DNA of 64,000 nt from Oscillospiraceae bacterium (GTDB lineage Bacteria; Bacillota; Clostridia; Oscillospirales; Acutalibacteraceae). Below the pieces are notes generated by a model, which worked only from the letters and a program-made list of their open reading frames with translations, ran no database searches and was not told where the DNA came from. Positions 1 to 64,000 of this stretch are shown here, in pieces. The stretch spans positions 1 through 64,000 of the forward strand of contig JAFLUM010000009.1 in assembly GCA_022508805.1 (NCBI GenBank), read 5' to 3'. The translations under genes and the position numbers were made by a program. Every line of letters starts with the position of its first letter. The first letter of the stretch is position 1.

Positions 1-190
1 AAAAATTCTTAGGGTCCTTTTTTCTTGTCGTTGTTTAATTTTCAAGGTGCAAAAGCATAGTCCCCGTTGACGGGGTGACTATCATTATATCAATCTGCGA
101 GCTGATTGTCAAGAAGTTTTTTTAACTTTTTTGAAAATCTCTCGCAGACAGCTTTGTTATAATATCACACCAAATACGCCTTGTCAATAA
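1..190 (-). promoter_or_regulatory. Tandem sigma-A promoters and leader, probably of an rRNA operon lying off the left edge on the minus strand
   Basis: Minus strand: TTGACA-N17-TATTAT (187-159), then TTGACA-N17-TATAAT (112-84) with an A-tract upstream, then a small CCCCGTCAACGGGG hairpin and GCACCTTGAAAATTAAACAACG, a box typical of Firmicutes rRNA leaders/spacers. Confidence 0.75.
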
Positions 191-350
191 CTTTTTTAAA
201 TTTTTTTCGAATTTTTTTAATGATTTTTTCCCACAACTATATATGGTATATAAAGCCCTTTTCAACCACAAATACTTTAATTTCTGACCCTTGAATAAAA
301 CAAAACTCTATGGAAAAAATACTATAGAATTCTACTTCGGGGAGAACATT

Positions 351-1061
351 ATGGAAAACAGAAAGCGCGAAACAAGAAATAAAAAGCAACTTTTATGGCA
401 AATAGTGGCGATAATTTTGCTGAACGCCATGGTGATAACGGCTATTGCATATTCATACAATGAAAGCACACAAACGCTGTCGCGGCTCGGCTCACGCGGT
501 GAGGAGGTCCGTCAGATACAGCAAAAGCTTCGCGGGTTAGGACTGTATTCGGGCGCGATAGACGGAATATACGGTACAAATACGCAAAAAGCCGTGCGGC
601 AATTTCAAAAAAACTGCGGTCTCACCGTAGACGGTATTGCAGGACCTAAAACGCTGTTGTACCTGGGACTTGGTTCGGGAACCTCGTCGGGTTCAACAGG
701 CGGATACAGCAGCAGCGATATCTATCTGTTGGCGAAGGTAATTGCAGCCGAGGCTCGCGGCGAAAGCTATACCGGTCAGGTCGCCGTGGGAGCGGTAGTA
801 CTCAACCGAGTCCGTCACTCGTCTTTTCCCGATTCCATTTCGGGTGTAGTGTACCAATCGGGAGCGTTTTCCTGCGTTAGAGACAGCAACTGGAATGTTG
901 CGCCTAACGATACCGCAAAAAAGGCTGCTAACGACGCCATAAACGGTTGGGATCCGACAGGCGGAGCTATATACTATTATAATCCCGCAAAAACAAGCAG
1001 TACGTGGATGCGCAGCCGTCCCGTTACAACGACCATAGGAAATCACGTGTTTTGCAAGTAA
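351..1061 (+). CDS. SleB-type cell wall hydrolase with N-terminal TM and PG_binding_1 domain
   Basis: LGSRGEEVRQIQQKLRGLGLYSGAIDGIYGTNTQKAVRQFQ (peptidoglycan binding) plus LLAKVIAAEARGESYTGQVAVGAVVLNRV (Hydrolase_2). ATG at 351 has a better RBS (ggggag) than the TTG at 291. Confidence 0.9.
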   Translation: MENRKRETRNKKQLLWQIVAIILLNAMVITAIAYSYNESTQTLSRLGSRGEEVRQIQQKLRGLGLYSGAIDGIYGTNTQKAVRQFQKNCGLTVDGIAGPKTLLYLGLGSGTSSGSTGGYSSSDIYLLAKVIAAEARGESYTGQVAVGAVVLNRVRHSSFPDSISGVVYQSGAFSCVRDSNWNVAPNDTAKKAANDAINGWDPTGGAIYYYNPAKTSSTWMRSRPVTTTIGNHVFCK

Positions 1062-1107
1062 TTTTATATACCATAATATACTGAAAAGCAGTAAAATGTT
1101 ACAGTGG

Positions 1108-1145
1108 ATTAAAGGACGGTGCAAAATGATGCACCGTCCTTTAAT
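1108..1145. terminator. Bidirectional hairpin terminator
   Basis: attaaaggacggtgcaaaatgatgcaccgtcctttaat inverted repeat between convergent genes. Confidence 0.85.
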
Positions 1146-1146
1146 T

Positions 1147-2427
1147 TCACCTTTTAATAAAGCCTCTGTTTTTTTGTTTAATTAAAATTATTATAAGTAT
1201 CAAAATAACGACCGCGATGACTGCAAAAATAATCGGCAATGTTACGTCGGGGCTTGTTTTTTGAGCATTGTTTATTTCGGTATTTTTCAAAGCCCCGTCA
1301 GCCGATTTAACCATTGTCTCGGCAATTTCGGGAAATACCCATTCGCCCGTAGCTCTGTCATAAAGCCCCCAGCATTCAGCGCCCGATTCGGTTCCGATGT
1401 TATTGTCCCATACGGCGCAGGGAATCCCGTACTGTCCTGCACCTTTTACATAATATTCCGCCCATTTGCAGCGATCCTCAAGATTATTTTTATTTGTTGC
1501 TCCGAATTCTCCTATCACAACAGGGATACCCTTGCTGATAAAAATTTTGTTCAGATCAGAGAAGAATTTGTCAAGCTCTTTTTTGTCACTTTTTGTGAAA
1601 TCGGTAGCGCCGTTTTCGTCCATCGCGAACGAATACGGAGAATATGCGTGTATTGAAACGATAATTCTGTCGTCTTCCGGCAGTTCCATTTTGCGAAGAA
1701 CCTTTGTCAAAGGCGTAGCCGCATAGGCAGGAACCATAATGTGACGGTATGCGTTGTTTCCGCCCGTTGCCCGTATTGCCTTGACGATGGCATCGTTTAG
1801 AGCAAACACGATTTTATACTCCTCATCGGTTCCGCCCAGCCATTCATTTTCGCTGCCCACGGTTCGCGGCTCATTCATTGTTTCAAACACCAAACGCTCG
1901 TCATAATCTTTAAATGTGTTAGCGATATTCCTCCACAAGTTTGCCGTTTTTTCAATATTCTCGGCATATGTATCCTCATTTGACAAACATCCGCCGATGT
2001 CAAAGTAGCTGTCGTCGTGGTGAGAATTGAGAATTACGTACATATCATTATCATAAGCGTAATCCACGACCTCTTTAACGCGTGCCATCCACTCGCTGTC
2101 GATATTGCCCTTTGAATCTGCGTGTATACTCCAAGTGACCGGTACACGAACCGTATTAAAGCCCATCGCTTTAATGTCGAGGATCATTTTTTCGGTAGTT
2201 TTTGGGTTGCCCCACGAGGTTTCGGAGTCAAGTCCCGAACCGTCCCAAGAATCGAGGGTATTGCCTAAATTCCAGCCGATTTTCATTTCCCTTGCGATTT
2301 GAGCGGAGGTTTTGTCGGTATCAAAGCCGTTCGTTGGCATTTCGTTATCGGTTGCAAAGGCAGTTAAACTCAAATTCAGGCAAAGACATATTACCAAAGC
2401 CGTAAAAAAAGATAATAATTTTTTCAT
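1147..2427 (-). CDS. GH5 family glycoside hydrolase (endoglucanase-like), secreted with C-terminal TM anchor
   Basis: Signal peptide MKKLLSFFTALVICLCLNLSLTAFA; IGWNLGNTLDSW, GFNTVRVPVTW, FETMNEPR, VVIGEFGA; C-terminal hydrophobic helix plus KQKNRGFIKR. Confidence 0.9.
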   Translation of the reverse strand: MKKLLSFFTALVICLCLNLSLTAFATDNEMPTNGFDTDKTSAQIAREMKIGWNLGNTLDSWDGSGLDSETSWGNPKTTEKMILDIKAMGFNTVRVPVTWSIHADSKGNIDSEWMARVKEVVDYAYDNDMYVILNSHHDDSYFDIGGCLSNEDTYAENIEKTANLWRNIANTFKDYDERLVFETMNEPRTVGSENEWLGGTDEEYKIVFALNDAIVKAIRATGGNNAYRHIMVPAYAATPLTKVLRKMELPEDDRIIVSIHAYSPYSFAMDENGATDFTKSDKKELDKFFSDLNKIFISKGIPVVIGEFGATNKNNLEDRCKWAEYYVKGAGQYGIPCAVWDNNIGTESGAECWGLYDRATGEWVFPEIAETMVKSADGALKNTEINNAQKTSPDVTLPIIFAVIAVVILILIIILIKQKNRGFIKR

Positions 2428-2604
2428 TATACCAATCCTCTCTGTATGCAAATGTATTTTACTGCATTTAAATCTGCTTTTCAACCGATAAGGTTGACAA
2501 TTTGGGAACATATTGTTAGACTAAATAAAAAAATTTGCAGAATTGAATTATCGGGTGTGTGTGACATACACTTTGTTTTAGAAAAATATAATAGGAGAAT
2601 ATAA

Positions 2605-3468
2605 ATGGAAACAGTGGATATAGCGATCATAGGAAGCGGTCCTGCGGGGATATCCGCCGCAATCAACGCACAGATACGCCACAAGAGCTTTTATCTTTTC
2701 GGTAACTCTGACTTAAGTGACAAGGTTCAGCGCTCTGAGCTTATTTCAAATTACCCTGCCCTGCCCGATATCAGCGGGGCAGAGCTTAACGCTCTTTTTC
2801 GGGAGCATTTGGAAAAGGCTCAAATCGCCGTTACACAAAAACGCATTACGGGAATTTTTAAAATGAAAAATCGCTTTGTTCTTCTTGCAGACAGAGAGAA
2901 ATTCGAAGCAAAGTCCGTTATTCTCGCAACGGGAACGGAAACCGTAAAGCCCGTAAAGGGCGAACATGAGCTTCTCGGCAGGGGTGTCAGCTACTGTGCC
3001 ACCTGCGACGGTAACCTTTATAAGGGCAAAACCGTTGCCGTGGTGTGCGACAATGCGCCTATGGAAGATGAAGCCGATTATCTTTCTGCACTGGCAGGCA
3101 AAATCTATTATCTTCCGCTGTTTAAGGGCGGCAGCTTTTCCGCCGATAATGCAGAAGTGCTCCCATCGCCCATAACAGAGATATTGGGAGAACAGCGTGT
3201 CAGCGGTATCCGTCTTAAAAGCGGCGAGGAAATTGCCGTGGACGGGGTGTTTTTCTTAAAGCAGTCCGTTTCACCTGCCGTTTTGCTGAACGGACTCGAG
3301 ACTAACGGCGGTCACGTCACCGTTAACCGTGATATGGGAACAAGCGTCAAAGGCTGTTTTGCCGCGGGCGACTGTACGGGACTGCCGTATCAGATAACCA
3401 AAGCTATGGGCGAGGGAAATATCGCCGCCCACTCCGCATTCAAATATCTTTCGGAAATTAGAGATTAG
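2605..3468 (+). CDS. Thioredoxin reductase-like NAD(P)/FAD oxidoreductase
   Basis: N-terminal IIGSGPAGISAA; redox CATCDG; C-terminal GCFAAGDCTG. Confidence 0.88.
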   Translation: METVDIAIIGSGPAGISAAINAQIRHKSFYLFGNSDLSDKVQRSELISNYPALPDISGAELNALFREHLEKAQIAVTQKRITGIFKMKNRFVLLADREKFEAKSVILATGTETVKPVKGEHELLGRGVSYCATCDGNLYKGKTVAVVCDNAPMEDEADYLSALAGKIYYLPLFKGGSFSADNAEVLPSPITEILGEQRVSGIRLKSGEEIAVDGVFFLKQSVSPAVLLNGLETNGGHVTVNRDMGTSVKGCFAAGDCTGLPYQITKAMGEGNIAAHSAFKYLSEIRD

Positions 3469-3503
3469 ATTTTAGATGTTAGATTTAAATATTAGGCAAT
3501 ATT

Positions 3504-3533
3504 AAAACGGAGTCGGAACCCGACTCCGTTTTG
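3504..3533. terminator. Hairpin terminator
   Basis: aaaacggagtcggaacccgactccgtttt. Confidence 0.85.
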
Positions 3534-3552
3534 CTTTGTATTCTTACGATGA

Positions 3553-6006
3553 TTATTTAATATGTTGCCGTACGATTGCTAAACGTTCTGCGTACATTTG
3601 CATATTCGGACATTTGGCAGTCAGTTGCGCCAAAATCATTTCAGCATTACGCAGATATTTTTGTCTCTCATCTTCTGTGCCGGCAACCTTAAACATATTC
3701 CAGTAGGAAACCGCAAGATCATCATATGCCTCTATTGTCTTGACCTCCGCCGCAAGGTGTTCGCGGATATCATGGCATATTTTATAAAAAGCCTTTGCCT
3801 CATCTAAATTACCCCGTGCATAGCCGATATGCCCCAGCTTTTCAAAGCTGACGGACCAATCCCGTACCGATTCTACGGTTCTCGTCTCTGACGCAAGCTG
3901 TCCGGCAATGGCATGAAGCTTTTCATAAAAATTCTTCGCACCTGTTAGATCTCCCTGCAACTGGCAGATATCACCCAGCTTGCCATAGCCAACGGATAAA
4001 TCCCGCCGTGCTTCCACGGTGCCTGTCTCCGCTGCAAGTTGTTCACTGATGGAAAGGTATTTTTTATAGAAATCTTTCGCACCTGTTAAATCACCGATTG
4101 CATAGCTTATATTTCCCAAATTATTATAGCTAACAGATAAGTCTCGCAGCGACATCGGGGTTTCCGTCTCCGCCGCAAGCTGTTCGGCGATGGCACAAAG
4201 CTTTTCATAAAAAGACTTAGCCTCTGACAATTTGCCCTGCCAATAGCTTATATTGCCCAGCTTTTCAAAGCTAATCGACAAGTCTCGCCGTGCTTCCACG
4301 GTTCCCACTTCTTTCGCAAGCTGCTCGCGGATCACAAGACATTTTTTATAGAAATCTTTCGCCCCTGTCAAGTCATCCAGTGCATAGTCGATATTTCCCA
4401 ACTTTTCAATGCTGGTAGACAGATCTCGCCGCGATTCTACAGTGCCCGTTTCAGTCACAAGCCGTTCACGGAGCGCAAGGCTCTTTGCATAGTATTTCTT
4501 CGCGCCTTCCAAGTCTCTCTGCATTTGGCAGATATCACCAAGACGGTTACAGCTCAAAGACAAGTCCCGCAGTGCTTCCACGGTTCCCGTTTCAGTCGCA
4601 AGCTGTTCAGCGATGGCAAAGCCTTTGCCATAGAAAGCCTTCGCTTCTGTTAGGTCGCCCTGCGCTTGGCAGATATTGCCAAGTTTATCATAGCTAACAG
4701 ACAAATACCTTTGTGTCCAATCGGAATGATAAGCCGCATCCAAAAGTCTGACGGCTTCTAGCAATGCGGTATAAGCTTTATCGGCTTCTGTCAGTTGACG
4801 CAGTTCGTACCAAAAATTGCCCAGATCCCACAAAGCGTTGCACCACTGCCGTCCCATTTCCTCGGCGGGAGTGGCTTCATAAGCAGCACGGTACACCTTC
4901 GCCAGCTTCTCCTGCCAACGGATGGCGGTACGGTAATCACGTTCCACACCTTCGCCGTTGCGGTACATAGATGCCAGCTTTTCAATAGCTTCTGGCAAGC
5001 CTGCTTCCGCCGCTCGTGTAATAAGCTGAACAGCCAACCCGTAGTTTACTTCCACGTCGATTCCGCTCAGGTACGCCAAGCCGATGAAGAAGATGTGCTG
5101 TGGATCGTCATTACTGCTTGGAGTAATGACGGAAGCTAATGCACCGCGCAGAGCATCAGACAAAGCGCCTTTCTTTTTCGGATCGATCGGCGTTGGGATA
5201 TTTGTATACTTCTCTGCAAGCTCACCGCCGTCAGTGGGAACCAATACAGCCGGCAAAATTGTTTTGCCTGCCTTCTGTGCTTCCGGGTATTCCTTTTCCA
5301 AAATATAGTTTTTCTCTTCCAAGAGGTTGGGCGTAACCACCAGTGCAAACAGCTCGCTTTTTTCCATTGCCTTAAGTATAGCGTCATTAAAATCTTCACC
5401 GGGGACTAAAAATTCATCATACCAAATGGCAATATCCCGACAGAAAGAGTTTTGATGTATAAGATTCATAAGCTGCTGAGCATAGCGGCGATCCTTTTTA
5501 CGGTAACTTAAAAATATGTATGCATCAAAAGCAGCGCGCACCTTGGCGACCAATTCGTCGCCCACAAGTACACTGTCGAGGAACTTTTTCAGCTTTTCCT
5601 CAAAGGAAACAGCGGTATCGTCTTTAGCATTGGGATCAAGATACTGCAAATTGCCGCATTTTTTATCGAAATCCCGTTCGATACCGTTTTCCTCCAAAAT
5701 AGGCAGCACGGGGATGTGGCGCTCCATAGCGTGCTTGAACACCGTGTTATGAGCAAAGGTTTCACCGTATATATACCGACCTGTCACCGCCAAAACGATA
5801 AGCTGCATACTGTCAAGACGGCTGATAAAGTTATCGGCATCCTCAGGATGCTCCGGGTCCTCATCGTAAAATACGGCACAGTTATGCAGCTTTAAAATAT
5901 CATCGCTGATGCTTTCAAAGTACTGCTTAACGTCAGTCGGATGTCCGGTGAAATATATACGCGCTTTGCCCTGCGGGGAGGCATTTCCTCTTGTCTTGTA
6001 TTTCAT
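3553..6006 (-). CDS. TIR-domain protein with Sel1-like and tandem TPR repeats (possible two TIR-like N-terminal modules)
   Basis: AYIFLSYRKKDRRYAQQLMNLIHQ...IAIWYDEFLVPGEDFNDAILKAMEKSELFALVVTPNLLEEKNYILEKEYPEA is TIR-like. ALASMYRNGEGVERDYRTAIRW-type Sel1 segment. About 7-8 repeats RDLSxSxxKLGNIxxxxGDLxxAKxFYxKxxxIxEQLAxETGTVEA. Confidence 0.85.
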   Translation of the reverse strand: MKYKTRGNASPQGKARIYFTGHPTDVKQYFESISDDILKLHNCAVFYDEDPEHPEDADNFISRLDSMQLIVLAVTGRYIYGETFAHNTVFKHAMERHIPVLPILEENGIERDFDKKCGNLQYLDPNAKDDTAVSFEEKLKKFLDSVLVGDELVAKVRAAFDAYIFLSYRKKDRRYAQQLMNLIHQNSFCRDIAIWYDEFLVPGEDFNDAILKAMEKSELFALVVTPNLLEEKNYILEKEYPEAQKAGKTILPAVLVPTDGGELAEKYTNIPTPIDPKKKGALSDALRGALASVITPSSNDDPQHIFFIGLAYLSGIDVEVNYGLAVQLITRAAEAGLPEAIEKLASMYRNGEGVERDYRTAIRWQEKLAKVYRAAYEATPAEEMGRQWCNALWDLGNFWYELRQLTEADKAYTALLEAVRLLDAAYHSDWTQRYLSVSYDKLGNICQAQGDLTEAKAFYGKGFAIAEQLATETGTVEALRDLSLSCNRLGDICQMQRDLEGAKKYYAKSLALRERLVTETGTVESRRDLSTSIEKLGNIDYALDDLTGAKDFYKKCLVIREQLAKEVGTVEARRDLSISFEKLGNISYWQGKLSEAKSFYEKLCAIAEQLAAETETPMSLRDLSVSYNNLGNISYAIGDLTGAKDFYKKYLSISEQLAAETGTVEARRDLSVGYGKLGDICQLQGDLTGAKNFYEKLHAIAGQLASETRTVESVRDWSVSFEKLGHIGYARGNLDEAKAFYKICHDIREHLAAEVKTIEAYDDLAVSYWNMFKVAGTEDERQKYLRNAEMILAQLTAKCPNMQMYAERLAIVRQHIK

Positions 6007-6039
6007 AACTTTCTCCGAAAAATATAAAACAATATTTTT

Positions 6040-6567
6040 TTATATAATATCGAACTTCAGAATACTGTCATTATCAAGAATGCCGCATCGCTGCATTTTT
6101 TCCCAAACACCTTTCGGCACGGTTCTTACATCTTCGGTCACTTCAATCTCTTTTTGTTCATCCTTACAGTAAACACAGGTGAGACGGTCATCCGATAAGA
6201 TATAAAACCAGTTGTAATAACGGTTTTCGTGTAAAAAATCAAAGCTGTCAAAGCACGGAAATCTTTCTCTGTAAACGAACACCCTTCTGCCGAAAGTGTC
6301 CTTATAAAGAGACTTTTCCTTGTCTATACATATTGCCGTGAGCTTCTTTAATTTAGTATACGTTTTTCCCGCTGCTTCAAAGCCGATTTCCTTTAAAAAC
6401 TTATCGGTTTTTTCACAGGGAATTCTTCGGTAAAGTGGTTGCCCCATCTCATCTGTTTCTTCACTTATCCATTCCGCCAGTTTGTCGGTCTCAACAAATT
6501 CTATACTAGGTTTGTCGTTAAGCTTTAAAAGCAAATGATATTTTTCGTTATTTAATTGCATCATCAC
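6040..6567 (-). CDS. Hypothetical protein
   Basis: 175-aa ORF directly upstream of and co-directional with the TIR gene; family not recognised. Confidence 0.6.
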   Translation of the reverse strand: MMMQLNNEKYHLLLKLNDKPSIEFVETDKLAEWISEETDEMGQPLYRRIPCEKTDKFLKEIGFEAAGKTYTKLKKLTAICIDKEKSLYKDTFGRRVFVYRERFPCFDSFDFLHENRYYNWFYILSDDRLTCVYCKDEQKEIEVTEDVRTVPKGVWEKMQRCGILDNDSILKFDII

Positions 6568-6579
6568 ATATATTCCCTT

Positions 6580-9270
6580 TTATTTGCTTAATTCAAAGGT
6601 GACAGTTTTGGTTTCACCGGCATTAAAGCTGATTTCCTGTTCGCCTTCCGAGAGTCCGCAGGACACCGTGACAGTCTGAGCGATATCAGAGGTGATCTCA
6701 ACGGTTGCAGTTCCGGCATTTATATCCCATTCAAGTTTTTCAACGGTTGCACGGGTACGCGCTCTTATTCCCGTTACCGTTCCCTTGTCAAAACCGCTGG
6801 TGAACAGCGCAGGCAAAACCTCGATTTCACCTGTATTTGAATATACAAGGCTCTCGTTGATAATTCCCAGATATCCTATGGCAAAATCGGTGCAATAGCA
6901 GCTTCCACGGTCGTAATCGTGGTTCGTCATCAGCGAATTATAGCGAATTCTGTGATTCATCAGCTTTGCAAGAGCTTTTGTAAGGCTGTCACGGTCCTTA
7001 AGTCTTGCCGCGATAAGCGAGCGGTGGATAAGTGCGTGGCTTGCCTCGTTTTCGCTGGTTCTGTTGTCTATGGCCTGAATTGCCGCATTTTTCAGTTCCC
7101 CGTCATTCTGTGTTTCGAACAACGGCCATACGCAGTAGAGATGGCTTAGGTGCCTGTGTTCGTTGTTTTCCTGGAATGCGGTGGTTGCCCATTCTTTAAG
7201 AGCGCCTGTTTCATCATAGAGGTACGGCGGTAAATTGTTTAATAATTCCTGCCATTTTGACGTATCGGCATCGGGAGCCACTCTTGACATAATGTCAATG
7301 AGCATATTGAGATTATCCCTGCACGCCGCAATATCAATGGCACAGTTTGCATCCGACGGGCTGGGGTAATTTGAGGGATTGTTCTCAGGCGAGTAGCTGG
7401 GGAGTATGCAGTAGCTCTCACCCTCATTTAATACGGTTTTGCCCTCTTCGTAATGGATCCCGCCGTCTTTATCGGTATAATAATCGGGAGTCATAAGCTG
7501 AGCCCAATAATTTGCCGATTTAACGAGCATCGGATAGAGAATATCCTCCTCCAGTCTTAAATATCCCCTGTCGGTGATTTCTTTTATCTGATCATCGGTC
7601 AAGTCCTCATCTACGGGAGACAAAACCGAACGCAGAGAGTCAAGATCGAATTCGTCACTTAACGGAATATTGATATTTCCGTAGCACTGCAGTGTCTCAT
7701 ATAAGGGCTGGATCATCCAAGATGTGCCCGCGTTCCAATATCTGAAAGGATACGGATAACAGGTCTCGGTTATGACCGCCTTGTCACCGTCCGAGTTAAC
7801 GGGAGCCTGTATAGCCTCCGTAAAGCCGTGGGTAGCGTAGGCATTTTCCTCCCAATCGGGAAGCTGACGGAGAATGAAATAGGCATAGCCTATGGGTGAC
7901 GATGAAATATTACCCGTGTTCATTGACGAGGTCTGCAGGTTAACGTTTGCGTCCATAGTATATTTACTGCCCCAACCGGTGTTCCACTCGCCTGTCCACA
8001 TTCCGTAAAGTCTGCTTGTTGAATATCCGCTGCAGCAAAGATAAGCAAATCTGCCCGCGTAATAAGTCCTTTGGGCAAGTGCAGAGTTGATTTTTTTCCT
8101 CGCCCATTGAGCCCTCAAAAGGCTCTCGTTTGAGGCGGTGCTGTCCTCTAAGGTAAGAGTGACCGCATCAAACTGAGGCTGATATACGGCAAGATGATTT
8201 TTTAATGCCTCTTCGTAGTTAAATCCGCCATTTGAGGTGTATTTATCGGCTACCGCTTTGGTTTGGACGTAGAGCCCGTCAATGAGTTCAAAGCTTTCCT
8301 GCTTGTTAAAGGCAACGTACACGCCCATATCGTATGTGCGGTCGGAAATGGTGATGAGATAAACTGCATCGGCATCGGTTATTTTTATGCCGCAGTTTTC
8401 ACCGCTGAACTGATATTCCCAGTTGCTCTTTTCAAGGTCAATCTTTTCCTTTGTACCGCCCTCAACTACTACATAAGTAAGAGTTGCATATCCGCCGTTT
8501 TTCAGCTCGCTGTTGTCGTAGGCGGGATAGTGGGCAACAAGCGCTATGTAATCCGCATCATCGCTCACCAGCTTTTTGTATTTCAGGTTATTTTCATCAC
8601 TGCTGCCGAAATTTGCCATAGTGCAGAGATCGTCAAGCGACAGCGTTAAATTGACCTTTGCTCCGTTACTCGAAGATGAAATCTGAGTGATGACCGCTCC
8701 GTCCTCCATAGAGGTAAAGGATTTCCTTTCCCATATGCCATCGCTGTTTTCGTAGCGAACGCCTACCTGAGAGGTCTCATAATCGGTATAGCGAACGTAA
8801 TTTTTTTCGCCTTTGCCATCTATGAAAAGTCTTAACTGTCCACCCGGATGAAAGCGGTAAACGTCGTCATAATTGGCAATATCGGTTATATCCTCACCGT
8901 TCACGATAGCCTGTTTAACGGTTTCAAGCTCCGTGTAGGTCTCGGGGCAGTAACGCACGTTTCTGTTGGGCATAATGAAATGCATATTTTGGAAGATAAA
9001 TGTATCGGCATAAGGCGAGCCGCTCTCGACAAAGCCCTGCAAACCGTTGCCCGACACCATTCCCTGCCGCCATTTATTGGTTTTATTCTGTTTGGTTGCG
9101 GAAAGCTCCGTGTATTTTTCGCTGTATGAAACCTTGCCGAGGTCTGTAAACAAATCTTCTATTTTAGCATTTGTGCTTTTTCCACCCGAGCAAGCGGAAA
9201 GGGCCAGAATAAAGGACCCGCAAATACCTAAACAAAGTACATTTTTGATATATTTATTCAAAATTATCAC
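6580..9270 (-). CDS. GH95-like (alpha-L-fucosidase 2 superfamily) lipoprotein
   Basis: Lipobox LALSAC; GMVSGNGLQGF N-terminal region, RSWARKK/ARKKINSALAQRTYYAGRFAY, NTGEIEVLPAL near the C-terminus. Confidence 0.65.
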   Translation of the reverse strand: MIILNKYIKNVLCLGICGSFILALSACSGGKSTNAKIEDLFTDLGKVSYSEKYTELSATKQNKTNKWRQGMVSGNGLQGFVESGSPYADTFIFQNMHFIMPNRNVRYCPETYTELETVKQAIVNGEDITDIANYDDVYRFHPGGQLRLFIDGKGEKNYVRYTDYETSQVGVRYENSDGIWERKSFTSMEDGAVITQISSSSNGAKVNLTLSLDDLCTMANFGSSDENNLKYKKLVSDDADYIALVAHYPAYDNSELKNGGYATLTYVVVEGGTKEKIDLEKSNWEYQFSGENCGIKITDADAVYLITISDRTYDMGVYVAFNKQESFELIDGLYVQTKAVADKYTSNGGFNYEEALKNHLAVYQPQFDAVTLTLEDSTASNESLLRAQWARKKINSALAQRTYYAGRFAYLCCSGYSTSRLYGMWTGEWNTGWGSKYTMDANVNLQTSSMNTGNISSSPIGYAYFILRQLPDWEENAYATHGFTEAIQAPVNSDGDKAVITETCYPYPFRYWNAGTSWMIQPLYETLQCYGNINIPLSDEFDLDSLRSVLSPVDEDLTDDQIKEITDRGYLRLEEDILYPMLVKSANYWAQLMTPDYYTDKDGGIHYEEGKTVLNEGESYCILPSYSPENNPSNYPSPSDANCAIDIAACRDNLNMLIDIMSRVAPDADTSKWQELLNNLPPYLYDETGALKEWATTAFQENNEHRHLSHLYCVWPLFETQNDGELKNAAIQAIDNRTSENEASHALIHRSLIAARLKDRDSLTKALAKLMNHRIRYNSLMTNHDYDRGSCYCTDFAIGYLGIINESLVYSNTGEIEVLPALFTSGFDKGTVTGIRARTRATVEKLEWDINAGTATVEITSDIAQTVTVSCGLSEGEQEISFNAGETKTVTFELSK

Positions 9271-9327
9271 CTCAAGTGAATTGTAACATATTTATAAGGC
9301 AAAAGAAAGTATAAAAAACCGAAGACA

Positions 9328-9370
9328 CAAAAACCTCTGAGACGGAGACGGCGATCACAGAGGTTTTTTC
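9328..9370. terminator. Hairpin terminator
   Basis: aaaaacctctgag...cacagaggtttttt. Confidence 0.75.
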
Positions 9371-9383
9371 TATGTATTGCTTT

Positions 9384-10187
9384 TTATTTGCTTTCGGTCA
9401 TAACACGGACAGCGGGAGCCTGTACTCCTGCTTCGCCGAGCGCCTCAATGATGCCTTGGGTAAGGTCAAAATACACATCCCAATAATCTGCGTTTGTACA
9501 CCATGCTCTGACGACGAAGTTCATCGCCTCATTGGTGCCGCCGCTGACACGGGCAAAGGGTGCAGACGGAGCGTCGAGTACCTTTGAATTGTCCTCCATA
9601 ACCTTGATCATAATGCTTTGGACCTTTGCCGGATCTTCATTCCTTGCGCAGGTGAATTCCAGGTCTACCCTGCGAAGATCTTCGGAGGAGTAATCCACAA
9701 TATTGGCGTTCATCAGATTGCCGTTAGGAACAGTGATGCGCTTGTTATCAAGTGTCATGATAACGGTATAAAACATGGTGATTTCCTTAACAACGCCTGA
9801 AACGCCTGATGCCTCTACAAAATCGTCCACCTTGAAGGGCTTGAATGCCATAAGCATAATGCCGCCGGCAAGATTGGACAAAGCGCCCTGCAAAGCAAGA
9901 CCGATCGCAACGCCTGCGGAAGCCAGTGCCGCCACAATAGAAGCCATCGGCACGCCCAAAATACCGATGATAGAGATAATTAAGAGCACATACAATGCGA
10001 TTTTCACAAAGCTTAAGGCAAAGGTTTTGACAGAAGCATCCAGCCTGTCAAGCAGCTTGCCTTTCTTGAGCAGCTTCATAACCGCATTGATAAGCAATTT
10101 GCCGATAATCAAAACGACAACAGCAAAAACGATCTTACTGCCCACAGAGGTAGCTAATGCGGCTAAAGAATCAATAATAACTTCCAT
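9384..10187 (-). CDS. MscS-family small-conductance mechanosensitive channel
   Basis: Three TM segments, ASAGVAIGLALQGALSNLAGGIMLMAFKPFKVDDFVE and NKRITVPNGNLMNANIVDYS are MscS hallmarks. Confidence 0.93.
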   Translation of the reverse strand: MEVIIDSLAALATSVGSKIVFAVVVLIIGKLLINAVMKLLKKGKLLDRLDASVKTFALSFVKIALYVLLIISIIGILGVPMASIVAALASAGVAIGLALQGALSNLAGGIMLMAFKPFKVDDFVEASGVSGVVKEITMFYTVIMTLDNKRITVPNGNLMNANIVDYSSEDLRRVDLEFTCARNEDPAKVQSIMIKVMEDNSKVLDAPSAPFARVSGGTNEAMNFVVRAWCTNADYWDVYFDLTQGIIEALGEAGVQAPAVRVMTESK

Positions 10188-10285
10188 TTGAAATTCTCCT
10201 TATTCGTTTTATTTTATTATAAGCAGTATAGCATATTTCTTCCAAAAAAGGCAAGATTCCGATCAATGATCCGCATAGGTAAGGA

Positions 10286-11701
10286 TTATTCCTCGTTTTG
10301 CCTTATCTCTTCAAGCTCCGCATGAAGAACCGACAGCTTTTTCTTGGAAAGATTGTAGCCAAACGCCAAAATAACTGCCATAAGAGCCAACGCTATTGCC
10401 GGCACAAGTGTTGATATATCGTACAGCTTGCGGAGCACTTCCTCGGGTAAAGCCAAACCGTTTTCGGATGCCTCACTGTTATAATGAATAAGCGCCAAAA
10501 GAGCATTGAGTCCAACGCCCGCAAGTGTCTGACCCAGCTTTCTTGTGAATGAAAAGAATGCATATGCAGTACCCTCTTCACGGCGGTGAGTTCTTATTTC
10601 GTGATAATCGATAACGTCCATAACCAGCGCCCAAACCTCTAACACAAGGAAGGTCTGACCTAAACCGGAAAGTAAGGTGAATGCCAAAAATACGTACGGA
10701 TTATCGGTCTTTATAAAGAACAAAATAAAGCTTACTACTGCGGCAAAAGCCATACCGCCGGCGCAAAGCTCTTTTTTGCCGAATTTATCAATAAGCTTAT
10801 TCATTATCGGAATAAGAATTGCCATAGGCAGATAAGTGCATACGGTTACCATAGAATACAGTCCTGCGCTGTGATAGTAATCGGCAAATAAATACGTGTA
10901 TGTTGACTGATAATAGAACTGGAATGCAATAAGCAGCATGGATGCCAGGCAAAGCATAACAAAAGGTCTGTTTTTAATAAGATCGCCTATTGTTTTAAAG
11001 GCATTGTAATCACCCTTTTGCTTTTTGGGCGGTGCAATGCGTTCTTTTGTAAGCTTGTAGTGTCCAAAATATACTGCAACAGAAATTACGGATAAAATCA
11101 AAACACCTATTGTAAGCTTTGTGCCGTTAAGGGTCTGTATCTTCGTGCCGTCTGCGCTGAATGTTGTTGTGTAAACCAGCATCGGAAGCAGGATGGTGCC
11201 GGGAAGTCCGCCCAAGCCTGCACCGATGGAACGCCACATTGAAAGTGATGAACGCTCCTTTTCGTCATCCGTGACGACTGATGCCAGCGAACCGTACGGA
11301 ATATTTACCGCCGTGTACATCATTCCGTAAAGAATATACGTTATATATGCAAACAGCAGATATTTTGCCTCGCTTAAATTCGGTATAACGGTGAACATAA
11401 GCACTGCCGACACTGCAAGCGGTATTGAAAACCAAAAAATATAAGGTCTGAAGCGTCCGTAACGGGTCGGTTTTCTTGAGTCGATAAAAGCTCCCCATAT
11501 AGGGTCGTTTATGGCATCCCAAAGGCGGGCAACAAGTATCAATACCACGATTTTTGCAGGGCTTATGTGCAGTACGTCGGTATAAAACTTGTTTTGAAAA
11601 GCACCGATAAGCGAAAAGGTCAAAAGACCGCCCATATCGCCCATGGCATAACCGATTTTGTCCTTAAACTTAATGCCGTGTGTTAAATTGTTCTCTTTCA
11701 T
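10286..11701 (-). CDS. GPH-family (MFS) sugar:cation symporter; candidate sulfoquinovose importer
   Basis: 12-TM MFS profile; YAMGDMGGLLTF, DAINDPIWGAFIDSRKPTRYGRFRPY; last gene of the sulfoglycolysis-like operon. Confidence 0.85.
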   Translation of the reverse strand: MKENNLTHGIKFKDKIGYAMGDMGGLLTFSLIGAFQNKFYTDVLHISPAKIVVLILVARLWDAINDPIWGAFIDSRKPTRYGRFRPYIFWFSIPLAVSAVLMFTVIPNLSEAKYLLFAYITYILYGMMYTAVNIPYGSLASVVTDDEKERSSLSMWRSIGAGLGGLPGTILLPMLVYTTTFSADGTKIQTLNGTKLTIGVLILSVISVAVYFGHYKLTKERIAPPKKQKGDYNAFKTIGDLIKNRPFVMLCLASMLLIAFQFYYQSTYTYLFADYYHSAGLYSMVTVCTYLPMAILIPIMNKLIDKFGKKELCAGGMAFAAVVSFILFFIKTDNPYVFLAFTLLSGLGQTFLVLEVWALVMDVIDYHEIRTHRREEGTAYAFFSFTRKLGQTLAGVGLNALLALIHYNSEASENGLALPEEVLRKLYDISTLVPAIALALMAVILAFGYNLSKKKLSVLHAELEEIRQNEE

Positions 11702-11718
11702 AATAACCCCCTGATTTT

Positions 11719-12819
11719 TTAATATTTTTCAAAAAAATATTTTTTTGCGCATATTGCCACAGCTCCGATATACTCTCTTTTATCGTTAAGAGATGATATT
11801 TTAATAATATCGTTACTGAAATTTCTGTTGTATCTTATACACTGTTTAGCAAGCTTTTTTATGATACGGTCATTATCAAACAATGACCCGAAAAGAATAA
11901 TGCTCTCTGCATTAAGAATGGTCGCAGTGTTTGAAAGTGCCAAAGCGACTAAATCAATTTTATGGTCAAGCAGATAAACTGTGTCCTGCCTGTCACTGTT
12001 AACGATTTCTTCAAGCGACAAGCTCCCCCCTGCCTCAGAGATTATTTCCTCGCTTGACGCTTCAGTTTCAAGGCATCCGAACCGACCGCAGCGACATTTT
12101 TTGCCTGCAACATTGACGATATAATGACCTATTTCGGCAATACCGCTGTCGTTGCCCGAATGCACTTTTCCGAAGGTCGCAATTGACGAGCCTATACCCG
12201 GACCCCATTTTAAAAACAGAATGGATTTGCTTTTATCCGTTTTGCCGTATATGAGCTCGCTTTGAGCAAACGCCTTTACGTTATTTTCCACGGTGACGGG
12301 AATACCGAGAGCCGCCTCGAATTTTTCTTTTATATTTCCGTTTTTCCAAATGCCGAAATCGTTTTCGCCTACGGCACCGATTATACAAATTCCTGCTCCG
12401 ATAACTCTATCAATATCAATGCGGAAATTTTGCAAAAAATCCTTTGCTTTATCGGTAACTGTTTCAATATCGGCACAAAATTCATCTCTTTTTATACCGA
12501 TAAGCTCGCCCTCGAGATTTGACAGGGAATATGTGATCCCGTTTCGTTCGGTATTTACGCCTAAGACCAATTTGTCACGTAGGCAAAGTCCGAGAAGCAC
12601 CTCACGTCTGCCTGATTTTCCCTGCTCTTCGATTTCTCCTAACTCCTTAATAAAGCCGTCTTTGATCAATTCGTTACATATTTTTGTGACCGCGGCAGGT
12701 GTAAGTGACAGCTTAGCGGCGATTTCCTTTCGGCTTAAATCACCGTGATCATTAAGAAGATATAACAACAAGCTTCTGTTTTTGCTTTTTAAGGATTTAA
12801 GATTTAATCCTTTCGCCAA
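11719..12819 (-). CDS. ROK-family transcriptional regulator
   Basis: N-terminal winged HTH (LSRKEIAAKLSLTPAAVTKICNELI) plus ROK core with CRCGRFGCLE zinc motif. Confidence 0.9.
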   Translation of the reverse strand: MAKGLNLKSLKSKNRSLLLYLLNDHGDLSRKEIAAKLSLTPAAVTKICNELIKDGFIKELGEIEEQGKSGRREVLLGLCLRDKLVLGVNTERNGITYSLSNLEGELIGIKRDEFCADIETVTDKAKDFLQNFRIDIDRVIGAGICIIGAVGENDFGIWKNGNIKEKFEAALGIPVTVENNVKAFAQSELIYGKTDKSKSILFLKWGPGIGSSIATFGKVHSGNDSGIAEIGHYIVNVAGKKCRCGRFGCLETEASSEEIISEAGGSLSLEEIVNSDRQDTVYLLDHKIDLVALALSNTATILNAESIILFGSLFDNDRIIKKLAKQCIRYNRNFSNDIIKISSLNDKREYIGAVAICAKKYFFEKY

Positions 12820-12831
12820 TACACCGCCTCC

Positions 12832-13581
12832 CTACTTTACTAACAACGATACCGCACTTACGCCCATAAGTATATACGTTATTATCATAAATGTTTTTTT
12901 ATTCATACGCTTTGCGATCATATTACCGACCGCCACAGCGGCAAAAAGAATAATTATTGATATGCCGAGTAACGGCATTATTTTCATATTAAAACTGCCG
13001 TTTTTAATATCAGTCAGCAAATTTACGGAATTCAGCACTATCCACACGGCGGAAACGGTGGCTCTGAATTCATCCTTATCCCTAAGTCTTTTGCCTGCAT
13101 ATACAATGAGCAAGGGGCCGCCGCACACAAACATACCGTGAACAATACCCGAAACGGCTAAAATGCAATATGAAAATAAGGAAGGTTTTTTCTCCGAAAC
13201 AATTTGATTTTCGTCGGTTTTCTTTTTAAATGTATTCACACAGCCTATTACGGTAAAGATGATCACCGTAACGCCCAAAATCTTATATAAAATACCCGCC
13301 CGAACAGTGAAGCTTTCGACGATAACAAGGCCGATAACCATACCGATGAGCATTATCTCCGTAATTCTCAAAAATTCCTTTTTATTAAAGGACTTTCTGT
13401 TCATCAGGAGAACACCCACGGATGCAACAAGTCCGAGAATGTTCAGTACCGTTTTTGCCGTGTCAAAGCCGATGAGCATTATGGAAAACGGCATTGCAAG
13501 AACAGTTCCTGCAAACCCCGTAATACACTGTATCACATTTGAAATAAAAACTACAATAAAAAACAGTATGTTTTTAATCAA
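12832..13581 (-). CDS. TauE/SafE-family sulfonate exporter-like membrane protein
   Basis: Multi-TM; ITGFAGTVLAMPF and VSGIVHGMFVCGGPLLIVYAG; overlaps the upstream gene by 4 bp. Confidence 0.82.
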   Translation of the reverse strand: MIKNILFFIVVFISNVIQCITGFAGTVLAMPFSIMLIGFDTAKTVLNILGLVASVGVLLMNRKSFNKKEFLRITEIMLIGMVIGLVIVESFTVRAGILYKILGVTVIIFTVIGCVNTFKKKTDENQIVSEKKPSLFSYCILAVSGIVHGMFVCGGPLLIVYAGKRLRDKDEFRATVSAVWIVLNSVNLLTDIKNGSFNMKIMPLLGISIIILFAAVAVGNMIAKRMNKKTFMIITYILMGVSAVSLLVK

Positions 13582-14912
13582 AACTTTTCTACCTCAATAC
13601 AAAGCATATTCGCAAGTGCTTCCAGTTCACTTGAAATATCACCCATTGCCACTGCAAAGTGAGGCTCCCAGCCACCTTTAACGGCATTTTTAACTAAATC
13701 GCCCACATTGTTATTGGTTTTAACAACGACAGATGTTCCGAAAAACTGCTGAGGTTTATCGAGTGCCTCACCGTTTGAAATGAAAAATCTGAATTTTCCG
13801 TCAGGCTTTTTTCCCACTCTGAATACAGTTACCTTTTCCTCTTTTTTGCAGCCGAATTCAAGGGTCGGTCCTATTTTTCTGTTGCAATGTACCCCTGCAC
13901 AGGCACCCGTATCTTCACGGGCAAGTGAACAGGGAGCCATTCCGCAGTGCCAGAAGGTCAGGCTGTTTTCCTTTTCGTCCACCGAAACGGGGTCACCGAA
14001 AAATACGGCTTTTTTCGTCAAATACTGTGCCATATACATTGAAAGAGCACCGTATGTATCGGCCTCACAGGCGGCGGAAATTCCCAAATCGTTCAAAATT
14101 GAAAGCACGGCACAAACAGGCGTACCGAACGCTGTAAAGAAATCGGGCCAACACCTGCTGGATAGGGCACCGATGTTATTATTTTTTACATACTCATCAT
14201 AAGCCTTATAAAGCCTTGCAAAGTCGGAAATGTTGTTTTTATCTATTTTGTCAAGACCGTTTATTCTTCTTTCGGCATCGTTGATATACCGCTCAACATC
14301 CGACTCGCTGTAGCTCTTTGCCGTATCAATAAGCTCTCTTGACTCAACGGAAATCAGATTTGAACCGAATACGGTCATCATTTCGCTGTCAAGTGCCCTG
14401 CCGAAGCCAAAGCCCTGGGGTGTATGACCTATCTGCAAAATGTTTAGCTGTGTCAGTGCTTTTTTCAGCTTTGCCGCTGATATGACCGATGATATTTTCT
14501 GTTTTACGGCAGTCTCGTCAGGAGAGCCGAGCACATATTCAAAATTTCTTCCGAAGGCACTCAGCATATTGCCTGCCGAAAATGCCCCTGTCAGTGAATT
14601 AAGACATAATCTGCCGCCGTTATTTTCGGGTTCACGAAGAGTCCAAAGCAAAACAGGGCAGTCAAACCGCTTTAAGACCTGTGCTATGTATGCTCCGTTT
14701 GCAAAGGTCACGTTCTGAACGATTGCCAAATCGGGATTTTTACCGTTCAAAAAACCGTCTAATTTATTGATATCAAGCAGCATTTCATCAGGCACCGAAG
14801 CATTTGCATCGATCCCCTTTAAAAGCTCTGCCGATTTATCGAATTCCCTTTGTGCGCTTTCCAAATGAAAGGTCGGAACACCGATGGGAATATACAAAAT
14901 TTCAAAATTCAT
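13578..14912 (-). CDS. sftI: L-fucose/arabinose isomerase-fold protein; candidate sulfoquinovose isomerase
   Basis: Fucose isomerase-like architecture (IGHTPQGFGFGRALDSEMMTVFGSNLISVE, TFWHCGMAPCSLA). Functional assignment rests on the operon context. Confidence 0.7.
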   Translation of the reverse strand: MNFEILYIPIGVPTFHLESAQREFDKSAELLKGIDANASVPDEMLLDINKLDGFLNGKNPDLAIVQNVTFANGAYIAQVLKRFDCPVLLWTLREPENNGGRLCLNSLTGAFSAGNMLSAFGRNFEYVLGSPDETAVKQKISSVISAAKLKKALTQLNILQIGHTPQGFGFGRALDSEMMTVFGSNLISVESRELIDTAKSYSESDVERYINDAERRINGLDKIDKNNISDFARLYKAYDEYVKNNNIGALSSRCWPDFFTAFGTPVCAVLSILNDLGISAACEADTYGALSMYMAQYLTKKAVFFGDPVSVDEKENSLTFWHCGMAPCSLAREDTGACAGVHCNRKIGPTLEFGCKKEEKVTVFRVGKKPDGKFRFFISNGEALDKPQQFFGTSVVVKTNNNVGDLVKNAVKGGWEPHFAVAMGDISSELEALANMLCIEVEKF

Positions 14913-14925
14913 TTTTACGCCTCGT

Positions 14926-15591
14926 TTAATATTTTAACTCTTTATTTTCACCTATTAAGCCGGCATAAGCGCCCTGCTTAATAAGCGGTTCTCTGTCCTT
15001 ATGAGCAATGACCCACTTGTTTTTCATAAGGAGCAATTCGCTCTCACTATTATTGCTTTTTTCTTTTGTGTCAAGCGGTGTATTAGTTCCTTTGAGAAGA
15101 ATTACTATGTTCTTAAAGCCGTCATCACTGCACTTGCACGGGGACAGGTGAAGCGTTGTCTGATAAAGCTCTGCTGCCGTTCCTTTCGGAACATAAAACA
15201 CCTTTTCGTTACCCACATAGAATTTGTTGTTTTCTATCTGCCAAATATGCCCCAACACAAGCATAAAATCGGTAACTGCAATGTTTATCTCGGAGCCCTT
15301 GTGGTATTCAAAGCCGTTATAGGTTGAATTTTTCCCGTTGCAGTAGCCCACCTGAATAGGCATTCCGCCGAAAAATACATTTTTTACCGATTCAAAGACC
15401 TCAAATTTTTCAAGTTCTTCATCACTTGGCAGATAAATATTGTTTTCTTTCGGTATATCCGTTTTATTGACCGTATAATCGACAGGCTTTGAAAAGTCAA
15501 AACCGTCCACAATCTTTCCGTAGGTTTTGAAATCATCGTCAAAAACGGAATAAATTTTCACATCGTTAACACTGTTAAGGCGGTCAAGCAT
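14926..15591 (-). CDS. DUF4867-like protein (sugar-binding cupin-like)
   Basis: VGYCNGKNSTYNGFEYHKGSEINIAVTDFMLVLGHIWQI...VFYVPKGTAAELYQTTLHLSPC resembles DUF4867, recalled as part of sulfo-transaldolase operons. Confidence 0.65.
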   Translation of the reverse strand: MLDRLNSVNDVKIYSVFDDDFKTYGKIVDGFDFSKPVDYTVNKTDIPKENNIYLPSDEELEKFEVFESVKNVFFGGMPIQVGYCNGKNSTYNGFEYHKGSEINIAVTDFMLVLGHIWQIENNKFYVGNEKVFYVPKGTAAELYQTTLHLSPCKCSDDGFKNIVILLKGTNTPLDTKEKSNNSESELLLMKNKWVIAHKDREPLIKQGAYAGLIGENKELKY

Positions 15592-16450
15592 CGTAATCCC
15601 CTCTTACGACTTTTATCGTTGCACGCCAATCCTCTTTACCGATTCCTGCCTGCATAGCATCGTCGTAAATCCCCTTAGCAAGCTCCATACCGGGCATATT
15701 CAAGCCCTTTTCCTTTGCAAGCCGTTGGCAGATACCGAGATCCTTATGCTCATTTTCTATTGAAAAAGCAGTTTCGAAGTTTTCATCACGAAGATTTTTC
15801 CACTGTGCATCAAGATAAAAGCACTGTGCTCCGCCATAGGAAATTGCCGTGTGATAATCTTCTGTTGAAATACCCATTTTTGAAGCCAGTGTCAAGGTTT
15901 CATTGACACCGTTCTGAATTTCCGCGCAAAGAGTATTGTGGCATATTTTCATGGCAAGCCCCTTACCGTTTTCACCCATTCGGATAATATTGCAGCCCAT
16001 ATATGATAGAATCGGCTTTATAACGGGGAACAGCTCTTCATCACAGCCCACAAGTATACCCAGCTCTGCTGCTATGGCTGCAGGCTTTGATTTAACAACG
16101 GGAGCATCCGCAAACTGTGCTCCCTTTGACTTTATCATCCGTGAAACTTCAACGGATACTGACGGGTCGATGGTGCTCATATCTATACATATCTTGCTTT
16201 CATCAATATATGGCAAAAGCTCGGTATAAACTGCTTTAACGTGCTCCGATTTGGGCACCATTGAAATAATGATGTCGGATTTTTTCGAGAGTTCAATGTT
16301 GTTCTCGCAAGGCACAGCGCCCAGCTTTTCAAGCTTTTCCACTTGACTTTTATTTATGTCCGAGCAATAAACCGTGTCGCCGTGCCTTTTAACAATGTTT
16401 TCGCACATGGACTCGCCCATAATGCCGAGACCTATAAATCCTATTTTCAT
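15584..16450 (-). CDS. 3-hydroxyisobutyrate dehydrogenase-family reductase; candidate sulfolactaldehyde reductase
   Basis: MKIGFIGLGIMGESMCENI Rossmann motif; FADAPVVKSKPAAIAAELGILVG; GLAMKICHNTL catalytic Lys region. Confidence 0.82.
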   Translation of the reverse strand: MKIGFIGLGIMGESMCENIVKRHGDTVYCSDINKSQVEKLEKLGAVPCENNIELSKKSDIIISMVPKSEHVKAVYTELLPYIDESKICIDMSTIDPSVSVEVSRMIKSKGAQFADAPVVKSKPAAIAAELGILVGCDEELFPVIKPILSYMGCNIIRMGENGKGLAMKICHNTLCAEIQNGVNETLTLASKMGISTEDYHTAISYGGAQCFYLDAQWKNLRDENFETAFSIENEHKDLGICQRLAKEKGLNMPGMELAKGIYDDAMQAGIGKEDWRATIKVVRGDYDA

Positions 16451-16466
16451 AAAGGCTCCTCCGTTG

Positions 16467-17156
16467 CTATTCTGTTACCGTGTTATCCCAAGCGTTTTGG
16501 AATTTTTCCAAACCGTAATCCGTAAAGGGATGGTAAAAACTGTCTTTATATACCTGAAGCCCTGCCGTAACAATATCGGCGCCTGCTGCGGCGCAGTCAA
16601 CAATTTGTTTGCCTGTCCTTACTGCCGCACATATTATTTGTGTTTTGCCGTAAAAGCCGTAGTTTTTATAAATTTTCACAATATCCTCAATATACTGCTT
16701 GCAATCCTCTCCGCTGTTTTCCTTCCAGCCGATAAACGGAGAGACGAAAAGAGAGTTGTTTTTAGCCGCAATAATTGCCTGCGATGCCGTGAATACAAGA
16801 GTAAGGTTCGTTCTGACTCCCTTTGCTTCAAGAATTCTGGCGGCGGTGATGCCTGCCTCTGTGCACGGAATTTTGATGCAAAAATTCGGACACATCGATG
16901 CTATTTTTTCACCCATTTCCACCATATCGTCTGCGTTGTCAAAATGGGGATCGATTTCCACGGAAATTGGGAATTTATCCCACCCTTCAACGCCTTTTTC
17001 CTTAACAAAATCCGCAAGCTCCTTTATAACCACAAAAAACGGCTTGCCAGAATTCATAATGTGATTCGGATTTGTGGTGATACCGTCAATTCCGAAGGTT
17101 TCGTACGCCTCACGAATCTCATCAATTTTTGCACTGTCTAAAAAGTATTTCATCAT
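16467..17156 (-). CDS. sftT: Fructose-6-phosphate aldolase/transaldolase-family protein; candidate sulfofructose transaldolase
   Basis: MKYFLDSAKIDEIREAYETFGIDGITTNPNHI; IKIPCTEAGITAARIL (Schiff-base Lys region); FVSPFIGW. Confidence 0.83.
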   Translation of the reverse strand: MMKYFLDSAKIDEIREAYETFGIDGITTNPNHIMNSGKPFFVVIKELADFVKEKGVEGWDKFPISVEIDPHFDNADDMVEMGEKIASMCPNFCIKIPCTEAGITAARILEAKGVRTNLTLVFTASQAIIAAKNNSLFVSPFIGWKENSGEDCKQYIEDIVKIYKNYGFYGKTQIICAAVRTGKQIVDCAAAGADIVTAGLQVYKDSFYHPFTDYGLEKFQNAWDNTVTE

Positions 17157-17165
17157 TAAGTCCTC

Positions 17166-19148
17166 CTAAAACAACTCAAGCAGATCATCTGCCTCTTTAC
17201 GGATAAATACGGGTATTTCCCCTATTTTTGCGCTGACTGTGTACGTTCCGCCTTTATATTCTTTTTTGCTCCAAAGATGTATCCACCCGTCGTCGGGAAG
17301 ATAAACCTCACGGCTGTCTGCCCCTGCCTTTATTACGGGAGCCACAAGAATATCCCGTCCGAGCATATATTCAAAGCATTCGGTGTAGGCACGTTCTTCA
17401 TCATAATAAAAGAACAGCGGTCTGACAACACCGACGCCCTTTTGAGCATTATATTCCACGGCCGATTTAATATACGGCTTTAATTTTTTGTGAATTTGCG
17501 ACATTTTTGCACTGTGCTTTAGTACCGTATCACTTCCGTCAAACTGTACGTTTAAATCGGGATTTAATCCCTCGTGACCTCGCATAACGGGTGAAAATGC
17601 GTTCATTTCACACCAACGCATATAAAGCTCTTCGTCTCTTTTTAAATTAAAGAATGATGTGTAACCGCCTATATCGCTGTGTGAAAGTCCAAACCCACAG
17701 CAGGTCAGGCTGAGCATTGCGGGAATGACCGACGGCAAACCGAAATCCACCGAAAAATCCACGTGATTATCGCCGTTCCACATCATAGTAGAATATTTCG
17801 GCGTATCGGAATAGCCTGCTCTTGTGAAGAACATTATTTCCCCAAGCTTGCCGGATTCTTCAAGCGCTTCTCTGTTGATTTTTGCCCACAATGCCGGCCA
17901 CGTATTGTGCACGGTTTCAGGATCTTCACCGCTTGACAGCACGCAATCAGTGGGCAAATATTCTCCGAAATCCGCCATCCAACCCGAAAAGCCGAAATCT
18001 ATCATATTCTTCTTGATTATATCCTTTATCCAACCCACGGCATCGGGATTTGTCAGGTCGATCATCGCCGCCGGGAAGGTAGTGATGGTAACGTAATAAT
18101 CTTCGCCGTCTTTATTTTTAACACAGTAGCCCTTTGCGCTTGCCTCTTTGTATAAAGGCTTTTCAACTGCCAAAAAGGGATTGATATATCCCAGCACCTT
18201 GATGCCTTTACTGTTTAGTTCTTCTATCCTTTTTTCAAGCTCGGGATACAGCTCTCTGTCCCATTGCCAGTTCCAATAAAGCTGTTTTCCCGCCGCAGTT
18301 ATGCGTCTGCCTTCCCAATCCTGTATCCACACACCGTTTACCGCAATACCGCTTTCAAGAGCAGTGTCCACTTTCTTCATCATAGTGTCCGTTCCGCCTT
18401 GAATACCGAGAATATATCCGTCATATACCCAATCGGGTAAAGCAGGCTGTCTGCCGACTACGGAAGAAAGGTTTGACAGTACATCCTCAAATGTTTCACC
18501 GAAGCCCATATAAAAGGGGGATATTTCATTTATTTTGATTCTGTGATAGTTGTCGTTTTTAAAGTCAAATTCGCTTTTTGCAGTTGTCAGGCTGTGAAAG
18601 AAATATTTTCTTGAGCTTAAGAAGGTAGGCTGAGCATAGTAGGTCTCATATTTAGAAAATTTTTGCTTTCTTTCGGTATTTTTTATACCGAAAATCTGTT
18701 TTAAGAGTTTTTTGGCAATTTGAACAGCGTTTATATGCTCTGCGACCCACACGTTGACCTTCTTATTTCTAAGGTTAAATTCGCTGAAGGTCTCTCCGCC
18801 GCCGTAAATATATTCATCCTTTATAGCCGGAATATCAAAACTCATTCTGTTGTAATTCTTAAGACCGTCAAAGCTGAATAATAGCTTATTACCGTCCGTA
18901 ATTTCTATTTTGCATTTTCCCTCGTTCAAACAAAGCTCGGCACTGTTCTCTGAGGCCTTAATACCTGTCACGGTCAATTCTTTATCAAACAAAACTTTTT
19001 CCTTTATCTTAAAACTGCCGTGGCTCATTTTGTATGTATTTTTACTGTTCCCCACATTTAAAAGCTTTTGCCCCATTTTGACATTGAAAATTGACTTATT
19101 ATTTAAGCATATATGAAAAACATCATTCTTAACAACAAAAGAAAGCAC
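17166..19148 (-). CDS. sftG: GH31 alpha-glycosidase, YihQ-like sulfoquinovosidase
   Basis: GVWIQDWEGRRITAAGKQLYWNWQWDRELYPEL, GWMADFGEYLPTD, HNTWPALWAKINREALEESGKLGEIMFFTRAG, HSDIGGY closely match the remembered YihQ sequence. Confidence 0.88.
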   Translation of the reverse strand: MLSFVVKNDVFHICLNNKSIFNVKMGQKLLNVGNSKNTYKMSHGSFKIKEKVLFDKELTVTGIKASENSAELCLNEGKCKIEITDGNKLLFSFDGLKNYNRMSFDIPAIKDEYIYGGGETFSEFNLRNKKVNVWVAEHINAVQIAKKLLKQIFGIKNTERKQKFSKYETYYAQPTFLSSRKYFFHSLTTAKSEFDFKNDNYHRIKINEISPFYMGFGETFEDVLSNLSSVVGRQPALPDWVYDGYILGIQGGTDTMMKKVDTALESGIAVNGVWIQDWEGRRITAAGKQLYWNWQWDRELYPELEKRIEELNSKGIKVLGYINPFLAVEKPLYKEASAKGYCVKNKDGEDYYVTITTFPAAMIDLTNPDAVGWIKDIIKKNMIDFGFSGWMADFGEYLPTDCVLSSGEDPETVHNTWPALWAKINREALEESGKLGEIMFFTRAGYSDTPKYSTMMWNGDNHVDFSVDFGLPSVIPAMLSLTCCGFGLSHSDIGGYTSFFNLKRDEELYMRWCEMNAFSPVMRGHEGLNPDLNVQFDGSDTVLKHSAKMSQIHKKLKPYIKSAVEYNAQKGVGVVRPLFFYYDEERAYTECFEYMLGRDILVAPVIKAGADSREVYLPDDGWIHLWSKKEYKGGTYTVSAKIGEIPVFIRKEADDLLELF

Positions 19149-19170
19149 TGCAACACCCCCGCATTTTTAA

Positions 19171-19229
19171 TTGATTAACAGTGTTAATCAAATTACAGTT
19201 ATTATACAACACTAAATCGCTTATGTCAA
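19171..19229 (-). promoter_or_regulatory. Promoter and operator of the sulfoglycolysis-like operon
   Basis: Minus strand TTGACA (19229-19224), 17-bp spacer, TATAAT (19206-19201); then the perfect 21-bp palindrome TTGATTAACAGTGTTAATCAA at 19171-19191. Confidence 0.85.
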
Positions 19230-19302
19230 TGAAACAGTTGTGATAACAGTGAAAAGATTCGTTATTTTCAAGAGATTTGCCGCACCGTGAGAACCGATAA
19301 CA

Positions 19303-19331
19303 TTGACAAGTTACTGATTTGGTAGTATGCT
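19303..19331 (+). promoter_or_regulatory. Sigma-A-like promoter for the ArsC-NUDIX gene
   Basis: TTGACA-N17-TATGCT upstream of the ATG at 19375. Confidence 0.6.
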
Positions 19332-19374
19332 GAACTTTGCCGTATATAATTTGAATTATTAGGAGTACGAAAAT

Positions 19375-20133
19375 ATGTTGAAATTTATATGCTATCCCAA
19401 ATGCACCACCTGCCAAAAGGCAAAAAAGTGGCTGGATGACAATAAAATCGACTATGAGCTTCGGGATATCAAGCTGGATAATCCTACGCTAAATGAACTG
19501 ACTGATTGGTACAAGAAAAGCGGACTTCCGCTGAAGAAATTCTTTAACACAAGCGGGCTTCTTTATAAATCGTTAGACCTGAAAAACAAACTGCCCGAAA
19601 TGACTGAAGATGAAATGTTTAAGCTCCTATCAACTGACGGTATGCTGGTGAAACGTCCTCTGCTTATCGGCGAAGACTTTGTACTTGTCGGATTTAAAGA
19701 CACCGTATGGGCAGAAACGCTGAAAGAACATAAAAATAAAGCGGTCGTTCCCGTAGTAGCAGCTTTAATATGGGATAACGGTAAATTTATGATCTGCCAA
19801 CGACCGAAGCATAAGACAAGAGGCTTGATGTGGGAGTTTGTGGGCGGTAAAGTCGAACCGGGCGAAACGAAAGCACAGGCTCTTATTCGAGAGTGTCGGG
19901 AAGAGCTTGATGTTACCCTATCAGTCGGTGATGTTTTTATGGATGTGGTTCACGAATATCCTGATATTACTGTCCATTTGACCCTATTTAACGCTACTGT
20001 TGCTGAAGGCATCCCTCAAAAGCTGGAGCATAACGATATTAAGTGGATAACTCCGAAGGAAATCCCCAATTATACCTTCTGCCCCGCAAATGATACGATT
20101 TTAGAGAGAATTATAGAGGTTTATGATAACTAA
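19375..20133 (+). CDS. ArsC/Spx-family thioredoxin-fold domain fused to NUDIX (MutT-like) hydrolase
   Basis: FICYPKCTTCQKAKKWLDDNKIDYELRDI (ArsC) then GGKVEPGETKAQALIRECREELDV (NUDIX box GX5EX7REUXEEXGU) in one ORF. Confidence 0.88.
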   Translation: MLKFICYPKCTTCQKAKKWLDDNKIDYELRDIKLDNPTLNELTDWYKKSGLPLKKFFNTSGLLYKSLDLKNKLPEMTEDEMFKLLSTDGMLVKRPLLIGEDFVLVGFKDTVWAETLKEHKNKAVVPVVAALIWDNGKFMICQRPKHKTRGLMWEFVGGKVEPGETKAQALIRECREELDVTLSVGDVFMDVVHEYPDITVHLTLFNATVAEGIPQKLEHNDIKWITPKEIPNYTFCPANDTILERIIEVYDN

Positions 20134-20159
20134 CCTGTACTGATGTGAGATGATACTGT

Positions 20160-20573
20160 ATGTGGATGATTTTAGCACTGCTGTCCGCAGTTTTTGCGGC
20201 ACTTACTTCTATCTTAGCCAAGGTAGGTATTGAAGGTGTAGACTCAAATCTGGCTACTGCTGTCAGAACGGTAGTGGTTGTGTTGATGGCATGGGGAATG
20301 GTATTCCTGACTAATACGCAAAACACTATAACGGAAATCAGCCGAAAAAGCTGGGTGTTTCTGATTTTGTCCGGTCTTGCCACCGGCATCTCTTGGCTTT
20401 GCTATTATAAAGCATTGCAGCTGGGAGAAGCATCCAAAGTCGTGCCCATCGATAAGCTGAGCGTTGTGATCACATTGGTATTGGCGTTTATATTCCTGCA
20501 TGAAAAATTCACGCCGAAATCTCTCGTCGGTTGTGTCCTTATCGGTATAGGAACACTGCTTATGGTTCTGTAA
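20160..20573 (+). CDS. EamA/DMT-family half-size transporter
   Basis: ILALLSAVFAALTSILAKVGIEGVDSNLATAVRT; PIDKLSVVITLVLAFIFLHEK. Confidence 0.85.
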   Translation: MWMILALLSAVFAALTSILAKVGIEGVDSNLATAVRTVVVVLMAWGMVFLTNTQNTITEISRKSWVFLILSGLATGISWLCYYKALQLGEASKVVPIDKLSVVITLVLAFIFLHEKFTPKSLVGCVLIGIGTLLMVL

Positions 20574-20589
20574 AAAAGGAGATGATAGT

Positions 20590-21339
20590 GTGAAAGAGAA
20601 AAAAATCAATCCGCTGTACACAAAAAAGTGGTTCGGAGTAATACTGCTCACACTCGGTATCTTCGGTGCGCTCGTTATTCTACACAGGCTGGCGCACTAT
20701 GTTTATGAATACGATCCCGAATTCAGCCCGATAGATTACGGCAGATTCAACATCCTTTCGTTCTTTACCGTACAGTCTAATATTTTTGTATGTTTTTACC
20801 TTCTGACGTCTGCTTTGGCGGTTTTGGGAAACGAAAAAGCGAAAAAAATCGCTTTTAACCCGCTGCTCGGCGCAATGGTTACGACCTACATAACCGTTAC
20901 GGGAATAGTTTACTGCTGCGGTATACCGTTAGGCTTTACCCCACCGTTTAAATGGGATAATCCAACTCACGCTATGTCCGGCTTTATACAGGTTTATCAC
21001 CATATGATAATCCCGCCGACAATGCTTTTGCTTTGGTTCTTCCCACCGACAAACGAGAAAGTCGGTTATAAAAAGGCTTGGCTTTTCGGAATATATCCCC
21101 TTGTGTATTCAATATTTTCCATCGTAAGAGGGGCTGTTTCTGATCCGACATTTTACCCCTATCCCTTTTATGAGCCGTCATTTTTCTGGGAAATGCTCTT
21201 TTCGGACAAGGCGATAATAATGCCGCAAGCGTACCTGTTAATGCTCCCCGTTCTCATAGTCGGAATATTGATTTTTATCGCTATCGGGGCAGTACTGATT
21301 CTGATACACAATAAACTTATAAACCGAATGAATAGATAA
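20590..21339 (+). CDS. Pr6Pr-like multi-TM membrane protein
   Basis: Six hydrophobic segments; FTVQSNIF, YPLVYSIFSIVRGA features; start tentative. Confidence 0.65.
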   Translation: MKEKKINPLYTKKWFGVILLTLGIFGALVILHRLAHYVYEYDPEFSPIDYGRFNILSFFTVQSNIFVCFYLLTSALAVLGNEKAKKIAFNPLLGAMVTTYITVTGIVYCCGIPLGFTPPFKWDNPTHAMSGFIQVYHHMIIPPTMLLLWFFPPTNEKVGYKKAWLFGIYPLVYSIFSIVRGAVSDPTFYPYPFYEPSFFWEMLFSDKAIIMPQAYLLMLPVLIVGILIFIAIGAVLILIHNKLINRMNR

Positions 21340-21352
21340 AACGCGAAGGAGC

Positions 21353-22687
21353 ATGGATATGAAATACGCTTTTTTAAACGCAAATCTATTGGATGGCAAC
21401 CTTGATGAGACAGGAAATATGCCGCTCAAGAAAAACACTGCGATTTTTGTTACAGATGATAAGATAACAGATATCTATATCGGCAATCATCCCGATACTG
21501 CCGACTATCAAGTGATAGACCTATGCGGCAAATACGTATTGCCGGGTTTGATCAATTTGCACGCTCATTTTGTCCCTGCTATGCCTGTGCGAAAGTCAAA
21601 ATCGGGAAAAGAAGCAAAAAAACTCGATTTGGCAGCATTGAAGCAAAAGCTGGCAGGGTCAAAATTGGCGGATCAAATTATTGGCATTGTCTTAAAAGGC
21701 GTGGCCCGTGATACAGTATGCTCCGGTGTGACCACTGTTCGAACTGTCGGCGGCTTGTATGACGCCGATGCAAAAATGCGGGATAAAATTAAAGACGGCA
21801 AGGTGACAGGTCCGCGGATGTTAGTTGCCAATACCGCCATCTCGGTTCCGGGCGGCCATATGGCAGGCTTACTGGCGACGGAAGCCACTTGTTCTGCTGA
21901 CGCGGTACGTGATGTGCGGGAAATCGCCAAAACCAATCCGAACCTTATTAAGCTTATGGTGACCGGCGGCGTTCTGGATGCTACCGAGACAGGGGAACCG
22001 GGCGCGCTCAAAATGGCGCCTGAAATCGTGAAATCCGCCTGCGATGAGGCGCACGCACTCGGTTATCGGGTTGCCGCTCATACCGAAAGTGCGACGGGCG
22101 TTAAAACGGCACTTCAAAACGGAGTTGATACCATTGAGCACGGTGCGAAGCCTGACGAAGAAATGTTGAACCTTTTTAAAGAACGTAACGCGGCGGACAT
22201 CTGTACGCTGTCTCCGGCACTTCCCTATGTGTTTATGGATCCCTCCGAGACCGGCTTAGGGGAGATCGGTCGGAATAACGGCACTATTGTATTTAACGGA
22301 ATTGTGGAATGTGCAAAAGCATGCTTGCAAAACGGCATACCGGTCGGTCTTGGCTCTGACACGGGGTGTCCGTTTATTACGCCTTATGATATGTGGCGAG
22401 AGCTTGTCTATTTCGTGAAATTCTGCGGTGTTACACCGGCGTTTGCACTCCATACCGCGACAAAAGTGAATGCGGAGATATTGGGTATCGGCAACGAGGT
22501 AGGTACTATTGAAGTGGGAAAAAGTGCAGACTTTATTGTGGCAGACGGAAATCCGCTGGAGGACTTTGAATACATCCGCAATCTTTCAACAATCTGCGTT
22601 CAGGGAAAACTGATTCGAAAGCCTAAGGTAAAAAAGATCAAGCACATTGATAAAGCGCTCGATGATGTTATGATTAAAATTCGATAA
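21353..22687 (+). CDS. Amidohydrolase-family protein (metal-dependent hydrolase)
   Basis: LPGLINLHAHF, VTTVRTVGG, GYRVAAHTESATGVKTALQNGVDTIEHG, GLGSDTG, SADFIVADGNPLED. Confidence 0.88.
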   Translation: MDMKYAFLNANLLDGNLDETGNMPLKKNTAIFVTDDKITDIYIGNHPDTADYQVIDLCGKYVLPGLINLHAHFVPAMPVRKSKSGKEAKKLDLAALKQKLAGSKLADQIIGIVLKGVARDTVCSGVTTVRTVGGLYDADAKMRDKIKDGKVTGPRMLVANTAISVPGGHMAGLLATEATCSADAVRDVREIAKTNPNLIKLMVTGGVLDATETGEPGALKMAPEIVKSACDEAHALGYRVAAHTESATGVKTALQNGVDTIEHGAKPDEEMLNLFKERNAADICTLSPALPYVFMDPSETGLGEIGRNNGTIVFNGIVECAKACLQNGIPVGLGSDTGCPFITPYDMWRELVYFVKFCGVTPAFALHTATKVNAEILGIGNEVGTIEVGKSADFIVADGNPLEDFEYIRNLSTICVQGKLIRKPKVKKIKHIDKALDDVMIKIR

Positions 22688-22709
22688 TACGGCAAGAGAA
22701 TAGAGCAAA

Positions 22710-22746
22710 AAAACGGTGGAATCTGAACATCAGGTTCCACCGTTAA
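22710..22746 (+). terminator. Hairpin terminator downstream of amidohydrolase
   Basis: aaaacggtggaa...ttccaccgttaaaatt. Confidence 0.7.
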
Positions 22747-23053
22747 AATTTGCAGATCGATTTAGGTTTTTAAAATAAATTACCGTTGTATCATAAATTT
22801 AGACTAACACCTTTACGGCTACGCCGCACATTGCACCTTGGGCAATGACTTTTATATTAAACGGGTAAAGCATCGATAGCTATATCGGTCAACGATTAAA
22901 AAATTGAAATTATTATGTTTGACACTCATATGAAAAAGTGCTGTACCGAATAACGAATCCTAAAAATTTTATTGTTTTTTTATCTGTATATTTATTTCTC
23001 TGCGGAGCAAAATAACAGGGAAACAAAAGCAAATCAAAAGGAGCGTTTAACAT

Positions 23054-23233
23054 ATGAAAGCCACAGGAATTGTCAGAAGAATCGACGATCTTGGGAGAAT
23101 CGTCATTCCTAAAGAAATTCGCAGAACTATGCGTATTCGCGAGGGCGACCCGTTACAGATAACACTGACAAAAGAGGATCTGTTCTGCAAAGCGATGCTG
23201 AAACTGGGCGAGCGGATCGGGATCGGAAAATAG
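23054..23233 (+). pseudogene. spoVT: 5' portion of spoVT (AbrB-type DNA-binding domain), split by the integrative element; 3' codons are the element-derived recombinase tail
   Basis: MKATGIVRRIDDLGRIVIPKEIRRTMRIREGDPL is SpoVT/AbrB; after GDPL it diverges to QITLTKEDLFCKAMLKLGERIGIGK. The missing C-terminus is at 47179-47628. Confidence 0.9.
23144..23169. other. Left attachment junction: 11-bp core plus P' arm
   Basis: GGCGACCCGTTACAGATAACACTGAC. Confidence 0.88.
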
Positions 23234-23242
23234 AAATACATA

Positions 23243-23282
23243 AAGACCTCGGTTGAAGGTGTATTTCGACTGGGGTCTTGAT
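23243..23282 (+). terminator. Candidate hairpin terminator just inside the left end of the element
   Basis: aagacctcggttgaaggtgtatttcgactggggtctt imperfect stem; T-rich downstream. Confidence 0.5.
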
Positions 23283-23381
23283 TATTTTTGTTCCTATGGA
23301 TTGCAATTTGTATTGTAAAAATTTAAGAGTCTTGCTTTTGACGGCAAGGCCCTTTTTCTATACTCGGAAAGGAGAGAGATT

Positions 23382-24119
23382 ATGAAGTGTTTAATGTGCT
23401 ATCAGTGGGTAAAACTGCCCCGTAAAAGCTTGCCCGAAGGCAAGGGTGTAATGGCCGCATGGGCGAAACTTGCTTCACACGCAACATACCGCAAAGGCAA
23501 TGCTACCTACTGCGGGCATATTAACGCTGTAGTTCCCGGTATGTGGTCCGGCGGTATCGTTGGGTTAAAAAGCATTTTGGGTATCAAAGACCGGACAAAA
23601 GTTTTAGAAGTAATGGATCGGCTCTCCAAACTGGGATTGATTTCTTATACTCTGGACGAGAAAACCAAGAAACTCAACTATTTTATATCTGACTGGGTCG
23701 TCAACTGCGACGGTAAGGCGTGTCTGCCAAACTCGGTTTATGCGACCAATGGATATGGATACCTTTGCCTGCCTCGAAATATTACAGAAAAACTGGTGGA
23801 ACAGCATTATGTGTTTGAAGAGGCTGATGCGTGGCTGGATCTGTGGTGCCATACGGTGCACTGCGATTTCAGCAACGCATTTTCTTTTGCTGCACCTGCG
23901 ATCCAGTATGGGAAGGAAGGCTCCATACTCACTTTGGAAACCTTGGGTAAGCGCTGGAGATGGGAGAAGACTAAGGTGTGGCGGTTTATGAGAAAGCATC
24001 GGGATACGTTTGCCCTCCGCCGTCTTCCCGGTTCCTTCGGCTGTGTAATCTTTAATGCTCAGTATCCGGACGATCAGGATTATTCTGTGCCGAACTCTGA
24101 GGATGTTGTGCGCATTTAG
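23382..24119 (+). CDS. Hypothetical protein, winged-helix/replication-initiator-like
   Basis: 245-aa ORF with RBS (aaaggagagag); LGIKDRTKVLEVMDRLSKLGLISYTLDEKTKKLNYFI reads like a winged helix; first gene of the element. Confidence 0.65.
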   Translation: MKCLMCYQWVKLPRKSLPEGKGVMAAWAKLASHATYRKGNATYCGHINAVVPGMWSGGIVGLKSILGIKDRTKVLEVMDRLSKLGLISYTLDEKTKKLNYFISDWVVNCDGKACLPNSVYATNGYGYLCLPRNITEKLVEQHYVFEEADAWLDLWCHTVHCDFSNAFSFAAPAIQYGKEGSILTLETLGKRWRWEKTKVWRFMRKHRDTFALRRLPGSFGCVIFNAQYPDDQDYSVPNSEDVVRI

Positions 24120-24620
24120 AACGAAATGCGTAAAACTGATACGCATACGCATATTGTCAAGAAACCGGTTCGATTCGTCGCAAGAATCAGCCGCTTTTTC
24201 CTAAACTCACTTGAAACTATGCGTGATTTTTATTTTCAAAAAAGTCGCGTTGCACTTTTTGCCCCTATAATACGCACGTATATTTCTCACTGTAAGAATT
24301 GTAAGAACTGTATATATGACTGCAGGAGTAAGTATAGAAATACAGGTCCAATCGAAGTGAATCTGACAGAGATTATGCGGGCGCAGTTTTCATTTGGATA
24401 GGAAAAGTGCGCCTATCTTTATAAAATCGCACCTAATAGTAACGATTTAGTGCGAAATCAAGACGAAAGCGTGCTTATTCGGCTTCCTTCCGCAGTCATT
24501 TTCAGTTCATTTATGAGTGGAATTTCTTTGTTCTTCAAACCGAACCTAATCGACACTATTTCCCGCCAAACAAGCGAAAATCAAACCTAATTATTTGTGA
24601 CAAATAAATGAGTATAATAT

Positions 24621-24649
24621 TTGACAAATGTGCAATAATATGTTATAAT
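24621..24649 (+). promoter_or_regulatory. Consensus sigma-A promoter for the TetR-led cargo operon
   Basis: TTGACA (24621-24626), 17-bp spacer, TATAAT (24644-24649). Confidence 0.82.
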
Positions 24650-24754
24650 AAGTCGAGTTTTGACGAGAGTTGAGAAGTAGCAGGTTTATTTTTTTTAACA
24701 TCGAACCGAGCGAGCGCTTGATTTGATAAGCGTTATGTGTTAGGAGTGACAAAG

Positions 24755-25321
24755 ATGGAAACAGACAGAAGAAAAGAAATCGTCAATGCTTGCCTTGACC
24801 TTTTCGTTGAAAAGGGGTTGTATAAAACCTCAACAAGAGATCTAAGCAAGGCCATGAAATTACAAAGCGGGGGTTTGTACTATTATTTTCAAACCAAGGA
24901 CGAGGCAGTGATAGCATGTGTTGAAGCTGCAATTCGAAGACTTGAAGATGTGTTGATTTTGCCTGTTAAGAAAGAAATCATGAACCCGGCTAACATGATG
25001 TCAAGATTACTTTCAAGGGCAAATGAAATGGCTCCAGTTTATCAGTTTGTTGTTTCAGTATGTTCCGATAAGCAGTATAAAGAGTTAACAAAGCCTATTC
25101 TTGATGCATTAGACGAAAGATACATTCAATACTTAGAAACATATGCAAATTTGTTGAATTGCAAAACACAAATATTAGCACCTTTTTTCTATATGTGTAT
25201 TACAGCAATTACAAATTATATGATCTTTCAAAAAGAGTCGTTCGTCTCTCCGCAATTAAAAGCAGTTCAGCTCAAATTAGAACGAATTATAACCGACAAC
25301 CAAGAAACAAGCAATATATAA
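24755..25321 (+). CDS. TetR/AcrR-family transcriptional regulator
   Basis: RRKEIVNACLDLFVEKGLYKTSTRDLSKAMKLQSGGLYYYFQTKDEAV; RBS taggag before ATG 24755. Confidence 0.92.
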   Translation: METDRRKEIVNACLDLFVEKGLYKTSTRDLSKAMKLQSGGLYYYFQTKDEAVIACVEAAIRRLEDVLILPVKKEIMNPANMMSRLLSRANEMAPVYQFVVSVCSDKQYKELTKPILDALDERYIQYLETYANLLNCKTQILAPFFYMCITAITNYMIFQKESFVSPQLKAVQLKLERIITDNQETSNI

Positions 25322-25380
25322 TCAATTGAACAACTAATTACCAAATACTAAACACCAACTCGGTGAAAGGAGATAATAAA

Positions 25381-26628
25381 ATGGCAATTGCAGAAGTAAT
25401 TAAATTCGAAGGCCCCCAGGATGCACTGGTGTGGAAATTTCCTGTAGAAGATTTTAATGCCACATCACAGCTCATTGTTGACGAAACTCATGAGGCCCTT
25501 TTGGTCGTTAACGGAAATGCGGCAGATTTGTTTACTGCAGGAAGAAGAACTCTTTCTGTGCCTAACATTCCCCTTGCAAGAAAGTTAATTGAGATTCCTA
25601 CTGGTGGAAATTCACCCTTTCCTTGTAAAGTTTTCTTTATCAACAAAGTTCATCAAATGGATATGCTGTGGGGAACTCAAGGCCCCATCGCCTTAGAAGA
25701 TCCTTTGTATGATATTTTCATGCACGTTATGGCTAATGGTAGCATGACTATTTCGGTAGAAAACTCTCGCAAGTTTATGCTGAAAGCAGTAGGTTTTCGA
25801 GATAGATTTGATTCAACTGAACTGATTTCCAAATTTAGAGGGATTATCTCTTCACACGTTAAAGATTACATATCCAAAATCATGATTAACGGAAAACTCA
25901 GTTACTTCATGATGAATGCTCATCTTTTCGAATTAAGTGGTGTTATCAAGGAAAAGCTTGATATTATTTTTGAAGAATACGGCATCAAGATTCAATACTT
26001 CAATCTCGAAACAATTGAGGTGCCGGAGGCTGACTATCAGAAAGTAAGCGAAGCTAAAGAGCGCAGAACAAGTCGCATGATCGAAGGCTACACATGGCAA
26101 GAAGAACGTCAAATGATGATCGCCGAAAAGTTTGCTGGGAACGAAGGTACAATGGGCGGTGTAGGCGGTGCAGTTGGCGGCTTTATGATGGGCGGCGCTA
26201 TGGGCGGTTCAATTGTGGAAATAGCAAGAAATGCCCTTGATCCCGAAAACATCCCATCCGCAAAGCCTCCAAAGGATGCTGCTGGAACTGGCTCACATGT
26301 AGGTAATGGCCCCGATAGCATTGATGTTAACAGTTTCTTCAAGCCAAAAGAAGAAGGAACAGAAACAACGGGGGCGACTCCTTCTGGCAAGTGTTTAAAG
26401 TGCGGCGCAGACCTTCCCGAGAACGCAAAATTCTGTTTGAGTTGTGGTGAGAAGGTGCAAGTTGCGGATCAAAACACGGTCGTATGTCCCGGCTGTGGCA
26501 AAACAGTTCAAAAAGGTAAATTCTGTTTAGAGTGTGGATATAAGTTTGCAAGCAACACGTGTCCAAAATGTGGAGCAACTCTCCCCGAAGGCGCAAAATT
26601 CTGCCTTGAGTGTGGCGAAAAAATCTAA
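25381..26628 (+). CDS. SPFH-domain protein with glycine-rich linker and C-terminal zinc ribbons (virion-core-like/YdjI-like)
   Basis: SPFH-like N-terminus (KFPVEDFNATSQLIVDETHEALLVVNG), Gly-rich GGVGGAVGGFMMGGAMGG, then three CxxC pairs (CLKCG/CLSCG, CPGCG/CLECG, CPKCG/CLECG). Confidence 0.88.
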   Translation: MAIAEVIKFEGPQDALVWKFPVEDFNATSQLIVDETHEALLVVNGNAADLFTAGRRTLSVPNIPLARKLIEIPTGGNSPFPCKVFFINKVHQMDMLWGTQGPIALEDPLYDIFMHVMANGSMTISVENSRKFMLKAVGFRDRFDSTELISKFRGIISSHVKDYISKIMINGKLSYFMMNAHLFELSGVIKEKLDIIFEEYGIKIQYFNLETIEVPEADYQKVSEAKERRTSRMIEGYTWQEERQMMIAEKFAGNEGTMGGVGGAVGGFMMGGAMGGSIVEIARNALDPENIPSAKPPKDAAGTGSHVGNGPDSIDVNSFFKPKEEGTETTGATPSGKCLKCGADLPENAKFCLSCGEKVQVADQNTVVCPGCGKTVQKGKFCLECGYKFASNTCPKCGATLPEGAKFCLECGEKI

Positions 26629-26642
26629 GGAGTGTATCGAAG

Positions 26643-27338
26643 ATGAAGAACAATAAGACTAAAAACACAGTAGCCATTGGCTTGATTTATGTAATTCTTT
26701 TAGGGGTTTTTAACCTTCTTGTGTTTACTATTTTTAAGTCCCATAGTAACGTATTTTGGCTCAGTTACGGATTTATGACTCTTGCTTTTGTAGTTCAAAT
26801 TGTAAGCATGTTTCTCTCCTTTAAGACGGCAGATGTAGAAACAGCCTTCTTTGGAATTCCATTGGCCTCATTTTCAGTTTTCTACTTGTGTGCCGAATTG
26901 GTAATTGGCGCACTGTTTATGATTTTCCAAATGGCAAGCATTACTTTGGCTCTTGTCATTCAGGTGCTGGTGCTTGCAGTGTTCTTAATTATTGCGATTA
27001 TTTCATTGCTTGCTCGTGATACCGTGCAACAAATTGGTGACACTGTAAAAGAGCATGTTTCGAATTTGAAATCTGTATTGGTTGATGTAGAGATGATTAT
27101 GGACTCTTGTACAGATCCGGAACTTAAAGCTTCTCTTAGAAAACTATCTGAAACCGTAAAGTATTCAGACCCTATTTCAAATGAGGCGGTGGCAGATGTT
27201 GAGCAACGTATCATGAGAAAGATTTCGGAACTGAGAATCAATATAGATGACAATCAGATCGAGGATGCCAAACAGTCATGTGCCGACCTTGAAAGACTTT
27301 ATGTTGAAAGAAATAAAAAACTCGCCATATCTAAATAA
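26643..27338 (+). CDS. Four-TM membrane protein with C-terminal coiled coil
   Basis: Four hydrophobic N-terminal segments then a charged helical region; RBS taaggag. Confidence 0.75.
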   Translation: MKNNKTKNTVAIGLIYVILLGVFNLLVFTIFKSHSNVFWLSYGFMTLAFVVQIVSMFLSFKTADVETAFFGIPLASFSVFYLCAELVIGALFMIFQMASITLALVIQVLVLAVFLIIAIISLLARDTVQQIGDTVKEHVSNLKSVLVDVEMIMDSCTDPELKASLRKLSETVKYSDPISNEAVADVEQRIMRKISELRINIDDNQIEDAKQSCADLERLYVERNKKLAISK

Positions 27339-27358
27339 GTGCAAAGGAGACCGTCACA

Positions 27359-29353
27359 ATGGCCGTTAGTTTTGTGGCACGAAAATGTACCCAATGTGCC
27401 GGAAAATTAAAATACATAAAAGAAAAGAAGCTTTGGCAATGTCTCTATTGTGGCGCAGAGATCGAGCGAGAAGAAACCTACGATGGACTTTTCACCATTA
27501 AAAATGTGGTTCGTCAATCCTTGTTGGATACTGCCTATCGCAGACTCGATAGTGCGGAAAAGAACATCATTGAATGCGAGAAAATCGATTCGCGCTATAT
27601 TGGCACGTTGATTGCTAAAATTGCTTTTGAAATGATAAGCGTGATCACCCCTGGTGCGTGTGATCCTAATAATACAAAAAACATCTTCTCACAGCTCAAG
27701 AAGAACTACGAACAGTTGAGAGAGGTTAGTACAACAGTTTCAGATGAAGAAGAAGCCCTATATGATTTTTTCGAAGAGTCGGATATTTTTGCTACTCTGC
27801 TCTTGGTGTACGATTCGCTCAATGATGTTGCAAGAAGGGATTTTGTTGCAAATCTAATTGATGCGGAAGATATCTATTCTAAAGCAGCAAACACTAATTT
27901 GCTTACATATTCGATCAAGAACAGCAAATTCGAAATGGCTGACAAAGTGTTAAATAACACGAATAATTTGGATAACCTTTCCGCATTAGTTGAAGTTCTA
28001 AACAAGTATCCCGATAATGATAATAAAGCAAACAATATTGATAAATTGCTTGGTACGGGAGAGATAAAAGGCGAAAATAAAACTATTATTGAAAACTATC
28101 TTTCCTCTTCGGATGATTCTGTAAAAACAAAATCTTGTGTGTTGGTGTCGGCGCTTACATCAGGAATGAAATTAGGCACAGAATTGATTATTCATACAAT
28201 CCTATCCAAAGCGGACGCAGAGCAAGTACAGGCCGTTCTGCCTTGTATGTGTAAATCGCGCCTAAACGATGAAGACACTTTACGCATATTATCTTTTGCT
28301 TATGAATGTGGCAACTATAATATAGCTACTATAGTGCTTAATTGTCTTAAAGAGAGCGAACAATATGTTTTGTTGCCAGCCAAGTATATTATTTCTATGC
28401 TGTCACAGACTACTTATTCCGCTGAAGAAAAAGTTGCCCTTTTAAAACTTTCTTTTGAGTTTAAGATTGAGAATAAGTCTTTTGAGTCTATCGTGTCAAA
28501 TTACTTGTGTTTTAATTCTGACGATATACAAACACGAAAAGCAATACTTGATTGTTTGTTTGACAGAGCGACAACTTTCCCGACATCGTTAGTTGAGACC
28601 TATGTCTTAAAATGCTCATCAGACGGAGAAAGAAAACCGGATATTATCAAGCAAATGTTTGATAAAGGCTTAAACACAACATTCTTCAACGATTTGCTAT
28701 CAAGATATATGAGCGCAACTACTGACTCACAAGAAGTTAAGATTGCGGTAATTGACACTTTAACAATGATTGGTCTTAAAATAGATCCGTCTGCATTTGC
28801 AGATTATATTTGTGAATCAAATGATGAGGTTCAAAATAAGATTAACTTCATTGGTAAAATGATTAGAAATGGCGCTCAAATTAGAAGTGATACAGCAAAT
28901 CTCTATTTGGAAAAAACCAAGCCCGAAGATTTTAGTTCTGAACTTTTTGCCACCATTTTCACCCCAGTTAGTTCTTTCAGCGCAAAAGCAATAGAGAATT
29001 ATATTTTGCGTTTCAGAGAACGTGAAGCAGTTAAGGCTCAGAATGCCAAAACTATATTAGATTTATCACCAAATGTAGTCACAAATATCACTTGCCAAAT
29101 TTCGCACTTGAATAACAGTATATCTTGTAACTTGCTTCAAGCATATTTGTTACAAACGGAAGATAGTCAGACGGTTGCTTTTGACATTGTAAACAATCTC
29201 ATCAACGGACAAAGAATCAAGATCAACGAAGAAATGAGAGTGTCAGGCACTCCAATGAAACTAAAAAAATATGTCGTTGCTAACAAGAGTAATTTGAGTG
29301 AAGCAACAAATGCGATTTGCGAGAAATACAAAGTATATTCAATGATTTTCTAA
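27359..29353 (+). CDS. N-terminal zinc-ribbon protein with long alpha-helical (HEAT/ARM-like) repeat region
   Basis: CTQCAGKLKYIKEKKLWQCLYCGAEIE zinc ribbon; rest is regular helical repeats. Confidence 0.72.
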   Translation: MAVSFVARKCTQCAGKLKYIKEKKLWQCLYCGAEIEREETYDGLFTIKNVVRQSLLDTAYRRLDSAEKNIIECEKIDSRYIGTLIAKIAFEMISVITPGACDPNNTKNIFSQLKKNYEQLREVSTTVSDEEEALYDFFEESDIFATLLLVYDSLNDVARRDFVANLIDAEDIYSKAANTNLLTYSIKNSKFEMADKVLNNTNNLDNLSALVEVLNKYPDNDNKANNIDKLLGTGEIKGENKTIIENYLSSSDDSVKTKSCVLVSALTSGMKLGTELIIHTILSKADAEQVQAVLPCMCKSRLNDEDTLRILSFAYECGNYNIATIVLNCLKESEQYVLLPAKYIISMLSQTTYSAEEKVALLKLSFEFKIENKSFESIVSNYLCFNSDDIQTRKAILDCLFDRATTFPTSLVETYVLKCSSDGERKPDIIKQMFDKGLNTTFFNDLLSRYMSATTDSQEVKIAVIDTLTMIGLKIDPSAFADYICESNDEVQNKINFIGKMIRNGAQIRSDTANLYLEKTKPEDFSSELFATIFTPVSSFSAKAIENYILRFREREAVKAQNAKTILDLSPNVVTNITCQISHLNNSISCNLLQAYLLQTEDSQTVAFDIVNNLINGQRIKINEEMRVSGTPMKLKKYVVANKSNLSEATNAICEKYKVYSMIF

Positions 29354-29377
29354 TAATGAGAAATGGAGGAAGGGTTT

Positions 29378-32086
29378 ATGATAAAAACATTGGCATTGGC
29401 TAATGGTAATTATGTAAGTATGGCCATCGCTGAAGTTATCTCCGTTCCTTATTTTGAGTTATATGCAAAAGACTTAGATCGAGCAAATTACATGAATCAA
29501 GTTTTATTTACACAGTTAATTCAGTCTTTGCATAGAAAAACTGAGGGTGGAAATACTGCTTTCGAATTTTTGTTTCAAAGTGTGGCAGTAGATAACCAAA
29601 CATACAAAGCACAGGTTAAGATGTATGTCCTCATAAGAAGAATTGGTGACGCCAAAGATGACAACGAAAAGAAAGTGTCAGATTTAATAAACAGCATAAA
29701 AAACGATATGGAGGATAAGAACTTCACAGTATCTATTTTTGCTGATGATATAGCTTACAATGACTTTGAAGAATCATTATCAAAATGCGACTATTCAAGG
29801 AAGTTGTCTGTATCAAAAAATGAAAAAGCTATGGCAAACGCTTTGTCTGCCAACGGTCTGACATATTACAATGAGGTTATTGAGCCTTCGGAAAATATTA
29901 ATCCATCCACATTGATCAATGCACTTTCTCAATATCCCGACAGCGTTGTTTCATTGCAAATCCTTCCAACAAAATACACTTTGAATGAATTGCAGTTAGT
30001 AGAGCAAATACACAATTTTTATGAGCATTATGTAAGCGAGATAAGATTCCGTCAAGGCATCCATGTAGATGTTAACACTCAAATGGTGGCTGATGCTTAT
30101 AATTATTATTCTCAGTCTTCCAACGAACAATTATTTCTTTACAGTTTTGTTGTATATTCCGGATATAGCAGTGCAATCGATCTATCAAATAAGCTGATGG
30201 ACTCTCTTGAAGCAGAGGGAAAAGCAACCGGTAGTTCATTATGCGTTGTTGATTTTTCTGATTTTAATGTTGTTCCTTATCAAAATCTATTTGCGAATCC
30301 TTGGTTATTAAGTGATGTTTTAATTTATAAAGCAAGAGAGAAGAACTTTTGGCAAAGCAAAAATGCACCAACGGTTTTGCAACGCTTCAAGCATTTGATG
30401 ACAACGAGAGAGATTCGCGGACTATTTAAGTTTCCAATTGATGATAAACGTGTTATTGGATTAGAAAGCAATAAAATTCTTTCTAACAGAGAAAAACTAC
30501 ACAAAAGCATTATCTCTGATGGAAACTTCAAAGTGGGTATCATCCAAAATGCCAGCAAGAATTCAAGAGATGCAGATGCACATGCCGGTATACCGCTTAA
30601 TGATTTTACGAAACACGGTCTTATTGTTGGTATGCCCGGTTCAGGTAAAACGAATTTTTCATTAGGGCTACTTTTGCAATTCTGGAACGAATTCAATATA
30701 CCTTTTCTTGCAATTGAGCCTACTAAAAGCGAGTATCGTTCATTGATAGACGGTATTCCCGATTTACAAGTATTTACTCCAGGAAAAAACACAGTATCTC
30801 CTTACATAATAAATCCATTCCTCCCCCCCACCGGAGTTACTGTTGAAAGTTATGTGCCAAGTTTGATGTCGGCATTTCGGGCAGCCTTCTCTATGCCGGA
30901 TCCGTTGCCGGATATCTTTTTGGCTGCAATTAATGATTGTTATAACGAATATGGTTGGAAAAACGATAGTACTTCTGACGATCCTGCAGTACAGCGTTTC
31001 GGCCTGTATGAGTTTATTAAGGTTTTCAAAAAGAAAATTCAGCACATGGATTATAAAGGCGATGTAAAATCCAATATGGAAAGCGCCGGTGTTGTCCGCT
31101 TAGTTAGTCTTATTGAGCAGAACAGCAACATATACGATACGATTAACACGATTCCACTTGAAGATTTACTGAAAAAGCCAACTGTTATTGAGCTGAATGC
31201 GATCAACAACAAAGAGCAAAAATCTCTGATAATGGCACTGTTGTTGATTATGATTTGTGTTTATACAAAGAACAATGTTTCAGGGGATGGACAATTAAAG
31301 AATGTCCTGCTCATAGACGAAGCACATGTTCTTCTTGCCGGTGGCGGTGCCAAGGCGGATGGTAGTGCGGATTCTCAAGGTTCAACCGTAGAAGCCCTTG
31401 AAGATATGATCGCAGAAATTCGTTCATATGGTACAAGTATAATTATCGCTGATCAGTCCCCCACTAAAGTTGGTAGGAGCATTGTTGCAAATACCAATGT
31501 TAAAGTGATTTTCAAGCTGGTCGAAAAAGAAAACAAGGATGCAATCAGTACAGCAACAAATATGAATGAGGCTGATTATGAACTTCTTGGCCGCTTAGGC
31601 GTTGGAGAAGCTTTGCTCCATTACGGCAGAGTTTATACGCCCCTACATATAAAAACTTATAATGTCCAAGAAAAAGCAACACTTAGACCAGTAATTGAGG
31701 ATCGTGAAATAGCCTCATTAACAAAGTATTGGGACACTCATCAATCGTTGCTTGTTCCACACATCGAATGTGAGAGCTGTTTTTACTGTCACAATGATTG
31801 CGATTTTAAAATTCGTGCAAATGCTGACTTTATTGCAACCAGGTTGATCAATGAATATTTGTATGAATTGCAAGACAAATCTGCCTTTGTGAAATTTCTT
31901 GTGCGGATTGATAAACCAATCAATGATATATTGGCAGAGAATAATTCAATTACTTTTAGTAAAAGACTTGCTAATTGCATCAAGATTAAGTTTTTACGCA
32001 AGGCAATGCTTGTAAAGAATTATGGGATAACGAAAAATGAGTACAAAACCATTCTTAAACACCCAAATTTCTTGAAGCGCGACTGA
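29378..32086 (+). CDS. HerA/FtsK-superfamily (DUF87-like) ATPase with C-terminal Cys cluster
   Basis: Walker A HGLIVGMPGSGKTNFSLGLLLQF, FLAIEPTKSEYRSL, Walker B NVLLIDEAHVLL, IIIADQSPTKVGRSIVANTNVKVIFKL; CESCFYCHNDC at C-terminus. Confidence 0.9.
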   Translation: MIKTLALANGNYVSMAIAEVISVPYFELYAKDLDRANYMNQVLFTQLIQSLHRKTEGGNTAFEFLFQSVAVDNQTYKAQVKMYVLIRRIGDAKDDNEKKVSDLINSIKNDMEDKNFTVSIFADDIAYNDFEESLSKCDYSRKLSVSKNEKAMANALSANGLTYYNEVIEPSENINPSTLINALSQYPDSVVSLQILPTKYTLNELQLVEQIHNFYEHYVSEIRFRQGIHVDVNTQMVADAYNYYSQSSNEQLFLYSFVVYSGYSSAIDLSNKLMDSLEAEGKATGSSLCVVDFSDFNVVPYQNLFANPWLLSDVLIYKAREKNFWQSKNAPTVLQRFKHLMTTREIRGLFKFPIDDKRVIGLESNKILSNREKLHKSIISDGNFKVGIIQNASKNSRDADAHAGIPLNDFTKHGLIVGMPGSGKTNFSLGLLLQFWNEFNIPFLAIEPTKSEYRSLIDGIPDLQVFTPGKNTVSPYIINPFLPPTGVTVESYVPSLMSAFRAAFSMPDPLPDIFLAAINDCYNEYGWKNDSTSDDPAVQRFGLYEFIKVFKKKIQHMDYKGDVKSNMESAGVVRLVSLIEQNSNIYDTINTIPLEDLLKKPTVIELNAINNKEQKSLIMALLLIMICVYTKNNVSGDGQLKNVLLIDEAHVLLAGGGAKADGSADSQGSTVEALEDMIAEIRSYGTSIIIADQSPTKVGRSIVANTNVKVIFKLVEKENKDAISTATNMNEADYELLGRLGVGEALLHYGRVYTPLHIKTYNVQEKATLRPVIEDREIASLTKYWDTHQSLLVPHIECESCFYCHNDCDFKIRANADFIATRLINEYLYELQDKSAFVKFLVRIDKPINDILAENNSITFSKRLANCIKIKFLRKAMLVKNYGITKNEYKTILKHPNFLKRD

Positions 32087-32119
32087 TTCACCTATCCTTA
32101 TAAAAAGGAGGTTAATGGC

Positions 32120-34315
32120 ATGGCCGATGAATTTGATACTTCTGTAGACACTTCATCATTTGATGATACAGGTTCAGATGTCTCTGACACAAGTAGCTTT
32201 GATACATCAACTGATGTTGGCGAGATAATGAGTGACAACTCATTTGACGTTGCAGACACATTTGCTGAATCTGAATTATCAGATATGGAAACGATTGAAA
32301 CCACATCTGATATTGGGGACTTAATGGCAGATACAGACGCCGAATATACCGAGTCTCTTGACACAACTGAAATTGAAACAGATATAATTGAAGATGGATC
32401 AGACAATATTGAAAATCTTATGGACGATGCACCCAACGATGGATTTTCCGAAGTAAGTGATATTCCAAGTGATATTACATCAGAAACTGAGTTTGCGGCC
32501 GAATCAGATATTGTCGACCTTATGGATGAGGCGGCACTTGAAACTGCTGAAGAATCATTAGATATCACAGACGGCGAACCATCTGAATCATTAGATATAT
32601 CGGAACTAATGGACGAAACTGTTAATGATTCTCCCGATGAAACAATTGAAAATTTAGAAGCTGTTGATACTACAGAAAATATTGCCGATGAAACCATGGA
32701 TGACATCGAGAGTTTGATGGACAATAACAATTCGGAAGTTTCTGATACACCGGAAGAAACTGAAGAAATTGCGGCAGAAGTAGTTGAGAGTGGAACTGAT
32801 TTGTCTGATTTGATGAATGAAACAGATGAGCCATCCGAAATGCCCTCCGACATTTCAGTTGAAACTACAGAAGAAGTTTCTGATGCACTTGAAGGAAACG
32901 AAGAAATTACGACTGAAGTAACTGAAGATGGAACTGATTTATCTGCTCCAATGAATGAAACAGTTGGGCAACCGGAGCTATCTTCCGACATCCCTGCTGA
33001 GCCGTTAGAACAAGTTTCCGAAACAGCGGATATGTCTGAAGGCAACTTTGACGAAACAGTTGAAGATACAACAGATGGAACTATAATTGATGCATCCAAT
33101 AGTGAAACTGATGTCTCTGCTTATGATAACCTTATGGCTTATATGAATTCACATAACTATGGGCAACAAGACGTTGGCGAATATTCACAGGATCCCGAGT
33201 GGCAAGAACTTAACAACGCTTACCGAATTGAACAAGGAATGGAGCCTATAGATTATGGTGGAAATGACTGGACTGACACCCATGTTGAAGATTTCAAAGA
33301 CGAATTAGTCGCATTGGGTATTCCGGAAGAAAGCGCTGAGCTTGAAGCAATAATCGAAAACGAGCAGCAAGGTATTGATGACATAAAAAAGCCCACGCCA
33401 GTAGACGAACCGAACAATGAAGATTTATTGGATGGTGCAGAGGAAATCATTGATGCAGATTCCGCTGATATATCTAATGAAATTGAAGCAATAGCAGAAG
33501 CCGAAACTATAGAACCAGTCGAAGATTTGACAGAAACACCGAGAGTCTTCGACGATTTCGAAAACAGCGTGCTTGAAGGCAAACCGGACTTTTATGAAAC
33601 GGGCTCATTCTATGAGCAAGGAATCAATGAGTATGGTTATCAAGGAACCTGTGGCCCCACGTCGCAAGCTAATGCGCTCAACAAATTATTTGACACCAAT
33701 GAATTCACGGAAAACAAAGTTCTTAATGTTGCCGTAGATAATAATCTATGTAGCATGGACACATCTCCCGAAAACTGTGGCGGCACAACAACAGAACAGT
33801 TCATGGAACTGTACGATAAAATGAACGAGCAACTGGACGGAAAAATCGACACACAACTGTTTGAGTACGATAATGCATTAGATGTTAACGATGTGGCTGA
33901 TAAACTTGATGAAGGTTGTGTTTTGAATGTTGCTGTAGATGCCAATGCTTTATGGGATCAACCACGTGAATATGTTAACTCTATGGGCATACCGTGTGAT
34001 GATTTCTATTCAGATCACTGGATTACAGTTACTGGAGTTCAGCGGGATGAACTTGGCAATGTCCAAGGGTTTGACATTATCGATTCCGGAGGTGGAGTTG
34101 ATTATGTTAGTGCAGACAAATATCACGAAATGTGTTTTGGCACTGATGAACATCGAGTTATAGATCCAACCGCAATTGTGGTATCTAAAAAGGATGTTTC
34201 ACCGGTTGGAGAAATCCCTACTGCTGAAGGCACAAGTTCTGATATAAACGATTCCACTTCAAACAATAGTGAAAGTGGTTGGTTTCAAAGAATCTTTGGA
34301 AGGAGGAACAATTAG
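32120..34315 (+). CDS. Acidic Asp/Glu/Ser/Thr-rich protein with repeated short motif and C-terminal C39-like papain-fold protease domain
   Basis: N-terminal array of about 8 (D/N)(I/V/L)xx(L/I)M-type motifs; C-terminal GTCGPTSQANAL (Cys), SDHWITVTGV (His), GFDIIDSGG (Asp). Confidence 0.82.
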   Translation: MADEFDTSVDTSSFDDTGSDVSDTSSFDTSTDVGEIMSDNSFDVADTFAESELSDMETIETTSDIGDLMADTDAEYTESLDTTEIETDIIEDGSDNIENLMDDAPNDGFSEVSDIPSDITSETEFAAESDIVDLMDEAALETAEESLDITDGEPSESLDISELMDETVNDSPDETIENLEAVDTTENIADETMDDIESLMDNNNSEVSDTPEETEEIAAEVVESGTDLSDLMNETDEPSEMPSDISVETTEEVSDALEGNEEITTEVTEDGTDLSAPMNETVGQPELSSDIPAEPLEQVSETADMSEGNFDETVEDTTDGTIIDASNSETDVSAYDNLMAYMNSHNYGQQDVGEYSQDPEWQELNNAYRIEQGMEPIDYGGNDWTDTHVEDFKDELVALGIPEESAELEAIIENEQQGIDDIKKPTPVDEPNNEDLLDGAEEIIDADSADISNEIEAIAEAETIEPVEDLTETPRVFDDFENSVLEGKPDFYETGSFYEQGINEYGYQGTCGPTSQANALNKLFDTNEFTENKVLNVAVDNNLCSMDTSPENCGGTTTEQFMELYDKMNEQLDGKIDTQLFEYDNALDVNDVADKLDEGCVLNVAVDANALWDQPREYVNSMGIPCDDFYSDHWITVTGVQRDELGNVQGFDIIDSGGGVDYVSADKYHEMCFGTDEHRVIDPTAIVVSKKDVSPVGEIPTAEGTSSDINDSTSNNSESGWFQRIFGRRNN

Positions 34316-34317
34316 CG

Positions 34318-34791
34318 ATGTTAGACATTAAGAGTGTTGTTTCCAATTTAAACAGGAATGCACTTGGTGGTACAAAAATTCCACACGCTGTGTCAAATTC
34401 TGTATTAAGACAGGAAAACGAAAAAATCTATATTGCTGCTTTTGTTTACACCTATAATCGTGAAAATTTGCAGAGCAATAAGATGCCTCGTCCCACTCAA
34501 TGGTTATTGGCAGATATTGAATCCGGAGAAATTATTAAAGAATACGATTGCAGAAGCAAAGATTTTTCAGATGCCGAATTTGATACCCTATATGATTTAA
34601 ACGATCCTAATGTTAAGCGCCCTTCAAGGGAAGACTTCGTTGAAATCTATACGCTTTTCGATGATATTAGGAATGAAATCACAAAAAATGATTTACAAAT
34701 GGTCGATAAGTACCACGACTACTTGAATAGGATCCTTGAAATTACACCGAGCAATTATCAAAGATTCTACAAAGATCTCAGTAATCTATAA
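34318..34791 (+). CDS. Hypothetical cytosolic protein
   Basis: 157-aa ORF in the operon, start tentative at ATG 34318 after aaggaggaac RBS. Confidence 0.75.
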   Translation: MLDIKSVVSNLNRNALGGTKIPHAVSNSVLRQENEKIYIAAFVYTYNRENLQSNKMPRPTQWLLADIESGEIIKEYDCRSKDFSDAEFDTLYDLNDPNVKRPSREDFVEIYTLFDDIRNEITKNDLQMVDKYHDYLNRILEITPSNYQRFYKDLSNL

Positions 34792-34808
34792 GAAGGAGGT
34801 TTTCTGTT

Positions 34809-36557
34809 GTGACTGAAGAAGAATATCGTGCGGAACAAGCTGAAGCAGAACGATTAAGAAGACAGATTAATGATGTAATTAATCGAATCAACTACACGAA
34901 TCAGGAAAACGCAGAACTTGAAGCAGAATTAGAAGTTGCCATTGAAAATGTAGGTATTTTAATTGGTAACTGCGGTCAATTGGATAACGAAGTCTTTGAG
35001 GAAATGGGGTGGCTCTCCGGCGTTGTTGGGGAAGCCGATATAAGCACAAAAGAAGTATTTCAGGCACTAAACGAGCTTACTGTGCAATATTTCTCATTCA
35101 AAAGTATTTCTACTGCATCCAAAAATGTAACCCAGTACAATGATGAGTATTACACAAAATATTCCTATTACAATGAATTACGGCGAATTTCGTTAGGTTA
35201 TGTTATTGGTCTTGATTCAAACATTATCAATAACGAAACCATGCGGAAAAAGGTAGAAAAAGCTTATTTGCAGAACACAGAGTATTGGCTTGCATATTGT
35301 ATTGCCGCTGTAATGTTGTGGGCGAATAAAGAGAAAGAGGCCGCACAACGAGCAATGAGCAAAAGCCTTTCTATTAACTATTTTAATTCTTGTTTATTCT
35401 ATCTGCTGATCAATTTGAGATTCAATCGAATAGACGCTGCAAAGAAATGGTATGTTAATTACCTTGATAGAGCTGACATGAATAACTTGGGCGAAGAATG
35501 GCAGTATCTCCTGCAAGCCTACTTGTTTGGTGCATTTGGTGCGGATGAGGAATTCCAAGAAATTATCGCTAAATGTTTCCAAAGCATGCTTGCACAGGTA
35601 GAAGTTACAACTGTTGATTTTGCTAAGAAATTCACGCAAAAGGCTCTTGAATTTGCTGAACTCTATGTTCATAAAACGAATTATGAGTTTACTATTTTGG
35701 GACGCACTTGTGATGAATATCCGCAGATGAAAGATTTGTTATCCACTGCGGAGAAGAACATTGAAATTGCAAAGTATTATGATGGGTTGGCCGAAGCCGA
35801 AATCACAGAAACTATTGATTTGCCCCAAAGAATCGAAAATGTTCTTTATTCGTTGGTTAATGATTATGATGAAGAAGAACTAAAAGTGGTTCAGAAAATC
35901 AAATACAACGAGGCAATTATTAGCGCAAAAGGCGACGTTGCTACTGCCCAAGCAAATTACAATGCAATTTTTGAAGATCGCAATAAAAAGAAAAACCTCG
36001 GCGATTTGCTTTTATCATGGGCATTTGCAGATGACACGGCTCAAACAGATGTTTCAGTTAAGAGATTCTCTATTTCCTTTATGAAAGAAGCAATTGCAAA
36101 AGGCTTTGAGCAATTCGTTGAAAAATACCGTGCCAGAGAAAAAGAGAAGTATTCTTTCAATATTGATGAATGCATCTTGGAATGCAACGAGAATGATTAT
36201 TCTGAAGCAGAGAAAACTCTTGATAAGTATTATGATAAAAACAAGCTTAAAGATACTATCAAGGACAAGCAGGTGTTGATTTATTCAGGTTTATGTGGAC
36301 TTTCGCTACTTCTGCTGTTAATTCTGTTTGCGTACTTCTCACCGGTTATCCTTACCTTTGGAATACTTATAGGTCTTGCTGGCAGTTTTCTTCTTTGGCG
36401 CCGAATTGTTGATATGGGTAAAATACTCAAAGAAAAGAAACGCAAAGGCAAGTTGCTTTTGAAACAAGCTCTCGACGAATTGAAACAATGGAGAGTAGCT
36501 TACAAAGAAGCAGACGAAAAGCACACTGATATGCTAAAAGCAATTGATAGATTTTAA
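34809..36557 (+). CDS. Cluster paralog 1: coiled coil - helical YWL/AAKKW domain - TM hairpin - coiled coil
   Basis: GTG start after agaaggagg RBS; YWLAYCIAAVMLWANKEKEAAQRAM...NLRFNRIDAAKKWYVNYL; C-terminal hydrophobic hairpin. Confidence 0.82.
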   Translation: MTEEEYRAEQAEAERLRRQINDVINRINYTNQENAELEAELEVAIENVGILIGNCGQLDNEVFEEMGWLSGVVGEADISTKEVFQALNELTVQYFSFKSISTASKNVTQYNDEYYTKYSYYNELRRISLGYVIGLDSNIINNETMRKKVEKAYLQNTEYWLAYCIAAVMLWANKEKEAAQRAMSKSLSINYFNSCLFYLLINLRFNRIDAAKKWYVNYLDRADMNNLGEEWQYLLQAYLFGAFGADEEFQEIIAKCFQSMLAQVEVTTVDFAKKFTQKALEFAELYVHKTNYEFTILGRTCDEYPQMKDLLSTAEKNIEIAKYYDGLAEAEITETIDLPQRIENVLYSLVNDYDEEELKVVQKIKYNEAIISAKGDVATAQANYNAIFEDRNKKKNLGDLLLSWAFADDTAQTDVSVKRFSISFMKEAIAKGFEQFVEKYRAREKEKYSFNIDECILECNENDYSEAEKTLDKYYDKNKLKDTIKDKQVLIYSGLCGLSLLLLLILFAYFSPVILTFGILIGLAGSFLLWRRIVDMGKILKEKKRKGKLLLKQALDELKQWRVAYKEADEKHTDMLKAIDRF

Positions 36558-36575
36558 AAACGGAGGTAGTAAGTT

Positions 36576-38177
36576 ATGTCTAATGCTTCACAAGCAATTA
36601 ATACTCTTGACCAAACTATTAACTCCTTTAAGTCAAGAGTTGATGTAAAGGTCAATGATGTTAACGCATCGACCGCAAGCATTCAAGCAACCACAAATAA
36701 GATTTACGAAAACATTGAAAGATTCAAAACCGATATGCTTCATGGCGAAGAAAAGCAAATCGCTCATGAGAATATTCTGAGAATCGATCAGATCATCAAA
36801 GAACAGTTCAGTAATCACATTGCTATCCGGCGTACAGTAATGGGAGTTGTTCGTGATTTTGACATCAATCTTGTTCGCAACAGCACTATTCAAGAATTGT
36901 CCGAAGAACTGTGGATTACAAGTTCTCGCTATTGGCTTTCCTACGCATTGATTGCAATTACCGCTTGGGTTAACAACTATCCCGATGTGGCGAAGAATGC
37001 GTTGGCCGAAAGCGGAAGAAAAGATGCGATTAAAACAACCCTCTTCTTCTGTTTGATGAACTTAAGATTCGGACGCATGGACGCGGCAAAAAAATGGTTC
37101 TACGAGTATTTTAAGACATTAGATCCGACCATGCTCCAACAGGAAACGGCCATTCTGTTACAATCCTTCTTGAATGGAGTTTTTGGAAAAGACAAAGAGT
37201 TAGAGCATGAAGTTATCGAGCTTATTGATGAATGGATCACCATCATCAATGACAACGAGGAAATCTCTAACGAATTACTTAACGGTTATGAAACTTACAT
37301 ATCCAATTTAAATGCACCTGTTCAGTTCAGTTATGAATCCATCCTAAAGTATTGCACAAACTCCGGACAATTGGAGAAGACTTACAAGGATGTATCCAAA
37401 TTCGAAATGCTTTTAGAGTTCGTTAAATCCCTTGATGTAGAAGCAGAACCTCAAGATGATGAGAATTATAAGAGTAGAATAGATGCTATCTTGATCAACC
37501 TTATTTCTAATTATGACGCCGAAGAACTTGAACTGAAGAAGCAACAAGAGTATTATCGCTGTATCGTGGAAAACAATGGCGTTGTTGAGCAAGCTGAGGC
37601 TCAGTATCAAGCTATGGAAGAATTGCAGAACACCTCTTTTAACATCGGTAAGCAAATGATTAAGTGGGCTATTTATGACGATAGCGATCAGACCGATGTG
37701 CAAGTAAGAAAGTTTGGCTTCCAAAACACAAAGTCTTGGTTTAAGAGTGCAGTTAATAATTTTGATGGAAAAGTTCAAGAGGCCTATCCCAATGAATACA
37801 ACCTGCATATTGATACCTGGGACGGAGTAAGTAACGGAAACGATCAAGCCGAGCAAATCCAAAGTCTAAAGAATCATTTTGACAACAACAAATTTCAGAA
37901 TATGTTTGTTAACACCCCCAATATTCTTGCAGCAATTCTATTTGTAGTTTCTGCCGGACTTGCTTTTGCAACGTTGTATTCACTAATTGTAACAGCACTG
38001 TCTGCTGGTTTCTTAGTATTCAGAGTTTTGCAAGCAATTAAAAAGTATCCTCTCCGCATCAAAGCCGCAACTGATAATTTGAATGCTGTTATGGGTGAAA
38101 TTGCTGAGTTCAAGCGCTATTACGATGAAAAACGTGCAAAGAAAGATGAACTTCTTAGCACTGTAGAGTTTCTTTAA
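36576..38177 (+). CDS. Cluster paralog 2: same architecture
   Basis: YWLSYALIAITAWVNNYPDVAKNAL...NLRFGRMDAAKKWFYEYF; two TM segments near C-terminus. Confidence 0.82.
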   Translation: MSNASQAINTLDQTINSFKSRVDVKVNDVNASTASIQATTNKIYENIERFKTDMLHGEEKQIAHENILRIDQIIKEQFSNHIAIRRTVMGVVRDFDINLVRNSTIQELSEELWITSSRYWLSYALIAITAWVNNYPDVAKNALAESGRKDAIKTTLFFCLMNLRFGRMDAAKKWFYEYFKTLDPTMLQQETAILLQSFLNGVFGKDKELEHEVIELIDEWITIINDNEEISNELLNGYETYISNLNAPVQFSYESILKYCTNSGQLEKTYKDVSKFEMLLEFVKSLDVEAEPQDDENYKSRIDAILINLISNYDAEELELKKQQEYYRCIVENNGVVEQAEAQYQAMEELQNTSFNIGKQMIKWAIYDDSDQTDVQVRKFGFQNTKSWFKSAVNNFDGKVQEAYPNEYNLHIDTWDGVSNGNDQAEQIQSLKNHFDNNKFQNMFVNTPNILAAILFVVSAGLAFATLYSLIVTALSAGFLVFRVLQAIKKYPLRIKAATDNLNAVMGEIAEFKRYYDEKRAKKDELLSTVEFL

Positions 38178-38208
38178 TCAATATTAATACGATAAAAGGA
38201 GAATTATC

Positions 38209-38394
38209 ATGAGTAACGAAATCAAAAACCAAAATCAAGATGTCGAATTTGAGCAGATGATGGAACAGCGCATCCGTGAAAACTTTGCAGCTCCTAACAA
38301 TGGCAGTGTAGAGATTTCCGATGAACGCTTGAAAGAAATGAGCAAAAAACTTCCCGAATGGAGTCTTGAACCTCCATATAGTTTCTTGAAATGA
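38209..38394 (+). CDS. Small hypothetical protein (61 aa)
   Basis: aaaggag RBS; ATGA-type overlap with next gene. Confidence 0.65.
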   Translation: MSNEIKNQNQDVEFEQMMEQRIRENFAAPNNGSVEISDERLKEMSKKLPEWSLEPPYSFLK

Positions 38395-38894
38395 GTATAG
38401 TAACAGAACGAACAGAAACAAAAGCTCCAACTACATATCAAGAATGGCTCGACTGTTTCGAAACGATGAAACATAACCCTGTTAGCGGTAATGGAGTCTT
38501 TGATGCTGTTGCGTCAGGCTCCTTTACCGGAACAGAGATTACAATTGGTGCGATGCAAAATCAAGTGGTAGAAACGGTTAACGCAATTCTGGACAAGAGT
38601 GTAAAGCGGTTTATCAAAGAGCTGAATGAAAGTATCTCTTTTAATGATTTGTCGCAGATTGATGTTTTGTTTCGTCATCTAAAACGAGATATAGAAAAGT
38701 CATTGTTTTTTGAAAATCTGTTCTTTCTTCCAAAGACATTCCGAACGGAATTGTCGCAATCAGTTAAAACACAAATGCAAAAGTTTTGGAATGATACTGT
38801 GAAGTTTTTATACGAGCAGTCTTTGGAATTTTCCAACTCCGAACTTGAAGATGTGTTGTTTTTGATCAACCGCATTCATCTTTTCAAATCGTAG
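38391..38894 (+). CDS. Hypothetical helical protein (167 aa)
   Basis: Overlaps the preceding stop codon (atga); helical composition. Confidence 0.72.
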   Translation: MSIVTERTETKAPTTYQEWLDCFETMKHNPVSGNGVFDAVASGSFTGTEITIGAMQNQVVETVNAILDKSVKRFIKELNESISFNDLSQIDVLFRHLKRDIEKSLFFENLFFLPKTFRTELSQSVKTQMQKFWNDTVKFLYEQSLEFSNSELEDVLFLINRIHLFKS

Positions 38895-38902
38895 GTGATA
38901 CA

Positions 38903-40414
38903 ATGGGCAATTACGTTTCAACAAAAGCTGAAATTAAAAATTACATATGCGCAAGAACACCACTGATTGTGGTTGATTCTTCAGAGCGTGAACGAGTCGA
39001 AAGAATGCTGAAGGAAATCTCTAAAGAATTGGATGTCAGCATTAACTATTATACTGATGAAAAGCAGGTATGTTCTTTTAATGGCAACGCAAGACAAGAT
39101 GTGGACGGCGATCCGTTGCATTATATTGCTACTGCCTTCAAGAAGCACCGCAACTCGACTTTCGCCATAGGAGATATTAAGCGTATAGGTGAGGATAACG
39201 TTTTCAGCCGAGAAGTTCTCAATCTTTTGTATTTGGCGAAAGAAACAAATTGCACATTGATACTTATTACCGCAGATAGCATTTGGTCTCGTTTGTCCCA
39301 GTTTGGAATGCTGACTACGTTAGAGTATCCCGATATGGATGAACGAATTAGTCAAGTAGAGACCTTCATAGGACAGTTTAACGGAAGATATCCAATCGAG
39401 TGGGATCCCCAAGACATACGAATGGCAGCAACACTTTTGAGAGGTTTCTCGGAGATCCAGATCGATAACATCTTGTCCACAACATTGGTAAGCAAACAAA
39501 AACTGAGCAAAGAGCATTTATTCGAATTAACCGAACAAAAAAGCAAACTATATTCTGCAGTTCCAAGCATACAAGCTGTTAATGTTAACAGAAACCTGGA
39601 AGTATCAGGACTTGATAATTTAAAAGCTTGGCTGAATGAGAAAAAATCTATTTTCTTTGCTTCCGATGATGCGTTGAAAGACCGTGATCTTACAACTCCT
39701 AAAGGCATTTTACTTGCCGGCGTTCCAGGTTGTGGTAAATCTTTATCTGCCAAGATGGTAGCAAAAGAATGGGAATTGCCACTATTTAGGTTTGATCTTG
39801 GAACCATTTATGACAAGTGGGTCGGCGAGAGTGAAAAGAAGATGAAGGAAGCACTACAGTTTATTGATAATGTTTCTCCATGTGTCGTTTGGGTTGATGA
39901 GATTGAAAAAGCGTTATCGGTTTCTGACACAGGTAATGATACAGGAAAACGTGTTCTTGGTCAGTTTTTATTTTGGCTTCAAGAATCTAAGAGTCGTGTG
40001 TTCTTAGTGGCTACAGCAAACGACATTTCCTTACTGCCCTATGAGTTGTTTAGAAAAGGAAGGTTCTCAGAAATATTTTTTATTGATTTGCCTAATGCTG
40101 CAGAACGCAAAGCAATAATAGAACAGTATTCAAGAAAGGCTCTGCACATTAAGTTTGATGAATCCGAAACATCAGAACTTGTGCAAGCTTCAAAAGGATT
40201 CTCGTATTCTGATATCGAGTATGTTATTAAGGATACCGCACAATTGGCATTATTAAACGGACAAACCATAATTAGCAAAGATTTGCTTTTGGAAAAGTTC
40301 AAGGAGATCATTCCAATTTCGCAAACTAATCCCGATAAAGTAAAACAAATCAGAAAATGGGGATCTGAAAGAGCTGTAGCAGCATCAAGTAAATCAGGAG
40401 GTATCGAAGAATGA
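38903..40414 (+). CDS. AAA+ ATPase, Ycf46-like
   Basis: N-terminal IKNYICARTPLIVVDSSERERVERML; Walker A GILLAGVPGCGKSLSAKMVA; DKWVGESEKKMKEAL; Walker B CVVWVDEIEKAL; FRKGRFSEIFFIDLP. Confidence 0.92.
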   Translation: MGNYVSTKAEIKNYICARTPLIVVDSSERERVERMLKEISKELDVSINYYTDEKQVCSFNGNARQDVDGDPLHYIATAFKKHRNSTFAIGDIKRIGEDNVFSREVLNLLYLAKETNCTLILITADSIWSRLSQFGMLTTLEYPDMDERISQVETFIGQFNGRYPIEWDPQDIRMAATLLRGFSEIQIDNILSTTLVSKQKLSKEHLFELTEQKSKLYSAVPSIQAVNVNRNLEVSGLDNLKAWLNEKKSIFFASDDALKDRDLTTPKGILLAGVPGCGKSLSAKMVAKEWELPLFRFDLGTIYDKWVGESEKKMKEALQFIDNVSPCVVWVDEIEKALSVSDTGNDTGKRVLGQFLFWLQESKSRVFLVATANDISLLPYELFRKGRFSEIFFIDLPNAAERKAIIEQYSRKALHIKFDESETSELVQASKGFSYSDIEYVIKDTAQLALLNGQTIISKDLLLEKFKEIIPISQTNPDKVKQIRKWGSERAVAASSKSGGIEE

Positions 40415-42126
40415 GTAATTACGCATTACAGAGCCAACTTAACCAGCTTGAAGCAGAGTTAAGAAGGGCTCAAGAAATAAATCGTCAACTACGCGGTGAA
40501 TTGACCACTGTTGCAAACGGCGTGAGTCGTGCTCACAAAGATCTTGAAGATTATAATAGTACAATTCGGAATACGTTGGACAATTGCAACGGTGCGATGC
40601 ATTCATCCCATCAGCGCGTAATTGATGCAATAGAATTGCAAGGCGATATCGAGCGTTTGTATGTCAAATTTAAAAACGTCGAACTTGCTAACAAAAAGAT
40701 TAGATCTTGCAACAATAAAAAATACTATGATTTTGCTAACTATCGTACAGTGAGAAAAATCGTTCAAGGTATTATGGATAATCTCGACGTACAGATGGTT
40801 AGTGATCAAACCATTACAAAATCAGTCGAAGTTCAGCATTTACAAACGCCGGATTATTGGCTGACTTGTGTGCTTATTAGTGTAATGGCATGGAGAAATA
40901 ATGATAAAGAACTTGCCGATCGCGCGATGGCACGCGCTATCAAGCTCGACAAGAAAAATAGTGCTATTTTTTATATGCTCTTCAATTTAAGAATGGGTAG
41001 AGATGGCGCAGCATTAAAATGGTTCTACACATACCAAGAGTGTGAGCTAAAAGGTAGCGATCAACGGACATTCTTGATGTTGTTCTCGCTTGTTAGCAAA
41101 ACATTGGCAGATAATGTTGACGAGAACACTAAGAATGAGATTTTTGCTTTTATCAAAAAAGTAATTGATATGAATATGGCCGCCTCCGGTTATAGTGAGG
41201 AAGACATCGTTGCTCAGATAAGAGCATATTTCAATAGAATGCAACCTTCGGATCAGCTCCAGTATTCGATGTTGCGAAAGTATTGTTCCGAATTTGACCA
41301 ACTGACCTCTTTAATGATGCAGGCCAAGAACAATATCAACATACTTGAGTTTATTCTAAAAACGGCTAATGTACCTGCAGAGGAAAAGAACTCCTTCCTC
41401 AAAAATTACATTGACGAACTGATTGCCACACCGAACCAAGTCGAAAAAGATGTATATGACGAAATCGCATATAACGAGTTAGTTATTAAACTTGAAGGTG
41501 AAGTTGAAACCGCAAAAGAACAGTTTGAGACTGCCCAAGCTAAAAAAGCGAATGATCTGAATCTTATTGCAGAGATGATAGATTGGATTTATGAACGAGA
41601 TGCCCAAGATGTTAACGGTCAGATCAGACTCAGTATGTTTACTCTTACGAAACTGCTCCAGGAAAAAGCCGTAACAGAACATGTAGAGAATTACAGAGCA
41701 AGAAGAAAGGCCAATTATCCGATCACAATTGGCGAGTATGGTACAACGGCAAACTTTAAGCGCGAAGATGAGGAATACAAGAAAATCACCGATTACTTTA
41801 CTGAAAAGAAGAATGTAGCCGTTGCAGCAATCAAAGATTGGCCTGCCTTTATCGGATTTGGTATTGGTGCCGCCGCACTTGTTGGTTGTTTCTTCGCTGG
41901 ATTCTGGTTATTGGTTTTAACGCTGGGTGGAGTAGGTTATGGCCTTTTCACCTTGCTATCCAACAAAGGTCAGAGAAAGCAACTCGAACAAAAGTGTGCA
42001 GAAAGCATTAAATCCACAAGTGATATAATGCAAAAAATGTTTGTTGAATTCAAGCAATATCAGAAAGAATTGGATGAGTATGATTCTTATTATGAAAGAA
42101 TCTGTGATGAATTAAGTAAAATTTAA
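40411..42126 (+). CDS. Cluster paralog 3: same architecture as paralogs 1 and 2
   Basis: Translationally coupled (atga) to AAA gene; YWLTCVLISVMAWRNNDKELADRAM...NLRMGRDGAALKWFYTY; TM hairpin AFIGFGIGAAALVGCFFAGFWLLVLTLGGVGYGLF. Confidence 0.82.
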   Translation: MSNYALQSQLNQLEAELRRAQEINRQLRGELTTVANGVSRAHKDLEDYNSTIRNTLDNCNGAMHSSHQRVIDAIELQGDIERLYVKFKNVELANKKIRSCNNKKYYDFANYRTVRKIVQGIMDNLDVQMVSDQTITKSVEVQHLQTPDYWLTCVLISVMAWRNNDKELADRAMARAIKLDKKNSAIFYMLFNLRMGRDGAALKWFYTYQECELKGSDQRTFLMLFSLVSKTLADNVDENTKNEIFAFIKKVIDMNMAASGYSEEDIVAQIRAYFNRMQPSDQLQYSMLRKYCSEFDQLTSLMMQAKNNINILEFILKTANVPAEEKNSFLKNYIDELIATPNQVEKDVYDEIAYNELVIKLEGEVETAKEQFETAQAKKANDLNLIAEMIDWIYERDAQDVNGQIRLSMFTLTKLLQEKAVTEHVENYRARRKANYPITIGEYGTTANFKREDEEYKKITDYFTEKKNVAVAAIKDWPAFIGFGIGAAALVGCFFAGFWLLVLTLGGVGYGLFTLLSNKGQRKQLEQKCAESIKSTSDIMQKMFVEFKQYQKELDEYDSYYERICDELSKI

Positions 42127-42221
42127 TTTGTCTAAGAGGGATGCAACTTCCCGTATTCCCCCGCTAACTGATTGTGCTAAATGTTTTGAATATATATCAC
42201 TTTTGTCAAATGACAAGCATG

Positions 42222-42262
42222 GCAAAGATCTCCTGTGATTCAAAACATGGGAGGTCTTTGTT
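42222..42262 (+). terminator. Terminator of the cargo operon
   Basis: caaagatctcctgtgattcaaaacatgggaggtctttgttcttt hairpin. Confidence 0.7.
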
Positions 42263-42584
42263 CTTTGAATTAAATGGTTTTTAGAAATTAAAATAACACA
42301 AAGAGTTTAGAAAAAACATATGTAAAAATGATGTTGAAAACTCTGTCAAAAACGACACCCATTTCAATGCCTAGGAATCCGCATAGATAAAGGCATTTTG
42401 CAAGGTCAGAAACTACGAAATACGCCAAAGAGAGTCGCAGTGTGGGCGTATTTCTCCCATTTTCGGTCTGATATAATAGCACATTTTCACGCCCTGGCAG
42501 TCATGAGCGGCAGTCAGAAAATTCTTCATTACAATAACGAAAGCCCCGGAGTCTGTTCCGGGTCTTCGCCATGCTATGATGTTG

Positions 42585-44381
42585 TTATGCGAGAGATTTT
42601 AGATACTGCTCGACATTCAAGTATTGAACGCCGTCAGACTCAACTGGTTCGCCGCGATAGATGACATACCGGCCGGTGATCCTGCCAAAGCGATGTTCTG
42701 TTTCGGCGCACTTTTCGGCATTGATAAGATGTCTGTACTGATTTGCCACGACTTCTTTGCTGTGCTTGATTTCGTAAATCTCGCAAGTGAGTGTGGCGGG
42801 ATCGTAAATCACCATATCAAATTCTCCGACTGCGAATTGCAGCTGAAAAACCTGCTTTTTAGGATTGGCAAGTTTGGTTTCCAGCAGGACAATATCTTCC
42901 ATCATTCTGCCTTTGATCTCGCTTAAAATGCGCTCGAGAATGCGGTTGCGTTGCACAACGGAAAGAGCATTGAATTTTTCATCCAGCAACAGACTACTGA
43001 CGAGCGCATCTGCCTGAGCATAGCGCAGTCCCGGTTGGCTGATCACCGTAATTTTTTCGTGCGTGTTGACATCTGGTAAGTGAAACAGATCCACTTCCAT
43101 GATCAAATCAAGCAGGGTCAGATATTCCTTGATTTGATAGGCGTGCGTATCGTCCACTTCAACCGTTTGTTCTTCCTTGTTGAGTATGTCTAGCATGGTT
43201 CTGACAAGTTCAGTCACAGTATCCTCATCGATATTTTGCGTAATATCAATAGGCTCACTGCGGTCGTGGAGAAGGTTGCGCGCGGAAATGGCTAAATCAT
43301 TAGATGCAAATGTTTTTGTGAGAACCTCTTTCGTAAAGCGATGGTTAATATCCTCTACAACACGGTTAATAGCGCTGGTGAGTTCACCTTTTTCGTACAG
43401 CTCATATAAATGACGAAAATGACCACCCTCTTGATAATACTTGAGCGAGTGCTGAATGTTTCGGGCAATTGCGCTGTCGATATATTCGCCGGCGCTCTTA
43501 TTGGTGGCAAAAGAGGATTTCTCGTTATAATTGACGCCGCCCATACTCATCGTACCACCGTACCGAATGTATTCGTCGATACCTTCGATGCCGAGAATGG
43601 TTTCAAATTCCCGATAGGGGATAATTGTGGTATGCAGCAGGATACAGCGATCGTAAAGTTGTTCATATTCGGTAAAAATAAAACCGAGCGAGTCTGTACC
43701 TGACAGAACGATTTTCATACCGCTGCTGGCATAAATATCAGAAAACAGCGCGGCGCCTTCGATAAAGTCTTCCATAAGGGTGACTTCATCAATAAACACA
43801 TACTTGTAGCCTTGCTTCTCAAGGTACTTCAAGTCCGCATTAATCTCCGACAGAGTATCTCTGGTTTTGATTTGGATAAACGCCGCCGCATTCAACTGCT
43901 CCGGCGTCATATCGAGTATCGCTTGACGGATCAATGTGGTTTTGCCGGTTCGACGCAGGCCATAGAGAATAAATACTTTATCTTGCTGCACGCCGAATAC
44001 GAAATCGTGTAAAGTGGAATAGCACTCACGGCGTTTATACTTTTTCACAGGAGTTGCCCAGCTTTTCAGCTGAGAACCGATCCGCACATAGGTGGAAAAC
44101 GGATGCATATCCTTTTCTTTTTTCACGCGTTCCGATGCAGGCACAAGTTTCTTAAGCTTTTTCAGTTCTTCCTCTAATTCTTTTCTTTTTTCAATTTGAG
44201 AGCGCAACTCTTCTACGTGATCAAAATCCACATAGGTTTCGGTGCGCTTTTTGTTTTGGGTAATACGATGATAGAAGTACTCTTTCCCTTTTACTTTTTT
44301 TGCGGAAACGCTGCCGGGTGGCAACAATGCAATTTCACGCTCCAGTTCATTGATCCGCTCCATTATATCAAATTCAGTCAT
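42585..44381 (-). CDS. AAA ATPase with C-terminal PD-(D/E)XK-like domain (DUF4143-like ATPase family)
   Basis: VFILYGLRRTGKTTLIRQAIL, YVFIDEVTLMEDF, MKIVLSGTDSLGF; C-terminal VGEFDMVIYDPATLTCEIYEIKHSK resembles a nuclease-fold D...ExK motif. Start reset to ATG at 44381 with RBS. Confidence 0.83.
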   Translation of the reverse strand: MTEFDIMERINELEREIALLPPGSVSAKKVKGKEYFYHRITQNKKRTETYVDFDHVEELRSQIEKRKELEEELKKLKKLVPASERVKKEKDMHPFSTYVRIGSQLKSWATPVKKYKRRECYSTLHDFVFGVQQDKVFILYGLRRTGKTTLIRQAILDMTPEQLNAAAFIQIKTRDTLSEINADLKYLEKQGYKYVFIDEVTLMEDFIEGAALFSDIYASSGMKIVLSGTDSLGFIFTEYEQLYDRCILLHTTIIPYREFETILGIEGIDEYIRYGGTMSMGGVNYNEKSSFATNKSAGEYIDSAIARNIQHSLKYYQEGGHFRHLYELYEKGELTSAINRVVEDINHRFTKEVLTKTFASNDLAISARNLLHDRSEPIDITQNIDEDTVTELVRTMLDILNKEEQTVEVDDTHAYQIKEYLTLLDLIMEVDLFHLPDVNTHEKITVISQPGLRYAQADALVSSLLLDEKFNALSVVQRNRILERILSEIKGRMMEDIVLLETKLANPKKQVFQLQFAVGEFDMVIYDPATLTCEIYEIKHSKEVVANQYRHLINAEKCAETEHRFGRITGRYVIYRGEPVESDGVQYLNVEQYLKSLA

Positions 44382-45106
44382 ACGAATACCTCCGCTATTG
44401 GTTATACCCAATTATACCCTTATTATTCAAAAATGTCAAGGGTATAACGGGGATAACAGATCGATTTTTAGCGGCAAAAACCATGTTACGTTTAGGGGGT
44501 AAAAATACTACCTCAAAAGTAATAGGGTCAAATATTGAGAAAACCCGCATAAATACAGGGATTTTTCAATATTAAAAAACAAATTTTACGCCGGTAGGAG
44601 TGATGACGTTGGCGGAATTTCTTGCATTTTGTGTGTGAAAGGAACCTCTCACCCCGCAGTCATGGGCGGCAGACAAACACACTTTTCCGCCAACTCCATC
44701 ACTTCTTTCTCGGTCTGGAGACAGGGGAAACTGTTATTCCGGCTTTTCAGATATTTATCAAACTGATTTGGTATTTCCACCAACGCTCCAGACCGAGATA
44801 TACTGAGCATACGCCCAAGATGATTCCCACTTTATATCTGCCCCTTGTTTTCGTCTTGAAAGGTGGAAATAAGATGGCACAAAATTGGCGTAAAATTGGC
44901 GAGCCTTTGCCGATGACAAGTGAATGAAAATGTGTTATGATATTAGCGTGGATAAGTGGATCAAAGCGATCCGCTTATTTTTTTATTGTCTTAGAGGATA
45001 CTCCACAGCCCCATCATTTTAAGGCGATCCGGGCGAGGATATGGGTAGCAAGCGATTAAAAATCTATTTTCAGTCAAGAATAATAAGGAAGAAGCGAGGT
45101 GAGAAG

Positions 45107-45370
45107 ATGAAAATCGAAGTAAAAGAACGGCCGATGAAAATGGTGTGTTGCTGGATGAGCGCCGAGGAAGGTCAGGATAAAGAACTGATGGCATCTCTCA
45201 GACCTCGGTTCAAAGAATGGAAGTCCAAAAACTATCAGCCGGTGGTTTATATTTCCGGCACAGAGAGCTTAGAGGAAGGCATGTACATGCTGATGAAACG
45301 AAATTACGAGGAGCTTGCGAAAAAACAGTTGGCAGAGGAAGCGGTCGCCGGGGGGATACAAACGGAATAA
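45107..45370 (+). CDS. Small protein next to serine recombinase (possible RDF/accessory)
   Basis: gcgaggtgaga RBS; MKIEVKERPMKMVCCWMSAEEGQDKELMASL...; role inferred from position only. Confidence 0.65.
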   Translation: MKIEVKERPMKMVCCWMSAEEGQDKELMASLRPRFKEWKSKNYQPVVYISGTESLEEGMYMLMKRNYEELAKKQLAEEAVAGGIQTE

Positions 45371-45462
45371 TTTGTATCCTACATATTTTGATTTTCATCT
45401 TGCTTTCAGTCTGTAGATGTGATACAATGTTGTCATATATTAGAAAAGGAGTATGACGCAAT

Positions 45463-47628
45463 ATGGTAGAAACTTTTGATATTGCGGGTTACTGCCGTAT
45501 CTCGGTCGATGACGAACTGGATCGGGATAACACCTCCATCGAAAACCAAAAGTCTATCATCAAAGAGTATGTCGAGCGTACATTCCCCGGATCGAGACTC
45601 ACCTTCTATGAGGATCGTGACCGAAGCGGTTATACCTTCGAGCAACGTGAAGGATATCAAAAAATGCGCCCCTATCTTATGGGGCGCAAATACGATATCC
45701 TTGTGGTCAAGGATTTCTCACGATTTTCCCGTCGAAACAGCCGCGGACTTGTGGAGCTGGAAGACCTGCGGGACGCCGGTGTGAGGATCATATCCATCGG
45801 GGACAGCATCGACTATCCTACTTACGATGATTGGACAGCGATTCAATTCCGCTTTCTTGTCAACGAAATGCCGGTTACCGATGCGTCTAAGAAAGTAAAA
45901 TCGGTAATCAAGCGACGGCAGGAGGACGGCAAGTGGATCTGCGCCGTTCCCTACGGATATGTGATCACGAATTATAAAACGATGACCTACGAGGTCGAAC
46001 CAACCGAAGCACTCGTTGTCAAAAAGGTGTTCGAACTGTACAGCGAGGGCTGGGGCTATAAAAAGATTGCGAACTATCTCACCGAGCAGCACTATCCTAC
46101 GCCGCGGATGAACGAGCGAGCACGAAAGGAAGCAAGGGGCGAGGAATGCAAACTGAAAGCCCGTCCCGAGTGGAGCATTGTAACTGTGCAAGGGATGCTC
46201 ACCAATGATTTCTATATTGGTACCCTACGCCAGGGAAAGTACACTCGTAAAAAAATCAACGGTGACGATATCAAGAAAGATGAAAGTGAGCATATCGTAT
46301 TTGAAAACTACCACGAGGCAATCATCGACTATCGCACCTTCGCTACGGTACAGGAGCAACTGAAAAAGCGCACCACCAACCATTACCGAGGCGTGAAAAA
46401 ATACGATAATGTTTATTCGGGAATTATGGTGTGCGGCGACTGCGGCAGCCCCATGTTCCCTATGAGCCGAAAGGATTTGAAGGACGCCTATCGGTGCGGC
46501 GCCTATCACCAAAGGGGACTGAAGGGCTGCACAAGCCACCATATCCGCGTGGATGTTCTTGACAATCTGCTGCGGAACTATCTGATAGAGGTCAGAGAAA
46601 CTTCATCGGAGATGATCGCCAAGCTGAAAAAATCCATCGAAGGCGAGAATGACGCTGTCAAGAACAATCAGGAAACCATTGATATTCTTGAAAAACAGCT
46701 TGAGGACGCGCACGAGGAAAAGAAAATGTACATACGCCAATGTACACGAGAGATCATGCGCCGTCCCGAGCGAGAGGAAACGATTCAGGAAACCTATGAC
46801 GAGCTGATCGCAGAGTGCGAGGCAAGGATTGACGGTATCAACAATCAGATCCTGCTGACCCACGATAAACGCAACACCATCATCAAGGTGAACCGCATCA
46901 CAAAGGTCGCACTGGATATATTCGAGGAAATTATCAGCAAATCCGGATTTCAAAAGGGAGATCTTGAACTGATCGTAGAGAAAATATATGTCTACGAAGA
47001 TCATATCGAAATCAAGCTGAAAGCGGACATCACAAGTATTTTGGAAAGTGGGACAATTCCCGAAACGGAGGAAGCCGCAAATTTTAGTGATGGCATCATA
47101 GATAGCTTAAAGACCGTAGTAGTCCAAACGAGCACAAATCGGCTGGACAAGGTCTATGATGTCAGTGTTATCAGTAACGGCGACCCGTTGGAGATTTACA
47201 CGGCGTCGGACGGAGAGGTTATATTCAAAAAATATTCGCCTATAGGCGAGCTTTCGGAATTTGCAAGTCAATACACCGATGTGCTGTACCGAGCGACAAG
47301 CTTACCGGTTATCATAACCGACCGCGATCACGTTATCGCGGTGTCGGGTATGCCGAAAAAGGATGCTATGGACAAACGCATCTCCGCGGCATTGGAGGAA
47401 CTGATTTCCGAACGCGGTAATTATGTTGCTTCACCTGATGCGAAGGCGTTGTACCCGATGGCGGAAAGCGACCGCGAGGCGGGCATTGCATTCCCCATAA
47501 TCGGCGGTGGAGACGTATCGGGAGCAGTCGTTCTGATGCTGGGTCAAAGCGGCTCAATGCCCACACAGACGGAGATAAAGCTTGTATCAGTCGCGGCATC
47601 ATTTTTGGGTAAACAGACCGAAGAATAA
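45463..47628 (+). CDS. Large serine recombinase fused in frame to C-terminal (GAF-like) part of SpoVT by element integration
   Basis: Resolvase domain YCRISVDDELDRDNTSIENQKSII, DFSRFSRRNSRGL, Recombinase domain, zinc ribbon CGDCGSPM...CGAYHQRGLKGCTSH; then GDPLEIYTASDGEVIFKKYSPIGELSEFASQYTDVLYRATSLPVIITDRDHVIAVSG, which is SpoVT. Confidence 0.93.
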   Translation: MVETFDIAGYCRISVDDELDRDNTSIENQKSIIKEYVERTFPGSRLTFYEDRDRSGYTFEQREGYQKMRPYLMGRKYDILVVKDFSRFSRRNSRGLVELEDLRDAGVRIISIGDSIDYPTYDDWTAIQFRFLVNEMPVTDASKKVKSVIKRRQEDGKWICAVPYGYVITNYKTMTYEVEPTEALVVKKVFELYSEGWGYKKIANYLTEQHYPTPRMNERARKEARGEECKLKARPEWSIVTVQGMLTNDFYIGTLRQGKYTRKKINGDDIKKDESEHIVFENYHEAIIDYRTFATVQEQLKKRTTNHYRGVKKYDNVYSGIMVCGDCGSPMFPMSRKDLKDAYRCGAYHQRGLKGCTSHHIRVDVLDNLLRNYLIEVRETSSEMIAKLKKSIEGENDAVKNNQETIDILEKQLEDAHEEKKMYIRQCTREIMRRPEREETIQETYDELIAECEARIDGINNQILLTHDKRNTIIKVNRITKVALDIFEEIISKSGFQKGDLELIVEKIYVYEDHIEIKLKADITSILESGTIPETEEAANFSDGIIDSLKTVVVQTSTNRLDKVYDVSVISNGDPLEIYTASDGEVIFKKYSPIGELSEFASQYTDVLYRATSLPVIITDRDHVIAVSGMPKKDAMDKRISAALEELISERGNYVASPDAKALYPMAESDREAGIAFPIIGGGDVSGAVVLMLGQSGSMPTQTEIKLVSVAASFLGKQTEE
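47161..47189. other. Right attachment junction: P arm plus 11-bp core
   Basis: GTCAGTGTTATCAGTAACGGCGACCCGTT. Confidence 0.88.
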
Positions 47629-47649
47629 AACTAAATTTATCAAAAATTA

Positions 47650-47678
47650 CGGCGGCAGGGAAAATCTTGCCGCCTTTT
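47650..47678 (+). terminator. Terminator of host spoVT
   Basis: acggcggcagggaaaatcttgccgccttttgc. Confidence 0.8.
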
Positions 47679-47765
47679 GCTTTGAAATATTTTTTTAATT
47701 TCATATTGACACATCTGTATAAACTGTATATAATCAATATATACAGTTGTTGAAGAGGTGACAGT

Positions 47766-48143
47766 GTGGATATACTCATAGATAACAAAAGCAGTGCCCC
47801 CATATATGATCAGATATATTCGCAAATCAAGAGCCAGATCATAAGCGGGGCTTTAAAAGAGGATGAAATGCTGCCGTCCATTCGGGGACTGGCAAAGGAT
47901 CTGCGTATAAGCTTTATCACTACCAAACGCGCCTATGACGAGCTTGAAAAAGAGGGCTTTATATATACGATACAGGCAAAGGGCTGTTTTGTCGCGCCGA
48001 AAAACACGGAGCTTATCAGAGAAGAAAATCTTAAACGCATCGAAGAGCATATTGAGCAGATAATCAGACTTGCCGAAACGTGTAATTTGAGTAATGAAGA
48101 TATTATTGATATGGTCAAATTCGGTTTGGAGGTACGGGAATGA
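47766..48143 (+). CDS. GntR-family regulator (YtrA subfamily)
   Basis: PIYDQIYSQIKSQIISGALKEDEMLPSIRGLAKDLRISFITTKRAYDELEKEGFIYTIQAKGCFV. Confidence 0.93.
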   Translation: MDILIDNKSSAPIYDQIYSQIKSQIISGALKEDEMLPSIRGLAKDLRISFITTKRAYDELEKEGFIYTIQAKGCFVAPKNTELIREENLKRIEEHIEQIIRLAETCNLSNEDIIDMVKFGLEVRE

Positions 48144-48982
48144 ACGCACTTGAAATCAAAGGCTTGTCAAAATCCTTTGGCAGCTTTAAGCTTGACAATT
48201 TAAATCTTACGCTGCCCAGCGGATGCATTATGGGCTTGATCGGCGAAAACGGAGCGGGAAAAAGCACAACTATCAAGTTGATACTCGATATTCTTCATAA
48301 GTACATCGGGACAATTACAATTTTAGGTCGGGATAATCAGGATAATATCAACCTGACAAAAGAAGACGTAGGTGTCGTATTGGACGAGGTGGGCATACCC
48401 GACTGCTTGACCGCAAATCAGGTGGGCAAAATTATGCGGTACACATTCAAAAATTGGAATGACGGCGTATATGCAAATCATCTTAAAAAGCTTTCCGTCC
48501 CCACTGATAAACCTTTCAAGGATTTTTCACGCGGTATGAAAATGAAGCTGGGTATCGCCATTGCAATGTCTCACGAAAGTAAGCTTCTTTTGCTTGACGA
48601 GGCAACAAGCGGACTTGACCCCGTTGTCCGTGACGAGGTGGTCGAAATGTTAAACGATTTTACCCGTGACGAGAACCATTCGGTGCTTATTTCTTCCCAT
48701 ATCGTCAGCGATCTTGAAAAGCTGTGCGACTATATTGCGTTTTTGCACAAAGGGAAGCTGTTGCTGTGCGAAGAAAAAGACCGTCTTTTAGGCGAATACG
48801 GAATAATTCACTGCTCCGCAAATCAGCTTTCAATGCTTGACTCGAAAGCGGTTTTGCATAAAAAAGAGTCTGCTTACGGTGCGGAGGCGATCGTATTGCG
48901 TAATGCTGTCCCATCAGGTATGAATATCAGTCCAGTGAGCATTGAAGAGCTGTTTATGTTTATGGTTAAGGGGGTAGAATAA
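48140..48982 (+). CDS. ABC transporter ATP-binding protein
   Basis: GLIGENGAGKSTTIKLILDIL, FSRGMKMKLGIAIAMSH, LLLLDEATSGLDP. Confidence 0.95.
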   Translation: MNALEIKGLSKSFGSFKLDNLNLTLPSGCIMGLIGENGAGKSTTIKLILDILHKYIGTITILGRDNQDNINLTKEDVGVVLDEVGIPDCLTANQVGKIMRYTFKNWNDGVYANHLKKLSVPTDKPFKDFSRGMKMKLGIAIAMSHESKLLLLDEATSGLDPVVRDEVVEMLNDFTRDENHSVLISSHIVSDLEKLCDYIAFLHKGKLLLCEEKDRLLGEYGIIHCSANQLSMLDSKAVLHKKESAYGAEAIVLRNAVPSGMNISPVSIEELFMFMVKGVE

Positions 48983-48983
48983 G

Positions 48984-49610
48984 ATGAAAGGGCTTATTTT
49001 AAAGGATCTTTATATGACGGCGAAATATTGCAAAGCGCATTTGCTTATCATAGCCGCATCAATAGGCATATCACTTTTCGTAAGCAACGTTATCTTTATT
49101 TTCTATCCGTGCTTGATGTCGGGTATAGTGCCTATGACTTTGCTTTCATACGACGAGCGGAGCAAGTGGAGCGAATATTGCGGAACTATGCCCATAAGCG
49201 CAGCTCAAATCGTATCGACAAAATATATTATAGGGCTTATCTGCTCTTTCTGCGTGCTGATTTTATCGGGTACAGCACAGGAGGTCAAAATGAACCATGA
49301 CGGAGTATTTCAGCTTGGTGACTGGTTGAATTTATTGGCTATGCTTTTGATTATGTCCTGCGTTGCCGTTGCCGTTACACTTCCGTTTATATTCAGATTC
49401 GGCGTAGAAAAGGGGCGGATAGCGTATTATTTGACAATAGCCATTGCCTGCGGAGTCAACTTTGCCGCGTCAGATGTTATAAATTTTAATACTGATGCTC
49501 CGGTGTTGCTTAACGTTGTTTATCTGATACTCTGCATTATTGCAGTGGCGATATACGCTCTTTCGTGGTATCTGTCGATAGTGTTTTATAAAAAGCGCTT
49601 GATAAAATAA
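48984..49610 (+). CDS. ABC-2 type permease
   Basis: Multi-TM protein directly downstream of the ATPase, MKGLILKDLYMTAKYCKAHL. Confidence 0.85.
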   Translation: MKGLILKDLYMTAKYCKAHLLIIAASIGISLFVSNVIFIFYPCLMSGIVPMTLLSYDERSKWSEYCGTMPISAAQIVSTKYIIGLICSFCVLILSGTAQEVKMNHDGVFQLGDWLNLLAMLLIMSCVAVAVTLPFIFRFGVEKGRIAYYLTIAIACGVNFAASDVINFNTDAPVLLNVVYLILCIIAVAIYALSWYLSIVFYKKRLIK

Positions 49611-49614
49611 CAGA

Positions 49615-49640
49615 AAAAAGCGCCGTTTAAGGCGCTTTAA
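49615..49640. terminator. Hairpin terminator
   Basis: aaagcgccgtttaaggcgcttt. Confidence 0.75.
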
Positions 49641-49707
49641 TTCTATTCTCAAATCTTATGCCGGTATAATAAAACAAGAAAAATATAAGCTAATTGTATT
49701 TGTCCCG

Positions 49708-50220
49708 TCACTCTGTATTGTCCTTTTCTATGAGTTCAACTTTCAAAATCAGATTTTGATAAAAACAGTTCTCATAAGTTATTCTTACATATTGACCTTC
49801 CTGTAATGGACTGCCGTCATCCTGACGCCAAAAGTATTCTATGCCGTATGTGGAATAACCGTATACAATAAACTCTGTACCGTCAACAAAAAATCTGTCC
49901 GGATAATCTTCCTTCGCCATTGTGCCGACTTCGTAATATTGCTCGTAGTTTTCTATTTCACCCTCTGCTATTTTACAATTTCCTTTTTGAAAATCTGAAA
50001 ACACTTTTTCAGTTCTAAAAAAGTTTGAAAATTGTGATATTATAACAATAGACATTAAAACAGGAACAAGTATAAGACCTATCTTTACACCGACATTCGA
50101 TTTTTTCCAAACTTTTATTGCATATACTATAGCTAAAATGAAAACCAAACAGATAATTATAAACGGAAGTGAAAATGGAGTAAAATCATTTGTGGCTTCA
50201 TAAATTGTTTGTATATTCAT
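49708..50220 (-). CDS. Hypothetical membrane protein (DUF3592-like)
   Basis: Two N-terminal TM segments, then a soluble domain. Confidence 0.65.
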   Translation of the reverse strand: MNIQTIYEATNDFTPFSLPFIIICLVFILAIVYAIKVWKKSNVGVKIGLILVPVLMSIVIISQFSNFFRTEKVFSDFQKGNCKIAEGEIENYEQYYEVGTMAKEDYPDRFFVDGTEFIVYGYSTYGIEYFWRQDDGSPLQEGQYVRITYENCFYQNLILKVELIEKDNTE

Positions 50221-50230
50221 CGTGATTTCC

Positions 50231-51502
50231 TCACAGAGATCTCATTTTATATATTTCCTCGGTGGCGAAGGACAGCTTTGTCACCGAATTTTTTTGCGAC
50301 GGATAGCAATAAAACGAATCGTTTTTTGTGGAAATATCCACGCAGTCGAGCGGCTCGATATGGCAGTAATCGTATTCAACGTGCAGTCCGTACATGCTTT
50401 GCGGCGGTCGGACTACGCGGTATTTTTCGCCGTTATACTCCCCCTCCAAAATGAAGCCGTTTTCGCGGTCGTGAGTGAGCACCGCATCGCCCAGATACTC
50501 GTATTTTTTGGTATTCGGCAATGAGTAGACCCTCACGTTATCGCAAAATTTATACGTTCCGTTTTCGAGTTGTTCTCTCACTTGAGAGCGTTCCCACTCG
50601 AACCAATCGGGGATATGCGAAAACCGAGTTTCACCGTGGAGCGCCTTTAATTCGCCCAGCTCCGTTAGCTCCCACTCCCTTTTGCAATGCTCGCAGAATA
50701 AGCGTGTCCCCTTGGAGTTCATTTCGTATTCAGTGCCGCATTCAGTGCATTGATAAAGCACCTTGTGAAGTCCTTCCGCACGGAATTTTTCGGTGATTTT
50801 TATGCTGTTTTCTTTTTGATACTTATACTCGTCGTACTCCATTTCCTTACGGATAAGGTTATTTATCTCGTCGACGGAAAGATTTTCCACGTCCTCGGCG
50901 GTAAGTATGGGTTTCATCACCGAGTGCAGAGGTACTTTTCGCCGACGGCGGAAATCCCAAAAGGGAGCTTGCAGATAATTCCCGTGGTGCATAAGCGTTA
51001 TAACGGGTACGCCGCATTTTTTCACGAGCTTACCCAATGAATCGGGCAAAATTGCCGTAGTGCCGATTGGCGAATATCTTGCCTCGGGATACATACAAAG
51101 CACGTCGCCGTATTCGTACAGAACCTTATAACAGGCTCTCACAAGGCTCAAATCGGTGGTAAATTTCCGCTTGCAGATACAGCCCAACCGCTCCATAAGC
51201 CTTTCGCGGTGAAAAAAGCCTTCAATGGTGGAAATATTATTGAGCCTGTTGGGATATGAGGCTATGCAATTCATCTGAATATCAAGAAAATGCATATGGT
51301 TGCACAGCAGGATATACGGCGGTTTTATGTCCTGCATATTTATTTTTTCGATTTTATAATTTCTCACTTTGGGGGGCATAAACGCCCGTGACAGCAGATA
51401 AAGCAGCAGCGTGAACGCAAAGGGCTGTCTGCACGGCATTTTTGATGTGTCGTAATGCTCCACATTATCGGGATATACAACGTAATCCTTGATTTTGTCC
51501 AT
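50231..51502 (-). CDS. PlsC-type acyltransferase with zinc-ribbon-containing C-terminal extension
   Basis: PYILLCNHMHFLDIQ, LCMYPEARYSPIGTTAILP; CTECGTEYEMNSKGTRLFCEHCKREW. Confidence 0.85.
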   Translation of the reverse strand: MDKIKDYVVYPDNVEHYDTSKMPCRQPFAFTLLLYLLSRAFMPPKVRNYKIEKINMQDIKPPYILLCNHMHFLDIQMNCIASYPNRLNNISTIEGFFHRERLMERLGCICKRKFTTDLSLVRACYKVLYEYGDVLCMYPEARYSPIGTTAILPDSLGKLVKKCGVPVITLMHHGNYLQAPFWDFRRRRKVPLHSVMKPILTAEDVENLSVDEINNLIRKEMEYDEYKYQKENSIKITEKFRAEGLHKVLYQCTECGTEYEMNSKGTRLFCEHCKREWELTELGELKALHGETRFSHIPDWFEWERSQVREQLENGTYKFCDNVRVYSLPNTKKYEYLGDAVLTHDRENGFILEGEYNGEKYRVVRPPQSMYGLHVEYDYCHIEPLDCVDISTKNDSFYCYPSQKNSVTKLSFATEEIYKMRSL

Positions 51503-51521
51503 AGCTTTTCTCCGTTTTAAA

Positions 51522-52388
51522 TTATTTTAACAATCCCTGTATATCCTCGGGCAGAGGGGAGTTAAGCGTTATCTCTTCTCCCGTGACAGGGTGGGTAAAG
51601 CGGCACATACAGCAGTGCAGGGCTTGACGGGATATTTCATCGGACGGCGTACCGTACATTGTGTCCCCCGTAAGCGGAGTGCCGAGGCTTGCGAAATGCA
51701 CCCTTATTTGATGGGTTCTACCTGTTTGAAGATGTATCTGCAAAAGGGTCCGTCCGTTGTGGTGGGACAGCGCTTTCCATTCCGTAACGGCACGCTCGCC
51801 CCTTTCATCCACGGTACGCAGAGTGATTATGGGGTCGGGACGGTAAATCGGTCGGTCGATAATGCCCTCGCCCTCATAAATTCCCTCGGCGACCGCCATA
51901 TACTCTTTATAAATCTTGCCCGAAAGCCGTGCGGCGGAGTATTTATTGAGAGCGCATACGACTATTCCCGACGTTCCCCTGTCAAGTCTGCCCACGGCAC
52001 GGAAAACACTCTTTTTGCCTTTTTGTGAGAGATAATATGACACGGCGTTTGCCAAAGTATCGCCGGGGTGATTGTGGGACGGGTGCAGCGGCAAGCCCTC
52101 AGGCTTGTCCACCACAAGCAGATCATCATCCTCATAAAGCACGGTCAAGGGGTATTCCAGCGGTGATGCCGCCTTTTCTTCGCTGTCATCAGGCAGGGAA
52201 AGTCGCAAAATGTCGCCCGCGTGCATAATATCTACCGTGCGGATATGCTCACCGTTCAGCGTTATGCCGTTCTCGACCCGTTTAAGCTGACGGATAAGCC
52301 GTGCAGATGCTCCCACCTCTCTTTTCAGAAAGGTCAGCACCTTTTGCCCGTCGTATTCCTGTTCAATTTTATACTCAATATTTCTCAT
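51522..52388 (-). CDS. RluA-family pseudouridine synthase
   Basis: S4-like N-terminus; GRLDRGTSGIVVCA; TGRTHQIRVHFASLGTPLTGDTMYG. Confidence 0.95.
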   Translation of the reverse strand: MRNIEYKIEQEYDGQKVLTFLKREVGASARLIRQLKRVENGITLNGEHIRTVDIMHAGDILRLSLPDDSEEKAASPLEYPLTVLYEDDDLLVVDKPEGLPLHPSHNHPGDTLANAVSYYLSQKGKKSVFRAVGRLDRGTSGIVVCALNKYSAARLSGKIYKEYMAVAEGIYEGEGIIDRPIYRPDPIITLRTVDERGERAVTEWKALSHHNGRTLLQIHLQTGRTHQIRVHFASLGTPLTGDTMYGTPSDEISRQALHCCMCRFTHPVTGEEITLNSPLPEDIQGLLK

Positions 52389-52453
52389 AACCGTATCCTT
52401 AAAGTTTCTTATTGAATTATAGCATAAAAGGAGTATAATAGAAAGAAGATTTT

Positions 52454-52813
52454 ATGGGTGGTGAATCTATGCAACTTTTAATATTGATTTTACACAACAC
52501 ACGGTATATGGACCGCATCTTGGCAAAAATGCTTGAGGCGGGCATCCGCGGCGGGTCACTTTTAGACTGTGAGGGAGTTTTGCAGGCTATGAGCCACAAT
52601 TCGGTTGAGCCGCCGCCGATTTTCGGTTCCTTGAGACAGTATCTTAATCCCGAACGGGGTGAGATGAACAAGGTTTTGCTGTCGGCACTGAGCAATGAGC
52701 AGGTTGAAACAGTCAGAAAGATCGTAAACGAGGTCACAGGGGGACTTGACAAGGCGAACACGGGTATTTTGATAACCGTTCCCGTGCTGACTGTTGAGGG
52801 ATTGGCAAAGTAA
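52454..52813 (+). CDS. Small PII-like/hypothetical protein upstream of antiporter
   Basis: MQLLILILHNTRYMDRILAKMLEAGIRGGSLLDCEG; adjacent to CPA transporter. Confidence 0.6.
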   Translation: MGGESMQLLILILHNTRYMDRILAKMLEAGIRGGSLLDCEGVLQAMSHNSVEPPPIFGSLRQYLNPERGEMNKVLLSALSNEQVETVRKIVNEVTGGLDKANTGILITVPVLTVEGLAK

Positions 52814-52825
52814 CACACTTTCGGG

Positions 52826-53998
52826 GTGAAGGATTTGAATACGTTACTATCCCTGTCATTGGGTATGACTCTCGGTCTGCTGATGACAAGAATAATGAAA
52901 AAAATAAACCTGCCCAACGTGACAGGCTATCTTATTGCAGGACTTATTGTAGGTCCTTACTGTTTAAAAATATTTACCGCCGAGTCACTTGACTCTATGG
53001 CGGTCATCACGAACGCGGCCCTCGGCTTTATCGCATTCTCAATCGGCGGTGAATTCAAGCTATCCTCCCTTAAACAGCTTGGGGCAAAAATATTTGTTAT
53101 CACCGTTTTTGAGGCGGTAGGTGCAAGTGTGCTCGTCTCGACCGCACTGCTCCTTATGGGCTGCAGTGCACCGTTGGCATTGGTGCTCGGTGCAATAGCC
53201 TCTGCCACCGCTCCCGCCGCAACCCTTATGGTCGTGCGGCAATATAAGGCGTCTGGACCCGTTACGTCAACGCTTTTGCCGGTCGTCGCCATTGACGATG
53301 CAGTGTGCCTTATGCTGTTTTCGGTTTTATCGTCAGTTGCAAAATCCATTGAAGCAGGCGGCGGCTTTAATTTTGTACAGACAGTTCTTATGCCCATTTT
53401 GGAGATCGTCGGTTCTCTTGTGATCGGCTTCGCTGTCGGCTCTGTTTTGTCTTTAGCCACAAAATTCTTCAAATCCCGTGCAAACAGAGTATCCCTCGTT
53501 GTCACAGCCGTGTTTTTGGGCGTGGGTATTTCCGAACTTTTGGGACTTTCGTCACTTCTGTTATGTATGTCAATCGGCGCGGCGTTGGCGAACCTCAGCA
53601 GAGTGTCTTATGAAGTAATGGACGGTACAGACCGTTGGACCCCGCCTGTATTTATGCTGTTTTTCGTAATATCAGGCGCACAGTTCAACTTTTCCATTCT
53701 ACCGAAGGTGGGTCTTATCGGAATTGCGTACATACTGCTCCGATCATTCGGTAAATATTTCGGCGCAGTAATTGGCTGTTCAATAGTAAAATCCGAAAAA
53801 ACCGTAAGAAAGTACTTAGGTATAACTCTTCTTCCGCAGGCGGGCGTGGCTATCGGTATGGCTCAGCTCTCGCTGACTGTCGTACCCGAATACGGAGAAC
53901 AGATAAGGGCGGTCGTGCTCTTCGCAACGCTCATTTATGAGCTCATAGGACCGCTTCTTACAAAGCGTGCCCTCACAAAAGCGGGAGAAATCAGATAA
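52826..53998 (+). CDS. CPA2-family cation:proton antiporter
   Basis: NLPNVTGYLIAGLIVGP, ALGFIAFSIGGEFKL, LGAIASATAPAATLMVVRQYKASGPVTSTLLPVVAIDDAVCLMLF. Confidence 0.9.
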   Translation: MKDLNTLLSLSLGMTLGLLMTRIMKKINLPNVTGYLIAGLIVGPYCLKIFTAESLDSMAVITNAALGFIAFSIGGEFKLSSLKQLGAKIFVITVFEAVGASVLVSTALLLMGCSAPLALVLGAIASATAPAATLMVVRQYKASGPVTSTLLPVVAIDDAVCLMLFSVLSSVAKSIEAGGGFNFVQTVLMPILEIVGSLVIGFAVGSVLSLATKFFKSRANRVSLVVTAVFLGVGISELLGLSSLLLCMSIGAALANLSRVSYEVMDGTDRWTPPVFMLFFVISGAQFNFSILPKVGLIGIAYILLRSFGKYFGAVIGCSIVKSEKTVRKYLGITLLPQAGVAIGMAQLSLTVVPEYGEQIRAVVLFATLIYELIGPLLTKRALTKAGEIR

Positions 53999-54014
53999 TC
54001 AGCAGGTGAAAAAT

Positions 54015-55892
54015 ATGGGCTTTGTCCCTTTTAATTCAAGAGATCCCTTTTTCAAAGATAAATTCGGCAGTATTGAGGCGGAGGAGCAAGTGCATCTTCG
54101 CCTTGTTTTGCCGCGTTCATTTAACTGCAACGGGGCTTTTCTTGTCTTTAACCGCAACGAGAGCGAATACGGCGAAATCTCCATGCATTGGGCGGGAATG
54201 TGCGGCGACGACTGCGAAATATGGGATATTCACACGTCTTTCAGGCGCGAGGGACTTTACAGATACCATTTTGACTACCTGTCCCCCTACGGCAGAAGCT
54301 CAGTTTATGAGGTTTCTGACGGAGTGGGCGCTTTTTCGGGCGGAATGAGCTCAAAAAAAGAGTGGCAGTTGACTGTCACGGAAAAGGATTTTAAAACGCC
54401 TGACTGGATAAAGGGCGGAATAATTTATCAGATTTTCCCTGACCGCTTTTATTTTTCGGGTGAAGAAAAGGAAAATATCCCCGCTGACCGCGTAATGCGT
54501 GACGATTGGGGCGGCGAGCCCGAATGGCGACCAAATGCGCAGGGAAAGGTGCTCAACAATGACTTTTTCGGCGGAGATTTAAGGGGCATCGGCGAAAAAC
54601 TGACTTATTTAAAAAGTTTAGGCGTTTCCTGCATATATCTCAATCCGATTTTTGAGGCTCATTCAAATCACCGCTACGACACAGCTGATTACGGTAAAAT
54701 CGACCCCGTTCTCGGCACACAGAAGGATTTTGAAAAGCTTTGCCGTGACGCCGAAAAACAGGGCATTAAGATAATTCTTGACGGAGTTTTTTCCCACACG
54801 GGAGCCGACAGCGTATATTTTAACAAAAATAACAGATATTCCACTCTCGGAGCGTACAATTCCCCGGTCAGTCCATATTACAACTGGTATAAATTTGTGT
54901 CTTATCCCGACAAATACCAAAGCTGGTGGGGCTTTGAAACACTGCCCGAGGTCATTGAAGAGGGCGAAGATTACCGAAAATTCATAAACGGCGAAGGCGG
55001 TATAATCGAAAAATGGCTGAATTTAGGGGCAAGCGGCTTTCGCCTTGACGTGGCAGACGAGCTGCCCGATGTTTTCATTGATGAGCTTCGTGACAGACTT
55101 AAACGCACAAAGCCCGATGCACTTCTTATGGGTGAGGTGTGGGAGGATGCCACCACAAAGCACAGCTACGGATCACTTAGGCGATATCTTTTGGGCAGTC
55201 AGTTTGACTCGGTGATGAATTACCCCTTTGCCAACGCCGTTATCGGCTTTTGCCGCAACGGTACGGCCGAGTTCTTTATGGCGTCGGTTATGTCTATAGT
55301 CGAAAATTATCCGAAGCAGTGTCTTGACGTGATGATGAATCATATCGGCACTCATGACACAGAACGTGCCATAACGAGAATTGTGGGCGAAAGCTGTGAG
55401 TACCGTGACAGAACGTGGCAGGCAGGTCGTGTTCTTACAGATGAGCAATATGAGCGCGGCATACAGCTTTTAAAATGTGCGGCGGCGTTGCAATATACCC
55501 TGCCCGGCGTGCCGTCCGTTTATTACGGCGACGAGGCGGGAATGCAGGGCTACAAAGATCCGTTCAACCGCGGCTGTTACCCTTGGAGCAATGAAAACCG
55601 AGAGCTTGTTGATTTCTATAAACAGCTGGGCAAGGTTCGACGTGAAAATCCCGTTTTTAAAGAGGGACGTTTTATCCCCGTTTCTGCAATGCTCGGGTGC
55701 GTTGCGTACCGCCGATTTGATGAGCACGGCGACATAATGGTGATAGTCAACCGCAATGAACACCCCATATCCTACCGTCTGCCCGAATATTTTGAAAACC
55801 CCCGTGCACTTATGGGGTCTAACCCTCAAAACGGAGAGGTGTATATTGAGGCGTGCTCCTTCGTAATATTGACTAAAAACGGTAAAATGTGA
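54015..55892 (+). CDS. GH13 alpha-amylase-family glycosidase (neopullulanase-like)
   Basis: GIIYQIFPDRFYFSG, GVSCIYLNPIFEAHSNHRYDTADY, IILDGVFSHTG, GFRLDVADELP, LLMGEVWED, MNHIGTHDTERA. Start 54006 (GTG) or 54015 (ATG). Confidence 0.93.
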   Translation: MGFVPFNSRDPFFKDKFGSIEAEEQVHLRLVLPRSFNCNGAFLVFNRNESEYGEISMHWAGMCGDDCEIWDIHTSFRREGLYRYHFDYLSPYGRSSVYEVSDGVGAFSGGMSSKKEWQLTVTEKDFKTPDWIKGGIIYQIFPDRFYFSGEEKENIPADRVMRDDWGGEPEWRPNAQGKVLNNDFFGGDLRGIGEKLTYLKSLGVSCIYLNPIFEAHSNHRYDTADYGKIDPVLGTQKDFEKLCRDAEKQGIKIILDGVFSHTGADSVYFNKNNRYSTLGAYNSPVSPYYNWYKFVSYPDKYQSWWGFETLPEVIEEGEDYRKFINGEGGIIEKWLNLGASGFRLDVADELPDVFIDELRDRLKRTKPDALLMGEVWEDATTKHSYGSLRRYLLGSQFDSVMNYPFANAVIGFCRNGTAEFFMASVMSIVENYPKQCLDVMMNHIGTHDTERAITRIVGESCEYRDRTWQAGRVLTDEQYERGIQLLKCAAALQYTLPGVPSVYYGDEAGMQGYKDPFNRGCYPWSNENRELVDFYKQLGKVRRENPVFKEGRFIPVSAMLGCVAYRRFDEHGDIMVIVNRNEHPISYRLPEYFENPRALMGSNPQNGEVYIEACSFVILTKNGKM

Positions 55893-55905
55893 TATAGTTA
55901 ATTGA

Positions 55906-56036
55906 GTCCGTCACCCACCCTCCCTCTCCGAGTAAGGTGGCAAAGCCGTTAGGATTTGACGGAGCGAGTAAAAAATATGGGAAAACTCCCTCAGTCGGCT
56001 ACGCCGACAGCTCCCTCAAAGAGGGAGCGAAAGATT
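55906..56036. repeat. Dispersed palindromic intergenic repeat
   Basis: ctccctcagtcggctacgccgacagctccctcaaagagggagc nested palindromes, resembling repeats recalled from Oscillospiraceae intergenic regions. Confidence 0.6.
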
Positions 56037-56076
56037 TCCCGATATTTAATGTATATATAAAGATAGGAAAGTTTAA

Positions 56077-56805
56077 ATGATAAAAGCTTACGGACACTTG
56101 CCGAAATCGCAAAAAATACTGTGGATAATACTGCGCGTGATCATTATTTGCTGGGGAGTTTACGGACTTTTCCACGGCTCGGTGGTGGAATTTTTAGAAG
56201 CCATCTTTGCGGTCATATTTACGCATTTGTGGGATTTCTTTCAAATCTTCGGCAAAAAATCCTTTATAATTGAGGTCCCTGTCTCCGCACAGACGGTGCT
56301 CAACATATTCATTTTTATTGCCGTGGTGATAGGCTCGACCCTCAATAACCGCACGGCGTTTCACGATTTCGACATCGTTACCCACTGTATGGCGGGATTT
56401 ATCTCGGCGTGGTTCGGTTACGATTTTGCTAATATCGTCTACCGCAAGCGCGGCGATTTAGGCCCTGCTATGTCATCTCTTTTCTCTCTGACCTTTGCGC
56501 TGGCGCTCTCCGTAGGCTGGGAGATATACGAGTTCTCAATGGACAGGATATACGGTCTGTCCCTGCAAAACTCCGCACCGAACACGGAAGCGGGACTTAT
56601 CGACACTATGGTGGATTTCATAATGTGTGCCATCGGCTCGGTGGTCGGTATGCTCTTGATTGCGTTTATCCGCAACGGCATTATCGGTAAGCACAAAAAA
56701 GAAGTCAAAGCAGGGCGCCGCCTTGAGAATGAAAAACGGCTTTTAAAGGACAGGCTTTACCAAGAGTATATGGAAAAACAGGAGAGCGAGGCTGAGGACA
56801 AATGA
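56077..56805 (+). CDS. Multi-TM membrane protein (DUF2238-like)
   Basis: Several TM segments; DIVTHCMAGFISAWFGYDFAN, SVGWEIYEFSMDR. Confidence 0.7.
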   Translation: MIKAYGHLPKSQKILWIILRVIIICWGVYGLFHGSVVEFLEAIFAVIFTHLWDFFQIFGKKSFIIEVPVSAQTVLNIFIFIAVVIGSTLNNRTAFHDFDIVTHCMAGFISAWFGYDFANIVYRKRGDLGPAMSSLFSLTFALALSVGWEIYEFSMDRIYGLSLQNSAPNTEAGLIDTMVDFIMCAIGSVVGMLLIAFIRNGIIGKHKKEVKAGRRLENEKRLLKDRLYQEYMEKQESEAEDK

Positions 56806-57692
56806 AAAAATCGGCTGTGCTGATGCTTTCGGCAATTATCTTTGCTCTAATTTTTTCCTCTTGCTCCGCGACCTCAAAGGTAAAGGTCAACGGCAGTAAA
56901 ATCGATAACGAAGTTTACGCGTATTTTGAAAGCGCCCACGATGGGTCGCTTGACGGCGACGAGCTTGAAAGCGCGGTAAAATTTGATATTACGCGGTACG
57001 TTACCGTGAATTCCGAGTTTGCCAATCGCTCGCTGACACTCTCAGTACCGCAAAAAGCGGAGCTTTCCGAGACCGTCAACGATTTGTGGCACCTTTACGG
57101 GTCGTATTATGAGGACAAAGGCATTTCCAAGCAGACTGTATATAAAATTGAGCAGTCAAAGCAGTATGAAAAATCCCTTCTTGCCGATTATTACGGCGAA
57201 AGCGGTGTTTCCCCCGTAGGCGAAGACGAAATCAAGGCTTTTTTCAGCGAAAATTATGCGGCGATACGCTTTGTAACAGGCTATCTTTTCAATATCGACG
57301 ACAACGGAACGGCTGTAGATATGACCGACGAACAGCGGTTGAACACTATCGAAGCCTTTAATTCGGTGGCATCAATGGTGAATAATGAAACGAAAATTGA
57401 GGAGGCTGTGGGCTCTCTCGGCAGCAACGTTGAGGTACACGACAGCATAATAAACGCCTTCACTGACGGCTCTTTCCCCACGGGATTCTTTGAGCAGGTT
57501 CAAAAAATTGATACCGGTAAAGCCTCGGCGGTCGTTCTCGGCAATTACGTTTTTCTTGTCCTGCGCGAGGATGTTTTCAGTGAGACCTACGGATATTATT
57601 CCACCTACCGCGGCGAATGCCTTGAGCGTATGAAAGGTAAGGAATTCAGCGCAATCGTTGACGAATGGGCAAAGAATTATATCGCGGAATAA
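56802..57692 (+). CDS. SurA/PrsA-like lipoprotein
   Basis: Lipobox FSSCS; KVNGSKIDNEVYAYF N-terminal region and a peptidyl-prolyl isomerase-like architecture. Confidence 0.65.
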   Translation: MKKSAVLMLSAIIFALIFSSCSATSKVKVNGSKIDNEVYAYFESAHDGSLDGDELESAVKFDITRYVTVNSEFANRSLTLSVPQKAELSETVNDLWHLYGSYYEDKGISKQTVYKIEQSKQYEKSLLADYYGESGVSPVGEDEIKAFFSENYAAIRFVTGYLFNIDDNGTAVDMTDEQRLNTIEAFNSVASMVNNETKIEEAVGSLGSNVEVHDSIINAFTDGSFPTGFFEQVQKIDTGKASAVVLGNYVFLVLREDVFSETYGYYSTYRGECLERMKGKEFSAIVDEWAKNYIAE

Positions 57693-57714
57693 ATCTAAAA
57701 ATCAAAACATACAG

Positions 57715-57750
57715 CAAAAAACTCTGCAAGAATTTTGCAGAGTTTTTTAA
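57715..57750. terminator. Bidirectional terminator
   Basis: aaaaaactctgcaagaattttgcagagtttttt. Confidence 0.88.
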
Positions 57751-57769
57751 TTTATTAGGTTGATTTTTT

Positions 57770-58891
57770 TTATCCGTTTTCAAGCTGTTTTTGGGACTGC
57801 ATTTTGAGATACGCATTGATAAAACCGTCCAAGTCGCCGTCCATTACCGCGTTGATATTGCCGTTTTCAAAGGACGTTCTGTGGTCCTTTGCCAGCGTGT
57901 ACGGCATAAACACGTATGAGCGTATTTGACTGCCCCAGGCGATCTCTTTTTGGTCGCCCTTTATATCCTCGATTTTTTCAAGATGCTCGCGCTCTTTAAT
58001 TTCTACAAGCTTTGATTTAAGCATTGTCATTGCCACCTCACGGTTTTGGTGCTGACTGCGCTCAACCTGACAGGACACCACAATGCCCGTGGGCTTGTGG
58101 GTAAGTCTTACGGCGGAGGAGGTCTTGTTGACCTTTTGTCCGCCTGCACCGCTGGCACGGTAAACCGCCATTTCGATATCGTCGGGATTTATTTCAACGT
58201 TTGTATCCTCGTCGATTTCGGGCATTACCTCAAGGGATGCAAAGGACGTGTGACGTCTGCCCGAGGCATCAAAGGGGGAAATGCGCACAAGACGGTGTAT
58301 GCCTGCCTCACTTTTCATAAATCCGTAGGCGTTTTCGCCCTCTATAAGAATACTTGCGGATTTGAGTCCCGCCTCGTCACCGTCAAGGTAATCAAGTGTC
58401 GAGACCTTGTAGCCGTGGCGCTCACCCCAGCGGTTATACATTCTGAAAAGCATCTGCGCCCAATCCTGCGCCTCTGTTCCGCCCGCACCCGCATGAAACG
58501 TGAGAATGGCGTTTTTGGAGTCATATTCACCCGTGAGAAGCGTTGCAAGGGTCTGTGCATCAAGATTTTTCTCAAAATCCGTTACGCTCGCCGTACATTC
58601 GTCCAAAAGGCTTTCGTCGCCCTCTTCGTCGGCAAGCTCAATCATAACTAAAGCATCGTCAAAGTCGGATTTTAACTTTTCGTAGGATGCTACCTTATTT
58701 TTAAGGGCAGCAGTGCGCTGAAGCACCTTTTGCGAAGCGGAAATATCATCCCAAAAGCCGTCCTGCGCCGCCTGTTCCTCTAAAACGGCTATTTCCGATT
58801 TCATTTTTTCAAGACCAAGCGCCTCGGCAAGGTTTTTAAGCTCGCCTTCATGGGCGGAAAGTCTTAATCTGAGTTCTTCGTATTGAAGCAT
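57770..58891 (-). CDS. prfB: Peptide chain release factor 2
   Basis: [52 protein letters not shown]; continuous frame without internal stop. Confidence 0.95.
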
Positions 58892-59339
58892 GGTAATTCA
58901 TTCGGTACAGTGTTTTTCCGTACCGTTCCTTTCATATTATTTAGTATGTGATTATATTCAAATTTTATCAGTCACTTGTCCACGCAAAAATGCATAGAAT
59001 GTAACAAGATAACCGCTGTGGTCGGCGCGAGGTAAGTCCGTGGTAAGCGGTGATTAAATTGGCAAGAGTGATTTGCGAAAGATTTTTGTCGTAAAAAGGC
59101 GTAAAATCGCAGGAATACTTTGTGTATTACAAGATTTTGCAACGCATTTACGGCGGAAAAGATTTGCAAAGCACCGCAAACACATTTAATCGGCGTTTAC
59201 CCACTAAGACTTTTTAAAACAGCCCGCGCCAAGGCGGATTGATATACACAGATTTTTCGGCTCCCTTATCAGGGAAGTGACTGAGAGGTAGTTGTAGGGG
59301 GCGATGCCCTCATCCTCCCGCAACACGATTAAATTTTAT

Positions 59340-59378
59340 CAGCAACTCACGGGCGGGTGTGGGCACCCGCCCCTACTA
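59340..59378. repeat. GC-rich palindromic dispersed repeat
   Basis: gggcgggtgtgggcacccgccc hairpin in an intergenic region. Confidence 0.5.
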
Positions 59379-59390
59379 TGTCTGCTGTAG

Positions 59391-60203
59391 CTACGTTTCA
59401 GTTGTGTTTTCTGTGGAGTTGCTCTCGTCAGCCGTTGCGGTTTTGCTTGTGCTTTCTTCAGTCTGTTCTTCCGTCTGTGTTTCGGACGGTTCAGCCTCGG
59501 TTTCAGGGGGCAACGTGGATCCTACCGTTGCGGTTTCGGGAGCGGTAGTCGCTTGAATGGCGGAAATATACTGATTTCCGTCCTTTTCACGCAGTGTCAC
59601 CTTTATATATTTATCGGGGACAGGCTCTTTCATCTGCCCGTCGTCACCCTGCTCCCAGCCCTCGCCTGCAAGACAGGCAACGGTGAGAACAATTGTATCG
59701 GAGGTTTCCGTTTTGTCGACAACTTTAGGGGTGTAAATGGGTATAATTCCCGTAAGCGGTATGTTATACACCCCTGCATCTTCGTCGTATGTGAATTCGT
59801 ATCCGTATCCCTCAACCGTGGCGTGAACGGGAGTGATTTCAGTTCCGAATAGCTTTTTAAACTGTTCCTCCACGTCCTCGGCGGGCACGACTAGTCCGTT
59901 CTCGCCGCTCTCATAGCGGTCGGGGGTGATGTCGCTGTTTCTAAGCAGCGACCAAATGGAAATATCCAAAAGCTCACTCATTTGGGCCTTTGTTATATCG
60001 TCAAAATTATCGGGGTCAATAAGCACTACAGGAGTGAGTAGCGTGTTATATTCATCATAATTTTTGCTTTTTTCCACAGCCGCACCGATACCCTTTGCCG
60101 CCGAGACGACTATGGTGACAAGACCCACCGCCGCCAGCAAGGCTATTATCATACCTATCGGGAATGCCGCCTTATGACTGCCTTTATGCTTTTTTCCTGC
60201 CAT
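59391..60203 (-). CDS. Hypothetical protein, N-terminal TM, Thr/Glu-rich tail
   Basis: KAAFPIGMIIALLAAVGLVTIVVSA TM; low-complexity T/E/S C-terminus. Confidence 0.7.
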   Translation of the reverse strand: MAGKKHKGSHKAAFPIGMIIALLAAVGLVTIVVSAAKGIGAAVEKSKNYDEYNTLLTPVVLIDPDNFDDITKAQMSELLDISIWSLLRNSDITPDRYESGENGLVVPAEDVEEQFKKLFGTEITPVHATVEGYGYEFTYDEDAGVYNIPLTGIIPIYTPKVVDKTETSDTIVLTVACLAGEGWEQGDDGQMKEPVPDKYIKVTLREKDGNQYISAIQATTAPETATVGSTLPPETEAEPSETQTEEQTEESTSKTATADESNSTENTTET

Positions 60204-60223
60204 TGCTCACACCTGCCTTAGTA

Positions 60224-61462
60224 TTATCTTGTTTGACCGTTACCGTAAATTTTATATTTAAATGAGGTTAACTGCGGAAGTCCCAAAGGTCCTCTCGCGT
60301 GCAGCTTTTGTGTTGAAATACCTATTTCAGCGCCGAATCCGAATTCCCCGCCGTCAGTAAAGCGTGTACTTGCGTTATGATAAACGGCTGAAGAATCCAC
60401 ACGGTTTAAAAATTCCTCGGCATTTTGTGTATTTTCCGTTACTATCGTTTCGGAATGACCCGTTGAGTACTTTCTTATATGCTCAACAGCCTCACTGAGT
60501 GAGGAAACCACCTTGACCGACATTTTATAATCGAGATATTCCCTTGCCCAGTCGTCCCCGTCAGCAGGTTCAATATCAGGGCAGATAGCTCTTGATGCCT
60601 CGTCACCGTAAAGGACCACATTTTTCTCGTCAAGGCGTGCTTTTATGGCTATGAGCGCCAGCTCCGCAATGTCTTTATGCAAAAGCAGGCTTTCCGCCGC
60701 GTTGCAAACGGATATCCGCTGAGTTTTGGCGTTGAATACTATATCCGCCGCCATATCAATATCCGCATCGCTGTCAACGTAAATATGGCAGTTGCCGGCT
60801 CCCGTCTCGATAACGGGAACGGTGGAATTTTCAACAACTGCGTTAATAAGTGATGCACTGCCTCGAGGAATGAGCACATCAACATACTCGTTAAGCCGCA
60901 TAAGCGCCGCTGAGCTTTCTCGCGACGTATCACGCACAAGCTCAACGATATCGGGATCAAAGCCTGTTGATTTTACGGCATCACGCATACAGTCGGTTAT
61001 GGCACAATTGGAGCAAAACGCCTCTTTGCCGCCACGAAGAATAACCGCACTACCTGCCTTAATTGCAAGAGCAGCCGCATCGCTTGTCACGTTGGGTCGT
61101 GCCTCATAAATAATGCCTATTACACCTAACGGCACAGTCACACGCTGAATTTTAAGTCCGTTGGGGCGCTCTGTCTCCCACAGAATTTTACCTACGGGAT
61201 CGGGGAGCAAAATAATCTCCTCAATCCCCTTTGCCATATCCTCTATGCGGGTAGGTGTCAGCATTAAGCGGTCGATAAGGGACCCCGCCATACCGTTTTT
61301 TCTGCCGTTTTCAATATCTTTTGCGTTGGCATCAAGGATTTTTTCGCTGTTATCCCTCAGCGCTTGCGCCATAGCCTTTAGAATGTCATTTTTATTTTCA
61401 GTCGGTGCCACGGCAAGCTCTGCCGCCGCACGTTTTGCATTTTTCCCCAATTGAGTAAGCAT
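60224..61462 (-). CDS. proA: Gamma-glutamyl phosphate reductase
   Basis: GVIGIIYEARPNVTSDAAALAIKAGSAVILRGGKEA; RFTDGGEFGFGAEIGISTQKLHARGPLGL. Confidence 0.96.
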   Translation of the reverse strand: MLTQLGKNAKRAAAELAVAPTENKNDILKAMAQALRDNSEKILDANAKDIENGRKNGMAGSLIDRLMLTPTRIEDMAKGIEEIILLPDPVGKILWETERPNGLKIQRVTVPLGVIGIIYEARPNVTSDAAALAIKAGSAVILRGGKEAFCSNCAITDCMRDAVKSTGFDPDIVELVRDTSRESSAALMRLNEYVDVLIPRGSASLINAVVENSTVPVIETGAGNCHIYVDSDADIDMAADIVFNAKTQRISVCNAAESLLLHKDIAELALIAIKARLDEKNVVLYGDEASRAICPDIEPADGDDWAREYLDYKMSVKVVSSLSEAVEHIRKYSTGHSETIVTENTQNAEEFLNRVDSSAVYHNASTRFTDGGEFGFGAEIGISTQKLHARGPLGLPQLTSFKYKIYGNGQTR

Positions 61463-61480
61463 TTTCTACTCCTATTTTAT

Positions 61481-62263
61481 TTATGCTTTGAAAAATGTAC
61501 CTATTTGCTTGCCGTCGAGAGCTTTGTATATGTCCGTCGGGTCCTCGCCGTTCATAACAATGGTATCTATTCCCGCTTCCATAGCGATTTTCGCCGCGTG
61601 CAGCTTCGTTACCATTCCGCCTGTGCCAAAGCTTGAACCGTTTCCGCCGGCAAGCTTCATCAGCTTGTCGTCGATTTTTGTAACAAGATGAATGAGCTTT
61701 GCATCCTCATCCTCACGGGGGTTGCCGTCGAAAAGTCCGTCGGTATCCGTAAGTATTATGAGCGCATCGGCGTTAATTAATTTTGCAACTATGGCAGAAA
61801 GCGAATCATTATCGCCGTAAACTATCTCGTCAACGGCAACGCTGTCATTCTCATTTATTATGGGTATAGCACCGAAATCGAACAGCCTGTTAAAGGTGTT
61901 TATTAAGTTTTCTCGGCGCTCATCATTTTCCACGTCGCTTTTCGTGATAAGAAGCTGTCCCACCGTGTGACCGTACTCGCCGAAGAGCTTGTCATACATA
62001 AACATAAGCTCACATTGACCTATAGTTGCCGCCGCCTGCCTGCCGGGAGTGTCGGCGGGCTTTGCGGAAAGTCCTAATTTTCCTGCTCCCACGCCGATTG
62101 CTCCGCTGGTTACGAGAGCTACCTCCACACCCGAATTTGCTATATCAGAAAGCACGCTTACCAGCTTGTGCATTCTTCTTATATTTGTTTTTCCCGTATT
62201 ATACGTCAGTGTGGACGTGCCCACCTTGACCACGATACGTTTAACGTCCTTTAAAACAGCCAT
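61481..62263 (-). CDS. proB: Glutamate 5-kinase
   Basis: RIVVKVGTSTL, VTSGAIGVGAGKLGL, IPIINENDSVAVDEI, GTGGMVTKLHAAKIA. Confidence 0.96.
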   Translation of the reverse strand: MAVLKDVKRIVVKVGTSTLTYNTGKTNIRRMHKLVSVLSDIANSGVEVALVTSGAIGVGAGKLGLSAKPADTPGRQAAATIGQCELMFMYDKLFGEYGHTVGQLLITKSDVENDERRENLINTFNRLFDFGAIPIINENDSVAVDEIVYGDNDSLSAIVAKLINADALIILTDTDGLFDGNPREDEDAKLIHLVTKIDDKLMKLAGGNGSSFGTGGMVTKLHAAKIAMEAGIDTIVMNGEDPTDIYKALDGKQIGTFFKA

Positions 62264-62271
62264 ACCGTATA

Positions 62272-63549
62272 CTATTCCCCGATAAGCGTATCGAGGTTTT
62301 TCTCCATAAGATCAAAGAATTTTTCCACAATCGCCTTATCCTCGTCATTGCCACGCACGCACATTGAAAGGGTGAGAACATTCCTAAACGAGGTCGCCGA
62401 GAGCAGTACATATGGCTTGTATTTGACGGCGCCTGACATAAAGCCGTCCGTAGGCTCATTGCCGCAGAGAGAGAGCTTATCCGCCTCTAAAATTCCGATA
62501 TTGCTCATAGCGATAAGGGGATTTGAGTATCCTATTTTTATTATCTCTTCCGATGCAGTATGGGGCAAAATCGTGTATCCCAGCTTTAAAAGGGGCAGAC
62601 CGTACAGTCCCATAAACTTGTCGTGCTTAAACTTATTTGCACTGCGTGAAGCATATTTCAGCGTTTCAAAAATATCTCTGCCGCGCTCGGGAACGGAGCA
62701 CTGCATCCACGCAGTGTGATTGGTGATTCCCTTATCGTCCACGTCCTTCATATGACGGCGAAGGTCGATAGCGCAGGATATGGAAACACTCTCTGAATTA
62801 TCAAAGCCTGCCAGCTCGTAAAGGCTGTAAAAATATGCCGTAACAAGCATATCGTTGACCGTAGCGGATAGCTTTTTGCCTGCCGCACGGATTTTTGCGA
62901 AACGCTCGGCATCTATTTTTCTTCTTGCGATAAAGGATTTATCCCTTATATTATCGGGGGTCAAGGGGAAAGCGTGGTCGTCCTTGGCGTTTATGTTCTT
63001 ATAAAGATTTCTCGCCATTCGCGTTTCGGTCTGTGAAAAGCCCGAGTATACCTCTTCATATGAGCGTGAGCCTGTTCTCAGGTCAATGGGGCTTATCTTC
63101 TTCTCCACATAATCACTGTAATTTTTGCAAAGTGCTTTTATGAAATATTTAAGGTCGCCGCCGTCCATACACATATGATTTTCCACTATGCAGAGCACTG
63201 ATTTGCCCTCATAATAGAATACGGCAACTTTCATTTGAATATCACTTTCAGGCGGGATATACTGGGTTAAAAATACATCTATAGCCGCGTCAACGTCCTC
63301 GGGGTACGCCACCGTCAGAACATCGTCAATGCTGTATGGCTTTACCTCCCAGTGAGTGCTGACGTGATTGTCAACAAAGCTTGCGTGTAAAACGGGTGCT
63401 TTTTCAAAAAAACAGATAAGCACGGTTTTGAGTGCCTCAATGTCTATTTCATAATCATACCGCAGCTCAACGTGCACCATACGGTCGTTAAAGTCGCGGA
63501 AAAGATAATGCATTTTATCCCAAAGCTCAGCGGTCAATTTTCGTTCCAT
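62272..63549 (-). CDS. Condensation-/alcohol acetyltransferase-like protein
   Basis: Acyltransferase-like fold with ENHMCMDGGDLKYFIKAL (HxxxDG-like variant) and DAFPLTPDN; neighbour of a membrane protein. Confidence 0.6.
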   Translation of the reverse strand: MERKLTAELWDKMHYLFRDFNDRMVHVELRYDYEIDIEALKTVLICFFEKAPVLHASFVDNHVSTHWEVKPYSIDDVLTVAYPEDVDAAIDVFLTQYIPPESDIQMKVAVFYYEGKSVLCIVENHMCMDGGDLKYFIKALCKNYSDYVEKKISPIDLRTGSRSYEEVYSGFSQTETRMARNLYKNINAKDDHAFPLTPDNIRDKSFIARRKIDAERFAKIRAAGKKLSATVNDMLVTAYFYSLYELAGFDNSESVSISCAIDLRRHMKDVDDKGITNHTAWMQCSVPERGRDIFETLKYASRSANKFKHDKFMGLYGLPLLKLGYTILPHTASEEIIKIGYSNPLIAMSNIGILEADKLSLCGNEPTDGFMSGAVKYKPYVLLSATSFRNVLTLSMCVRGNDEDKAIVEKFFDLMEKNLDTLIGE

Positions 63550-64000
63550 ACATCCTCGACCTCCTGCCTGTAAATATATTTTGAGTTGTTAAGAATCGTT
63601 GCTATCATTACTATTAAATCAACCGGTATGCCCATAACAACTATCAGCCAGCCGGGGCTCCACGGTACTATGTAATATGCGCCGAGAACGACATACAACA
63701 GTGCCGCTATCACGGGAATATATATAAAATAGTTTATTACCGCCAGCTTTTGATGCGTAAAATGCGCAAGAATTGCATCTATTACGAGCATAAGTATAAC
63801 TCCCATCGGGAATACAGCCCACGGATTGGGAATGTCGGTCGCCGCAACGCAGAATAAAAATGCAAACGCTGTAAAGAGCATTACGCAGAAAGCCGTCAGT
63901 ATTCTTGCAACAGGGTGAAACAGCTTTCGCATTTTGAAAAGTCTTCTGATTCCGAAATGAGTAAAATAGATAACAGCCGCAAAAACTCCGCCGACAGGCA
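63534..64000 (-). CDS. Multi-TM membrane protein (DUF6320-like), probably truncated by the window edge
   Basis: Frame stays open upstream of the called ATG (PVGGVFAAVIYFTHFGIRRLFKMRK) to the window end. Confidence 0.6.
   Translation of the reverse strand, partial: PVGGVFAAVIYFTHFGIRRLFKMRKLFHPVARILTAFCVMLFTAFAFLFCVAATDIPNPWAVFPMGVILMLVIDAILAHFTHQKLAVINYFIYIPVIAALLYVVLGAYYIVPWSPGWLIVVMGIPVDLIVMIATILNNSKYIYRQEVEDVWNEN

What the first reader, a model, noticed from the sequence alone, without database searches (positions are those of the whole stretch)
32210..33160. Array of about eight short hydrophobic-Met motifs in an acidic disordered region
The N-terminal half of the 32120-34315 protein contains TDVGEIMSD, SDIGDLMAD, DNIENLMDD, SDIVDLMDE, LDISELMDE, DDIESLMDN, TDLSDLMNE and TDLSAPMNE, spaced irregularly in a D/E/S/T-rich sequence. 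This looks like a multivalent docking scaffold or a set of cleavage/recognition sites linked to the C-terminal protease.
Basis: partly seen in the sequence, partly recalled or inferred. Interest (0 to 1): 0.72.

Follow-up and report, generated by a model that had tools for sequence, protein, structure and literature searches.

The report
Modular toxin carrying repeated docking motifs
The repeated short motifs are real and sit in the constant, tail-like half of what looks like a swappable bacterial toxin encoded inside a rare membrane-machine gene cluster; in relatives the enzyme end of the protein and its matching antidote gene change together while the motif tail stays, so the motifs most likely dock the toxin to its own machinery.

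Summary
In detail: eight [DN][ILV]xx[ILP]M[SADN][DEN] motifs lie at residues 32-280 of the 731-aa protein at 32120-34315 (0.01 expected in shuffles). Spacing is not irregular: six of seven steps are 29-36 aa. The first 335 residues hold 112 Asp/Glu and no Lys/Arg.

The protein is not a generic scaffold with a protease attached. In ten orthologous operons from Oscillospiraceae-type MAGs the SPFH, HerA, AAA+ and TPR-membrane genes are conserved, while the C-terminus of this protein is exchanged: papain/C39-like, C39 plus RelA/SpoT, zincin, or Tox-PL (PF15644, above its cut-off). Each toxin type has its own downstream partner gene in every readable locus, including two other operon architectures. 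That is the polymorphic toxin-immunity pattern.

LM-type motifs recur in the sister clade of operons whatever the toxin domain, and are missing in a relative with the same C39 domain. This argues against protease cleavage sites and for docking to the co-encoded machinery.

No HerA/SPFH-based polymorphic toxin system turned up in the papers searched. Motif binding, toxicity, immunity, and whether the toxin is exported or acts inside the cell are inferred, not shown.

The parts
32120..34315 (+). modular toxin-like effector, 731 aa: acidic motif region + HNYG helical module + linker + papain/C39-like domain
   Evidence: ORF with AAAAAGGAGG upstream; homologs
32213..32962 (+). array of eight D[IVL]xx[L/I/P]M[D/N/S/A][D/E/N] motifs in a disordered polyanionic region
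33113..33250 (+). HNYG module (YxxxHNYGxxDxxEYSxDPEWQxLN); AlphaFold2 gives ordered helices over residues 334-417
33620..34195 (+). papain/C39-like catalytic domain; putative triad C511, H633, D655
   Evidence: Pfam C39_2 below cut-off (E 0.008); Foldseek best match staphopain 1cv8, E 2.5e-5; residue positions
34318..34791 (+). putative cognate immunity protein, 157 aa, ribosome-binding site inside the end of the toxin gene
   Evidence: found with every readable C39-type toxin; confident model without PDB match
29378..32086 (+). HerA/FtsK-family ATPase, 902 aa, directly upstream
   Evidence: Pfam DUF87 and HerA_C; PADLOC mad8/HerA
25363..26628 (+). SPFH (Band_7_1) protein with C-terminal double zinc ribbons
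   Evidence: Pfam E 3e-34
26637..27338 (+). 233-aa membrane protein, conserved in the operon
27359..29353 (+). 664-aa helical-repeat-like protein with N-terminal zinc-ribbon-like cysteines, no Pfam match
34809..36557 (+). 582-aa TPR-like protein with C-terminal hydrophobic segment
36576..38177 (+). 533-aa relative of the same kind, among the most conserved genes (80-88% identity in the sister clade)
38391..38894 (+). 167-aa conserved operon protein
38903..40414 (+). AAA+ ATPase, closest to IetA/CDC48-type models
40411..42126 (+). 571-aa TPR-like membrane protein
24737..25321 (+). TetR-type regulator upstream, also at L009 and L010

Best explanation
The protein is the exchangeable toxin (effector) of a polymorphic-toxin-like system. 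Its constant half is a disordered, strongly acidic tail with repeated short amphipathic D-[I/V/L]-x-x-[L/I/W]-[M/L]-[D/N]-[D/E] motifs, followed by a helical HNYG module. Its variable end is an enzyme, here a papain/C39-like cysteine peptidase, restrained by the protein of the next gene. The motif array acts as a multivalent handle by which the co-encoded membrane-associated SPFH/HerA/AAA+/TPR machinery binds the toxin and then deploys it. Shown here: modular structure, motif conservation within the machine clade, exchange of toxin domains, and linkage of toxin type to partner gene. Inferred: toxicity, immunity, motif binding, the identity of the receptor, and deployment (export or release inside the cell).
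For: Machinery is conserved while the effector changes: against L009, L010 and L012 SPFH is 80-86%, the 533-aa protein 80-88% and HerA 76-78% identical, while the effector aligns only in its N-terminal half or not at all. Four C-terminal types: C39-like (window, L016), C39+RelA/SpoT (L013, L015; SaSAS 8vx3 E 1e-7), zincin HELWH (L010, G750, G132), Tox-PL PF15644 above cut-off (L009, L012, G707). Each type has its own partner family: 157 aa with C39 (window, L016; fused in L013, L015), an HD_4 domain added with RelA/SpoT (L013), 97-98 aa with zincin (3 of 3), 75 aa with Tox-PL (2 of 2). HerA tree: window and L009-L012 form one clade (100/99) holding three toxin types. LM motifs are enriched in window, L009, L010, L011, L013, L015, and as an LL/IL form in L012. 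The HNYG module was found in 5 of 398 family genomes, all in this kind of effector.
Against: No experiment. The strict motif is absent in the Ruminococcus operons (which carry DISGLD-like repeats) and in other operon types, so the receptor would have to tolerate or co-evolve with different motifs. Low-complexity acidic tails can have other roles (solubility, anti-aggregation, charge-driven threading). No secretion signal or known secretion apparatus was found for the toxin. The C39 domain scores below Pfam's cut-off.
Confidence: 0.62

Rival explanations
1. The motifs are recognition or cleavage sites for the protein's own C-terminal cysteine peptidase (self-processing).
For: Peptidase and motif array are in one polypeptide; in some polymorphic toxins papain-like domains release the toxin by self-cleavage (PMC3482391).
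Against: Motifs occur with zincin (L010) and Tox-PL (L009) ends, and are absent in L016 with a 59% identical C39 domain. In the window the C39 domain is the only catalytic domain, so little is left to release.
Confidence: 0.08
2. The protein is a structural or signalling scaffold of the SPFH/HerA complex and the C-terminal enzyme is a regulatory peptidase, not a toxin.
For: Multivalent motif tail; operon of membrane-associated ATPases; toxicity untested.
Against: A core scaffold would not be expected to swap its C-terminus between unrelated enzyme folds, including a curated toxin family (PF15644), together with a matched partner gene.
Confidence: 0.12
3. The acidic tail works mainly by charge (nucleic-acid mimicry or threading into the HerA ring, or keeping the toxin soluble or inactive), and the hydrophobic motifs are incidental.
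For: 112 acidic and no basic residues in 335 aa; HerA relatives translocate DNA (general knowledge); acidity is more widely conserved than the LM motif, including in a Priestia plasmid locus with a 31% identical HerA.
Against: Composition shuffles give 0.01 motifs against 8 observed, and the motif recurs in homologs whose tails align poorly.
Confidence: 0.18

Closest known systems
[quoted passage not shown] 2012, PMC3482391)
   Same: Constant N-terminus, exchangeable C-terminal toxin domains (Tox-PL1 and C39-like are listed there), adjacent immunity-like gene
   Different: No signal peptide seen and no WXG/LXG, PAAR, RHS or other listed trafficking domain found; linked instead to an SPFH/HerA/AAA+/TPR-membrane operon and a motif-array tail
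Type VII (ESX) secretion with LXG/WXG toxins
   Same: Gram-positive setting; FtsK/HerA-superfamily motor near polymorphic toxins
   Different: No WXG100 protein in this genome; the ATPase is a HerA with an N-terminal extension, not a multi-domain YueA/EssC
HerA-containing anti-phage systems (Sir2-HerA, HerA-DUF4297, MADS mad8) and IetAS
   Same: HerA and AAA+ genes match these PADLOC models, as distant relatives
   Different: No Sir2, DUF4297 nuclease or subtilase partner among the operon proteins scanned
toxSAS toxin-antitoxin modules (FaRel with a small alarmone hydrolase antitoxin, PMC11782079)
   Same: In L013 a RelA/SpoT-like toxin end is accompanied by an HD_4 domain in the next gene
   Different: Here it is one of several exchangeable ends on a large motif-tailed effector

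Membership tests
polymorphic toxin system | constant N-terminal region with exchangeable C-terminal toxin domains | tested here: met
   four C-terminal types within related operons
polymorphic toxin system | C-terminal domain belongs to a recognised toxin family | tested here: met
   Tox-PL PF15644 above cut-off in L009, L012, G707; for the window's own C39-like domain only sub-threshold Pfam plus fold match
polymorphic toxin system | type-specific immunity gene directly downstream | tested here: met
   position and type linkage in 9 of 9 readable loci; inhibition itself not testable here
polymorphic toxin system | N-terminal trafficking domain of a known secretion route | tested here: not met
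   no trafficking-domain match in the N-termini of the effectors, no WXG100 in genome
polymorphic toxin system | toxic activity on target cells | not testable with these tools
   needs expression assays
Type VII secretion toxin | WXG/LXG domain and WXG100 partners | tested here: not met
HerA anti-phage system (HerA + nuclease/Sir2) | HerA with an adjacent Sir2 or DUF4297/NurA partner | tested here: not met
   no such match in operon proteins
IetAS | IetA-like AAA+ with subtilisin-like IetS | tested here: not met
   AAA+ matches IetA models, no subtilase found in the operon

The most novel reading that the evidence does not exclude
The SPFH/HerA/AAA+/TPR-membrane operon is a previously undescribed toxin delivery machine of Gram-positive gut bacteria, which recognises its exchangeable toxins through repeated short D-I/V-x-x-L-M-D-E motifs in a polyanionic tail that the HerA motor engages.
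Probability: 0.25. Interest if true: 0.9.

Novelty: new variant of a known kind. Interest (0 to 1): 0.7.

Why it matters
If right, it adds a HerA/SPFH-centred class of polymorphic toxin system, and a case where toxin recruitment rests on a linear-motif array instead of a folded trafficking domain. It would also give a function-based handle on a conserved but unannotated membrane-ATPase operon of gut Clostridia, and supply at least three unannotated candidate immunity families (157, 98 and 75 aa).

Tried and rejected
Plasmid tblastn with the C39 domain, the HNYG module and the partner gene: no matches. Viral contigs with the HerA alignment: none. Phage records: only two distant HerA matches. 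PHROGs: nothing for the core machinery proteins scanned; only weak matches elsewhere. Foldseek of the 157-aa partner: no PDB match. T7SS as exporter: no WXG100 in the genome. Self-cleavage reading rejected by motif/toxin-type mismatch. First class-wide search (388 genomes) found only the window's own copy, so the system is rare.

Full report
Observation. The ORF 32120-34315 (731 aa) carries the eight motifs named, at residues 32, 64, 96, 130, 159, 195, 227 and 273. A regex taken from them finds 8 against 0.010 in shuffled sequence. Steps are 32, 32, 34, 29, 36, 32 and 46 aa, so spacing is near-regular, contrary to the finding. The last 46-aa step reflects a 138-nt tandem duplication. The region has 112 acidic and no Lys, Arg or His residues in 335 aa. 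AlphaFold2 gives it pLDDT of about 30-45, with short helices at or next to several motifs. Residues 334-417 and about 510-692 are predicted as folded.

What the protein is. The C-terminal domain matches Pfam C39_2 only below cut-off. Its model matches staphopain (1cv8, E 2.5e-5, probability 1.00), and the Cys-His-Asp positions C511, H633 and D655 are kept in all four C39-type proteins, the window's included. It is therefore a papain-fold cysteine peptidase by prediction.

Surroundings. The gene lies inside a co-directional operon: SPFH plus zinc ribbons, a membrane protein, a 664-aa protein with zinc-ribbon-like cysteines, HerA, this gene, a 157-aa gene, two TPR-like membrane proteins, a 167-aa protein, an AAA+ ATPase and another TPR-like membrane protein. 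A TetR gene precedes it. The 157-aa gene starts 2 nt after the effector's stop codon, with its GGAGG inside the end of the effector gene.

Relatives. One scan of genome contigs with a HerA alignment gave ten operons in Oscillospiraceae/Ruminococcus-type MAGs. A family-level search found HerA in 8 of 398 genomes, including more distant operon types in G750, G132, G286 and G707. It is thus a rare, patchy system. Two same-family genomes found here coincide with named records (L010, an uncultured Oscillospiraceae bacterium; L013, Candidatus Gallacutalibacter), so the window is probably from the same family; this is inferred.

Modularity. Beside HerA sits an effector with an acidic tail in every operon where the region can be read, but its end differs: C39-like (window, L016), C39 plus RelA/SpoT-like (L013, L015; match to SaSAS 8vx3 E 1e-7), zincin with HELWH (L010, G750, G132), or Tox-PL, PF15644, above the curated cut-off (L009, L012, G707). 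G707's tail is less acidic than the rest. The machinery is 76-88% identical across the sister clade for SPFH, HerA and the 533-aa protein, while the effector aligns only in its N-terminal half or not at all.

Partner genes. The downstream gene follows the toxin type. The 157-aa family goes with C39 (window, L016, and as a fused domain in L013 and L015). In L013 an HD_4 domain is added in front of it, matching the added RelA/SpoT domain. A 97-98-aa family goes with zincin in three different operon types, and a 75-aa family with Tox-PL. If the nine partner assignments were random, a perfect match would have probability 4!3!2!/9!, about 0.0008 (my arithmetic; loci are not fully independent). The RelA/SpoT-HD pairing resembles FaRel toxSAS modules, where a small alarmone hydrolase acts as antitoxin (PMC11782079).

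What the motif tracks. In the HerA tree the window and L009-L012 form a clade (100/99) that holds three toxin types. LM-type motifs are enriched in the window (8), L010 (5), L009 (3), L011 (5) and, outside the clade, L013 (2) and L015 (2), using a regex loosened at one position; L012 has six LL/IL forms. They are absent in L014, L016 and L017, where DISGLD-like or other repeats appear by eye, and in the other operon types. The motif therefore follows the machine lineage and not the toxin domain. L016 has a C39 domain 59% identical to the window's but no strict motif. This is the main argument against cleavage sites and for docking.

HNYG module. A 48-position profile of this module hits 5 of 398 family genomes, all in this kind of effector. 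It is missing in L009, G750 and G132, so it is common but not obligatory.

Mechanism. Most likely the tail is a multivalent handle for the operon's own membrane-associated machinery, keeping the toxin with its machine until deployment. Whether deployment is export to other cells or release inside the cell cannot be decided here. For export: polymorphic ends, cognate partners, and a motor of the FtsK/HerA superfamily. For intracellular action: no secretion signal, no WXG100, and HerA and AAA+ genes nearest to defence-system models.

Novelty. The 2012 census of polymorphic toxin routes lists, in the passages read, no HerA/SPFH route apart from the T7SS FtsK/HerA motor. Full-text searches for SPFH with polymorphic toxin, and for HerA with SPFH and toxin, gave no paper describing it. 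The library lacks most subscription papers and preprints, so prior description cannot be excluded.

Limits. Homologs are few and come from draft assemblies; several are cut by contig ends (L011, L014, L017, L018). Motif classes were widened after seeing homologs (for example Trp in L011), so the window-only regex result is given alongside: L010 4, L009 2, L011 1, L013 1, L015 1, L012 0.

Noticed in passing
window 45463-47628: Large serine recombinase (Resolvase, Recombinase, zinc ribbon) whose C-terminus matches SpoVT_C (E 1e-37), an unusual fusion 3 kb downstream of the operon; may mark a mobile island or an insertion into spoVT.
   Followed up: no
L007:1413-2528 (same as L010:4120-5235): Tyrosine integrase-like gene directly upstream of the orthologous operon's TetR gene, suggesting the operon travels on integrative elements.
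   Followed up: no
L027 (G750), minus strand 12969-14747: A related HerA operon in the same genus has a TIR-domain/TPR protein and BspA-type leucine-rich repeat proteins in place of the window's accessory genes.
   Followed up: partly
L019:14560-21033 (Priestia megaterium plasmid NZ_CP064271.1): Distant HerA (31% identity) followed by a 1135-aa protein with many copies of an acidic repeat (SEKLDDLEQKETDQLTDTDTELQDDL), suggesting the HerA plus acidic-repeat pairing is older than this operon.
   Followed up: partly
L014:1-567, L016:2-442, L017:3-422: In Ruminococcus operons a second acidic protein upstream of SPFH carries repeats such as DISFDNFAELMNEIDDEP and a basic C-terminus; its 5' end is cut by the contig.
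   Followed up: no
L015:15520-16560: Partner gene of a C39+RelA/SpoT toxin looks like the HD-fused partner of L013 but with a degraded HD region.
   Followed up: no
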